Shown piece after piece: positions 1 to 64,000 of a DNA stretch of 64,000 nucleotides (the first letter of the stretch is position 1; each line of letters starts with the position of its first letter). The notes under the pieces are model-generated. The model had not been told where the DNA came from and searched no databases. It was given only the letters and a program-made list of their open reading frames with translations. The position numbers were made by a program, and so were the translations under genes. Source of the stretch: Hybos culiciformis (lineage: Eukaryota > Arthropoda > Insecta > Diptera > Hybotidae); NCBI GenBank assembly GCA_964007475.1, contig CAXFZM010000320.1:62001-126000 (forward strand). Direction: 5' to 3'.

Positions 1-118
1 ATATTATTTTGTTGCAAAATAATTTCACTGCGAACCGGTTTATGAAATTTTAGGAAAGCATCACTCTACTTGTGGAACATTTCTCGCACATTCCCGCACG
101 AATACAACCGATTTTTTC
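1..118 (-). ncRNA. Candidate Fanzor guide RNA region, unit A (partial)
   Basis: Sequence directly downstream of the Fanzor stop codon, kept in all four units. In known Fanzor and TnpB loci the guide RNA (fRNA/omegaRNA) lies at this position and runs to the element end. The block holds GC-richer segments (CGTGCGGGAATGTGCGAG and AACCGGTTCGCAGTG on the minus strand) in very AT-rich DNA. The assignment rests on position and conservation only; no transcript evidence is available. Confidence 0.25.
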
Positions 119-796
119 TTATATATATTTCGTAGCCTGCTTGTAATATATTTGACTGGCATTTATGTCTCTATTCCATACAATTAAACATTTTTCGCAG
201 TGAGAATATCGGTGTGGACTTTTCGAGACTACATACCCGTCCAAGCAGCTGCTACATTTCTTCCTCGTGTTGTATTCGTTCACCATCTTCAGTTGAATTT
301 TCGGATGATCATTCAGCATTTTTGTTAACATTTTCAAAGGGGTCCGTATATACCCCTTCATTGGAGAATTAGACATAGTTTGGGTGCTTCCCAAGAAAAC
401 TGTTATTATTTTTTCTTTTTTGATCAAGCTTTCTTTAATAAATTTATTTAAAGCACCATTTCCACGGATATAAGCGTCAAATCTTATACAGGAAATTTTC
501 GGCCGAATGTAGGCTGTGGTTTTTGGTAAAAACCATGATAATGGGAATATCACATACTCCGACGTCCAGTTAGTCCACCAATCCTCTGTGGTGCTTTTCT
601 GGACATCATTATGTAGATTTTTTTGAATTTGTTTTTTTTATGTGAACTTTCCAAATTATGTTTTCTTGCATGATGCCTGTTATTAGAATAATACTCTTTT
701 GTTGAGTATTTAATGTTCTCCAAATTAGATAGAACATTTTTCTGGTTGTACGGGTCATCATTTATTGATCGCAAAGCTGCCACGAATATCTTATTA

Positions 797-1711
797 CACG
801 CAGAGAAATGCCTTTTCATTCAATATGATTATATCAGTCATAGACTCCTAATCATAACGAAAAAATAGCCCTATGATTAAAAATCTTCGCGCAAGATGAA
901 TAATCTTTGCATATAATTACTACGTTATACATCGTGATTATCTTATGATTTACCTGAAATCATAAGTTATGATGCTTAATCACGCTAGTCATAAGTTATG
1001 ATTAATACAAAAACATTTTTTTTTTACTTTTTATTTTATTTTAGGTGATTAAAATTCAGATTATTTACTTTAATTACTAAAATAATAGTACATAATTGAA
1101 ATTTTCTGTAATGTCGCTAAAAAAAATAAAAAACCAAATTTTTTTTGCTTTCTTCGGGATTCGAACATGCGTCCTTAACATTACAAATAGCCAACACACC
1201 ACACAGAAAATGTGTATACCAAATTTATATTTTCTATTTTATGTACATTTTAAATTTCAATACCGTAGCTGAGTGGTAGTGTTGGCGGATTGCAATGCTA
1301 AAGACCCAGGTTCGAATCCGGAAGAAGACATAAGGAAATAAAATTGTATAATTTAATAAAAATATATAATAAATAAAATTTAATAAATTAAAAAAATATT
1401 AAAATAAAATATAAAAAAATTAAATAAATAAAAAAAAATTAAATAAAAAAGTTAATAAAAAAAACTTAAATTTTATTTTCTTATGTAAAAAAGCAGCCAT
1501 TACTCGCTTTTAAGACATAAGAAATGAAATCGATATTATTGGGTTGCAGGATTTATGATTTTGCAGTCATAGTGATTGTTTTTACCCTTAGTCATTGTTT
1601 ATGATTAATATTTACGGTTTATGATTAGTTATTAAGAGCTGAGTTCTCTGACTGCTTTACGCATATGTACAATCGTCATAATCATAATATCTGACTGGAT
1701 TTCTCTCCGTG
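797..1711. mobile_element. MITE with TA target duplication in the RuvC-I codons
   Basis: The ends CACGCAGAGAAAT and CACGGAGAGAAAT (inverted) are flanked by TA on both sides. The uninterrupted sequence is seen in unit B at 23875 (TTATTACCAGG). TIR plus TA duplication fits a Tc1/mariner-type non-autonomous element. The interior is rich in AATCATAA repeats and holds two tRNA-like segments in opposite orientation (1149-1200 and 1262-1330). There is no transposase ORF. The same insertion is present in unit D at 56209-59250. Confidence 0.8.
1262..1330 (+). other. tRNA-like segment with Pol III A and B boxes
   Basis: Contains TAGCTGAGTGGTAG (A-box-like, 1266-1279) and GGTTCGAATCC (B box, 1309-1319) at tRNA spacing. 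An anticodon-stem-like pair TTGGC/GCTAA is present, but the acceptor stem does not pair, so this is a tRNA-derived (SINE-like) head rather than a functional tRNA. A degenerate inverted counterpart with TTCGAATCCCG on the minus strand lies at 1149-1200. Confidence 0.6.
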
Positions 1712-2626
1712 TACCAGGATCTATTCCAATATTCACTGGTGTTGGCTTTAATTCTTCTGTTATTTCAGATGGTTCTTCCTTTTCTGTTAAAAATTTTATA
1801 CAACAGGAAGTTCCATCTGTTGTAAAACCAATGCATTTCTTATTGTTTCGTGGCAGCTTCAAGTAATCATTGTAATCAATAGTGTTATTAAATTGTTCAA
1901 AATCTACATTAATATCCTTGTTTTTTTTTTTTTAACTTCATTTTCGGGCACTTTTTCAGCGAACATAACAATGCATTTGGAAGAACTTCAAATGCATCAA
2001 TTTTGTGAAAATGAGCCTTTTTCCATGGCATGATTTTCAAGGTTTCATTAGAGTCACTGGCGTCCTTCGAAAATAACCATTCCATGTTTTCCTTAATTTC
2101 TTTGCAATGTTCCTTAATATTTTCGATTACATTTAATTTAATCAAATAACACCTGACTCTCGAAAATGCGTGCTCCGTAATGTTATTTTTAAAGACTGTT
2201 GAATAAGTTTCTGCCAGAGCTCCGAATAGATTACTACGTGGTTTTTTGTTATATTTTTGTAATCCAATAATTCTGAGTCTTTCATATTCGGGAGATATAT
2301 CTTGATATTTGTTACAATTCATCAAACAATAAAAATATGCCCGAAAATCAAATTTTTTACAGTCATAGTCATTTGAATTCAATTTGCGCATCAATTGAAA
2401 ATTAATCAAAATTGATGCATTGTATGCCAAGATACTCATTTCGTCGACATCTTCTTGAATCTTGTCATTTAAGCTGTCATCTTTTATGACGCTTCTTAAT
2501 GATAACTTCACTGTTGTAACCCTAGTACCATCGACTATTTTAAATACACGTCTGGCGGTAGTTGTTATTTTTGCTTTTACTGTTGTTTTTGATGTTGTAT
2601 CGAGGCGATTCTTTTTCGCAGCCCCA

Positions 2627-3180
2627 TCAGTATCTGCTGTTGCCGCTTTTCTTTTTTGATGACTTCACTGGTTCTTCTTTTTTTTCCGCCACAGGAGCTT
2701 CTGGCTTATTTACTGCGGGGCCAATCTTTTTCGGCACTTTAATCAAAGCATCAAAGTGACCAAATATGCCAGAACCAGAGTGTCTCAATCTTTTTATTTC
2801 CAAATATTTCAATGGTGGACCGTATACGGCCTGCAAAACTTTATTAATGTACAAATGGAACTTGCAATTGAAAACTTGTGCCACTGCTTCTAGCTCGGCA
2901 GTGGATCCATATGTGTCATGACACATCATATCTGCCACATATGTATCTACATTTTCGTATGGCTTACCGGTATCCGTCATGGTTTTATTTTTATAACAAT
3001 ACCAAAACTCCTCAATGTATTCCACAATGTATTCCACAATGTCCTTCCGTACATGATACGAAAAATTTTGTGTACCATACATCAAGTATGATATCGAATT
3101 GAACAGGCATGCACTATCCCCGTTCACTTCGACAACTTGATATGGAACAATTTGTTCCCATTCTTTAAAACTTTCCACTG
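2627..3180 (-). pseudogene. OTU cysteine protease moiety, unit A
   Basis: OTU-type deubiquitinase-like domain of about 165 residues. The Cys region reads NGDSACLFNSISYL; the other units have NGDGACLF, so the Gly before Ala-Cys is mutated here. The distal His is probably in GIFGHFDALIKV. A Lys/Pro-rich tail (KKIGPAVNKPEAPVAEKK) follows and leads into the Fanzor part, but a 5-nt deletion relative to unit B breaks the frame near 2660. There is no ATG at the 5' end: the frame opens at a TTTCAG/T acceptor-like site (about 3180), so an upstream exon is likely. OTU proteases cleave ubiquitin chains; the substrate here is unknown. Confidence 0.8.
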
Positions 3181-4156
3181 AAATCCGCTGAAATCATAAA
3201 TATAATACAATATATAAAGAGATTGAAATAAAGGTTCTTATAATAATAATCTTAGAGATTTAGTATAAAATTCCAAAAAATGGATAATGTTTAACTTCCT
3301 CAGAAAAGCACTTTAGATGTGGATCAGAGCATTATCGATAAGGTAAATTTTTCAAAATATCTAATATATTATTGAAGGTAAGTTTTTGTTATCATTGTTA
3401 GAAATGGAATGAAAATGAGTTAGTAGCGACCGAAAGTGACCAAGTGCGTTTCATTGGGCTAAGTTTCATTGGGCACTTTGGGTTCAAATCAAATTTTTGT
3501 AAATATCTCTTGCTACTGCGCCGCCTACCGGGTCAAAAAAAATTTATTAAAGCACCAAACGAATAAATTGTTTCGAAATATTATTGTGGTTCCACATGCG
3601 CGGATCATAATACTAAATCACTTTTATAATATCTAACATATCTTGTGAATATTAATGCAATTGGTCGTGTCGTTTAGCGTTGATATTGATTAAAGAAAAT
3701 TGAATTAGATATATTAGTCCTAAAGGCCAATATTAATTAATAATTACATTTTTTTTTAATCAAAACATTTATGTTGGCTCTAATGAATATTTTAGGAAAA
3801 TTAACAGTGAATAGTCATCACTTAAATAATTCACAAGATTGTGTTACAACTGGGCAACCAAATTCGATGCAATCAAACATAAATAGTAAAACTGCAACAA
3901 TATTAGTATCAAAAACAAAAACTAAAAGAGAATTATCTTTACTCCTAAAAAATTATATTATTTAAAAAAAATCTAAAAAATTAAAATCACTTTTATTAAA
4001 TATATCTATTTTATTTATAATTACATTTATTATTATTTTTAAAACATATTTTATTTTAGTTTTAATATCAGAAATGAAAAAAGTACAAAATTCTTATTTT
4101 TAATTTTATTTAAAATAAGTTATTTAAACATCCTACTTATTTTAGGATTATATTCA
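3181..4156. other. Upstream region of the OTU-Fanzor gene, unit A
   Basis: About 1 kb conserved in all four units (26000-26983, 41224-42168 and 60720-61701 in the others). It should contain the missing first exon and the promoter, but I cannot place either. A 64-codon plus-strand frame (3771-3965) is present in every unit but looks like no known protein. Confidence 0.4.
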
Positions 4157-6082
4157 ACTAGCTGTACCCGCACACACGTTGTTGTGGAACACACGTTTTA
4201 AGTGAAATTTTTGTTGTCAAATTTATGAACAATTATAGGATCTAGTTATTTTATAAATTTGGGAAAATATCTAAGAAGAATTAATTTATCTTTTCTACTT
4301 ATTCAACACTTAAATTGTATGTAATCGAATGATATCCTTCCCTTAAACAGGTTTGCAAACCAAACCAAATTTGTGTTTTTATCCATTTCCTCTTTTTATG
4401 AATCAAATTTGAATGAAATCGGAAGAACTTTTGCAGTCCTCCCCGGGAGATATTTCTCAGTAGGGTGCCATTCAAATTTTAAAATAGCCTATAACGACCC
4501 CGAGACCAAGAGACGGTGTAAATTTCGAAACGATCGGTTGAGTTGTTTAGTTTTTAATATTCTGTAGTTATTAGTAATAAAGAAATTGATTTCTATATAT
4601 TCGAAGAGACCCCCTAAAAAGATGGGGCCAAATTTTTGTTACGAAATTCGTGTGTTTAATCATTTTTATGTACCAAATTTAAATGAAATCGGATAAAATT
4701 TTGAAGTCCTCCCCTATAGGACGAGGTCAATAAATTTTTTGTTACGAATTTATGTGTAATCATTTCCTCTTTTTACGTGTCAAATTTAAATGAAATTTGT
4801 TCCGAAATTGTGTGTAATTATTTTTTTGTTCCGAAATTGTGTGTAATTATTTCCTCTTCTTGACATACCAAATTTGAATGAAATCAAACGAACTTTTAAA
4901 GTCCGCCCCGAGGGCAGTTCCATGTGTAGGATGTCAACAAATTTTTTGTTACGAAATTTGTGTGTAATTTTATATACCAAATTTAAATGAAATCGGACAA
5001 ACTTTTAAAGTCCGCCCTCAGGGAGGTCTCTGGGTAGGAGGTCAACAAATTTGTTGTTACGAAATTTGTATGTAATCAGTTCCTCTTTTTACATACCAAA
5101 TTTGAATGAAATCGGACGAAGTTTTGAGGTCCGCCCCCCAGGGAAGGTCTCTCGGTAGGAGGTCCCTGGGTAGGAAGTCAACAAATTTTTTGTTACGAAA
5201 TTTGTGTAATCAGTTCTTCTTTTTACTTACCAAATTTGAATGAAATCGGAAGAACTTTTAAAGTTCGCCCCCAGGGAGGTCTCTGGGTAGGAGGTCCCTG
5301 AATAGGAGGTCGCTGGGTAGGAGGTCAGCAAAATTTTTGTTACAAAATTTGTGTGTAATCAGTTCCTCTGTTTACATACCAAATTTGAATGAAATCGAAC
5401 GAACTTTTGAAGTCCGCCCCGAGGGGAGTTCCATGTGTAGGATGTCAACAAATTTTTTGTTACGAAATTTGTGTGTAATTTTATATATCAAATTTAAATG
5501 AAATCGGACAAACTTTTAAAGTCCGCCCTCAGGGAGGTCTCTGGGTAGGAGGTCAACAATTTTTTAGTCACGAAATTTGTGTGTAATCAGTTCATCTTTT
5601 AACATACCAAATTTGAATGAAATCGGACAAACTTTTGAGGTCCGCCCCCCAGTGAAGGTCTCTCGGTAGGAGGTCCCTGGGTAGGAGGTCAACAAATTTT
5701 TTGTTACGAAATTTGTGTAATCAGTTCTTCTTTTTACATACCATATTTGAATGAAATCGGACGAACTTTTAAAATCCGCCCCGAGAGGAGATCCCTGGGT
5801 AGGAGGTCAACAAATATTTTGTTACGGAATTTGTTTGTAACCACTTCCTCTTTTTACGTACCAAATTTGAATAAAATCGGACGAACTTTTGAAGTCTGCC
5901 CCCGGGGGAGGTCTCTGGGTAGGAGGCCAATCAAATTTTAAAATAGCCTATAACGACCCCCGACTTGACACAAAGACATGGTGTAAGTTTGAAAACGATC
6001 GGTTGAGCGGTTTAGGAGCCTATTCGGAACAGACAAACAGACAAAGAGACAAAGGGACAACTTCTGCTTTATATATTAGGTG
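4157..6082. repeat. Interspersed repeat with internal minisatellite, unit A
   Basis: Starts ACTAGCTGTACCCGCACAC and ends with AACGATCGGTTGAGCGG, an ACAGACAAACAGACAAAG run and TTTATATATTAG. This end pattern is common in insect interspersed repeats; I cannot name the superfamily. The interior (about 4630-5930) is a degenerate minisatellite of roughly 110-150 bp, each copy holding CCAAATTTGAATGAAATCGG, a CCGCCCC block, one or more GGTAGGAGGTC motifs and TTTTGTTACGAAATTTGTG. Copy number differs between units. Confidence 0.75.
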
Positions 6083-8242
6083 ATTTTAAAAAAAAATTTT
6101 GTTTCTTAAAATCAATTGACATCAATTAGTTCATTTTCACGATTTTTTCGCTTTCATTAATAATAAGAACTCTTTAAAACGAACGTATCGTTTTATTTTA
6201 TTTAATTAGTCGCGCAATTTAATTACGTGTATGTGCTTAAATAAACTCTCATTTAAGAAACATGTTATGTATAGTATGCATATAATGATGCTTTTCAAGA
6301 TATTTTTTTAAATTAAAATATGATTCAAGGAAATCATATATACAAACTAAACTTTAATTTATATAAATAATATTTACATCCATGATACAATATATGCGCT
6401 AATCTTGTGCATAGTATGTACAATGTAGATATGAATAATGAATACGAATATAAGCATAAAACATTTTGTTTTGAAAATTTTTTTTTTCTAATTTTAAAAT
6501 GTGAAATACACTAATTTCTGGAGCGTCAAGTGCGTTTATATAATTTTTATTAATAAATTTTTTTTTTTTTTTAAAGTAAACTCTATAAAGTTTAAGATCT
6601 TTATAACTGTAGTAATATTTTTCACGAAATTATATTAAATTTTGTAAAAAAAATTGTAACCATAAATTAAATATACGTATACCAAGATTTTGCACTTCAT
6701 ACATTAAAAATGTTGCTTTCAATATTTTGACATTGGATACTCTTTTTTTTTTTTTTTTTTTTTTTTTATTCTTTCTCTCTTTTCATTCTCAATTCTCCGA
6801 CAAAAAAACATTAAAATCCTAGTGACTGTTTTTTGTATTTTGTTTGCTAATGTTGCGGTTGCTTTATTTAAAACTTATTATATATTTTTAAAAAGTACAT
6901 AACATTTTTTTATGTATTTTAGCAAAACAATATATAACAGTTTTAGTTCAGCCTTTAGCGCAATAATTCTAATTCGCTATTATTGTTATTATTATTCGAA
7001 TGTGTTAACAAGAGAAAGCTTTTTGTTTTTTTTTACACAGATTTTTATTACGTACCTATAAATTTTTACAGGATTATGTACAATAATATTGATTAAATAG
7101 GTGTCTAATTTTTTTAAAGATAAATATTAATTTTTAATTCAAAAAAAAAAAACTTATTTTTAATTTTTTTTTAGTTTTGGTGGGTGCGCAGTGCGCATTT
7201 TGCGCCTTAAGATGCTGCCACTGGTTTTTAGACGAATTGCCCTTTTGTACGAAATTTTTTAATACAAATTGCAATTTTAGACGAAATGGTATTAGATAAA
7301 TAGTTTTTAGACTAATTAATTATAGACGAATTATTTTAGACGAATATTCCGGCTACCATTTTATATACATATATAATATTTTCTGTATATTTTCTGTATA
7401 AATATAAAAATTAATGAAAAACTGTAGCGCTCGAATGACTTTTAGTTTTGAAGAATCATAGATACTTTTAAATTTGATGAATATACAAGTTCCAGGGCTT
7501 AAAAATCTTCAAGTTTTTTATGAAATGATGCATCATTTCTTTATTAGTTTATGATATTGACAAAATAATTGATTTGTTAAATATTAAAATTTTTTAAAAT
7601 ATTCAGGTTTCTTTATCATCCTATATTAAATATATTCCCAAGTGTAGTGCTCTCTTTGAGTATATCACTCACTCTCTCTCTCTCTCTTTCAATGTATATA
7701 AACCTAGTATTAATTCTGTGGCCACATGACATAATCGCCTAAGTCGATTTTGCTACTTTTGAGGAGAGCAGTATCCAAATAATAAAACGGATAGCACGGC
7801 AAATAGTTAGACAAAAAGATTTCATCAAATGTCATACTTAAACGATGTCAATTCAATAGTGAGTGCCATCAAATGCCATCTTCGTCTTTTCAAGTAGCAA
7901 CAGCAAGCATTGAGCGTGAAATAGATACGGATTTTTTTTTTTTTTAATACTTAAAAAAAAAAAATTTTATTTAAACTATTTTTCAATTATTTTGTTTACA
8001 AAAATTATAATTTATTTAAAAAAAAAATTTGTTTTCTTTGTATTTTAAAAAAAAATTTTTTTTAGTAAATAGACTTAAAATTTTATAAAGTTTCTTCACT
8101 CTGAAAACATAATTTTTTTTTCCATTATAACTTTGTTTCACATCACTTTAGTATCACATCTGAAATCAAAATAGGCCCCAAAATAAAATTCCCTAACTTT
8201 TCCCTGACTTTACTGAAAAAATTTTTTTTTAAAAAGTTTGTT
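6083..8242. other. AT-rich spacer, unit A
   Basis: No gene is visible. Contents are homopolymer A and T runs, a GC-rich inverted motif (GTGCGCAGTGCGCATTTTGCGCC near 7187, shown as GCGCAGTGCGC), a cluster of TTTAGACGAA repeats (7230-7350), and a CT microsatellite (7670-7690) followed by TATATAAA (7695-7702). Sequence and order are kept in units B and C. Confidence 0.6.
7668..7702 (+). promoter_or_regulatory. CT tract followed by TATA-like box
   Basis: A (CT)n run and then TATATAAA. GAGA-type tracts before a TATA box are typical of arthropod promoters. The arrangement is conserved in units B and C (about 31560-31600 and 45420-45455), but no ORF follows, so it may be chance in AT-rich DNA. Confidence 0.2.
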
Positions 8243-8252
8243 ACATATATTT

Positions 8253-10057
8253 AGCAACCTGACATTTTTTTCATTTTTTCAAGTTAATCGTTAGACGTTC
8301 ATTTTACATTTATTTTATAGGCTGATATTTGACCTAAGTTTTTGCATTTCAGATTTAAAAAAAAAAAATTTTTTTTGGGAGATATGACGATTCTTGTGGC
8401 AGGAGGCTTAGAAAATTTTGAAACTTCAAACTATCATCTCTCTGTTGTTAAATTTACAAGAACATTTTCAGATATCATTTTAAGTAGGTATTCGTGGGGG
8501 CTTTCTTTGCAGTAGCTGGCAACTCGGTGTTGCCAGTTTAACCCATAGAGAAACCCTAAAAACACTGAAAAACAAAAAATGAGTTTTTTCATTTGAATGT
8601 ACTCCCTCAATTTTCAACCGATTTGGTCACTCTATACCATTTTGGAAAGGTCTTCCAGACCACTTTAAAAAGCCGCTTTCGCAGGTTGAAATTTTTTAAT
8701 GTTTTAGCAGATAACTCACTTCTTAGAATTTCCCCATACAAAAAAATGACCATTTTTAGCCATTTTCAAAAAAGTTGTACTCCATGATCTTACGTACGAT
8801 ATTTTCAAACTTCGCAGTCAAAAAGTACATCTTTATACCTCTCCAAAGCCACTTTCGCAGGTGAAATCGGTCCAGTACTTTCGGATTGGCGGCATTTTAT
8901 ATAAAACCAGTTTTGAAGTTTTTTGGTTCGATTTTTGCTCAGTTTTAGTGTTGTTTTTACTGTATATATTTTCGAAAACTGTTTTAAACAGACTCCTCTT
9001 CCATTTCACTTTCACAGACATTGTCATACAAGCTTTGAAATTATTTTTTTTAATGTTTCTTCCACATCAATTTCATTTTCTTTCCAATTTTCTTTCCAAA
9101 CTTATAACCTAAACTTTTTACTATTGTAATTTGTTTTTTCAGTATTTAATCCCATATGATTTTACAATAATTTCTGAAAAGCATATAGAAAGTTCTATAA
9201 AATCGAGTATCTCCGAACAGGGCTGGACTGGGAATGAATTTAGGACCGGGAAATTCAAATTTTCTTTGTGAAAAAATTTTCTCACGCTTAAAAAAAAAAT
9301 TAAAAGAAAACATTATAATTTTAGACAACAGATTTTAGTACCGCCCACCAGGAAACTACTTCTAGCTTGTTAGGCCAGTCCAGCTCTGTCTACGAATCAT
9401 TCAAAATCTCACTCACGAGTTGTTTTGAGTCGCTTTTACGTTTTTTAGTAGTAGATAATTGTTTTAAATTATTCGAATGTTTTATCCGTTCATTCACGTT
9501 CCAACATGCATTTGCTAAAAACATGTCCTCATAAATTTTGGTTTTTCAGTCATTTTTGTTATGGATTCGTTCTTTAAAATTGAGTTTTTGAATAATAACG
9601 GATATTTTTTTTTTCGTAATTTTTTTTAATTTGGCATACCTCTTTTATTTATTATTCGATTCTTAAAAATTTTTTTTTGTTGGAAAGGTCTTGAAACGGT
9701 CTTTTTTTGGTTTCATTTCTGTAGTACAAATGTTTCCCGAAAGGTGGAGTAATTTTAGTTTAATACACAAAATTGGTTAAAACGCCATCTATACAATATT
9801 TTCAGGAACTAAAACTTTCTAGAAAAATGAAAGTAAACTCCTCCTGAATCAAAGTCCAGAACATCATGAAAGGCTATTTCGAAGTTTTCATACTCAAAAA
9901 TGCTTAATTTCAAAGTAACCAAAAAGTAACGGTAAAACCTAAAAAAAACAAAATGGCGGCAAACTTTTTGAACAAACATAATTTCTAATATCACTTTCTA
10001 CCACTTTCAAGAATAAAAATCCAATTTTTGCAAAAAACGCGTTTTTGTCAGGTTGCT
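8253..10057. mobile_element. MULE-like non-autonomous element
   Basis: TIR AGCAACCTGACA / TGTCAGGTTGCT flanked by a perfect 10-bp duplication ACATATATTT (8243-8252 and 10058-10067). The empty site is intact in unit C (about 45990, GTTACATATATTTCATTC). A 9-10-bp duplication points to the Mutator superfamily. The interior has only short frames with no recognisable transposase. A small hAT MITE is nested in it. Confidence 0.8.
9218..9388. mobile_element. hAT MITE nested in the MULE-like element
   Basis: A 171-bp element with ends CAGGGCTGGACTGG and CCAGTCCAGCTCTG. It is flanked by an 8-bp duplication TCTCCGAA / TCTACGAA with one mismatch. CAGRG-type ends and 8-bp duplications are characteristic of hAT elements. 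Confidence 0.8.
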
Positions 10058-10163
10058 ACATATATTTCATTCAAATTTTATTATTAATCTAGGATTTTCA
10101 GATAAAGTTTTTCCTAATACAAATTGAACAAAAAATTTATGAAAATCTCCGATTTTCCCTATA

Positions 10164-10506
10164 GCCTTTCCAAACTATTCCAAACATTAAAGAAATGCGT
10201 TCACACTTTAGTTTTTTCAAAGCTAGAAAAAAATAAGCAGTTATATTCAAAATTTATAAACTTTTTTGTTTTTTATTTTTGTTTTAATAAAAAAACGACA
10301 GGCTTTTGCCAACATTCAAAATAAGGAGAAATTTTTGTATACTTGTAAAAAAAAATAAAAATTACAATTTGATTTATTGGAAACTTGCATAAGAGGATAT
10401 GCAAGTTCTTTTATTTTCATTTTTTTATATGGAAAACTTGCTCTTATGCAAGTTCTTAATGTAGCATAACCGTTATGAAAGTTCTAAAGCTAAAGTTTGG
10501 AAAGGC
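10164..10506. mobile_element. Fold-back MITE (TA-flanked), fixed in the unit
   Basis: Inverted ends GCCTTTCCAAACT and AGTTTGGAAAGGC, each next to TA. It is present in every unit (32229-32575; degraded at about 46096-46430), so it predates array growth. The interior has the perfect hairpin AACTTGCATA/TATGCAAGTT and further AACTTGC copies. Confidence 0.55.
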
Positions 10507-10636
10507 TATAACACTGAATTTCCGAAAATGTGGGAACCATGTTATATATACTTTTTCTTGCTGGTTATTGAATTGCTGCTGGTGATTGTTTTAATGAATG
10601 ACGCTTATATCCATGCGTCCGCAGTTTGCTTTCCTA

Positions 10637-10696
10637 CCGGTTCGCACCGGTTCCCACGATCCGTTTATTATAAATCTTATGGTTCGTGCGAACCGG
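10637..10696. other. Conserved 11-bp hairpin near the unit junction
   Basis: CCGGTTCGCAC (10637-10647) and GTGCGAACCGG (10686-10696) are perfect inverted repeats with a 38-nt loop. The structure is kept at the B/C junction (about 32706-32764) and largely at the C/D junction (about 55031-55091). A further CGAACCGG lies at 11034. It sits 300-480 bp beyond the Fanzor stop, inside or near the presumed guide-RNA end of the element. Confidence 0.6.
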
Positions 10697-11002
10697 CTAT
10701 TTGAAATTATTAGAAAATTTAATTGCGATTATATTATGTCAAATTTTAAAATATTTGTTTATCGGTTATAAATTATTTCAAATTTAAATACAACTGCATA
10801 TGTAAAAAGTTGGTTAAATAATCGTAATCCTGATTATACCAGGGTGGAAAAATTTAACCCAAATAATATAGTGAAATTCAACAAATATTTGAAATTATTT
10901 AATTAATTTTTAATTATTTTATTAATTTTTAATTCTTATTTTTTTTTTCTAAGTTTCGTTTTATGTAAATATTTTTAAAAAAAAATTTTAATTTTTTTTA
11001 AT

Positions 11003-11119
11003 ATATTATTTTGTTGCGAAATAATTTCACTGCGAACCGGTTTATGAAATTTTAGGAAAGCATCACTCTACTTGTGGAACATCTCTCGCACATTCCCGCA
11101 CGAATACAACCGATTTTTC
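11003..11119 (-). ncRNA. Candidate Fanzor guide RNA region, unit B
   Basis: Conserved block directly downstream of the Fanzor stop (11120-11122). It holds a short hairpin, ATTATTT/AAATAAT at 11005-11011 and 11019-11025, and the GC-richer segments described in unit A. It may extend through the hairpin at 10637-10696. Position-based inference only. Confidence 0.25.
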
Positions 11120-12073
11120 TTATATATATTTCGTAGCCTGCTTGTAATATGTTTGACTGGCATTTATGTCTCTATTCCATACAATTAAACATTTTTCGCA
11201 ATGAGAATATCGGTGTGGACTTTTCGAGACTACATGCCCGTCCAAGCAGCTGCTACATTTCTTCGTCGTGTTGTATTCGTTCACCATCTTCAGTTGAATG
11301 TTTTTTTTTTTTTATATACTCCTTCATTGGAGAATTAGACATAGTTTGGGTGCTTCCCAAGAAAACTGTTATCATTTTTTCTTTTTTGATCAAGCTTTCT
11401 TTAATAAATTTATTTAAAGCACCATTTCTTCGGATATAAGCGTCAAATCTTATACAGGAAATTTTCGGCCGAATGTAGGCTCTGGTTTTTGGTAAAAACC
11501 ATGATAATGGGAATATCACATACTCCGACGTCCAGTTAGTCCACCAATCCTCTGTGGTGCTTCTCTGGACATCGTTATGTAGATTTTTTTGAATTTCTTT
11601 TTTTTATGTGAACTTTCCAAATTATGTTTTCTTGCATGATGCCCGTTATTAAGGCTGTATTCCACTGTCTGTTCAATGCACAGATATCTGCTCAAAAAAA
11701 TTTGCTCAAAAAATGAACAAATTTGACTCTGTACAAATTGCTTTGCTCAATGTATTCCATTGTCTGTGCAATTGAGCAAATTTTTATCTGTACAATGTAT
11801 GCACAAACAAATGTCTGTACATAGAGTTTGTTCATATATTCCATTGTCTGCTCGCATAAAATATGTACAATGAAAAAAAAAGTTTGTTCAATTGGAAATC
11901 AAAATTTATAAATCTCATATATAATTTTTAAAAATTATATTATTACGAATTTTTTTTTTTTAAATTATTAACTTGAAAATTCACGAAATCAATGAAGAAA
12001 CAGCAAGTACGAAAAAAGATATAGAGAGTGAAGAAATTGCAGCAGTATTTGTGGTGCTTGGATCCTGTTATCT

Positions 12074-12304
12074 TGTAATACCTACCGGTATTATTATAAT
12101 TGAAACCAAGTGAATAGATTAAAAATACAACTTTATTCCTTGACTTATAATTTACAACTCTGCTGCTTAATATTAAGATGTTATATTTTATATTAATGAG
12201 AAGAGAGAGCGAGATTATCCCACAGCCCATGTGACTCATCACTCATATTATATTTAATTAATATTCTATGAGTGAAGAGTGTCATACTCTAAGGGCGCAC
12301 TACA
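12074..12304 (-). repeat. gypsy-1 3' LTR
   Basis: 231 bp, TGTA...TACA ends on the plus strand. In reading direction it is preceded by the polypurine tract AAAAGGAGGGACG (plus-strand 12305-12317). Confidence 0.92.
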
Positions 12305-12646
12305 CGTCCCTCCTTTTGGAAATTGAACTTACTTACAAAAAATTAAGTTCAATTCACCAAAAGTATTTACTTTTGATTTGAATTCATATTATTAAGTTAA
12401 AATTTTATTTAATAAAAAATGTAAATTATTGTTTATACTAAAGATATATAGTTGATAATTATTCTAAGATATAAAATATAAAATTTTATTAGAATATAAT
12501 ATATGAAATTTTATTAAAACTATATTATATGAAATTTTATTAAAATCTAAAAAAAATTTTTATTGTAATTTAATTTTATTTGGTACCAAAATAAAAGTAA
12601 AGTTTATACTACATTATAATTATAATCAAATTATATGAAATTTTGT

Positions 12647-15600
12647 TTAATTATTATATTTTACAATTCGATTTCTGTGCACCCTAATTGGTTTATTTTT
12701 ATTATTTACAAAGGTTACGTTTAAACCATCAAGTTCTGTAATTGTATAGGGGCCAGAATATAAATTATCTAATTTTTTTCTATGTTCTTCTCTTAGAAGA
12801 AATTTATCGTTTACTTTGAATTGATTTCTCGTCGATTTCTTATCATATATTGATTTGTTTCGAATTTTTTCATTATGGAGTAACTTTTTAATAACTTTGT
12901 TTGCATTTTGTAGTTGGAATTTTACATGTTTCGTATAACTATCAAAATTGTACACGGGTTCTATTTTGTTATCTAACAAAAAATCATGAGAATTTGGTTG
13001 TTTAGCAAATATTAACTCATAGGGAGAATATTTGAAATTAAAGTTAGAATTTGGTGTTATATTGTAATTATACGTAAAGTATTTTAAATATTCATCCCAA
13101 TTGTCATGATTTTCATTGATATATGATCTAAGATATTCGTTTAGAACACGATGGTTTCTTTCAACAGTTCCAACTGTTTCGTGGTGGTAAGGTGTCGAAC
13201 AACTATGTTTAATTTTCAGTAACTTAAATAATTCTGCTGTTACACTATTGGCATACTCAGTACCGCAATCACTAATAATTTTTCTCATTGGGCCGTATAA
13301 AAGAACAAAGTGTTCGAAAATGGCTTGCGCAATAGTGGTAGCTTCCTTATTAGCTACTGGTATAGTTATTAAATATTTTGTTAAGTCACACACTAATGTG
13401 ACTGCATATTGATTTTTATAAATGGTTTTTTGAAGCGGGCCTATCCTGTCTATAATTATAGTATCGAACGCTTTATTAGGTGTTTTTGTGATATGAAGCG
13501 GTTCGATGTTTTTAATTTTTGCTTTGTTTACCTGACAATCTTTACAATTTCTGACGTACGTCGCCACATCTTTTTTCATACCTTTCCAATAAAAACCTGA
13601 TCTCAATTTTGCGTATAGTCTTTTTTGACCTGCGTGACCTCCAAATATAGGGTCATTATGATAACGATGTAAAAGTTCTTGTTTCTCCCCAGTACTAATA
13701 ATGGGTAAAGGACGTGAAACTATCCCGATTTCTAATTCTTTTATATTCTTTTTTGCAATGTTAATGAATTCTTTCGTATTAAATAATTTAAAAATATCAT
13801 CTTCTTTATTTATTTGAATTTTATAAATTTTTGTTTTAATTAGGGTTTCTTCTAGTTGAACGAGAAACAATGCTAAAATTGTCTCTTTTTTTAAAATTTT
13901 ACTACATCCAGGCTCTAATGTCTGGTAAATATTTGAAATGTCGTATATGTAAATTAATTTACGTTTTTTGTATATTTTACAACTATCTATTGAGTTAAAG
14001 ATTAGTTGAGGTATTTTATAATTAAATTTACCCTCATAAATTATAATTTTTCCTTTTTGTTCTAAACTTTTGTTAGGATTTTTATTATTATTTTCATGAG
14101 TTTTTGTATTTTGTGATTCTTTATTTTTAGACATTAATCGCGTTGTTACATTAACTTTATGTTCTTGGTTTTGTATTGCTTTTAATTCATCTATTGAGAT
14201 ACGAGAAAGTGCATCTGCTACAACATTATACTTTCCCTTAATATACTCTACTGTAAAATTATATTCTTCTATATCTAGTCTCATTCTAGTTAATTTTGAA
14301 GATCGGTTTTTTAAAGAAAACAGATAAATTAGAGGTTTATGATCAGATCTAATAGTAAATTTTGTTCCGTAAATATATGGTCTATAGTGTAAAATTGCGA
14401 AGTGTATTGCAGCTAATTCTTTTTCGATCGTTGATTTATTCATTTCACCTTTTGTGAAACTACGTGAAGAATATGAAATTGGTAAATCGTTGCCATCGAT
14501 CTCCTGACTTAGGGTGGATCCTATTCCCAAGTTAGAAGCGTCAACAGTAATGATGAAAGGTTTTGAAAAATTTGGATAACTTAAGATTGGTGGATTAATT
14601 AAACAATTTTTTTAAATTTCGAATGATTTTTGACACTCTTGTGTCCAAGAAAAATTTACTTTTAGTCTTGTCATATTATTTAATGGTTTGGCTATAGATG
14701 CAAAGTTGGGTATAAATTTTCTATAGTAGTTCATAAATGCAACAAATATTTTGGTAGCGTCTTTATCTCTTGGTACTGAATAGTTTCTATCTATTTTGCT
14801 ACTATCTGGGTAGATACCTCGATCGGTACATTTATGTCCTAGGTATGTAACTTCATTTTTAAAAAATGAACATTTTTCAGGATTAAGTTTAAGATTGAAT
14901 TTTTTACAGACTTCGAAAATAGATTTAAGATTTTTAAGGTGATGTTCGACTGAACAGCCAATACATATGATAGGGTCAATGTATAGAAAACATTGTAACG
15001 GTGTAAGACCAGAGAACGCTAACGCCATCATTCTAGAAAATGAATTGGGTGAGACATTTAGACCAAACTTTCCATCTTAAAGAACCTTTGTCTGTGCTAA
15101 AAGATGTTATATCTCGTGAGTTTTCATTAAGTGGAACTTGTTGAAATCCTGAGTAAAGGTCGAGTACAGTAAAAAATTTTGATCTGCCTAAATTGTCTAA
15201 TATGTCTTCTATTCTTGGCAGTGGATATTTATCTGAAACTATTTTTTTATTTACTAGACGGTAATCTATGCATAATTTCCATTTTTTATCTGAACCTTTC
15301 TTAGGCACTTAAATAATAGGGCTGTTAAAATTAGATTGGCTTGGTTCAATAAGATCATTTTTTGATAAATTATTTACTTGGTCGTCGATTTCCTGTTTTT
15401 GGGAGTATGGAAGTCTATAATTCTTCACATATACTGGAGTATTATTATCTATCCTTAAATTTTGGGTATAGAAGTTATTTGTTGTCATTTTATCATTTTT
15501 CATATGGAAAATATTACTATATTGTTCGCATAAATTTAATAATTTTTCTTGATATTGCGGTTTGGTATTTTTAGATATTATTTGAAGCAATTCGTTTGTT

Positions 15601-16552
15601 CTATTCTGATTTTTATTCGTGTCAATTCTTAGGATGTTAAAATTTGAAAGAGGTTCTGATTTAAGTGAAGTATTTTTAGGAATTATTCGAATTTTATCTG
15701 ATAAGTTTAAAACTTTAATTAAAGGAGTTTTTGATGAAACTATCGTACGTGGAATGAAAATATCAGCTCCGATTTCTTGGTCAAGTACCACACAAGGAGA
15801 ATCATTTGGAAGAATGAAAGTACGAATGACTTCACATCTAGAAGGTAAAACAATTGAATTTTCACTAGGGTTTTCTAAAATTGGAATTGAAAAAGAATAA
15901 GAATTATTGTTGAATGTTAATTGCATAGAATCATAATTTATTTGACACTTATAAAATTTGAGAAAGTCTTTGCCCAAAATACCATCCGAAGGGATATTAA
16001 ATTCGTCTGGAACTACGTGTAGTAAACAAGATAAAATTGTATGTTTAAAATGAAAATTGACGTTGATTGTACCTAGACTTTTTATAGAATTTTGCGTTAT
16101 TCCCAAAATGCTTATAATATTATTTGAATTTAATTTATTTTCTAAGTTAAAATTTGAATTGATTGATGAAATTTTTATTAACGAAATATCTGCTTGAGTA
16201 TCGACTAGAAATGTTGAGCCTTGGAAATTTCATTTAGAATTTAAGATAATAAAATCAGAAAAATTTGGATTGACGTTAAAAACATTTTTTGTAATTAATT
16301 TAGATTTTGTATTTAAATTTGGATAATAATTGAGAAAATTTTTATTTTCGTTTGAATAATTCGTATTTCTGTTTGCATTTGGTCTTGAATTAGAGTTATA
16401 AAAAAATTTCGTTGTATTCGAGTTTGAATGTGAGTAAGTTTTAAATTGTGAACTAGGATTAATGTAATGTGTATTAAAGTTAGCGTTATTATTTAATTTT
16501 GCTGTAAACGCATTTAATCTTGTTCCCCCTGGCCGTTTTGGGGGGCCTGGTC
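12647..16552 (-). pseudogene. pol: gypsy-1 Pol polyprotein (degenerate)
   Basis: Order: protease, reverse transcriptase, RNase H, integrase. Entry from gag would be by -1 frameshift at 16553-16559. The protease active site reads DTQA instead of DTGA (about 16200), with a TGA just upstream. A stop interrupts at 15306-15308 (before PKKGSDKKWKLC), a frameshift with deletion lies near 15055, and the RT box reads YIDP where YVDD-type is expected. A TAA lies at 14612-14614. The RNase H-integrase part (14530-12647) is still open for 627 codons, with the HHCC zinc motif (from HRYHNDPIFGGH) and integrase D, D, E in IIIDRIGPL, IISDCGTEY and GTVERNHR. A dead copy. Confidence 0.92.
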
Positions 16553-17782
16553 GTTTCCCGCGTATCGTACATAATTATTTTGGTTAAAATTTCTATTCAT
16601 ATTTCCTCTATTACCGCGATTATTATTAAAGTTCCCACGATTATTGTTATAGTTACCTCGATTATTATTAAAATAACTTCGATTATTGTTCCAATTATTA
16701 CGATTATTGTTTTGAAAATTATTATTTACAAATCGTTGATTTTGGTGTCTAAAATTTCCCCTGTTATAATTTCCACGAAAATTGTTATTGGGACGATTTC
16801 TATAAGAATTGCTAAACGAATTATTATTGTTTTTTGTTCTAATCGACAGAACCTGTTTTTCTTGCGATTGTAAATCTATTTCTATTAAAAATTTTGAGAC
16901 TACCTCTCTAGGATCTTCAAATTGGGTCGATGATAAAACAGCTTTGGTCCGATCAGATCTTGCATTATTGCTGCACATTTCAACTGTTTTTTCAATACAA
17001 ATTTCTTTAGCTTTTTGTGTTGGTATACCTTCTAACACAAGTGAACGACGAAAAGCTTCAGCCAATTCGTTAGCCTTTTCTGAAAAATTTTGTAAAGTGT
17101 TCCTATCCGTTCTCAGAGCTTTTATTTTTCCCTCTATAATTTTAGAACTTTCTGGTCTTATTGAATTAAGATCTTGTTTAATAAGTTCTACTGTATTAGA
17201 CGTATCAGCTATAGATTCGCGAGCTGTACCATCAAGCTTTGATAAAATAAAAGTAGCTAATAAATTTTTTAAGTCTTGTGTTTCTGCTAGTGTGTCTAAT
17301 AAATTTATTGAATCGATGAAAGATTTAAGTGATAATGGATCACCACTATAATTTCTATTTATCTGTGAACTAGCTGTACGCAAAAATTCAACATTAGAAA
17401 GAGCCATTTTGTCAAGAGTATCGTCAAAGTTTTCTTCAGAACTATTTGATTTTACTGAACTTTGTTCTGTATCGCTTTGAATTATTTTGATCTGTATTAG
17501 AATATCTTTTGGAATTAGATCTACGCACTTTAATTGTTTGAAGCTCTCTTGTAACTTATCGTAACAATAATGACAATCTTTAGCTAATGTTAGATGATGT
17601 TCTTCGAATGTAATACAAGCTTGAAGAACTGTATGTACGTAGATGTTATATGTTTCTTCAATATTTAATTTAATTGCTTGTAATGTTTCTAAATTTTTTG
17701 GTTTAATGTCTTTCAGAATGCGTTTGTAAGCTTTACAAAAATTATCTTTAGCTGTTTTAATTTCTAGACGAGCTTCTTCCAT
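16514..17782 (-). CDS. gag: gypsy-1 Gag
   Basis: 422-residue capsid/nucleocapsid precursor starting MEEARLEIKTAK. The central region is helical; the C-terminal third is rich in Asn, Arg and Gly (NNRGNYNNN repeats) and has no CCHC zinc knuckle, so RNA binding is probably through RG/RN-rich sequence. The C-terminus contains the GCG GGA AAC frameshift site and ends GQGEQD. The frame is open although pol of the same element is not. Confidence 0.9.
   Translation of the reverse strand: MEEARLEIKTAKDNFCKAYKRILKDIKPKNLETLQAIKLNIEETYNIYVHTVLQACITFEEHHLTLAKDCHYCYDKLQESFKQLKCVDLIPKDILIQIKIIQSDTEQSSVKSNSSEENFDDTLDKMALSNVEFLRTASSQINRNYSGDPLSLKSFIDSINLLDTLAETQDLKNLLATFILSKLDGTARESIADTSNTVELIKQDLNSIRPESSKIIEGKIKALRTDRNTLQNFSEKANELAEAFRRSLVLEGIPTQKAKEICIEKTVEMCSNNARSDRTKAVLSSTQFEDPREVVSKFLIEIDLQSQEKQVLSIRTKNNNNSFSNSYRNRPNNNFRGNYNRGNFRHQNQRFVNNNFQNNNRNNWNNNRSYFNNNRGNYNNNRGNFNNNRGNRGNMNRNFNQNNYVRYAGNDQAPQNGQGEQD
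16525..16559 (-). promoter_or_regulatory. gypsy-1 gag-pol -1 frameshift signal
   Basis: Slippery heptamer G GGA AAC in the gag frame (16553-16559), a spacer of about 8 nt, then a five G-C pair hairpin (CCCCC at 16541-16545 with GGGGG at 16525-16529 in minus-strand reading) and a 10-nt loop. Classical retroviral-type signal, and the shift leads into the pol frame. Confidence 0.7.
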
Positions 17783-17804
17783 AAAAAAATTTTTGAAATT
17801 AAAA

Positions 17805-18160
17805 TAATTGCGGAGTGGTTACCTTGTATTGAAATTAAAAAATTTGAGGAATGGTTACCTTATGTTGTTGTCCCTTTAAAATAATTGAGGAATGGTTACC
17901 TTATATTGTAGTCCCCTTAAAATTATTGAGGAATGGTTACCTTGTAATGAAGTTCACTAAAAATTTGAGGAGTGGTTACTTTGTATTAAATTTTCTAAAA
18001 AAATTTAGGAGTGGTTACCTTATATTGTGGTTCACTAAGAAAAAAAAATTTAGGAGTGGTTACCTTATATTGTGGTTCACTAAGAAAAAAAAATTGAGGA
18101 GTGGTTAGCTTATGTTGAAGTTCCCTAAAGAAATTTTTGAGGAGTGGTTACCTTATATTA
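17805..18160. repeat. Minisatellite in the gypsy-1 leader
   Basis: Nine degenerate copies of about 37-47 bp, each with GAGGAGTGGTTACC or a close variant followed by an AT-rich stretch. It lies between the 5' LTR and gag, in the untranslated leader. Confidence 0.85.
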
Positions 18161-19934
18161 CAAAATGAGATCTGCATTATATTGGAAATCATGAAGATAT
18201 TCATCCTTCAGAGATAATAAAGATGTCAAGCAAACAATCAAAAATAAATTGCAAACTATAAAATTTTGTAGTAAAAAAAAATTTCGTCAACAAGAAATTG
18301 AAAGAAGTCCATTCAAAGTTTCGATAAAAATTTATAATTATAATTTATTAATTTGTATTTATCATAATGATAATAAAAATTTATTTTATAATCGTTAATA
18401 AGAATATTTGTTAAAAAAAAAAAAATTTTTTTATATTTAATAATAATATATGTTTAAAAAAAAATTTATATGTAATGATAATATTTGTTTTATTTTGAGA
18501 CAGTGTAGATCCAATTAAATTTTGTTAAATTTTTTAATTCATTTTTTTTTTTTTAATTTTGTAAAATTTAAATAATATAGGTAATAATATTGAAAAAAAA
18601 ATAAATTTAAATAATATAATAATATTTGAATAATTAAATGAGATACTTGTTGTTGATTATGTTGTTGCTAATGATATTGCTACTGTTGCTGCTGCTAATA
18701 TTTATACTGCTGTTGCTAATGTTACTGTTGCTCATGTTGCTGCTGTTGTTGTTTTTGTATTTAAAAAATTTATTTCGTTTTTTGATTTGTTATAATATTT
18801 TAATTTTATATTACTTTTTATTCTTCTAATTTAAATTTTCTTTATAATTAAAATTTTATTTTTAAATTATATTGGGGGTTCGAAAAGAATTTCCAATAAT
18901 TCGATTCGCTTTTGGATTTTGCATAAAATTTATTATTATTTTTTATTAAACTCCATGTTATTGTTTTTATGATGTTTTTTTTTTTCATTGTGAATTGACA
19001 CTGACAAATGCCAATTTATAAAAATTTGCATGTATGTGTAAAAAAAAATTTTCTATGTCCAAATAAATTATTTTTATATATATATTTTTTTTTTTTTTTA
19101 ATGGCCGCTATTGGCAAAATTTTTATTATTTTAATTTTGTCTTTTATTCAAAAATTTTTTTTTTTTTTTTTTTTTCGTTAAGTTTTTTTTTTTGTTTAAA
19201 AGTTATTTCAAATTTTTTGAGGTCATTTTAAAGTTATTTTGATTTCAAAAAAAAAAATTATTTTCTTAAAAAAAAATTAATTTTCCCGTTTTATGATTTT
19301 AGGTTTTCCTTATTTTTTTTTCTAGTATGATATTAAAAAATTGTTTTATTTTCAGGTTTTTAGGGAAATACTAAAAAAAATTTTATTTTACTAATATTTT
19401 AACAAATTTTTTTTTTACCAAAAAAAATATTTCGGTATTGAAATTTTATGGTTTTTAATAATTTTTTTTTTCATTTATTCAGAATTTTTTCTTTTCTTTT
19501 TCGCCATTTTTTTCTTTCAAGAAAAATTTCTAATTTTATTTCAAAAAAAAATTTTAATTTTATTTTTTTTGATTTTCGTTGTCACAATTTGATTATAAAT
19601 ATTTTTTTTTTCATATTTTTTTTTTTTTTTTGAAAATTTCGAATTCTATTTTTATTTTAATTGTTTAAAAAAAATTTATTTTTTTGAACTTATAAAAATT
19701 TTAAATTTCCACCATGGTTTTTTTTTTTCTCTTTTTTTTTTTTGAACAATCAAAATTTTTATTTCTATTTCAACAAAAAAAAATTTTTTTTTTGTTTCTT
19801 TGATTTTGTTATTTTTTTTTCACTTGTATTTCAATTAAAAAATTTTATTTTAATTTTTTTTTTTTTCAAATTAATTTTAGTTTCAAGTTAATTTTAGTTT
19901 ACTAGTAGTAGTTTATATTTTTTTTTTGAAAAAT
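18161..19934. other. gypsy-1 leader, low-complexity
   Basis: About 1.8 kb of T- and A-rich DNA with an imperfect GTTGCT/CTGTTG trinucleotide tract (18648-18760) and long T runs (19080-19900). No credible ORF; unlike gypsy-2, no leader genes are recognisable. Confidence 0.5.
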
Positions 19935-19949
19935 CCGTCACGGTCGCCA
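19935..19949 (-). promoter_or_regulatory. gypsy-1 primer binding site
   Basis: TGGCGACCGTGACGG directly after the 5' LTR (...GGTATTACA). Matches from memory the tRNA-Arg type used by 412/mdg1-like insect gypsy elements; a tRNA comparison would confirm. Confidence 0.7.
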
Positions 19950-20180
19950 TGTAATACCTACCGGTATTATTATAATTGAAACCAAGTGAATAGATTAAAA
20001 ATACAACTTTATTCCTTGACTTATAATTTACAACTCTGCTGCTTAATATTAAGATGTTATATTTCATATTAATGAGAAGAGAGAGCGAGAGTATCCCACA
20101 GCCGATGTCACTCATCACTCATATTATATTTAATTAATATTCTATGAGTGAAGAGTGTCATACTCTAAGGGCGCTATACA
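19950..20180 (-). repeat. gypsy-1 5' LTR
   Basis: 231 bp; differs from the 3' LTR at about 6 positions (for example TTTCAT/TTTTAT and GAGAGTA/GAGATTA), indicating an insertion clearly older than gypsy-2. Confidence 0.92.
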
Positions 20181-22277
20181 TCTTCTACAAAAAAAAAGGA
20201 TGCATGAAAGCAAAAATAATGTGCGTAGAAGAAAGTCCCCGAATGTTTGGGTGAGAGAATGGCTCAAAAAAAGAAAAAACGAGGGTGCGTATTCAAAATT
20301 GTTGCCCGAGCTACGACACGGCGACAGCGGTGAACAGAAACTGTATCGTGAATTTATTCGTATGTCGACTGAAAACTTCGATTATTTACTGCAACTAGTA
20401 ATGCGATTGATTGAAAAAAAACACACAAATGCGTGAATCGATTTCAGCAGGAGAGCGTCTCGCAATTACATTGCACTTTCTAGCGACAGGTCAAAGTTTT
20501 CAATCAATGCAATATTTGTTTCGCGTGCCACAATGTACTATTTCCAAAATTATTCCGGAAGTACTAGACGCGATTTGGATAGCTCTGAAAAACCAATACA
20601 TTCGGGTAAGGATTTTATTTTACAAATTACTATTGGAACATATTTTTTATGTCTTCTTTTCTCTGAATTCGGACACCCTCGTCGGAAGAAGAGTGGAAAA
20701 ATGTGGCTGATACATTTCAGCACTGGAACTTTCCACATTGTATCGGTGCCATTGACGGCAAGCACATTGTGATGGTGGCACCTCCAAATTCTGGAAGTAT
20801 CTACTACAACTACAAAAAAACACATAGCATTGTGTTAATGGCAATTTGTGATGGTAACTACAAGTTTATCTACGTCGACGCAGGTACTAATGGTCGCATG
20901 TCAGACGGATGTGTATTTAATAAATGCTCATTTGCCAATGCTCTTGACAGAGGCTCATTACATTTACCAGAACCATGTACATTGCCAGGCCGCAATGTAA
21001 AAGTACCGTATGTAATTGTGGCAGACGACGCTTTCGCTGCAAGATTGAATTTAATAAAGCCATTCAGTGGACGATTTTTGCCTCCATCGAATCGAATATT
21101 CTACCGGCTTTCCCGTGCACGTCGCTGTATAGAAAATGCATTCGGCATTATGTCATCAAAATTTCGTGTGATGCGCTCCCCTATATATCTCGATGCCTCA
21201 AAAACCAAAAAAATTGTTTTGGCTTGCTCTGCTCTGCACAATTTTTTAATAACAAGAAATGATAATACATACGTCACAAGAAACATCATAGATCAATATA
21301 TGGATGATGGTACCATTATTGAAGGCAATTGGAGGAGAGAAGTACCTGATCGCTCCATGTATCCATTGGAAAATGTTGGATTTAGATACGTATCTGAAAA
21401 TACGCATAGTTCAATGGAAGAATTTAGGGCATATTTTATGTCGGTTGGAGGAGAAGTACCGTGGCAATATAGACATATTTAAAAATATCACAGTTAATTA
21501 AAATAATACTGTTAAACGTTGACTACTATATATTTTAAGTTATTCTTTAATTTATTAAAGGAAAAATAAACATTATTTTGTTCGATGGATTAATTTTTTT
21601 TATTATGTAGAATAAAAACATGCAGATAGTAAATCTCAGTTAAATTTATTTTACACATCAAATGGGATAAACATTAATAGGAAAACTTTTTAATCATAAA
21701 TGAAGTAAGGAAAATATGCTTAAAGGATTCATAGGTCAAATAATAATAATAATTAATGTATATTTATTTCAGTTTAGATCAAACTTTTACAAAAATAATT
21801 TCAATTTAACAATTCAAAATTACAATTAAAATTACAAAACAATAATTTATGTACAATTTAAATTTAAAACTATTCAATATAATATAATATAAAATTTACA
21901 AGTTAAAATTTACAATCTAGTTACTAGAAAAAAGTTTTAGTTTTAGTGTTTCTTTTGATACAGAAAAATCAATTAAATGTTTATATTTGTTTCTTGTCAA
22001 GAGCATTCGATTGATTGGTTCGTTTTGTCCATAGTTCGTTCTGTGGAATTTAAGAGTAAATAGGTCAGGAGAACGGAGGTGTTAAAAAATTTAATTTAAT
22101 TTTTTTTTGCAAATAAATTAATTTTTTGTTGTGAAAATTAATAGGTACTCGAGTTGAACGGACTTTTTGAAAAACTGCTTCGAATAATTTATTTCAATCT
22201 CATCGTCATTTTTAATCAGATGAAATGTTGAATTCGAACTGTAATTGAAAATATAAAAAATTATCTGAAAATTATAA

Positions 22278-23105
22278 TTATTTTTTAATTTTTACCGGCT
22301 CTTCATCAATACGATCCCATAAAATATTTAATAATTTCCGTTGAGTTGTTTGTCGGTAAGCTATTGATGTTATTTTTCGCAATTCTGAAGACAAATAATT
22401 TGAGAAACTTTCAACATCATCTGGTACTTGTTTTGGTTGCTTCAAACGATCAAGTGCACATCTAATTCCTGATAAGAGCAATTACTCTTTATTTTCATCT
22501 CCAATGTTTGCGGATTGGTTTATTTTTTCAGTTAATGGAGATCGTCTTCTTCTTTTCCTGACAGCAGAGCTGCTTAGTTCACTTGCGTCATTCACATTTT
22601 CATCCTCTTCAATGTTCAGATTTGATTCTGAGGAAACTGTTTGTACTTTCTCAGCAGCGCCAATGAAAGCCATTTGGGAATGGTATTTCCAATGTGGCTT
22701 CAATTGAGCACTTTGACCTGATTTAGTTTTTCTTGTGCTTGCCAAAGCCCCTCTATACTGGGTTCTCAGATTTTGCCATTTCGATATCATCTGTTCCACG
22801 GGAATCTGGTCTTTAAATTCAAAGGCAATATTTTGCCAAGCTGCTTCTCTTTTATTTTTGTTTTTGTACTCAGAGCTGCCGACGTTCCAAATGCAAGAAC
22901 GAAGCTCCACTTCTTTAATTAATTTTAAAATTTCATCTTCCGTCCATGATTGATTTATTTTTGTCCGCATTTGGATACGCTTGGCCTTTGCAGCTGTTTT
23001 TTCATTACATTGTTTATTCGTCATTTGAGAATTTACTGCCTTTTCTTCCTCGTCAAGGACGTCGAAACCATCAAAAATTTCTCCTTCCATTATGTACGTC
23101 TTCAC
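22278..23105 (-). pseudogene. Harbinger MADF-domain protein, copy 1
   Basis: DNA-binding partner gene of the transposon, divergent from the transposase. The MADF/Myb-SANT-like domain (SWTEDEILKLIKEVE, then WNVGSSEYK, WQNIAFEF, ISKWQNLRTQYRGAL) is followed by an acidic stretch, a basic KRRRR nuclear signal and a C-terminal part resembling a BESS motif (FSNYLSSELRKI). An in-frame TAA at 22482-22484 separates 207 codons from the last 67. Copy 2 has the same codon, so it may be the natural end, or an ancestral lesion. MADF partners are typical of PIF/Harbinger. Confidence 0.8.
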
Positions 23106-24621
23106 TTATTAAATTTTTTTTTTAATGATTTATATCATGAAATATATAATGACACTTGTATTGCGGTAATTACTGCGTTCATTTATAAAATATTGATGTT
23201 GATTAAAAAAATATATTTTGAAAATTCACACCTTTTTAAATTTTTCGAAAAAAATTTTTCGCCATCAAGCGCAACGCGTTTCTTGACATCAAGGGCTTTT
23301 AGCCACCTCATTACATCTTTAATTATAATATTCAAGAGACATAACATTTTTATTTTTTGCAAGTTTTGAACACGCATATTTTTATTCAGTATAGTGCACA
23401 GACCCAACCTACTCTAAAAAAAGCGAACCGTTCTAAAAAAGGTTAAATTTAAAAATAAAATAAATATTATCATGAATTTATTAAAAAAAAATCAAAACAT
23501 ATAAAAAAGTTTGCTCTGCAGTTTGTTTTGTATGAGCAGACTTTTTCTCTGCTCAAAATTGAACAAATTTTTGTACAGATACGATTAACAATGATTCCAC
23601 TATATGTACAAGGTACATATTTTTGTATGTACAAAAATGTACAGACAACAATGAGCAAACATTTTAGAGCAAACTAATTTGATGATTCCACTATCTGTGC
23701 AATGTTTGTGACGTTTTTGAGCAAATATCTGTGCATTGCATAGACAGTGGAATAAGACCTTTAGTACAATACTCTTTTGTTGAGTATTTAATGTTCTCCA
23801 AATTAGATAGAACATTTTTCTGGTTGTACGGGTCATCATTTATTGATCGCACAGCTGCCACGAATATCTTATTACCAGGATCTATTCCAATATTCACTGG
23901 TGTTGGCTTTAATTCTTCTGTTATTTCAGATGGTTCTTCCTTTTCTGTTAAAAATTTTATACAACAGGAAGTTCCATCTGTTGTAAAACCAATGCATTTC
24001 TTATTGTTTCGTGGCAGCTTCAAGTAATCATTGTAATCAATAGTGTTATTAAATTGTTCAAAATCTACATTAATATCCTTGTTTTTTTTTTTAAACTTTT
24101 CATTTTCGGGCACTTTTTCAGCGAACATAACAATGCATTTGGAAGAACTTCAAATGCATCAATTTTGTGAAAATGAGCCTTTTTCCATAGCATGATTTTC
24201 AAGGTTGGCGTCCTTTGAAAATAACCATTCCATGTTTTCCTTAATTTCTTTGCGATGTTCCTTAATATTTTCGATTTAATTTAATTTAATCAAATAACAC
24301 CTGACTCTCGAATATATCGTGCTCCGTAATGTTATTTTTAAAGACTGTTGAATAAGTTTCTGCCAGAGCTCCGAATAGATTACTACGTGGTTTTTTGTTA
24401 TATTTTTGTAATCCAATAATTCTGAGTCTTTCATATTCGGGAGATATATCTTGATATTTGTTACAATTCATCAAACAATAAAAATATGCCCGAAAATCAA
24501 TTTTTTTACAGTCATAGTCATTTGAACTCAATTTGCGCATCAATTGGAAATTAATCAAAATTGATGCCTTGTATGCCAAGATACTCATTTCGTCGACATC
24601 TTCTTGAATCTTATCATATAA

Positions 24622-25183
24622 TGCTAGAGATAGAGTCGACGTAATTCACGCGCGTATGCGCGCGTAAAAAAAACCTGTTTTTTTTACCTGTTATGCTCAA
24701 CGCCGTTCACATGCGAAAAACAAAAGAGAAAAAGAGAAAAATTAAATTAGAAAAATAAAATGGATTCTGTTTGTAATATTTTTATAATGCTTTTTAATTT
24801 ATTTATAACTTAATAAAACATAAAAAATTTTAATAAATTTGCAATAAATAATTATTTAATTTTTATTTTTGAATATAATTATATTTATGAACTTTTTTAT
24901 TTTATTAAATAATTATTTGTTTGTAAATTTTTTTTTTTCTAAATACAACAAAATAAACAACACAATTTTTTTTTCTAATTACAACAAAATAAACAACACA
25001 ATTATAAACAAATGATTTCCACAATGTACGGCGTAAAATACTGGGAAAGTTAAAATATTTCAACTTTTACGCGCGTAAGCTACGTTTTACGTCGTTGCGT
25101 ATAGCCGGTCTCATACATTTTCATACAATTTGATTTTTTACGTGCGTACACGCGCGTGAATTACGTCGACTCTATCTCTAGCA
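24622..25183. mobile_element. MITE with TAA duplication in Fanzor N-terminus
   Basis: 562 bp with long TIRs of about 40 bp (ends TGCTAGAGATAGAGTCGACG), flanked by TAA (24619-24621 and 25184-25186). The uninterrupted site is in unit C at 39255 (ATCATATAAGCTG). Next to the TIRs are CGCGCGTA repeats. A 3-bp TWA duplication suggests PIF/Harbinger mobilisation, but the TIR differs from the resident Harbinger. No ORF. Confidence 0.8.
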
Positions 25184-25484
25184 TAAGCTGTCATCTTTTA
25201 TGACGCTTCTTAATGATAACTTCACTGTTGTAACCCTAGTACCATCGACTATTTTAAATACACGTCTGGCGGTAGTTGTTATTATTGCTTTTACTGTTTT
25301 TTTTGAAGTTGTATCGAGGCGATTCTTTTTCGCAGCCCCATCAGTATCTGCTGTTGCCGCTTTTCTTTTTTGATGCTTTGACTTCACTGGTTCTGCTTCT
25401 TTTTTTCCGCCACAGGAGCTTTTGGCTTCTTTGCTGCGGGGCCAATATTTTTCTCTTTTCTTTTTATATTATTATGTGCCGCTT

Positions 25485-25999
25485 TTATTTTTTGACTTCA
25501 CTGGTTCTTTTTTTTTTCACCACTGGAGCTTCTGGCTTATTTACTGCGGGGCCAATCTTTTTCGGCACTTTAATCAAAGCATCAAAGTGACCAAATATGC
25601 CAGAACCAGAATGTCTCAATCTTTTTATTTCCAAATATTTCAATGGTGGACCATATACGGCCTTAAAAACTTTATTAATGTACAAATGGAACTTGCAATT
25701 GAAAACTTGTGCCGCTGCTTCTAGCTCGGCAGTGGATCCATATGTGTCATGACACATCATATCTGCCACATATGTATCTACATTTTCGTATGGCTTACCG
25801 GTATCCGTCATGGTTTTATTTTTATAACAATACCAAAACTCCTCAATGTACTCCACAATCTCCTTCCGTACATGATACGAAAAATTTTGTGTACCATACA
25901 TCAAGTATGATATCGAATTGAACAGACATGCACCATCCCCGTTCACTTCGACAACTTGATATGGAACAATTTGTTCCCATTCTTTAAAACTATCCACTG
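25485..25999 (-). pseudogene. OTU cysteine protease moiety, unit B
   Basis: Best preserved OTU part together with unit D. NGDGACLFNSISYL carries the catalytic Asp-Cys region, and GHFDALIKV probably the distal His. There is no ATG; the frame opens at the conserved acceptor-like TTTCAG (about 26000). The Lys-rich linker starts GPAVNKPEAPVVKKK and then shifts frame at 25485. Downstream (25484-25387), SKHQKRKAATADTDG continues into the Fanzor part, which supports an original fusion. Confidence 0.8.
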
Positions 26000-26983
26000 A
26001 AATCCGCTGAAATCATAAATATAATACAATATATAAAGTGATTAAAATAAAGGTTCTTATAATAAGAATCTTAGAGATTTAGTATAAAATTCCAAAAAAT
26101 GGATAATGTTTAACTTCCTCAGAAAAGCACTTTAGATGTGGATCAGAGCATTATCGATAAGGTAAATTTTTCAAAATATCTAATATATTATTGACGGTAA
26201 GTTTTTGTTATCATTGTTAGAAATGGAATGAAAATGAGTTATTAGCGACCGAAAGTGATCAAGTGCGTTTCATTGGGCTAAGTTTCATTGGGCACTTTGG
26301 GTTCAAATCAAATTTTTGTAAATATCTCTTGCTACTGCGCCGCCTACCGGGTCAAAAAAAATTTATTAAAGCACCAAACGAATAAATTATTTCGAAATAT
26401 TATTGTGGTTTCACATGCGCGGATCATAATACTAAATCACTTTTATAATATCTAACATATCTTGTGAATATTAATGCCATTGGTCGTGTCGTTTAGCGTT
26501 GATATTGATTAAAGGAAATTGAATTAGATATATTAGTCCTAAAGGCCAATATTAATTAATAATTACATTTTTTTTTTAATCAAAACATTTATGTTGGCTC
26601 TAATGAATATTTTAGGAAAATTAACAGTGAATAGTCATCACTTAAATAATTCACAAGATTGTGTTACAACTGGGCAACCAAATTCGATGCAATCAAACAT
26701 AAATAGTAAAACTGCAACAATATTAGTATCAAAAACAAAAACTAAAAGAGAATTATCTTTACTCTTAAAAAATTATATTATTTAAAAAAAAAAAAAAAAT
26801 CTAAAAAATTAAAATCACTTTTATTAAATATATCTATTTTATTTATAATTACATTTATTATTATTTTTAAAACATATTTTATTTTAGTTTTAATATCAGA
26901 AATGAAAAAAGCACAAAATTCTTATTTTTAATTTTATTTAAAATAAGTTATTTAAGCATCCTACTTATTTTAGGATTATATTC

Positions 26984-28809
26984 AACTAGCTGTACCCGCA
27001 CACACGTTGTTGTGGAACACACGTTTTAAGTGAAATTTTTGTTGTCAAATTTATGAACAATTATAGGAGCTAGTTATTTTATAAATTTGGGAAAATATCT
27101 AAGAAGAATTAATTTATCTTTTCTACTTATTCAACACTTAAATTGTATGTAATCGAATGATATCCTTGCCTTAAACAGGTTTGCAAACCAAACCAAATTT
27201 GTGTTTTTCTCCATTTCCTCTTTTTATGAATCAAATTTGAATGAAATCGGAAGAACTTTTGCAGTCCTCCCCGGGAGATATTTCTCAGTAGGGTGCCATT
27301 CAAATTTTAAAATAGCCTATAACGACCCCGAGACAAAGAGACGGTGTAAATTTCGAAACGATCGGTTGAGTTGTTTAGTTTTTAATATTCTGTAGTTATT
27401 AGTAATAAAGAAATTGATTTCTATATATTCGAAGAGACCCCCTAAAAAGATGGGGCCAAATTTTTGTTACAAAATTCGTGTGTTTAATCATTTTTATATA
27501 CCAAATTTAAATGAAATCGGATAAAATTTTGAAGTCCTCCCCTATAGGACGAGGTCAATAAATTTTTTGTTACGAATTTATGTGTAATCATTTCCTCTTT
27601 TTACGTGTCAAATTTAAATGAAATTTGTTCCGAAATTGTGTGTAATTATTTTTTTGTTCCGAAATTGTGTGTAATTATTTCCTCTTCTTCCATACCAAAT
27701 TTGAATGAAATCAAACGAACTTTTAAAGTCCGCCCCGAGGGGAGTTCCATGTGTAGGATGTCAACAAATTTTTTGTTACGAAATTTGTGTGTAATTTAAA
27801 TGAAATCGGACAAACTTTTAAAGTCCGCCTTCAGGGAGGTCTCTGGGTAGGAGGTCAACAAATTTGTTGTTACGAAATTTGTATGTAATCAGTTCCTCTT
27901 TTTACATACCAAATTTGAATGAAATCGGACGAAGTTTTTAGGTCCGCCCCCCAAGGAAGGTCTCTCGGTAGGAGGTCCCTGGTTAGGAGGTCAACAAATT
28001 TTTTGTTACGAAATTTGTGTAATCAGTTCTTCTTTTTACTTACCAAATTTGAATGAAATCGGAAGAACTTTTAAAGTTCGCCCGCAGGGGAGGTCTCTGG
28101 GTAGGAGGTCCCTGAATAGGAGGTCGCTGGGTAGGAGGTCAGCATAATTTTTGTTACAAAATTTGTGTGTAATCAGTTCCTCTGTTTACATACCAAATTT
28201 GAATGAAATCGAACGAACTTTTGAAGTCCGCCCCCAGGGGAGGTCTCTGGGTAGGAGGTCCCTTGGTAGGAGGTCAACAATTTTTTAGTTACGAAATTTG
28301 TGTGTAATCAGTTCATCTTTTTATATACCAAATTTGAATGAAATCGGACGAACTTTTGAGGTCCGTCCCCCAGGGAAGGTCTCTCGGTAGGAGGTCCCTG
28401 GGTAGGAGGTCAACAAATTTTTTTTTACGAAATTTGTGTAATCAGTTTTTCTTTTTACATACCATATTTGAATGAAATCGGACGAACTTTTAAAATCCGC
28501 CCCGAGAGGAGATCCCTGGGTAGGAGGTCAACAAATATTTTGTTACGGAATTTGTTTGTAACCACTTCCTCTTTTTACGTACGAAATTTGAATAAAATTG
28601 GACGAACTTTTGAAGTCTGCCCCCGGGGGAGGTCTCTGGGTAGGAGGCCAATCAAATTTTAAAATAGCCTATAACGACCCCCGACTTGACACAAAGACAT
28701 GGTGTAAGTTTGAAAACGATCGGTTGAGCGGTTTAGGAGCCTATTCGGAACAGACAAATAGACAAACAGACAAAGAAACAAAGGGACAACTTCTGCTTTA
28801 TATATTAGA
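26984..28809. repeat. Interspersed repeat with minisatellite, unit B
   Basis: Same repeat as 4157-6082, from ACTAGCTGTACCC to TATATTAGATG, with a different number of internal copies. The preceding 26000-26983 is the conserved upstream region of the OTU-Fanzor gene. Confidence 0.75.
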
Positions 28810-29728
28810 TGATTTTAAAAAAAAATTTTGTTTCTTAAAATCAATTGACATCAATTAGTTCATTTTCACGATTTTTTCGCTTTCATTATTTAAGAAACAT
28901 GTTATGTATAGTATGCATATAATGATGCTTTTCAAGATATTTTTTTAAATTAAAATATGATTCAAGGAAATCATATATACAAACTAAACTTTAATTTATA
29001 TAAATAATATTTACATCCATGATACAATATATGCGCTAATCTTGTGCATAGTATGTACAATGTAGATATGAATAATGAATACGAATATAAGCATAAAACA
29101 TTTTGTTTTGAAAATTTTTTTTTTCTAATTTTAAAATGTGAAATACACTAATTTCTGGAGCGTCAAGTGCGTTTATATAATTTTTATTAATAAATTTTTT
29201 TTTTTTTTTTTAAAGTAAACTCTATAAAGTTTAAGATCTTTATAACTGTAGTAATATTTTTCACGAAATTATATTAAATTTTGTAAAAAAAATTGTAACC
29301 ATAAATTAAATATACGTATATCAAGATTTTGCACTTCATACATTAAAAATGTTGCTTTCAATATTTTGACATTGGATACTCTTTTTTTTTTTTTTTTTTT
29401 ATTCTTTCTCTCTTTTCATTCTCAATTCTCCAACAAAAAAAAATAAAAATCCTAGTGACTGTTTTTTGTATTTTGTTTGCTAATGTTGCGGTTGCTTTAT
29501 TTAAAACTTATTATATATTTTTAAAAAGTACATAACATTTTTTTATGTATTTTAGCAAAACAATATATAACAGTTTTAGTTCAGCCTTTAGCGCAATAAT
29601 TCTAATTCGCTATTATTATTATTATTATTCGAATGTGTAACAAGAGAAAGCTTTTTGTTTTTTTTTACACAGATTTTTATTACGTACCTATAAATTTTTA
29701 CAGGATTATGTACAATAATATTAATTAA

Positions 29729-30988
29729 TAGTACGTTCAGTAAGTACAGATTGTCCTTAGCTAGTGACAAAATCCTACGTTGCAGAAAATCTGAAGTTTG
29801 TGAAAGACAAAATCTGACAGCTAAAGTCCTTAAATACAGACAATTTCTACAAAAAATCGTTCAGTAATGCAATCCTACCTCAAAACTTCTGCAAAGGGAA
29901 ATTTCATAATTTCCCATAATAGTCCGTATTCTGGGAGTACTTTTTAGTTGGCCTTAGCTAAGGACAATGAATATTTTGATTAAAAACAAATAAAAAAAAA
30001 TTAATTTTAACAAAATTTTATGTTTTCCTAAATAAAATTCGAAATTATATATTTTTATTTAAATAAAATATAAAATTTTAAATAAACATATAAAATTTTT
30101 AATAAAAATATAAAATTTTTAATTTTATTTACATATTTTATCAAATTTAGTTCAACCCATATACTTTAAAAAGGTTTATACCGAGTTCTTGTTTACATTT
30201 TACTACGTAGCTATTCTGCTTCCTTTATGATGATTGTTTTCAAATTTTTATGCAAATTAAATAAAAATTTTCGATGTCTTCTTTATTTTTCGAGATATCA
30301 AACATTTTAACTTTTAAATAAAAATTGGCTACAACAAGAAAAAATTAAGAAACTTCGTAAAGAAGGCATAATGTTAATAAGACATCAGGTGCTTTGTACT
30401 TTTAATATTTGTTCAAATGGCATGACACTAGTTTCAGAAATAGAAATACTTTTTCATCGGTGAATCACTAGTGAATTGGAAGTAATAATTCATGTTGAAG
30501 TGAGACAAGATCTTATTTAAAAAGTAAATTGTTCGTACTTTTTTGCTCTATTAAAGAACTTGCAAGCGATATTCAGCATGATTCAATACAGAAACAGAAA
30601 TATATGTAAAAATAAAAAACACATTCACTCAATTTTTGTTCATGCATTTCACTAAACAATTTGTATTAATTTTTATTTTTCATAAATTTTATGTGTTAGC
30701 TTAAAAACATTTAAGAAAATGCAGAATTTTTGAAATTTCATTAAATTTGTATTTGCTTAAACAAAATATAAGCATATTATTAATAAATGTTACAAATTAT
30801 TCTTTAAAATCTGAAAAACAACAAATGACACATTTTAATATGCCCATATAAATTTTTTTAATGTATATGATTTTAAAATGAAATGTCACAGCTGTCCTTA
30901 TCGTAGGGCTTTGCAGAAGTTATTTGCAGTATTTTGCAGAAAAGGGAATTCCTTAGCTACGGACAATCTGTACTTACTGAACGTACTA
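29729..30988. mobile_element. MITE with TAA duplication in spacer B
   Basis: 1,260 bp with perfect TIRs (TAGTACGTTCAGTAAG...) running on to TACAGATTGTCC, flanked by TAA (29726-29728 and 30989-30991). The empty site is GATTAAATAGG in unit A at about 7090. Further inward, CTTAGCTA and TTGCAGA motifs repeat in both arms. No ORF. TWA duplication suggests PIF/Harbinger type. Confidence 0.8.
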
Positions 30989-30991
30989 TAA

Positions 30992-33051
30992 ATAGGTGTC
31001 TAATTTTTTAAAGATAAATATTAATTTTTAATTCATAAAAAAAAACTTATTTTTAATTTATTTTTTAGTTTTGGTGGGTGCGCAGTGCGCATTTTGCGCC
31101 TTAAGATGCTGCCACTGGTTTTTAGACGAATTGCCCTTTTGTACGAAATTTTTTAATACAAATTGCAATTTTAGACGAAATGGTATTAGATAAATAGTTT
31201 TTAGACTAATTAATTATAGACGAATTATTTTAGACGAATATTCCGGCTACCATTTTATATACATATATAATACTTTCTGTATATTTTCTGTATAAATATA
31301 AAAATTAATGAAAAACTGTAGCGCTCGAATGACTTTCAGTTTTGAAGAATCATAGATACTTTTAAATTTGATGAATATACAAGTTCCAGGGCTTAAAAAT
31401 CTTCAAGTTTTTTATGAAATGATGCATCATTTCTTTATTAGTTTATGATATTGACAAAATAATTGATTTGTTAAATATTAAAATTTTTTAAAATATTCAG
31501 GTTTCTTTATCATCCTATATTAAATATATTCCCAAGTGTAGTGCTCTCTTTGAGTATATCACTCACTCTCTCTCTCTCTCTCTTTCAATGTATATAAACC
31601 TAGTATTAATTCTGTGGCCACATGACATAATCGCCTAAGTCGATTTTGCTACTTTTGAGGAGAGCATGGCACGGCAAATAGTTAGACAAAAAGATTTCAT
31701 CAAATGTCATACTTAAACGATGTCAATTCAATAGTGAGTGCCATCAAATGCCATCTTCGTCTTTTCAAGTAGCAACAGCAAGCATTGAGCGTGAAATAGA
31801 TACGGATTTTTTTTTTTTTTTTTTTTAATACTTAAAAAAAAAAAATTTATTTAAACTATTTTTCAATTATTTTGTTTACAAAAATTATAATTTATTTAAA
31901 AAAAAAATTTGTTTTCTTTGTATTTAAAAAAAAAAATTTTTTTTAGTAAATAGACTTAAAATTTTATAAAGTTTCTTCACTCTGAAAACATAATTTTTTT
32001 TTCCATTATAACTTTGTTTCACATCACTTTAGTATCACATCTGAAATCAAAATAGGCCCCAAAATAAAATTCCCTAACTTTTCCCTGACTTTACTGAAAA
32101 AATTTTTTTTAAAAAGTTTGTTATATATATTTCATTCAAATTTTATTATTAATCTAGGATTTTCAGATAAAGTTTTTCCTAATACAAATTGAACAAAAAA
32201 TTTATGAAAATCTCCGATTTTCCCTATAGCCTTTCCAAACTATTCCAAACATTAAAGAAATGCGTTCACACTTTAGTTTTTCAAAGCTAGAAAAAAAATA
32301 AGCAGTTATATTCAAAATTTATAAACTTTTTTGTTTTTTATTTTTGTTTTAATAAAAAAACGACAGGCTTTTGTCAACATTCAAAATAAGGAAAAATTTT
32401 TGTATATGTACTTGTAAAAAAAAATAAAAATTACAATTTGATTTTTTGGAAACTTGCATAAGAGGATATGCAAGTTCTTTTATTTTCATTTTTTTATATG
32501 GAAAACTTGCTCTTATGCAAGTTCTTAATGTAGCATAACCGTTATGCAAGTTCTAAAGCTAAAGTTTGGAAAGGCTATAACACTGAATTTCCGAAAATGT
32601 GGGAACCATGTTATATATACTTTTTCTTGCTGGTTATTGAATTGCTGCTGGTGATTGTTTTAATGAATGACGCTTATATCCATGCGTCCGCAGTTTGCTT
32701 TCCTACCGGTTCGCACCGGTTCCCACGATCCGTTTATTATAAAATCTTATGGTTCGTGCGAACCGGCTATTTGAAATTATTAGAAAATTTAATTGCGATT
32801 ATATTATGTCAAATTTTAAAATATTTGTTTATCGGTTATAAATTATTTCAAATTTAAATACAGCATATGTAAAAAGTTGGTTAAATAATCGTAATGCTGA
32901 TTATACCAGGGTGGAAAAATTTAACCCAAATAATATAGTGAAATTCAACAAATATTTGAAATTATTTTTTTAATTATTTTATTCTTATTTTTTTTTTCTA
33001 AGTTTCGTTTTATGTAAATATTTTTAAAAAAAAATTTTAATTTTTTTTAAT
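30992..33051. other. AT-rich spacer and junction region, unit B
   Basis: Matches 7090-8242 plus 10058-11002 of unit A without the MULE-like element. It includes the TTTAGACGAA cluster, the CT tract with TATA-like box, the fold-back MITE (32229-32575) and the CCGGTTCGCAC hairpin (about 32706-32764). No gene seen. Confidence 0.6.
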
Positions 33052-33178
33052 ATATTATTTTGTTGCGAAATAATTTCACTGCGAACCGGTTTATGAAATT
33101 TTAGGAAAGCATCACTCTGCTTGTGGAACATCTCTCGCACATTCCCGCACGAATACAACCGATTTTTCTTATATATAT
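33052..33178 (-). ncRNA. Candidate Fanzor guide RNA region, unit C
   Basis: Conserved block after the Fanzor stop (33179-33181), nearly identical to 11003-11119. Same reasoning and limits. Confidence 0.25.
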
Positions 33179-34040
33179 TTCCTAGCCTGCTTGTAATATG
33201 GTTGACTGGCATTTATGTCTCTATTCCATACAATTAAACATTTTTCGCAATGAGAATATCGGTGTGGACTTTTCGAGACTACATGCCCGTCCAAGCAGCT
33301 GCTACATTTCTTCGTCGTGTTGTATTCGTTCACCATCTTCAGTTGAATGTTTTTTTTTTTTTATATACTCCTTCATTGGAGAATTAGACATAGTTTGGGT
33401 GCTTCCCAAGAAAACTGTTATCATTTTTTCTTTTTTGATCAAGCTTTCTTTAATAAATTTATTTAAAGCACCATTTCTCCGGATATAAGCGTCAAATCTT
33501 ATACAGGAAATTTTCGGCCGAATGTAGGCTCTGGTTTTTGGTAAAAACCATGATAATGGGAATATCACATACTCCGACGTCCAGTTAGTCCACCAATCCT
33601 CTGTGGTGCTTCTCTGGACATCGTTATGTAGATTTTTATGAATTTCTTTTTTTTATGTGAACTTTCCAAATTATGTTTTCTTGCATGATGCCCGTTATTA
33701 AGGCTGTATTCCACTGTCTGTTCAATGCACAGATATCTGCTCAAAAAAATTTGCTCAAAAAATGAACAAATTTGACTCTGTACAAATTGCTTTGCTCAAT
33801 GTATTCCATTGTCTGTGCAATTGAGCAAATTTTTATCTGTACAATGTATGCACAAACAAATGTCTGTACATAGAGTTTGTTCATATATTCCATTGTCTGC
33901 TCGCATAAAATATGTACAATGAAAAAAAAAGTTTGTTCAATTGGAAATCAAAATTTATAAATCTCATATATAATTTTTAAAAATTATATTATTACGAATT
34001 TTTTTTTTTTAAATTATTAACTTGAAAATTCACGAAATCA

Positions 34041-35430
34041 ATGGATTTAGAAACAGCAAGTACGAAAAAAGATATAGAGAGTGAAGAAATTGCAGCAGTA
34101 TTTGTGGTGCTTGGATCATGTTATCTTCTACAAAAAAAAAGGATGCATGATAGCAAAAATAATGTGCGTAGAAGAAAGTCCCCGAATGTTTGGGTGAGAG
34201 AATGGCTCAAAAAAAGAAAAAACGAGGGTGCGTATTCAAAATTGTTGCCCGAGCTACGACACGGCGACAGCGGTGAACAGAAACTGTATCGTGAATTTAT
34301 TCGTATGTCGACTGAAAACTTCGATTATTTACTGCAACTAGTAATGCGATTGATTGAAAAAAAAGACACACAAATGCGTGAATCGATTTCAGCAGGAGAG
34401 CGTCTCGCAATTACATTGCACTTTCTAGCGACAGGTCAAAGTTTTCAATCAATGCAATATTTGTTTCGTGTGCCACAATGTACTATTTCAAAAATTATTC
34501 CGGAAGTACTAGACGCGATTTGGATAGCTCTGAAAAACCAATACATTCGGGTAAGGATTTTATTTTACAAATTACTATTGGAACATATTTTTTATGTCTT
34601 CTTTTCTCTGAATTCAGACACCCTCGTCGGAAGAAGAGTGGAATAATGTGGCTGATACATTTCAGCAATGGAACTTTCCACATTGTATCGGTGCCATTGA
34701 CGGCAAGCACATTGTGATGGTGGCACCTCCAAATTCTGGAAGTATCTACTACAACTACAAAAAAACACATAGCATTGTGTTAATGGCAATTTGTGATGGT
34801 AACTACAAGTTTATCTACGTCGACGCAGGTACTAATGGTCGCATGTCAGACGGAGGTGTATTTAATAAATGCTCATTTGCCAATGCTCTTGACAGAGGCT
34901 CATTACATTTACCAGAACCATGTACATTGCCAGGCCGCAATGTAAAAGTACCGTATGTAATTGTGGCAGACGACGCTTTCGCTGCAAGATTGAATTTAAT
35001 AAAGCCATTCAGTGGACGATTTTTGCCTCCATCGAATCGAATATTCAACTACCGGCTTTCCCGTGCACGTCGCTGTATAGAAAATGCATTCGGCATTATG
35101 TCATCAAAATTTCGTGTGATGCGCTCCCCTATATATCTCGATGCCTCAAAAACCAAAAAAATTGTTTTGGCTTGCTCTGCTCTGCACAATTTTTTGATAA
35201 CAAGAAATGATAATACATACGTCACAAGAAACATCATAGATCAATATATGGATGATGGTACCATTATTGAAGGCAATTGGAGGAGAGAAGTACCTGATCG
35301 CTCCATGTATCCATTGGAAAATGTTGGATTTAGATACGTATCTGAAAATACGCATAGTTCAATGGAAGAATTTAGGGCATATTTTATGTCGGTTGGAGGA
35401 GAAGTACCGTGGCAATATAGACATATTTAA
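34041..35430 (+). CDS. Harbinger transposase, copy 2 (two exons)
   Basis: HARBI1-like DDE transposase. Exon 1 is 34041-34550 and exon 2 is 34618-35430, with a 67-bp phase-0 intron (GTAAGG...TTCAG) between; the spliced product is 440 residues. The N-terminal part is helical with an HTH-like region (QSMQYLFRVPQCTISKII). The catalytic triad is in GAIDGKH, VADDAF and ENAFG. It cuts and pastes the element at TWA sites, normally with the MADF partner. The frame is open with no visible lesion, so this copy may still encode active enzyme. Confidence 0.9.
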
Positions 35431-36073
35431 AAATATTACAGTTAATTCAAATAATACTGTTAAACGTTGACTACTATATATTTTAAGTTATTCTTTAATT
35501 TATTAAAGGAAAAATAAACATTATTTTGTTCGATGGATTAATTTTTTTTATTATGTAGAATAAAAACATGCAGATAGTAAATCTCAGTTAAATTTATTTT
35601 ACACATCAAATGGGATAAACATTAATAGGAAAACTTTTTAATCATAAATGAAGTAAGGAAAATATGCTTAAAGGATTCATAGGTCAAATAATAATAATAA
35701 TACACATCATTAGTTAAAAAATTTAATTTTATTTTTTTTTGCAAATAAATTAATTTTTTGTTGTGAAAATTAATAGGTACTCGAGTTGAACGGACTTTTT
35801 GAAAAACTGCTTCGAATAATTTATTTCAATCTCATCGTCATTTTTAATCAGATGAAATGTTGAATTCGAACTGTAATTGAAAATATAAAAAATTATCTGA
35901 AAATTATAATTATTTTTTAATTTTTACCGGCTCTTCATCAATACGATCCCATAAAATATTTAATAATTTCCGTTGAGTTGTTTGTCGGTAAGCTATTGAT
36001 GTTATTTTTCGCAATTCTGAAGACAAATAATTTGAGAAACTTTCAACATGATCTGGTACTTGTTTTGGTTGCT

Positions 36074-36736
36074 TCAAACGATCAAGTGCACATCTAATTC
36101 CTGATAAGAGCAATTACTCTTTATTTTCATCTCCAATGTTTGCGGATGGTTTATTTTTTCAGTTAATGGAGATCGTCTTCTTCTTTTCCTGACAGCAGAG
36201 CTGCTTAGTTCACTTGCGTCATTCACATTTTCATCCTCTTCAATGCTCAGATTTGATTCTGAGGAAACTGTTTGTACTTTCTCAGCAGCGCCAATGAAAG
36301 CCATTTGGGAATGGTATTTCCAATGTGGCTTCAATTGAGCACTTTGACCTGATTTAGTTTTTCTTGTGCTTGCCAAAGCCCCTCTATACTGGGTTCTCAG
36401 ATTTTGCCATTTCGATATCATCTGTTCCACGGGAATCTGGTCTTTAAATTCAAAGGCAATATTTTGCCAAGCTGCTTCTCTTTTAGTTTTGTTTTTGTAC
36501 TCAGAGCTGCCGACGTTCCAAATGCAAGAACGAAGCTCCACTTCTTTAATTAATTTTAAAATTTCATCTTCCGTCCATGATTGATTTATTTTTGCCCGCA
36601 TTTGGATACGCTTGGCCTTTGCAGCTGTTTTTTCATTACATTGTTTATTCATCATTTGAGAATTTACTGCCTTTTCTTCCTCGTCAAGGACGTCGAAACC
36701 ATCAAAAATTTCTCCTTCCATTATGTACGTCTTCAC
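36074..36736 (-). pseudogene. Harbinger MADF-domain protein, copy 2
   Basis: Same protein as 22278-23105. A 1-nt deletion near 36145 shifts the frame after LTEKIN, giving an unrelated 20-residue tail. The BESS-like end lies in another frame at 36113-35910. The MADF domain itself is intact, so a truncated DNA-binding protein is possible. Confidence 0.8.
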
Positions 36737-37633
36737 TTATTAAATTTTTTTTTTAATGATTTATATCATGAAATATATAATGACACTTGTATTGCGGTAA
36801 TTACTGCGTTCATTTATAAAATATTGATGTTGATTAAAAAAATATATTTTGAAAATTCACACCTTTTTAAATTTTCGAAAAAAATTTTTCGCCATCAAGC
36901 GCAACGCGTTTCTTGACATCAAGGGCTTTTAGCCACCTCATTACATCTTTTAATATAATATTCAAGAGACATAACATTTTTATTTTTTGCAAGTTTTGAA
37001 CACGCATATTTTTATTCAGTATAGTGCACAGACCCAACCTACTCTAAAAAAAGCGAACCGTTCTAAAAAAGGTTAAATTTAAAAATAAAATAAATATTAT
37101 CATGAATTTATTAAAAAAAAATCAAAACATATAAAAAAGTTTGTTCTGCAGTTTGTTTTGTATGAGCAGACTTTTTCTCTGCTCAAAATTGAACAAATTG
37201 TTTGTACAGATACGATTAACAATGATTCCACTATATGTACAATGTACATATTTTTGTATGTACAAAAATGTACAGACAACAATGAGCAAACATTTTAGAG
37301 CAAACTAATTTGATGATTCCACTATCTGTGCAATGTTTGTGACGTTTTTGAGCAAATATCTGTGCATTGCATAGACAGTGGAATAAGACCTTTAGTATAA
37401 TACTCTTTTGTTGAGTATTTAATGTTCTCCAAATTAGATAGAACATTTTTCCCCTCTTTTTTTATTATTACCAATACTTTGTTTTTTCTTCCTATTTGTA
37501 GTTTTTCAACCTAAATGAATAATAAATAGGTTAAAGTGAAAAACAACATAGACTTATTAGGTCAACACAAGGGAGCAAAGCAAGGCCTCTAGGTTTTTAA
37601 TCTAAAAAACAAAAAATATTTTAGAATATACGA

Positions 37634-37711
37634 AAAGCTTGTTTCGATCGCGTTCATCCACTCTGATCTCATCAGTGGCTGATGAGTGGACGAACTAGCC
37701 AGACAAACTTT
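37634..37711 (-). ncRNA. Hammerhead ribozyme, inverted monomer
   Basis: Reverse complement of the ribozyme at 37979-38056. All core residues are kept: GTC cleavage triplet, CTGATGA and GAA. One change in loop 2 (GAGTGGATGAAC) turns a G-C into a G-U pair with loop 1, so the loop-loop complementarity is retained. Confidence 0.85.
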
Positions 37712-37978
37712 ACTCAAAAACAATTCACACTACTTTACATATAATAAAATATGTTATATTGATATGTGAGTTCAAAAAAATAATAATTTTGAATTCACAT
37801 ATCAAATGTGGGAAACATTTTACTCTTGTTATAATAAAAAAAGAGGAGAAAAAAATAATAACAAGAGTAAAATGTTTCCCACATTTGATATGTGAATTCA
37901 AAATTATTATTTTTTTGAACTCACATATCAATATAACATATTTTATTATATGTAAAGTAGTGTGAATTGTTTTTGAGT

Positions 37979-38056
37979 AAAGTTTGTCTGGCTAGTTCGT
38001 CCACTCATCAGCCACTGATGAGATCAGAGTGGACGAACGCGATCGAAACAAGCTTT
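37979..38056 (+). ncRNA. Type III hammerhead ribozyme, full monomer
   Basis: Stem III AAAGTTTGT/ACAAGCTTT (9 pairs including one G-U); cleavage triplet GTC (after 37988); stem I TGGC/GCCA (37989-37992 and 38011-38014); core CTGATGA (38015-38021); stem II GATC/GATC (38022-38025 and 38041-38044); core GAA (38045-38047). The first stem II pair is G-C and A15.1-U16.1 is present, as required. Loop 1 (37995-38006) and loop 2 (38027-38038) are perfectly complementary over 12 nt. Confidence 0.88.
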
Positions 38057-38369
38057 TCGTATATTCTAAAATATTTTTTGTTTTTTAGATTAAAAACCTA
38101 GAGGCCTTGCTTTGCTCCCTTGTGTTGATCTAATAAGTCTATGTTGTTTTTCACTTTAACCTATTTATTATTCATTTAGGTTGAAAAACAACAAATAGGA
38201 AGAAAAAACAAAGTATTGGTAATAATAAAAAAAGAGGAGAAAAAAATAATAACAAGAGTAAAATGTTTCCCACATTTGATATGTGAATTCAAAATTATTA
38301 TTTTTTTGAACTCACATATCAATATAACATATTTTATTATATGTAAAGTAGTGTGAATTGTTTTTGAGT

Positions 38370-38447
38370 AAAGTTTGTCTGGCTAGTTCGTCCACTCATC
38401 AGCCACTGATGAGATCTGAGTGGACGAACGCGATCGAAACAAGCTTT
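38370..38447 (+). ncRNA. Type III hammerhead ribozyme, truncated monomer
   Basis: Identical layout; cleavage after 38379. The only difference is TGAG instead of AGAG at the start of loop 2. The monomer ends 10 bp later at the target duplication. Confidence 0.85.
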
Positions 38448-39648
38448 TCGTATATTCTAGAACATTTTTCTGGTTGTACGGGTCATCATTTATTGATCGC
38501 ACAGCTGCCACGAATATCTTGTTAGCAGGATCTATTCCAATATTCACTGGTGTTGGCTTTAATTCTTCTGTTATTTCAGATAGTTCTTCCTTTTCTGTTA
38601 AAAATTTTATACAACAGGAAGTTCCATCTGTTGCATTTCTTATTGTTTCGTGGCAGCTTCAAGTAATCGTTGTAATTAATAGTGTTATTAAATTGTTCAA
38701 AATCTACATTAATATCCTTGTTTTTTTTTTTTTTAACTTTTCATTTTCGGGCACTTTTTCAGCGAACATAACAATGCATTTGGAAGTACTTCAAATGCAT
38801 CAATTTTGTGAAAATGAGCCTTTTTCCATAGCATGATTTTCAAGGTTGGCGTCCTTTGAAAATAACCATTCCATGTTTTCCTTAATTTCTTTGCGATGTT
38901 CCTTAATATTTTCGATTTAATTTAATTCAATCAAATAACACCTGACTCTCGAATATGCGTGCTCCGTAATGTTATTTTTAAAGACTGTTGAATAAGTTTC
39001 TGCCAGAGCTCCGAATAGATTACTACGTGGTTTTTTGTTATATTTTTGTAATCCAATAATTCTGAGTCTTTCATATTCGGGAGATATATCTTGATATTTG
39101 TTACAATTCATCAAACAATAAAAATATGCCCGAAAATCAATTTTTTTACAGTCATAGTCATTTGAATTAAATTTGCGCATCAATTGGAAATTAATCAAAA
39201 TTGATGCCTTGTATGCCAAGATACTCATTTCGTCGACATCTTCTTGAATCTTATCATATAAGCTGTCATCTTTTATGACGCTTCTTAATGATAACTTCAC
39301 TGTTGTAACCCTAGTACCATCGACTATTTTAAATACACGTCTGGCGGTAGTTGTTATTTTTGCTTTTACTGTTGTTTTTGAAGTTGTATCGAGGCGATTC
39401 TTTTTCGCAACCCCATCAGTATCTGCTGTTGCCGCTTTTCTTTTTTGATGCTTTGACTTCACTGCTTTTGGCTTCTTTGCTGCGGGCCCAATATTTTTCC
39501 CTTTTCTTTTTATATTATTATCTGCAGCTTTTACTTTTTGGTGCTTTGACTTCACTGGTTCTTTTTTTTTCTGCCACAGGAGCTTCTGGCTTCTTTGCTG
39601 CGGGGCCAATATTTTTCTCTTTTCTTTTTATATTATTATGTGCCGCTT

Positions 39649-40160
39649 TTATTTTTTGACTTCACTGGTTCTTTTTTTTTTCACCACTGGAGCTTCTGGC
39701 TTATTTACTGCGGGGCCAATCTTTTTCGGCACTTTAATCAAAGCATCAAAGTGACCAAATATGCCAGAACCAGAATGTCTCAATCTTTTTATTTCCAAAT
39801 ATTTCAATGGTGGACCATATACGGCCTTCAAAACTTTATTAATGTACAAATGGAACTTGCAATTGAAAACTTGTGCCGCTGCTTCTAGCTCGGCAGTGGA
39901 TCCATATGTGTCATGACACATCATATCTGCCACATATGTATCTACATTTTCGTATGGCTTACCGGTATCCGTCATGGTTTTATTTTTATAACAATACCAA
40001 AACTCCTCAATGTACTCCACAATCTCCTTCCGTACATGATACGAAAAATTTTGTGTACCATGCATCAAGTATGATATCTAATTAAACAGGCATGCACCAT
40101 CCCCGTTCACTTCGACAACTTGATATGGAACAATTTGTTCCCATTCTTTAAAACTTTCCC
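39649..40160 (-). pseudogene. OTU cysteine protease moiety, unit C
   Basis: Same OTU domain, but a TAG replaces Ser right after the catalytic ACLFN (about 40080), and the acceptor context reads CCCCTG. The open part (40068-39649) has the C-terminal half with GHFDALIKV and a frame break at KKKRTSEVKK. Confidence 0.8.
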
Positions 40161-40198
40161 CTGAAATCCGCTGAAATCATAAATATAATACAATATAT

Positions 40199-41223
40199 CA
40201 GGGATCGTATTTAAGAGTTATATTAATTTTTGAAAATATAAATATAAATATTTATTTTTATTTTCTAAAAATAAAAATATATAATTATTTAAATATTTAT
40301 TTTTATATTTTAAAAATAAATATCACCAGAAAAAACTGTAAGAATTAACAGAACTGTAATACAAAACAATATTAAAAATTGTTTCAACCACCTTGGTGTC
40401 AATATTGAGGACAGGAATAGTTAACATATTAAAATTAAAAACCGCATTTAACTTTTTATTTCTAAAAATATAAAAATTAATATAAAGCAAAATAAATATA
40501 TATTTATTTTTTATAAATATTAATTTAAAATTATTCTCTTGAAATAATTTTATTTTTGTTCTTAATTCAATTTTTTATTTTCTTTTTTTTTAGCCGAAAT
40601 AAATAGTTAATAAATAAATAAATGTTTATATATATTTTTTATATAATTTTTATATAAAAGCGACTGAAAAATGTCATATATATAAAAAATAGTTTCGTAG
40701 CCCCATACAGATTTACAAACCCATGCACACAAAAAATTTGTGATTGTGAGTCTTTAATAGCTATGAAACTATGACTTAGGTGAACAATTACTCGTATATA
40801 CATATCAAGAAATTTGAATTGTTTTTTTTTGGTACTTATTGCATTTCCATATTAGAAATTAAAAAGTTTGGTTATTAAATCAGCTGTTCTGTTTGTTTAA
40901 ATTTTGTTTTTAAATTTTAAATGTAAAAAAATTTCTATGGATTTATTGAATTTTCAAAATCGAATTCTACAATCATTATTGGATTAAATTTAATCAAATA
41001 AAAAAATTTGGTGACGGAACCAAAACTAAGTTCAATATTTGTTGCCAAAATACGATCTTAAATTTTATTTTTGACTTCGACAAAACAAAAGGTTTTATTT
41101 TGTTGATAATAAAGCTACAGATTTCAGTTTTTCTGTTTGAATCTGCTAAAAATATTTATTTTTAACATTAGAAAATAAATATTTATTTAAAGTTTTATAA
41201 ATATATAGATATTACGATCCCTG
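40199..41223. mobile_element. hAT MITE upstream of OTU, unit C
   Basis: 1,025 bp with ends CAGGGATCGTA and TACGATCCCTG, flanked by a perfect 8-bp duplication CAATATAT (40191-40198 and 41224-41231). Empty site in unit B at about 26022. AT-rich interior with AAATATTTATTT repeats near both ends; no ORF. Confidence 0.88.
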
Positions 41224-42167
41224 CAATATATAAAGTGATTGAAATAAAGGTTCTTATAATAAGAATCTTAGAGATTTAGTATAAAATTCCAAAAAATGGA
41301 TAATGTTTAACTTCCTCAGAAAAGCACTTTAGATGTGGATCAGAGCATTATCGATAAGGTAAATTTTTCAAAATATCTAATATATTATTGACGGTAAGTT
41401 TTTGTTATCATTGTTAGAAATGGAATGAAAATGAGTTAGTAGCGACCGAAAGTGATCAAGTGCGTTTCATTGGGCTAAGTTTCATTGGGCACTTTGGGTT
41501 CAAATCAAATTTTTGTAAATATCTCTTGCTACTGCGCCGCCTACCGGGTCAAAAAAAATTTATTAAAGCACCAAACGAATAAATTATTTCGAAATATTAT
41601 TGTGGTTTCACATGCGCGGATCATAATACTAAATCACTTTTATAATATCTAACATATCTTGTGAATATTAATGCAATTGGTCGTGTCGTTTAGCGTTGAT
41701 ATTGATTAAAGGAAATTGAATTAGATATATTAGTCCTAAAGGCCAATATTAATTAATAATTACATTTTTTTTTTAATCAAAACATTTATGTTGGCTCTAA
41801 TGAATATTTTAGGAAAATTAACAGTGAATAGTCATCACTTAAATAATTCACAAGATTGTGTTTCAACTGGGCAACAAAATTCGATGCAATCAAACATAAA
41901 TAGTAAAACTGCAACAATATTAGTATCAAAAACAAAAACTAAAAGAGAATTATCTTTACTCCTAAAAAATTATATTATTTAAAAAAAATCTAAAAAATTA
42001 AAATCACTTTTATTAAATATATCTATTTTATTTATAATTACATTTATTATTATTTTTAAAACATATTTAGTTTTAATATCAGAAATGAAAAAAGTACAAA
42101 ATTCTTATATTTAATTTTATTTAAAATAAGTTATTTAAGCATCCTACTTATTTTAGGATTATATTCA

Positions 42168-43862
42168 ACTAGATGTACCCGCACACACGTTGTTGGGGAA
42201 CACACGTTTTAAGTGAAATTTTTGTTGTCAAATTTATGAACAATTATAGGAGCTAGTTATTTTATAAATTTGGGAAAATATGTAAGAAGAATTAATATTT
42301 ATCATTTCTACTTATTCAACACTTAAATTGTATGTAATCGAATGATATCCTTCCCTTAAACAGGTTTGCAAACCAAACCAAATTTGTGTTTTTATCCATT
42401 TCCTCTTTTTATGAATCAAATTTGAATGAAATCGGAAGAACTTTTGCAGTCCTCCCCGGGAGATATTTCTGAGTAGGGTGCCATTCAAATTTTAAAATAG
42501 CCTATAACGACGGTGTAAATTTCGAAACGATCGGTTGAGTTGTTTAGTTTTTAATATTCTGTAGTTATTAGTAATAAAGAAATTGATATATATTCGAAGA
42601 GACCCCCTAAAAAGATGGGGCCAAATTTTTGTTACGAAATTCGTGTGTTTAATCATTTTTATGTACCAAATTTAAATGAAATCGGATAAAATTTTGAAGT
42701 CCTCCCCTATAGGACGAGGTCAATAAATTTTTTGTTACGAATTTATGTGTAATCATTTCCTCTTTTTAAGTGTCAAATTTAAATGAAATTTGTTCCGAAA
42801 TTGTGTGTAATTATTTTTTTATTCCGAAATTGTGTGTAATTATTTCCTCTTCTTACATACCAAATTTGAATGAAATCAAACGAACTTTTAAAGTCCGCCC
42901 CGAGGGGAGTTCCATGTGTAGGATGTCAACAAATTTTTTGTTACGAAATTTGTGTGTAATTTTACATACCAAATTTAAATAAAATCGTACAAACTTTTAA
43001 AGTCCGCCCTCAGGGGGGTCTCTGGGTAGGAGCTCCCTGGGTAGGAGGTCAACAAATTTTTTGTTACGAAATTTGTATGTAATCAGTTCCTCTTTTTACA
43101 TACCAAATTTGAGTGAAATCGGACGAACTTTTGAGGTCCGCCCCCCAGGGAAGGCTCTCGGTAGGAGGTCCCTGGGTAGGAGGTCGCTGGGTAGGAGGTC
43201 ATCAAAATTTTTGTTACAAAATTTGTATGTAATCAGTTCCTCTGTTTACATCCCAAATTTGAATAAAATTGAACGAACTTTTGAAATCCGCCCCCAGGGG
43301 AGGTCTCTGGGTTGGAGGTCCCTTGGTAGGAGGTCAACAATTTTTTAGTTACGAAATTTGTGTGTAATCAGTTCATCTTTTTACATACCAAATTTGAATG
43401 AAATCGGTCGAACTTTTGAGGTCCGCCCCCCAGGGAAGGTCTCCCGGTAGGAGGTCCCTGGGTAGGAGGTCAACAAATTTTTTGTTACGAAATTTGTGTA
43501 ATCAGTTCTTCTTTTTACATACCATATTTGAATGAAATCGGACGAACTTTTAAAATCCGCCCCGAGAGGAGATCCCTGGGTAGGAGGTCAACAAATATTT
43601 TGTTACGGAATTTGTTTGTAACCACTTCCTCTTTTTACGTACCAAATTTGAATAAAATCGGACGAACTTTTGAAGTCTGCCCCCGGGGGAGGTCTCTGGG
43701 TAGGAGGCCAATCAAATTTTAAAATAGCCTATAACGACCCCCGACTTGACACAAAGACATGGTGTAAGTTTGAAAACGATCGGTTGAGCGGTTTAGGAGC
43801 CTATTCGGAACAGACAAACAGACAAAGAGACAAAGGGACAACTTCTGCTTTATATATTAGAT
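42168..43862. repeat. Interspersed repeat with minisatellite, unit C
   Basis: Same as 4157-6082, starting ACTAGATGTACCC (one change) and ending TATATTAG. Some internal units are deleted and others gained. 41232-42167 before it is the conserved gene-upstream region. Confidence 0.75.
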
Positions 43863-46471
43863 GATTTTAAAAAAAAAATTTGTTTCTTAAAATCAATTGA
43901 CATCAATTAGTTCATTTTCACGATTTTTTCGCTTTCATTAATAATAAGAACTCTTTAAAACGAACGTTTCGTTTTATTTTATTTAATTAGTCGCGCAATT
44001 TGTATGTGCTTAAATAAACTCTCATTCAAGAAACATGTTATGTATAGTATGCATATAATGATGCTTTTCAAGATATTTTTTTAAATTAAAATATGATTCA
44101 AGGAAATCATATATACAAACTAAACTTTAATTTATATAAATAATATTTACATCCATGATACAATATATGCGCTAATCTTGTGCATAGTATGTACAATGTA
44201 GATATGAATAATGAATACGAATATAAGCATAAAACATTTTGTTTCGAAAAATTTTTTTTTCTAAATTTAAAATGTGAAATACACTAATTTCTGGAGCGTC
44301 AAGTGCGTTTATATAATTTTTATTAATAGATTTTTTTAAGTAAACTCTATAAAGTTTAAGATCTTTATAACTGTAGTAATATTTTTCACGAAATTATATT
44401 AAATTTTGTAAAAAAAATGATAACCATAAATTAAATATACGTATACCAAGATTTTGCACTTCATACATTAAAAATGTTGCTTTCAATATTTTGACATTGG
44501 GTACTCTTTTTTTTTTTTTTTTTTTTTTTATTTTTTCTCCCTTTTCATTCTCAATTCTCCGACAAAAATAAATAAAAATCCTAGTGACTGTTTTTTGTAT
44601 TTTGTTTGTGTGGTTGCTTTATTTAAAACTTATTATATATTTTTAAAAAGTACATAACATTTTTTTATGTATTTTAGCAAAACAATATATAACAGTTTTA
44701 GTTCAGCCTTTAGCGCAATAATTCTAATTCGCTATTATTGTTATTATTATTCGAATGTGTTAACAAGAGAAAGCTTTTTGTTTTTTTTTACACAGATTTT
44801 TATTACGTACCTATAAATTTTTACAGGATTATGTACAATAATATTGATTAAATAGGTGTCTAATTTTTTTAAAGATAAATATTAATTTTTAATTCAAAAA
44901 AAAAAACTTATTTATAATTTTATTTTTAGTTTTGGTAGGTGCGCAGTGCGCATTTTGCGCCTTAAGATGCTGCCACTGGTTTTTAGACGAATTGCCCTTT
45001 TGTATGATATTTTTTAATACAAATTGCAATTTTAGACGAAATGGTATTAGATAAATAGTTTTTAGACTAATTAATTATAGACGAATTATTTTAGACGAAT
45101 ATTCCGGCTACCATTTTATATACATATATAATATTTTCTGTATATTTTCTGTATAAATATAAAAATTAATGAAAAACTGTAGCGCTCGAATGACTTTTAG
45201 TTTTGAAGAATCATAGATACTTTTAAATTTGATGAATATACAAGTTCCAGGGCTTAAAAATCTTCAAGTTTTTTATGAAATGATGCATCATTTCTTTATT
45301 AGTTTATGATATTGACAAAATAATTGATTTGTTAAATATTAAAATTTTTTAAAATATTCAGATTTCTCTATCATCCTATATTAAATATATTCCCAAGTGT
45401 AGTGCTCTCTTTGAGTATATCACTCACTCTCTCTCTCTCTTTCAATGTATATAAACCTAGTATTAATTCTGTGGCCACATGACATAATCGCCTAAGTCGA
45501 TTTTGCTACTTTTGAGGAGAGCAGTATCCAAATAATAAAACGGATAGCACGGCAAATAGTTAGACAAAAAGATTCCATCAAATGCCATACTTAAACGATG
45601 TCAATTCAATAGTGAGTGCCATCAAATGCCATCTTCGTCTTTTCAAGTAGCAACAGCAAGCATTGAGCGTGAAATAGATACTGATTTTTTTTTTTTTTTT
45701 TAATACTTAAAAAAAAAAATTTATTTAAATTATTTTTCAATTATTTTGTTTACAAAAATTATAATTTATTTAAAAAAAAAATTTGTTTTCTTTCTATTTT
45801 AAAAAAAAATTTTTTTTTAGTAAATAGACTTAAAATTTTATAAAGTTTCTTCACTCTGAAAACATAATTTTTTTTTCCATTATAACTTTGTTTCACTTTA
45901 ATCACATCTGAAATCAAAATAGGCCCCAAAATAAAATTCCCTAACTTTTCCCTGACTTTACTGAAAAAAAAATTTTTTAAAAAGTTTGTTACATATATTT
46001 CATTCAAATTTTATTATTAATCTAGGATTTTCAGATAAAGTTTTTCCTAATACAAATTGAACAAAAAATTTATGAAAATCTCCGATTTTCCCTATAGCTA
46101 TTCCAAACATTAAAGAAATGCGTTCACACTTTAGTTTTTTCAAAGCTAGAAAAAAATAAGCAGTTATATTCAAAATTTATAAACTTTTTTGTTTTTTATT
46201 TTTGTTTTAATAAAAAAACGACAGGCTTTTGCCAACATTCAAAATAAGGAGAAATTTTTGTATACTTGTAAAAAAAAATAAAAATTACAATTTGATTTTT
46301 TGGAAACTTGCATAAGAAGATATGCAAGTTCTTTTATTTTCATTTTTTTATATGGAAAACTTGCTCTTATGCAAGTTCTTAATGTAGCATAACCGTTATG
46401 CAAGTTCTAAAGCTAAAGTTTGGAAAGGTTATAACACTGAATTTCCGAAAATGTGGGAACCATGTTATATA
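43863..46471. other. AT-rich spacer, unit C
   Basis: Matches the spacer of unit A without the MULE-like insert. Includes the TTTAGACGAA cluster (about 44985-45110), the CT tract with TATATAAA, and a degraded fold-back MITE (about 46096-46430). No gene seen. Confidence 0.6.
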
Positions 46472-47105
46472 TGGGCAAAAATCTCGTTGGACATGTTACA
46501 TTTGGAAACTTGTTTTGACTATCAGTTTCTTCAATATTGTGATAGAGTCATATTTGGAAAAGAAAAAAATTACTTACCACTTGAACTATAAATGACCCAA
46601 AAACTTTTTTGGATTTCGTCCTTTAAAAGTTTTTTTTTTAAATTATACTCGCGTTGCCATGTTACACAAAAAAAGCGACGTTTTTTTAATTTGTTAGAAA
46701 AAACTTCAAACTCTGCTCTGTCAGCAAAAATACGATTTTTATAACTTGTACATTATTAAAGCAGGATAGTGCTACGTCATAATTATTGAGTCTAAAATCG
46801 ACTATTTTTGGTCTATCTACACTCAAGATCTCATAATTTGACCGTTGGACATGTTACAAGAACGTTGGACAGGTTACATCGTACTAAAATTATAGTAAAA
46901 TCTGAAAAAATAAATTGATTTAATGAACTTTTTTTGTTTAATTCTTTATTTTTACAATGATTTTATCCAAATACATAAATAATTTTTATATTTCAAATCA
47001 AAATTTTATTTAAGTTCATTTCAATAATTGATGAAGCAAAAATTAATTTTTAATTCTTAATAATATACCAATATATCCAACATCGAAATTAAATCTTAAT
47101 ATATT

Positions 47106-47585
47106 TTAAATTTGTGAAACTTTATCTCCCTCTTTTGAAGTTACAAAACCAAAAATTTCAGTTTCAGTGGCTTGAATTTGGTGCAGGCTTGAAATATTTT
47201 TTATTGACTTAGCATTACTAAAAATTTCATTTGATCTTAATTCTGCATTTAAAAATTCGATTTTTTTTTTATTAATTTCCGAAATCTTTATTTTAGATTG
47301 TGTCATCATAAAAGCTTTCACAAAATCTTTGGAACAATTAACAACAACTTTTCGGGCCTTCATCTGTTTTCTAACCATCATTTTTGTTGTTGCACCAATT
47401 CCATCAATATAGCCCGGTCCATCACTCAAAATTCTCAAAACTTTGACAGAATTTGGAAGAGAACTAATCATTTCGTGTAAAAACGGAAGAATCGTAAATT
47501 TAGTATGATCTAGTTCATCGGAAACTATTACCATTCCTTTGAACTCTTCTTGGTAGTATAAACCAGTTGTAAATAATGTGATCAT
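47106..47585 (-). pseudogene. Transposase-like fragment of the TATA-flanked element
   Basis: 159-codon frame with VIVSDELDHTK, LRILSDGPG and DGIGATTK. Spaced SD-x-x-x-H and SDG motifs, then DGIGGT-type sequence, occur in a family of eukaryotic DDE transposases whose name I cannot fix. SDGPG runs straight into YIDGIGA, so the usual intervening segment seems deleted. Probably a non-autonomous relic. Confidence 0.5.
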
Positions 47586-47890
47586 GTGATTCTGAAAGCC
47601 CTGAACTCACCATTTTCCTTAAATTCTTCAACATATCTCTTGTATCGCACTTTGGCATCAAGCTAATACATGCAAAAATATATAATATAAAAAAAATTAT
47701 TAAAAAATCGGGAAGCGTTGAACATGTTACAAAAAGTGTTGTGTCCATGATGTGGACAAAAGCTCGTGTATTCTAAAAGTTTTTGTAAATTTTGAAATAT
47801 TATTGGGCCCACATAAAAAAAATAAAAAATTTTATACTTTGACCAAGAACTCATTGTAAAAAAAAAAATTTTCAATTTTTTGTTGGACAT

Positions 47891-48315
47891 TGTAATGAGT
47901 TTGTTTTTATTTGTATTTTTATTTAAAGGGGATATTTACCATAGCTAAGAGCTTACGTATTGGTGTTCCTTGAGCTAATAGCTTAAGTATGGAACTTCTT
48001 TTATAATTTTTTTGGAAAAAGCTAAGAGCTGAAATTTTCCAAGGTTTTTATTTAAAATTAGCTAAGAGCTGAATTTATTGAAATAATACTTTCTCTTTTG
48101 TTGATAAAAACACTTATATTTTATTGATTGAAATTACAAGTCTTATATACTAATTAAAATTATACAAATATTATTTAGTAAGCAAAAATATTAATAACTA
48201 AACAAAAATTATGATTTTGATATTTATGCTTAGTTAACATATAATATAAACTTAAAAATTACAAAATAAAGGTGAGTGGATTGAACTTTGTGTTTACGTT
48301 GATAAACACACTACA
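47891..48315 (-). repeat. gypsy-2 3' LTR
   Basis: 425 bp, TGTAATGAG...CACTACA on the plus strand. The polypurine tract GGTGAGGG lies directly before it in reading direction (48316-48323). Internal repeats GCTAAGAGCT occur several times. Confidence 0.93.
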
Positions 48316-48373
48316 CCCTCACCGTTATAAGAAAAAAAAATTTTTGTTTAAAAAAAAAAATTTTTTTTTTGTT

Positions 48374-51300
48374 TTATGTATTGTACAATTTTAAACGATT
48401 TTTATGAATAATTTTTTCCTTATTTCCTATTTTAATTTTTGTATTGACCTCGTTTGAGTCCAAGACTTCATATGGGCCTTTATAAGGGCTTTCTAATTTC
48501 TTCTTATTACCTACTTTTAAGAAAACTAAATCTCCTATTTTAATATTTATTGGATTTGAAAATTTATCATAGTAATTTTTCCTTTGTAATTTTGCTACAT
48601 CTAAATACTTTTTTTGTTGTTCTCTTGTATATTGTAATCTATATTTTAGTTCTTGTACATAATCGTCCAAATTGTAAAATTTACTGTTTTGAGGTATTAT
48701 GTCTGTCGGTAGATTTGCTATTTTTCCAAAGACCAGTTCGAAAGGTGTGTAATTAGTGTCTGTATGTGGTGTTGTATTATAGCAGAATGTAAAATAAGGT
48801 ATCCACGTGGACCATTCATCGTTTTGAATAAATGATAGTAGATATTCATTTAGTATTCGATGGTTTCGTTCTATAGAACCTAGTGTTTGATGATGGTAAG
48901 GAGTGGATTTGACGTGTGTAATTTTCAGTAGATCACATATTTTAGTGAAAGTGTCATTGATGAATTCAGTTCCTAAATCAGTTTTTAACGTTTTAAAATT
49001 CCCATATTTTAAAATAAAATCATCAACTAGAGCTTTTGCGACTACTTTCGCTTCTTTTGTTTCTAAAGGTATAGCTACAATATATTTAGATAGTTCGCAT
49101 TGAATTGTAAGAATGTATCTAAAGTTATTATTATAAGGTAAAGGTCCTACAATGTCCATGGAGATTATTTCAAAAATGCCTGACGGGCTTTTAGTAATTA
49201 ATAGTTTTTCTCTCGTATTCCTAATTTGTTTATTTTTAGCACATATCGCACAATTATTTATATATTTTTTTACCATTTGGTTAATGTTTTTCCATATGTA
49301 TCTCTGTTTTATTTTGCTAATGGTTCGTTTAATACCGTTATGTCCTCCAATAGGAGTATCGTGGAAATCTTTAATAATATTAATTTTCTGTAATTCACAT
49401 TCTATATTCATAGGGGGTTCATATATTATAATTTTCATTTTATACTGCAGTTTATTATTCATTATTATATTATTATACATTTTTTTCATTCTGTCGACAG
49501 GTATTATACCAAATATTTTATCATTTTTAGCTAGCGATAATACATTTATTTTTATAATCTCGAGATTTAATTTATCAAATGTTGATTTAATGTTATTTTC
49601 ATTAATATTTCCACGTATTATTACGTCAAGAACAGCCCCTTTTTTATTTTTTATATATATTATTTCATTACTAACGCGTTTATTATTATTTATCTGAAAT
49701 CTTAATTTTGGTACCTTTCTTATATCAGATATTGATGAACATTCCCACATGTAAAGTTGATCAGTCTCTACGTTATTGGGTTTGTTTGGAATAATTTTGT
49801 TTTGTTTGTTACTGTTTTCTTCTTCTTTCTTTTTTGTTGATCTTGTTGTTATGTTTATTTTATTAAGATCAGTTATTGGAACCATTGCTTTTAATGTATC
49901 TGAATTTATTTTTATACGTGATAGCGCATCTGCGTTTGTATTTATTTTTCCTTGTTTGTAAATAATGTCAAAGTCATAGTCAGATAAATCAAGACGCATT
50001 CTTGTCATTTTTGAGGAAGGATTTTTGTGTGTAAACAAACTAATTAAAGGTCTATGGTCTGTAACACATGTAAATCTTCGGCCAAATATGTAAGGTCTAA
50101 AATGTGTGATAGCCCAATGTATCCCTAGAAGTTCTTTTTCTATAATAGGCTTATTTATCTCATGTTTATTCAGCGACCGACTAGCATAAGCTATAGGTAA
50201 GTCTTCGCCGATTTCGCCTTGGGATAATATTGCGCCTAATGCAAAATTTGATGCATCGGTTGTTATTAAAAAGTTTTTGTTAAAATCAGGGTATTTAAGT
50301 AAAGTAGGGTTTATTAGTTTTTCTTTTAATATTTCAAATGACTTATTACATTCATGTGACCAGTTAAATGGTGTGTTTTTCTTTGAAAGGTTATTCAAGG
50401 GTTTAGCAATTTCTGCGAAATTTTTTATGAATCTACGATAGTAATTGCAAAATGCGATAAATCGTCTACTTTCATCAGAATTTGTTGGAGTTGGGTATTT
50501 CAAAATGACGTCATACTTAGATGGGTCAGGTTTTATTCCGTCTTTTGTTATTAAATGGCCTAAATAAGTAACTTCAGTTTGAAGAAATTTACATTTCTCT
50601 GGGTTTAATTTCAGATTTGCATTTCTTATTTTATTTAAAACTTTTACTAAATTTGAATTATGGTGATTAAAACTACAGCCAAAAATAATAATGTCATCGA
50701 CATATATGAAAGCTTCATTATCTAGTCCTGATAAAGCAATATTGAGCATTCTTTGAAAACTGTTTGAAGATATTTTTAAACCAAAAGGTAATCGAGTAAA
50801 ATGATAATGTCCTTTGTTGGTTGAAAATGCAGTGAGCGGTTTTGATTGATTATCTAATTCAATTTGGTGAAATGAATTGCTTAAATCTAAAGTTGTAAAA
50901 TATTTAGCCCTACCAAGGTTATCTAATATGTCATCTAATCTGGGTAATGGAAATTTATCGTCTATTATTTTTTTGTTTAGTTGTCTATAGTCTACGACTA
51001 ACCTCCATTTTTTTTTATCATCACTAGATTTTTTAGGCACAATAAGTAGAGGTGAGTTGTAAGGACTTTTAGATGGTTCAACTAATTTATTTTTGATAAG
51101 TTTATCAACTTGGTTTTGAATTTCAGTGATTTGAGTTTGAGGAAGTCTATAATTTTTTACATATGTTGGTGTCTTATCGTTAAGCGAGATATTTTGTTTA
51201 TAGAAATTATTACATGTTAAAACATCTGTTTCTAAGTGGAAAACATCTGAAAATTCTGAAAGTATTTGTGTAATTGTTTCATGTGCTTTTGGGTCCAAGT

Positions 51301-52108
51301 TATTTACATTAAGATAGTCAAGGACCTTTTTTGTACGTTTATTTTCATTATGATTTTTAATATTAGAAATTTCATAATTTTTTAAAGATTTTATATCAGG
51401 TTGAAAATTGGAAATGGTTACATCGCGATCTAACGTGTTTAATATTTTAATGTGAGCAACTCCTTTTGCGGGAATAATAGTATTTGCTATGAATACACCA
51501 TTTGAAATCTCTTTACTCAAAATCAAACTGTCTTCTGTTATATTAATTTTTATAGGCTTTATGACTTCTGTTCTGCTAGGAATTTTAATATGATATAGAT
51601 TTGGTAATTTTGTTTTCATCGGTAAAACTATCTCATTATTACAAATTTGAAGTGAAATAGTATAAGTTTCAAAATCTATTTTACTCTTAAAATTAATTAT
51701 AAAATCTCTACCTATAATACCGTCTGTTAAAATCGGGAAATCCGAAGGTACTACATGAAAGTTTTGGTTTGTAATAAAATTATCTAAATAAATTTTGGTC
51801 GATATGGTACCCAGTGTTGATATTGAATTTTTATGTACTCCTGTTATTTCACAACAATCATTTGAGTCAATTAAGTCATCATCATATATTTTATTTTCTT
51901 TAATTATAGAAATGTCTGCGCCAGTGTCTATTAAATATGTTAGTGTTTTGTTGTTAAAGTTTGTTTTTAATTCAATGTAGTTGGTAATATTGTTATTAAT
52001 TTTAAAAATTTTTAATGTATTTGTATTTGATTCATTTCCCCGGCCAGTTGTTGGTCGTTGTCCGGGTTCATTTCGTTTCCCGAATTTGTCGTGACATGAT
52101 GTACTCTG
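48374..52108 (-). CDS. pol: gypsy-2 Pol polyprotein
   Basis: Open frame of about 1,244 codons, overlapping gag by about 95 nt and reached by -1 frameshift at 52075-52081. Protease has LIDTGADIS and GIIGRDF (about 51900-51710). Reverse transcriptase has FIYVDDIIIFG (about 50695). RNase H has TTDASNFALG (about 50255), and ADALSRI marks its end. Integrase has an HHCC finger (from FHDTPIGGHNG to CAICAKNK) and D, D, E in ISMDIVGPL, LKTDLGTEF and GSIERNHR. Internal ATG at 51619 is not the true start. It makes and integrates the cDNA copy. Confidence 0.95.
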   Translation of the reverse strand, partial: QSTSCHDKFGKRNEPGQRPTTGRGNESNTNTLKIFKINNNITNYIELKTNFNNKTLTYLIDTGADISIIKENKIYDDDLIDSNDCCEITGVHKNSISTLGTISTKIYLDNFITNQNFHVVPSDFPILTDGIIGRDFIINFKSKIDFETYTISLQICNNEIVLPMKTKLPNLYHIKIPSRTEVIKPIKINITEDSLILSKEISNGVFIANTIIPAKGVAHIKILNTLDRDVTISNFQPDIKSLKNYEISNIKNHNENKRTKKVLDYLNVNNLDPKAHETITQILSEFSDVFHLETDVLTCNNFYKQNISLNDKTPTYVKNYRLPQTQITEIQNQVDKLIKNKLVEPSKSPYNSPLLIVPKKSSDDKKKWRLVVDYRQLNKKIIDDKFPLPRLDDILDNLGRAKYFTTLDLSNSFHQIELDNQSKPLTAFSTNKGHYHFTRLPFGLKISSNSFQRMLNIALSGLDNEAFIYVDDIIIFGCSFNHHNSNLVKVLNKIRNANLKLNPEKCKFLQTEVTYLGHLITKDGIKPDPSKYDVILKYPTPTNSDESRRFIAFCNYYRRFIKNFAEIAKPLNNLSKKNTPFNWSHECNKSFEILKEKLINPTLLKYPDFNKNFLITTDASNFALGAILSQGEIGEDLPIAYASRSLNKHEINKPIIEKELLGIHWAITHFRPYIFGRRFTCVTDHRPLISLFTHKNPSSKMTRMRLDLSDYDFDIIYKQGKINTNADALSRIKINSDTLKAMVPITDLNKINITTRSTKKKEEENSNKQNKIIPNKPNNVETDQLYMWECSSISDIRKVPKLRFQINNNKRVSNEIIYIKNKKGAVLDVIIRGNINENNIKSTFDKLNLEIIKINVLSLAKNDKIFGIIPVDRMKKMYNNIIMNNKLQYKMKIIIYEPPMNIECELQKINIIKDFHDTPIGGHNGIKRTISKIKQRYIWKNINQMVKKYINNCAICAKNKQIRNTREKLLITKSPSGIFEIISMDIVGPLPYNNNFRYILTIQCELSKYIVAIPLETKEAKVVAKALVDDFILKYGNFKTLKTDLGTEFINDTFTKICDLLKITHVKSTPYHHQTLGSIERNHRILNEYLLSFIQNDEWSTWIPYFTFCYNTTPHTDTNYTPFELVFGKIANLPTDIIPQNSKFYNLDDYVQELKYRLQYTREQQKKYLDVAKLQRKNYYDKFSNPINIKIGDLVFLKVGNKKKLESPYKGPYEVLDSNEVNTKIKIGNKEKIIHKNRLKLYNT

Positions 52109-53436
52109 TTATTATTGTTTTGGAAAGTATTGTTGTTGCGATATCGAATATTGTTATTATTATAGTGCTTGTTATTGTTGTTAAATCCGTTATTATTATT
52201 GTTGTTATTATTATTTCTGTTGTTATTTTGATTATTGTAATTATTATTTCTGTTATAATTATTTTGATTATTGTAATTATTATAAGAAGCTCTACTATTA
52301 TAATTGTTTCTCCCTCTGTTGTTATTGTGTTGGTAGTTTTTTCCTCTGTTATTATTATAATTGAAGTTTTGATTATAGTTGTTATTGTTGGTATAATTGT
52401 TGTTTTGGTTATTTCGTCCTCTACCTCCTCTATTGTAATTATTATTCACATTGAATACGTTACTTGTTTTTTTTGTTTTATTTGACAAGTCTAATTCTAT
52501 GGCAAGTTTTGTAGCTTCAGCAAAAGTTTCTGGCTGAGCAGCATAGATGACGGAAAAAAATGGTTCACTAAGGCCTGCTTTAAAAATACCTAAAGCATGT
52601 TGGTCATTTAATTTTACTATAGTGTCTCTATTTTCTCTACCTCTTTCAGTAATCTGAGCAAAGTTTAACTCTGCAATTAATCTTTCTATCCTATCGATGT
52701 ATTTTTGTAATGGTCTGTTTGCTTGAACTGAACAAACTAAATCGGATTGAATAGATAATTGACTACGCTTAGTCAAAAAAATTGCTTCGAATATTTTTTC
52801 AAGGTTGGTAAAATTTTTGGGTTCTTCTACTGATATTAGTTTGTTTTTACATTTTTCGTTAATTCTTGTGGTATAGATAAAATTGATGAATTTTTCTTTA
52901 TCATTGGCTTTAAGGAGCTCGTATATATATTTTACTAAATTTAAGAAATTGGGTAGTAATATTGGGTCACCCTCGTATAATGGGACAATTTTTAGTGTCG
53001 TGGCTATGTCAAAATCCATCTTTGTATTTTCTTTAGTGTAATTAGTTCTTGAATTAGTTTCCTGATTTTTGTTAGTTTCTGTATTAGTTTCTGAGTATGT
53101 TTCAGAATCAGTTTCATCAGTTTCTGAATTATCGTTTTCCTGAATGTCTTTGGTATTTTTGTCTAAGGGGTTTTTTAATTTCGAGTCAAGAATTTCTTTC
53201 AACAGAATATAATATTCTAGGAATTGAGTGTTGAAGGCTGTTTTTAAATCTGTTTCAAGTGTACTATTTTTTAATTGGGTTTGAAAGTCGTTTTTTAATG
53301 TCTGTGTTGTCTTTATTTTTTTTTCAATATAATTTGTAGTATAATTTCTGTTAGGAGTCTTTTGAAATAACTTTATTATTTTGTTTATTTCTTCTAATAT
53401 TTTTTTTAAATTCTCAATTTCTTGAAGTCTTGTCAT
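52012..53436 (-). CDS. gag: gypsy-2 Gag
   Basis: 474 residues from MTRLQEIENLKKI. N-terminal helices, a Glu/Thr-rich hydrophilic stretch (NSETDETDSETYSET), a capsid-like middle with TLKIVPLYEGDP, and an Asn/Tyr/Arg/Gly-rich C-terminus without a CCHC knuckle, as in gypsy-1. It ends MNQIQIH at 52012. Confidence 0.93.
   Translation of the reverse strand: MTRLQEIENLKKILEEINKIIKLFQKTPNRNYTTNYIEKKIKTTQTLKNDFQTQLKNSTLETDLKTAFNTQFLEYYILLKEILDSKLKNPLDKNTKDIQENDNSETDETDSETYSETNTETNKNQETNSRTNYTKENTKMDFDIATTLKIVPLYEGDPILLPNFLNLVKYIYELLKANDKEKFINFIYTTRINEKCKNKLISVEEPKNFTNLEKIFEAIFLTKRSQLSIQSDLVCSVQANRPLQKYIDRIERLIAELNFAQITERGRENRDTIVKLNDQHALGIFKAGLSEPFFSVIYAAQPETFAEATKLAIELDLSNKTKKTSNVFNVNNNYNRGGRGRNNQNNNYTNNNNYNQNFNYNNNRGKNYQHNNNRGRNNYNSRASYNNYNNQNNYNRNNNYNNQNNNRNNNNNNNNNGFNNNNKHYNNNNIRYRNNNTFQNNNNRVHHVTTNSGNEMNPDNDQQLAGEMNQIQIH
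52039..52081 (-). promoter_or_regulatory. gypsy-2 gag-pol -1 frameshift signal
   Basis: Slippery heptamer G GGA AAC in the gag frame (52075-52081), an 8-nt spacer, then hairpin CCCGG/CCGGG (52062-52066 with 52039-52043). Shifting -1 here enters the pol frame, whose last upstream stop is at 52109-52111. Confidence 0.75.
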
Positions 53437-53548
53437 TACAATATTTCATTATGTGAATTTTTTTTTTTTTGTGTAATATGAATTTTTAGTGCATTTAATT
53501 TTAAATATTTTCAAATTGAAAAATTATACTTTTTTTTTTTTTGTTTTA

Positions 53549-53779
53549 TTAGGCAATAGTTATTCTATTCATTTCTTTTTTTACTTTTTTTTGTATAAAT
53601 TTTTCAATATAATGTAAGCAAAATTTTATGATTAAAACTACTAAAATAACAATTAGGATGATTTCGATATGGGACAATTGACGTGTTTCTTTTTCCAATT
53701 TTGGGTTGCTACTGGAAGCAGTATTAGGACCACTATTGTTGAAAACTACTTCGCTTTGCTTCGATTGCTCCGATCCCAT
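53549..53779 (-). CDS. gypsy-2 leader ORF: myristoylation motif plus membrane segment
   Basis: 76 residues starting MGSEQSKQ, which fits the N-myristoylation consensus (Gly2, Ser6), then a Ser/Asn-rich stretch, one hydrophobic helix (IEIILIVILVVLIIKF) and a basic tail (KKVKKEMNR). Predicted small membrane protein. It lies between the 105-codon ORF, which it overlaps by 47 nt, and gag. Not a usual Ty3/gypsy gene; function unknown. Confidence 0.55.
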   Translation of the reverse strand: MGSEQSKQSEVVFNNSGPNTASSSNPKLEKETRQLSHIEIILIVILVVLIIKFCLHYIEKFIQKKVKKEMNRITIA

Positions 53780-54050
53780 GACTCAATGTTGAAGATAATT
53801 TTTTGTTAATTCTTTTTAGGTCTTGAATCTGTTTCCGTTGTTTCTTTAACAATTCAATCTTCTTGATGAATTCCTTTTTTTGATTCTTGTCGATGGTTAG
53901 GGACGCTATTCTGTGTAATTCACCGATCTGTCTGTTGATGGTGACTATGGTGCCTCCTCGTTTGAAATAATTTCCTTTTTGCTTCTCAATTGGAATTGGA
54001 ATTGGATCTGATCGTTGCTTGTTTATTTGACGCAATCTATAGTCTTCCAA
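53733..54050 (-). CDS. gypsy-2 leader ORF: basic helical protein
   Basis: 105 residues, highly basic and predicted helical (KKIELLKKQRKQIQDLKRINKK, shown in part as IELLKKQRKQIQ), possibly a coiled coil. First ORF after the primer site. Overlaps the membrane ORF in another frame. No homologue recognised. Confidence 0.5.
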   Translation of the reverse strand: MEDYRLRQINKQRSDPIPIPIEKQKGNYFKRGGTIVTINRQIGELHRIASLTIDKNQKKEFIKKIELLKKQRKQIQDLKRINKKLSSTLSHGIGAIEAKRSSFQQ

Positions 54051-54137
54051 TGTTATCGGTTTTGGACCAGCTGAAGGGTTCTTTTTAATTTCTTCGTCGA
54101 TAGTGTTCTTTGAGATAATAAAAAAAGGTTTGTGAGT

Positions 54138-54152
54138 TTGGCAGGATCGCCA
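54138..54152 (-). promoter_or_regulatory. gypsy-2 primer binding site
   Basis: TGGCGATCCTGCCAA directly after the 5' LTR. Differs from gypsy-1; the tRNA was not identified. Confidence 0.7.
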
Positions 54153-54577
54153 TGTAATGAGTTTGTTTTTATTTGTATTTTTATTTAAAGGGGATATTTA
54201 CCATAGCTAAGAGCTTACGTATTGGTGTTCCTTGAGCTAATAGCTTAAGTATGGAACTTCTTTTATAATTTTTTTGGAAAAAGCTAAGAGCTGAAATTTT
54301 CCAAGGTTTTTATTTAAAATTAGCTAAGAGCTGAATTTATTGAAATAATACTTTCTCTTTTGTTGATAAAAACACTTATATTTTATTGATTGAAATTACA
54401 AGTCTTATATACTAATTAAAATTATACAAATATTATTTAGTAAGCAAAAATATTAATAACTAAACAAAAATTATGATTTTGATATTTATGCTTAGTTAAC
54501 ATATAATATAAACTTAAAAATTACAAAATAAAGGTGAGTGGATTGAACTTTGTGTTTACGTTGATAAACACACTACA
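54153..54577 (-). repeat. gypsy-2 5' LTR
   Basis: 425 bp; no difference from the 3' LTR seen by eye, indicating a recent insertion. Confidence 0.93.
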
Positions 54578-54944
54578 ACATGTTACAAAATTAAAATTTG
54601 AATAGGAATAAATGTGACTTATCTGACATTTATTATTGAATGATGAAGTTTTTTTTGATCAAGTATGCCATGCCATTTATAAAACAAAATGATTCTTGCA
54701 AGTAATAGAAAGTCAAAAGTTCACTTACCTTCTTTTTAATTTCCTTTGTTTTTTCCATATTTCTAATAAAAATTAAGCACTCAACTTTGAACTTACCAAA
54801 ATAATAATTGAGACAGATTTTAAAGTTTTGCACAACGTTGCCGCTTGGCTTAAAGTGTGTTTCAAGGTTTCCGGGAGTGAAAAAAAAAAAAAACTTTTTT
54901 TAATTTCAGTGGCAATTCCGTCTTACGAGATTTTTGCCCATATA

Positions 54945-55412
54945 CTTTTTCTTGCTGGTTATTGAATTGCTGCTGGTGATTGTTTTAATGAATGACGCTT
55001 ATATCCATGTGTCCGCAGTTTGCTTTCCTACCGGTTCGCACCGGTTCCCACGATCCGTTTATTATAAATCTTATAGTTCGTGCGAACCGGCTATTTGAAA
55101 TTATTAGGAAATTTAATCGCGATTATATTATGTCAAATTTTAAAATATTTGTTTATCGGTTATAAATTATTTCAAATTTAAAGTTATTATATTTAAAATA
55201 CAACTGCATATGTAAAAAGTTGGTTAAATAATCGTAATCCTGATTATACCAGGGTGGAAAAATTTAACCCAAATAATATAGTGAAATTCAAAAAATATTT
55301 GAAATTATTTAATTAATTTTTAATTATTTTATTAATTTTTAATTCTTATTTTTTTTTTTCTAAGTTTCGTTTTATGTAAATATTTTTAAAAAAAAATTTT
55401 TTTTTTTTTAAT
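54945..55412. other. Junction region C/D
   Basis: Matches 10547-11002: the CCGGTTCGCAC hairpin and AT-rich DNA up to the next unit start. No gene. Confidence 0.6.
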
Positions 55413-55530
55413 ATATTATTTTGTTGCGAAATAATTTCACTGCGAACGGGTTTATGAAATTTTAGGAAAGCATCACTCTACTTGTGGAACATTTCTCGCA
55501 CATTCCCGCACGAATACAACCGATTTTTTC
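55413..55530 (-). ncRNA. Candidate Fanzor guide RNA region, unit D
   Basis: Same conserved block after the Fanzor stop (55531-55533), with one change in the GAACCGG motif (GAACGGG). Inference from position. Confidence 0.25.
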
Positions 55531-56208
55531 TTATATATATTTCGTAGCCTGCTTGTAATATATTTGACTGGCATTTATGTCTCTATTCCATACAATTAAA
55601 CATTTTTCGCAATGAGAATATCGGTGTGGACTTTTCGAGACTACATGCCCGTCCAAGCAGCTGCTACATTTCTTCCTCGTGTTGTATTCGTTCACCATCT
55701 TCAGTTGAATTTTCGGATGATCATTCAGCATTTTTGTTAACATTTTCAAAGGGGTCCGTATATACCCCTTCATTGGAGAATTAGACATAGTTTGGGTGCT
55801 TCCCAAGAAAACTGTTATTATTTTTTCTTTTTTGATCAAGCTTTCTTTAATAAATTTATTTAAAGCACCATTTCTACGGATATAAGCGTCAAATCTTATA
55901 CAGGAAATTTTCGGCCGAATGTAGGCTGTGGTTTTTGGTAAAAACCATGATAATGGGAATATCACATACTCCGACGTCCAGTTAGTCCACCAATCCTCTG
56001 TGGTGCTTCTCTGGACATCATTATGTAGATTTTTTTGAATTTGTTTTTTTTATGTGAACTTTCCAAATTATGTTTTCTTGCATGATGCCTGTTATTAGAA
56101 TAATACTCTTTTGTTGAGTATTTAATGTTCTCCAAATTAGATAGAACATTTTTCTGGTTGTACGGGTCATCATTTATTGATCGCAAAGCTGCCACGAATA
56201 TCTTATTA

Positions 56209-59200
56209 CACGCAGAGAAATGCCTTTTCATTCAATATGATTATATCAGTCATAGACTCCTAATCATAACGAAAAAATAGCCCTATGATTAAAAATCTTC
56301 GCGCAAGATGAATAATCTTTGCATATAATTACTACGTTATACATCGTGATTATCTTATGATTTACCTGAAATCATAAGTTATGATGCTTAATCACGCTAG
56401 TCATAAGTTATGATTAATACAAAAACATTTTTTTTTTACTTTTTATTTTATTTTAGGTGATTAAAATTCAGATTATTTACTTTAATTACTAAAATAATAG
56501 TACATAATTGAAATTTTCTGTAATGTCGCTAAAAAAAATAAAAAACCAAATTTTTTTTGCTTTCTTCGGGATTCGAACATGCGTCCTTAACATTACAAAT
56601 AGCCAACACACCACACAGAAAATGTGTATACCAAATTTATATTTTCTATTTTATGTACATTTTAAATTTCAATACCGTAGCTGAGTGGTAGTGTTGGCGG
56701 ATTGCAATGCTAAAGACCCAGGGGTGGAATTATGTAACTTTGTCGTTTTTGTGACAATCGACAATTTCAAACACGATCAATTTGTATGGACAATGAAAAT
56801 TATTGCTTCGCGTATTTAATCATCATCATCTGTTGTATATTATATTTCTTTCTGGCAAAAAAAAGAGTTTATTTCCTCTCTTTAAGAGAAAATATATACA
56901 AAGTAAAGCTTACTTCAAGAAAAGAAGAGTCCAAATTGTAAATGTGTGGGTTATAAAACTTAATAAAAACCTAAAATTTCAACTGATTTATAGAGTGAAC
57001 TTTGATTTATAAAATATTTAAAAAAATTGAGCGCGGAGAAAAAAAAATTATGTACCTACTTTTTTTGAATTTAATAGACAATTGTCGAAAAAAAGTTTGG
57101 CTTCACATAACTGAAATTATAGACAATTGTCTATCAAATAAAAACGACAGCTATTTTTTGGTCGTCAATTTTAAAACAATAAATTAATAAATCAAAATTT
57201 TTTTTTTATAAAATGTCAATTTACTTTTATTCAACAAATGATTTTATTTCGTAACCATTGATAAGGATTACGTTTTTTTTTTTTTGTTTTTTTTTAATTA
57301 TTTCCATTTCGTCGAAGGTTCAAACTGTTGTTGAATAAAGAATAAACATTTATAAGCATCTTAAAAAAATAAAACGTTTTATTTTTGAAGTGAATTAAAA
57401 ACTTCAATAATAAGAAAGTCTAGATATTTGGCCATTAATTTCTAAATTATAAATTAACAAAAACTATAATGTATCATGTTAAAATTTTGATTTACGATTT
57501 TATGAATTGTAGGAGGTGAGAAGGGCTAATATTTAATCCTTGAATGGCAGTTTTCAAGATGCCTTATTGAATGTTATTTATTATAGAATTTTTTTATTTT
57601 TGGGCCATTTGATAGTTTAATATTTTTATCTGATTGACCATTATTGAAAGAAAATACTTGGCTTATTTATAAAAATAATTAAAATAAATTGTTTATTCTT
57701 AAACAATTGTTTTATAGTTATAATTTATTCTCTAATTAAAATTTAATTTTTTAAACACTAAAAATCATTTAAATTAGTTATGGCTCCTAAAACCTAAATT
57801 TTTATAAAAATTTATTATTTCCTAGATAATGATCAGAAATTAAAATTATAAAATTTGAATTAGATACCAATGTAAATATGTACATAATTCAAGGAAAATT
57901 ATTTGCTTTGACTCAGCTAAAAGATGCAAAACTAAAGAAGCACGTTTGATAAGTCATTCTATTGTTATGTTATTTATCTCTTAGATAATATTGTCAAGGA
58001 AGAAATATGAATCGGAACAAACGAAGTATGTTAAATATTAACACAAAATTTGACCCAAGCAGAAGTACTTAGTTCTGAATAAAATAAAATCGGTTAAGAA
58101 AATAATCATTTTTTAATTAAATAAATACATTTTAATGAAGTAAAATAATGGTTTTGTTTTTCCAAAATTAAAGAATTGATTGAAATATTTGTTTAAAATT
58201 TATCTTTAAAATAAGTAGGTACTTTTAATCAATATGAAAGCATAAGTTAAATAGATGAGTTCTAAACATTTTTATGATTTACGAATTATAAATAAAACAC
58301 AATTATGAAAAAGTGTAAAATAAGTATGCGTAATTTTAAAAAAATTTCATAAAACCTTAAATTCACAATTTATGCGAAATTGAAGTGAACACCACACCAC
58401 ATACGAAATAAAAAATTTTCTATATCAATTTTCACGTTGCCATTATAAAGAATACAACTAAAAACCTTTTGTTAGTGTATGTTTTAAAATCATAAATACA
58501 GTACAAAATTTTGAGTTTGTTTACTAAATTAAGAAATTATTGAGAGAGAAAAAATGTGGTTTAATATTTAAAAAAAATTCTCTACACTATATTTTTTGCT
58601 AAAACGATATTTAAAAATTCACGATATTTTTCCATGAAGCAAAAAAGTCGAATTGGTCGTGTTTGTGATCGAAGTCGACAATTAAAAAATTTTTTTTTCG
58701 TTAATTTCTGAATAATATTATGAGAAATGTGATTTCCACCTATTAAAATTACATGAAGCAAAAAGTCGACAATTGTTAAATTTTGTGACAATTGTCGATT
58801 GTCGACCGGTGACAATTGTTATATGATTCCACCCCAGGTTCGAATCCGGAAGAAGACATAAGGAAATAAAATTGTATAATTTAATAAAAATATATAATAA
58901 ATAAAATTTAATAAATTAAAAAAATATTAAAATAAAATATAAAAAAATTAAATAAATAAAAATTAAATAAAAAAAAATTAAATAAAAAAGTTAATAAAAA
59001 AAACTTAAATTTTATTTTCTTATGTAAAAAAGCAGCCATTACTCGCTTTTAAGACATAAGAAATGAAATCGATATTATTGGGTTGCAGGATTTATGATTT
59101 TGCAGTCATAGTGATTGTTTTTACCCTTAGTCATTGTTTATGATTAATATTTACGGTTTATGATTAGTTATTAAGAGCTGAGTTCTCTGACTGCTTTACG

Positions 59201-59250
59201 CATATGTACAATCGTCATAATCATAATATCTGACTGGATTTCTCTCCGTG
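56209..59250. mobile_element. TA-flanked MITE, unit D copy (with nested element)
   Basis: Same insertion as 797-1711, flanked by TA (56207-56208 and 59251-59252), enlarged by a 2.1-kb nested element at 56723-58833 that splits its tRNA-like segment. Confidence 0.8.
56723..58833. mobile_element. 2.1-kb TIR element nested in the MITE
   Basis: Ends GGTGGAATTATGTAAC and GTTATATGATTCCACC. The uninterrupted site is in unit A at 1300-1312. Flanking CCAGG gives a 5-bp duplication, but GGG/CCC at the ends also allows 3 bp (CAG), so the superfamily is open. GACAATTGTC and GTCGACAATT motifs recur in the subterminal regions (about 56750, 57070-57130, 58675, 58765-58815). Frames are short; no transposase. 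Confidence 0.75.
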
Positions 59251-60165
59251 TACCAGGATCTATTCCAATATTCACTGGTGTTGGCTTTAATTCTTCTGTT
59301 ATTTCAGATGGTTCTTCCTTTTCTGTTAAAAATTTTATACAACAGGAAGTTCCATCTGTTGTAAAACCAATGCATTTCTTATTGTTTCGTGGCAGCTTCA
59401 AGTAATCATTGTAATCAATAATGTTATTAAATTGTTCAAAATCTACATTAATATCCTTGTTTTTTTTTTTTTAACTTCATTTTCGGGCACTTTTTCAGCG
59501 AACATAACAATGCATTTGGAAGAACTTCAAATGCATCAATTTTGTGAAAATGAGCCTTTTTCCATGGCATGATTTTCAAGGTTTCATTAGAGTCACTGGC
59601 GTCCTTCGAAAATAACCATTCCATGTTTTCCTTAATTTCTTTGCAATGTTCCTTAATATTTTCGATTACATTTAATTTAATCAAATAACACCTGACTCTC
59701 GAAAATGCGTGCTCCGTAATGTTATTTTTAAAGACTGTTGAATAAGTTTCTGCCAGAGCTCCGAATAGATTACTACGTGGTTTTTTGTTATATTTTTGTA
59801 ATCCAATAATTCTGAGTCTTTCATATTCGGGAGATATATCTTGATATTTGTTACAATTCATCAAACAATAAAAATATGCCCGAAAATCAAATTTTTTACA
59901 GTCATAGTCATTTGAATTCAATTTGCGCATCAATTGAAAATTAATCAAAATTGATGCATTGTATGCCAAGATACTCATTTCGTCGACATCTTCTTGAATC
60001 TTATCATTTAAGCTGTCATCTTTTATGACGCTTCTTAATGATAACTTCACTGTTGTAACCCTAGTACCATCGACTATTTTAAATACACGTCTGGCGGTAG
60101 TTGTTATTTTTGCTTTTACTGTTGTTTTTGATGTTGTATCGAGGCGATTCTTTTTCGCAGCCCCA

Positions 60166-60719
60166 TCAGTATCTGCTGTTGCCGCTTTTCTTTTTTGATG
60201 ACTTCACTGGTTCTTCTTTTTTTTCCGCCACAGGAGCTTCTGGCTTATTTACTGCGGGGCCAATCTTTTTCGGCACTTTAATCAAAGCATCAAAGTGACC
60301 AAATATGCCAGAACCAGAGTGTCTCAATCTTTTTATTTCCAAATATTTCAATGGTGGACCGTATACGGCCTGCAAAACTTTATTAATGTACAAATGGAAC
60401 TTGCAATTGAAAACTTGTGCCACTGCTTCTAGCTCGGCAGTGGATCCATATGTGTCATGACACATCATATCTGCCACATATGTATCTACATTTTCGTATG
60501 GCTTACCGGTATCCGTCATGGTTTTATTTTTATAACAATACCAAAACTCCTCAATGTATTCCACAATGTATTCCACAATCTCCTTCCGTACATGATACGA
60601 AAAATTTTGTGTACCATACATCAAGTATGATATCGAATTGAACAGGCATGCACCATCCCCGTTCACTTCGACAACTTGATATGGAACAATTTGTTCCCAT
60701 TCTTTAAAACTTTCCACTG
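60166..60719 (-). pseudogene. OTU cysteine protease moiety, unit D
   Basis: Uninterrupted OTU domain with NGDGACLFNSISYL and GHFDALIKV. A duplicated IVEY (IVEYIVEYIEEFW) is shared with unit A. It ends in the frame break EPVKSSKKKSGNSRY. The frame opens at TTTCAG/T rather than an ATG. Most complete OTU copy, together with unit B. Confidence 0.82.
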
Positions 60720-61700
60720 AAATCCGCTGAAATCATAAATATAATACAATATATAAAGAGATTGAAATAAAGGTTCTTATAATAATAATCTTAGAGATTT
60801 AGTATAAAATTCCAAAAAATGGATAATGTTTAACTTCCTCAGAAAAGCACTTTAGATGTGGATCAGAGCATTATCGATAAGGTAAATTTTTCAAAATATC
60901 TAATATATTATTGAAGGTAAGTTTTTGTTATCATTGTTAGAAATGGAATGAAAATGAGTTAGTAGCGACCGAAAGTGACCAAGTGCGTTTCATTGGGCTA
61001 AGTTTCATTGGGCACTTTGGGTTCAAATCAAATTTTTGTAAATATCTCTTGCTACTGCGCCGCCTACCGGGTCAAAAAAAATTTATTAAAGCACCAAACG
61101 AATAAATTGTTTCGAAATATTATTGTGGTTCCACATGCGCGGATCATAATACTAAATCACTTTTATAATATCTAACATATCTTGTGAATATTAATGCAAT
61201 TGGTCGTGTCGTTTAGCGTTGATATTGATTAAAGAAAATTGAATTAGATATATTAGTCCTAAAGGCCAATATTAATTAATAATTACATTTTTTTAATCAA
61301 AACATTTATGTTGGCTCTAATGAATATTTTAGGAAAATTAACAGTGAATAGTCATCACTTAAATAATTCACAAGATTGTGTTACAACTGGGCAACCAAAT
61401 TCGATGCAATCAAACATAAATAGTAAAACTGCAACAATATTAGTATCAAAAACAAAAACTAAAAGAGAATTATCTTTACTCTTAAAAAATTATATTATTT
61501 AAAAAAAAAAAAAAAATCTAAAAAATTAAAATCACTTTTATTAAATATATCTATTTTATTTATAATTACATTTATTATTATTTTTAAAACATATTTTATT
61601 TTAGTTTTAATATCAGAAATGAAAAAAGTACAAAATTCTTATTTTTAATTTTATTTAAAATAAGTTATTTAAGCATCCTACTTATTTTAGGATTATATTC

Positions 61701-63596
61701 AACTAGCTGTACCCGCACACACGTTGTTGTGGAACACACGTTTTAAGTGAAATTTTTGTTGTCAAATTTATGAACAATTATAGGAGCTAGTTATTTTATA
61801 AATTTGGGAAAATATCTAAGAAGAATTAATTTATCTTTTCTACTTATTCAACACTTAAATTGTATGTAATCGAATGATATCCTTCCCTTAAACAGGTTTG
61901 CAAACCAAACCAAATTTGTGTTTTTATCCATTTCCTCTTTTTATGAATCAAATTTGAATGAAATCGGAAGAACTTTTGCAGTCCTCCCCGGGAGATATTT
62001 CTCAGTAGGGTGCCATTCAAATTTTAAAATAGCCTATAACGACCCCGAGACAAAGAGACGGTGTAAATTTCGAAACGATCGGTTGAGTTGTTTAGTTTTT
62101 AATATTCTGTAGTTATTAGTAATAAAGAAATTGATTTCTATATATTCGAAGAGACCCCCTAAAAAGATGGGGCCAAATTTTTGTTACGAAATTCGTGTGT
62201 TTAATCATTTTTATGTACCAAATTTAAATGAAATCGGATAAAATTTTGAAGTCCTCCCCTATAGGACGAGGTCAATAAATTTTTTGTTACGAATTTATGT
62301 GTAATCATTTCCTCTTTTTACGTGTCAAATTTAAATGAAATTTGTTCCGAAATTGTGTGTAATTATTTTTTTGTTCCGAAATTGTGTGTAATTATTTCCT
62401 CTTCTTGACATACCAAATTTGAATGAAATCAAACGAACTTTTAAAGTCCGCCCCGAGGGGCGTTCCATGTGTAGGATGTCAACAAATTTTTTGTTACGAA
62501 ATTTGTGTGTAATTTTATATACCAAATTTAAATGAAATCGGACAAACTTTTAAAGTCCGCCCTCAGGGAGGTCTCTGGGTAGGAGGTCAACAAATTTGTT
62601 GTTACGAAATTTGTATGTAATCAGTTCCTCTTTTTACATACCAAATTTGAATGAAATCGGACGAAGTTTTGAGGTCCGCCCCCCAGGGAAGGTCTCTCGG
62701 TAGGAGGTCCCTGGGTAGGAGGTCAACTAATTTTTTGTTACGAAATTTGTGTAATCAGTTCTTCTTTTTACTTACCAAATTTGAATGAAATCGGAAGAAC
62801 TTTTAAAGTTCGCCCCCAGGGAGGTCTCTGGGTAGGAGGTCCCTGAATAGGAGGTCAGCAAAATTTTTGTTACAAAATTTGTGTGTAATCAGTTCCTCTG
62901 TTTACATACCAAATTTGAATGAAATCGAACGAACTTTTGAAGTCCGCCCCGAGGGGAGTTCCATGTGTAGGATGTCAACAAATTTTTTGTTACGAAATTT
63001 GTGTGTAATTTTATATATCAAATTTAAATGAAATCGGACAAACTTTTAAAGTCCGCCTTCAGGGAGGTCTCTGGGTAGGAGGTCAACAATTTTTTAGTCA
63101 CGAAATTTGTGTGTAATCAGTTCATCTTTTAACATACCAAATTTGAATGAAATCGGACAAACTTTTGAGGTCCGCCCCCCAGTGAAGGTCCCTGGGTAGG
63201 AGGTCAACAAATTTGTTGTTACGAAATTTGTGTAATCAGTTCTTCTTTTTACATACCATATTTGAATGAAATCGGACGAACTTTTAAAATCCGCCCCGAG
63301 AGGAGATCCCTGGGTAGGAGGTCAACAAATATTTTGTTACGGAATTTGTTTGTAACCACTTCCTCTTTTTACGTACCAAATTTGAATAAAATCGGACGAA
63401 CTTTTGAAGTCTGCCCCCGGGGGAGGTCTCTGGGTAGGAGGCCAATCAAATTTTAAAATAGCCTATAACGACCCCCGACTTGACACAAAGACATGGTGTA
63501 AGTTTGAAAACGATCGGTTGAGCGGTTTAGGAGCCTATTCGGAACAGACAAACAGACAAAGAGACAAAGGGACAACTTCTGCTTTATATATTAGAT
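61701..63596. repeat. Interspersed repeat with minisatellite, unit D
   Basis: Same repeat as 4157-6082, nearly identical to unit A with small internal losses. 60720-61700 before it is the conserved gene-upstream region. Confidence 0.75.
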
Positions 63597-64000
63597 GATT
63601 TTAAAAAAAAATTTTGTTTCTTAAAATCAATTGACATCAATTAGTTCATTTTCACGATTTTTTCGCTTTCATTAATAATAAGAACTCTTTAAAACGAACG
63701 TTTCGTTTTATTTTATTTAATTAGTCGCGCAATTTAATTACGTGTATGTGCTTAAATAAACTCTCATTTAAGAAACATGTTATGTATAGTATGCATATAA
63801 TGATGCTTTTCAAGATATTTTTTTAAATTAAAATATGATTCAAGGAAATCATATATACAAACTAAACTTTAATTTATATAAATAATATTTACATCCATGA
63901 TACAATATATGCGCTAATCTTGTGCATAGTATGTACAATGTAGATATGAATAATGAATACGAATATAAGCATAAAACATTTTGTTTTGAAAATTTTTTTT

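Follow-up and report, generated by a model that had tools for sequence, protein, structure and literature searches.

This 64,000-nucleotide stretch of Hybos culiciformis DNA (the whole of it is called the window here) raises the question of whether an OTU protease and an RNA-guided nuclease, whose remains lie side by side on its minus strand, once formed a single protein or were encoded by two neighbouring genes.

Four broken OTU-Fanzor units in tandem

In unit D (minus strand, 55,531-60,732), in the order of domains described at the outset, an OTU cysteine-protease domain is followed by a Lys/Ala-rich linker and then by a Fanzor1 nuclease. The features of the window are as follows.

1..64000, no strand: head-to-tail tandem array of units A (1-10545), B (10546-32614), C (32615-54939) and D (54940-64000)
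122..819, minus: unit A, Fanzor C-terminal pieces
1635..2664, minus: unit A, linker end and Fanzor N-terminal half up to NIGIDPG, in two frames
2630..3193, minus: unit A, OTU, with Gly to Ser beside the catalytic Cys (GDSACLF)
11123..11603, minus: unit B, Fanzor C-terminal pieces, 12.1 kb off, behind Harbinger- and Gypsy-like insertions
23694..25375, minus: unit B, linker and Fanzor N-terminal half, interrupted by an insertion of ~0.56 kb
25488..26012, minus: unit B, OTU
33172..33652, minus: unit C, C-terminal pieces of Fanzor, past a Harbinger-like insertion of 3.7 kb
38920..39627, minus: unit C, single frame with the linker (tandem repeat) and the N-terminal part of Fanzor
39673..40176, minus: unit C, OTU, with a stop immediately past CLFN
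55534..56049, minus: unit D, Fanzor C-terminal piece with NEYNTRKKCSSC...CEKC zinc ribbon and WNRDINAS (Pfam PF07282)
55965..56231, minus: unit D, Fanzor piece past the insertion (NKIFVAALRS...)
56210..59250, no strand: unit D, insertion directly 3' of NIGIDPG, with inverted termini CACG.AGAGAAAT and a TA duplication, like that of A
59174..59470, minus: unit D, Fanzor piece with FTTDGTS and RuvC-I NIGIDPG
59451..60203, minus: unit D, linker end and Fanzor N-terminal half, matching P0001
60169..60732, minus: unit D, OTU domain (GDGACLF, GHFDAL) and beginning of the Lys-rich linker (Pfam PF02338)

The names Gypsy and Harbinger are given to these insertions on the strength of their motifs. The motifs listed in the preliminary description (NGDGACLFN, GHFDAL, FTTDGTS, NIGIDPG, CSSC, CEKC and WNRDINAS) were all found in the unit D region. 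The OTU ORF of this unit matches Pfam PF02338 with 44.4 bits (cut-off 23.3), and its C-terminal nuclease piece matches PF07282 (Cas12f1-like_TNB) with 36.6 bits (cut-off 26.3). The frame of unit D is broken, its Fanzor N-terminal half being one base off the OTU phase, and the second T of the Fanzor1 motif reads R (NTRKKCSSC). The insertion of unit D holds a second, nested insertion of 2.1 kb (56723-58832).

An identical order of parts had been reported for four units, and tblastn indeed gives four OTU copies, each followed by Fanzor pieces, on the minus strand. These units cannot serve as four witnesses: they are tandem duplicates of one locus and therefore count as a single observation. Unit A closely resembles D, and B closely resembles C; the array junctions lie at 10546, 32615 and 54940, and the window ends cut units A and D.

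All four units are broken. In A, B and D a shift of one base separates the phase of the OTU from that of the Fanzor N-terminus; in C the two share a phase, with stops between them. The 5-base loss noted earlier was recovered: where OTU meets Fanzor, A and D are shorter by these bases than B and C. The breaks, described as small, are not all so; insertions within the nuclease measure ~0.9 kb in A, 3.0 kb in D, 12.1 kb in B and 3.7 kb in C. An intron was considered for the gap after NIGIDPG in A and D and ruled out by its inverted termini, its TA duplication and its absence in B, which continues through NIGIDPG-NKIFVAAVRS. Sequencing slips in A runs, behind which the genes of the window would be intact, would fit the two breaks that lie in or adjoin such runs, but this explanation is already refuted by the kilobase insertions within the nuclease in all four units. 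The stops, the deletions of ~11 and ~14 bases and one further loss common to the units are not slip-like either, and we give sequencing slips virtually no chance.

The common loss concerns ~37 nuclease residues (VLPN/ALLCSL), including conserved columns, which are missing in all four units and present in the relative P0001 and in the loci L001 and L002 elsewhere in the genome. Because the same residues are absent throughout, the founder of the array probably carried damage before amplification.

An open frame across both domains elsewhere in the genome

At C2:49.80 Mb of the same genome (49,800,955-49,803,447), locus L001 presents OTU, linker and complete Fanzor1 nuclease as one open frame of 831 codons, the longest frame among 500 shuffles reaching 195 codons. 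Pfam detects both domains within this single frame, which keeps the Cys, His and Asp of the OTU, the D, E and D of the nuclease and the C4 zinc ribbon. The His-x-Asp of GHFDAL we take to be catalytic, as in OTU enzymes; at locus L009 the OTU reads GDGACLF (Cys29) and GHFDAL (His142, Asp144). In a second subfamily, with a nuclease 74% identical, OTU, linker and Fanzor are also in one frame, in broken copies: single frames of 338 codons at L023 and 268 codons at L026 cover the join of OTU, linker and Fanzor N-terminus, and one of 746 codons at L002/L010 runs from mid-OTU to the nuclease end. L002/L010 and L012 have their break within the OTU. PF02338 scores are 31.6 bits for L001, 38.4 for L023 and 34.4 for L026 (cut-off 23.3); here and in the window, the match takes in the profile's first 83-89 positions out of 128. 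L001 was the only complete intact copy seen; most other fetched copies are broken, like those of the window.

The fusion looks real because one copy elsewhere in the genome still reads as an unbroken frame. An ancestral single protein, as the preliminary description had proposed, is supported both by this copy and by the in-frame join of the diverged subfamily. The competing explanation supposes an OTU gene just upstream of a Fanzor gene, the fusion being apparent in decayed DNA only. It can draw on the window, where none of the four units joins both parts in one open frame, on second-subfamily linkers with Met codons at -40 and -79, possible starts for a nuclease without OTU, and on three Fanzor-only proteins (P0001, P0003 and P0004), which have their own Met shortly before the nuclease fold. 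Against it stand, besides the L001 frame and the joined second subfamily, the linker, open where none of 1000 shuffles is, and L009, whose 204 codons ahead of the nuclease contain no Met; no intact locus with OTU and Fanzor as separate genes was seen among the loci fetched. We regard two genes as very improbable and consider it highly probable that the four tandem copies in the window are decayed versions of a gene encoding a single OTU-linker-Fanzor1 protein, whose full frame survives at L001.

The linker comprises ~136 residues, is rich in Lys and Ala and contains in-frame repeats. No ATG was found in frame ahead of the OTU core, and the first Met at L009 is residue 23. The sequence GATTTCAG ahead of the unit D OTU is likely a 3' splice site, and an upstream exon would supply the start codon; comparison of upstream regions gave no convincing match for such an exon among the matches listed.

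As judged from protein sequences, the OTU looks like an addition to Fanzor, because each of the three Fanzor-only relatives has a Met of its own immediately ahead of the nuclease fold. In the Fanzor relatives found, the N-terminus is short and basic. The protein searches returned 1, 1 and 7 proteins, P0001 being found in two of them, and an aphid protein, P0002, gave a 36% OTU match. A viral home found no support: IMG/VR scans run with P0001 and with the alignments of Fanzor and OTU gave 9, 25 and 11 matching stretches, and a scan across prokaryote genomes gave 33, but none was confirmed in these scans, which rest on few short patterns.

Family assignment and selective constraint

The motif that defines Fanzor1, D-X(125,275)-[TS][TS]xx-C4 zinc finger-X(5,50)-RD, and the additional conserved G and E (G500 and E536 of SPu-1) are given in the excerpted text of PMC3627910. 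L009 contains this motif, with D592, TT at 773 (180 residues between), CSSC...CKKC and RD at 805, as does L010. The G and E are present at L009 (G732 and E770, spacing 38) and in P0001 (G464 and E502), and the Fanzor1 fold was found for P0001. An AlphaFold2 model of the OTU failed (pLDDT 40.6), and Rfam gave no match for an omega RNA in L009 and L010.

The sequence that L009 has in common with the array ends near 4062 and 10182, the array hiding the unit ends, and the search for terminal repeats of the element yielded only five chance-like 11-base inverted matches. The motif CCGGTTCGCA downstream of the nuclease was discarded; it belongs to an insertion that L009 lacks.

The fusion may have been a real gene that is now dead everywhere, L001 being a young undecayed copy and the arrays repeat DNA without a protein role. 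The broken copies of the window and most of the others fetched agree with this, as do the satellite-like growth of the arrays, the duplication of part of the L009 region as L020 (99.98%) and the OTU dN/dS values of 0.59 (0.36-0.95), 0.63 (0.39-1.01) and 0.61 (0.37-1.02), whose upper bounds approach or pass one and which were obtained against copies broken further on. Between subfamilies, however, nuclease dN/dS is 0.37 (0.28-0.51), and the complete L001 frame has both catalytic sets intact, which makes a fusion dead everywhere rather unlikely. For the pair L010/L011, nuclease dN/dS is 0.76 (0.52-1.18).

A different proposal assigns the activity to the OTU and targeting alone to the Fanzor part, which would be nuclease-dead or only DNA-binding. 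The array founder was amplified despite having lost nuclease residues in conserved columns, and on C1 the OTU was amplified together with the Fanzor N-terminus only; yet the nuclease of L001 is complete and the nuclease is more constrained than the OTU, so that this proposal is improbable.

Comparison with known systems and putative function

Compared with the Fanzor1 nucleases SpuFz, PpFz and GtFz, as described in excerpts of PMC3627910, PMC10432273 and PMC11423790, the family shares the motif, the G and E and, in P0001, the fold, whereas the fusion adds ~290 N-terminal residues with OTU and repeat linker, and OTU-Fanzor sits in tandem arrays, its transposon ends not having been found. Ginger1 DNA transposases, in the excerpted text of PMC2836005, carry a C-terminal OTU or Ulp1 domain. 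Both systems join a mobile-element enzyme to an OTU-type cysteine protease, but the Ginger1 enzyme is a DDE transposase, not an RNA-guided nuclease, and its OTU is C-terminal. Helentrons of insects and other animals likewise place an OTU protease on a mobile element, as a separate cysteine-protease ORF beside Rep/helicase, whereas the OTU here is fused to Fanzor; related Helitrons are mentioned as forming tandem arrays (excerpts of PMC4067079). None of the window ORFs with at least 110 codons showed a Rep/helicase. OTUD5 and OTUD1 (PDB 3pfy, 3tmo and 4bop) gave a weak but significant match near the catalytic Cys (E 8e-5 to 9e-4), which does not reach as far as the query's catalytic His, and they have no nuclease.

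By analogy with other Fanzor1 proteins, the OTU-Fanzor protein would bind an omega RNA and cut DNA, its basic linker may keep it on nucleic acid, and the OTU would strip off ubiquitin. The OTU could plausibly, if tentatively, de-ubiquitinate the nuclease complex and lengthen its life; that it takes ubiquitin off histones or repair factors at the cut, leading to repair that favours the element, is possible but doubtful, and that it is a passenger or has another role is unlikely. We only hesitantly suggest that the predicted 831-codon protein is expressed and is an RNA-guided DNA cutter that de-ubiquitinates itself or chromatin/repair proteins at the cut. If true, this would link programmable cleavage with regulation of the ubiquitin response that DNA breaks provoke. 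An earlier suggestion gives the OTU and Ulp1 domains found in transposases a part in transposition or repair (excerpted text of PMC2836005), and the OTU-Fanzor fusion makes it testable; the fusion also offers a natural design idea for nucleases of controlled stability. That two diverged subfamilies both have the OTU joined in frame suggests that ubiquitin is important to one or more lineages of eukaryotic RNA-guided nucleases.

The broken array of the window

For 55,531-60,719 on the minus strand, the preliminary description had an OTU domain that continues via a Lys-rich linker into a Fanzor nuclease, and the OTU and nuclease parts were both confirmed by ORF lists and Pfam. It had also claimed the same order in four units; tblastn within the window indeed detected four OTU copies, each followed in order by Fanzor pieces on the minus strand. 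These units form a head-to-tail array.

Features of the array (positions in the window)
1-10545, unit A
10546-32614, unit B
32615-54939, unit C
from 54940, unit D
60169-60732, minus strand, OTU of unit D (PF02338, 44.4 bits)
55534-56049, minus strand, Fanzor zinc-ribbon part of unit D (PF07282, Cas12f1-like_TNB, 36.6 bits)
4364-6015, 27200-28660, 42380-43800 and 61909-63530, minisatellite (~109-150 bases) upstream of the OTU in every unit

Units A and D are 98.7-99.5% identical, A/D and B/C ~92-98% in most long blocks (short-period repeats being outside the comparison), and the four units are duplicates of a single locus. None of them is intact: they have insertions inside the nuclease of ~0.9 kb (A), 12.1 kb (B), 3.7 kb (C) and 3.0 kb (D), small deletions and, in unit C, a stop directly after CLFN; ~37 residues present in L001 and L002 (two stop-free copies elsewhere in the genome) and in the Fanzor-only protein P0001 are missing from all four. 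The breaks are unlike between units, as had been noted from the sequence: a 5-base difference of A/D from B/C puts the OTU one base out of phase with the nuclease in A and D; in C the two are in phase with stops between them, and in B they are out of phase. All four units lack an in-frame ATG in the interval from GHFDAL to VKLSL. An OTU alignment of 505 positions separates A/D from B/C by 6 fixed differences, 4 of which fall at third positions, too few for selection to be demonstrable from this comparison. The window copies of the fusion are dead.

Other elements are present in the array. Units C and D are separated by an insertion of 8.5 kb (~46473-54943) that starts with GGGCAAAAATCTCG, ends with CGAGATTTTTGCCC and has 14-base perfect inverted termini. 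Within it lie a 166-codon ORF containing SDGPG (47109-47606) and a Gypsy-like element whose two LTRs (47891-48315 and 54153-54577) are identical and 425 bases long. A 470-base insertion with CCGGTTCGCA repeated in both orientations begins ~20 bases past the nuclease end in the window units (55012-55483) and in the fetched locus L014 (4658-5130), and is absent from L009, the 10-kb locus of the L001 copy. The elements at 20437-23105 (unit B) and 34026-36736 (unit C), which we take to be Harbinger-like, occupy the same site and are ~99% identical, and were therefore probably inserted before the duplication of B and C. Units A and D share ~6.4 kb at 98.7-99.5% identity (window 4629-5939 and similar) while B and C have a different insertion history in common, which suggests that the duplicated blocks were larger than one unit.

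The intact frame and its genome-wide relatives

The 342-Mb genome (509 contigs, the window being C291:62001-126000) yielded at least 88 scored matches to P0001, our nuclease query, three of which span query residues 24-563: L003, with four stops, and L001 (C2:49.80 Mb) and L002 (a second-subfamily copy), without stops, in open frames of 831 and 746 codons. L001 encodes the OTU, the linker and the whole nuclease in one open frame, which bears out the ancestral single protein proposed from the window; L002 encodes the second part of the OTU, the linker and the whole nuclease. By Pfam, the single frame of L001 contains both OTU (31.6 bits) and TNB (41.1 bits), and L002 gives a TNB match alone. 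The longest open frame in 500 dinucleotide shuffles of L009 was 195 codons, and the 411-base linker was open in none of 1000 shuffles. The Hybos culiciformis genome does contain a real OTU-Fanzor fusion gene. On contig C3 (L020 1-4247), the 4.2 kb surrounding the nuclease end of the intact copy (L009 1036-5283) recur at 99.98% identity, a recent duplication.

The whole-genome OTU search gave 86 matches, 81 of them in or beside Fanzor-match regions by reading of match positions; the others are four at C3:21.31 Mb and a weak one at C2:74.05 Mb. The C1 OTU array extends ~9 kb beyond the last Fanzor match listed. Linkage was counted for 30 Fanzor N-termini (matches starting at nuclease residue ≤6) in 20 fetched loci and the window, with array copies counted singly, window units A, C and D contributing three and unit B left out. 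For 24 of the 30, the same strand carries an OTU no more than 1 kb upstream, and an OTU motif is kept in the same open frame in 8 of these 24 (0 of 3 for window units A, C and D by this measure). The six without OTU are L014, L015, L016, L017 and two matches ≤~170 bases from the end of a fetched stretch.

The copies fall into two subfamilies: the nucleases of L009 and L010 (the fetched locus of L002), one from each, are 74% identical (dS 0.41, dN 0.15). Within the second subfamily, one frame of 338 codons runs from OTU into nuclease in L023 and one of 268 codons in L026; L010, L011 and L012 are broken inside the OTU. At C1:124,027,725-124,072,805 (L023, L024), OTU pieces with the Fanzor N-terminus are densely packed in tandem, ~1-1.5 kb apart, and the rest of the nuclease is mostly missing. 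At C2:60,357,908-60,407,093 (L010, L012, L027, L028), Fanzor C-terminal parts (query residues 224-563), several without stops, are repeated in tandem at ~2.3-kb spacing, with the nearly complete L002 at one end.

The frame opens at GATTTCAG in eight of nine copies compared, L025 having CAA in place of CAG; L023 and L024 have AATAG where the others have GATTTCAG. Upstream of it, blastn found no similarity between the two subfamilies, and the L009 frame has its first Met at residue 23. GATTTCAG looks like a 3′ splice site, and an upstream exon would supply the start codon; no such exon was found in the upstream regions compared.

Constraint and origin of the fusion

Nei-Gojobori dN/dS (codon bootstrap intervals in brackets) is 0.37 (0.28-0.51) for the L009/L010 nuclease over 541 codons and 0.76 (0.52-1.18) for that of L010/L011; between the two subfamilies the nuclease was constrained. 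The first 180 nuclease codons of L009 and window D give 0.44 (0.23-0.90). For the OTU, values over 144 codons are 0.59 (0.36-0.95) for L009/L026 and 0.63 (0.39-1.01) and 0.61 (0.37-1.02) for L009/L023; L009 against window D and L022 gives 0.44 and 0.50, both intervals extending beyond 1. The OTU was probably under constraint; the intervals are wide and the partners partly decayed. Close second-subfamily copies give values of 1.61 and 1.01 for OTU and linker, with few changes.

The Fanzor-only proteins P0001 (563 aa), P0003 (570) and P0004 (551) start with Met, followed by ~24-32 Lys/Arg-rich residues and then the nuclease fold. A 10-row tree places this genome's three rows (L009, L010 and L014, the last labelled fused on account of its subfamily, though no OTU was found ≤1 kb upstream) on one branch (support 100/99) adjoined by P0001; clustering was equal in 13 of 500 label shuffles. 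Our reading is that the OTU would have been added in the lineage leading to the Hybos culiciformis fusion genes; the three Fanzor-only relatives, known from proteins alone, may have a separate OTU gene beside them.

Possible role of the OTU module

Fanzor1 performs RNA-guided cutting, and OTU enzymes remove ubiquitin. The linker (136 residues, 32 Lys and 25 Ala) would keep the OTU acting near the nuclease, where its target could be ubiquitin on the nuclease complex itself or, at the break, on histones and repair factors. Ginger1 transposases have OTU or Ulp1 domains (PMC2836005) and Helentrons OTU ORFs (PMC4067079), which shows that proteases of this kind have been taken up by mobile elements.

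No description of an OTU-Fanzor fusion was found among the matches listed from the full-text literature searched, which takes in PMC10711439 and a minority of subscription journals. In the excerpts seen, the OTU of PMC11071296 belongs to adintovirus PolB, with Fanzor mentioned separately, and "protease" beside Fanzor designates reagents in PMC10432273 and PMC11423790; among the matches listed, Fanzor and Fanzor1 are absent from the ubiquitin and fusion literature. A Fanzor1 carrying an OTU module is a new form of Fanzor1.
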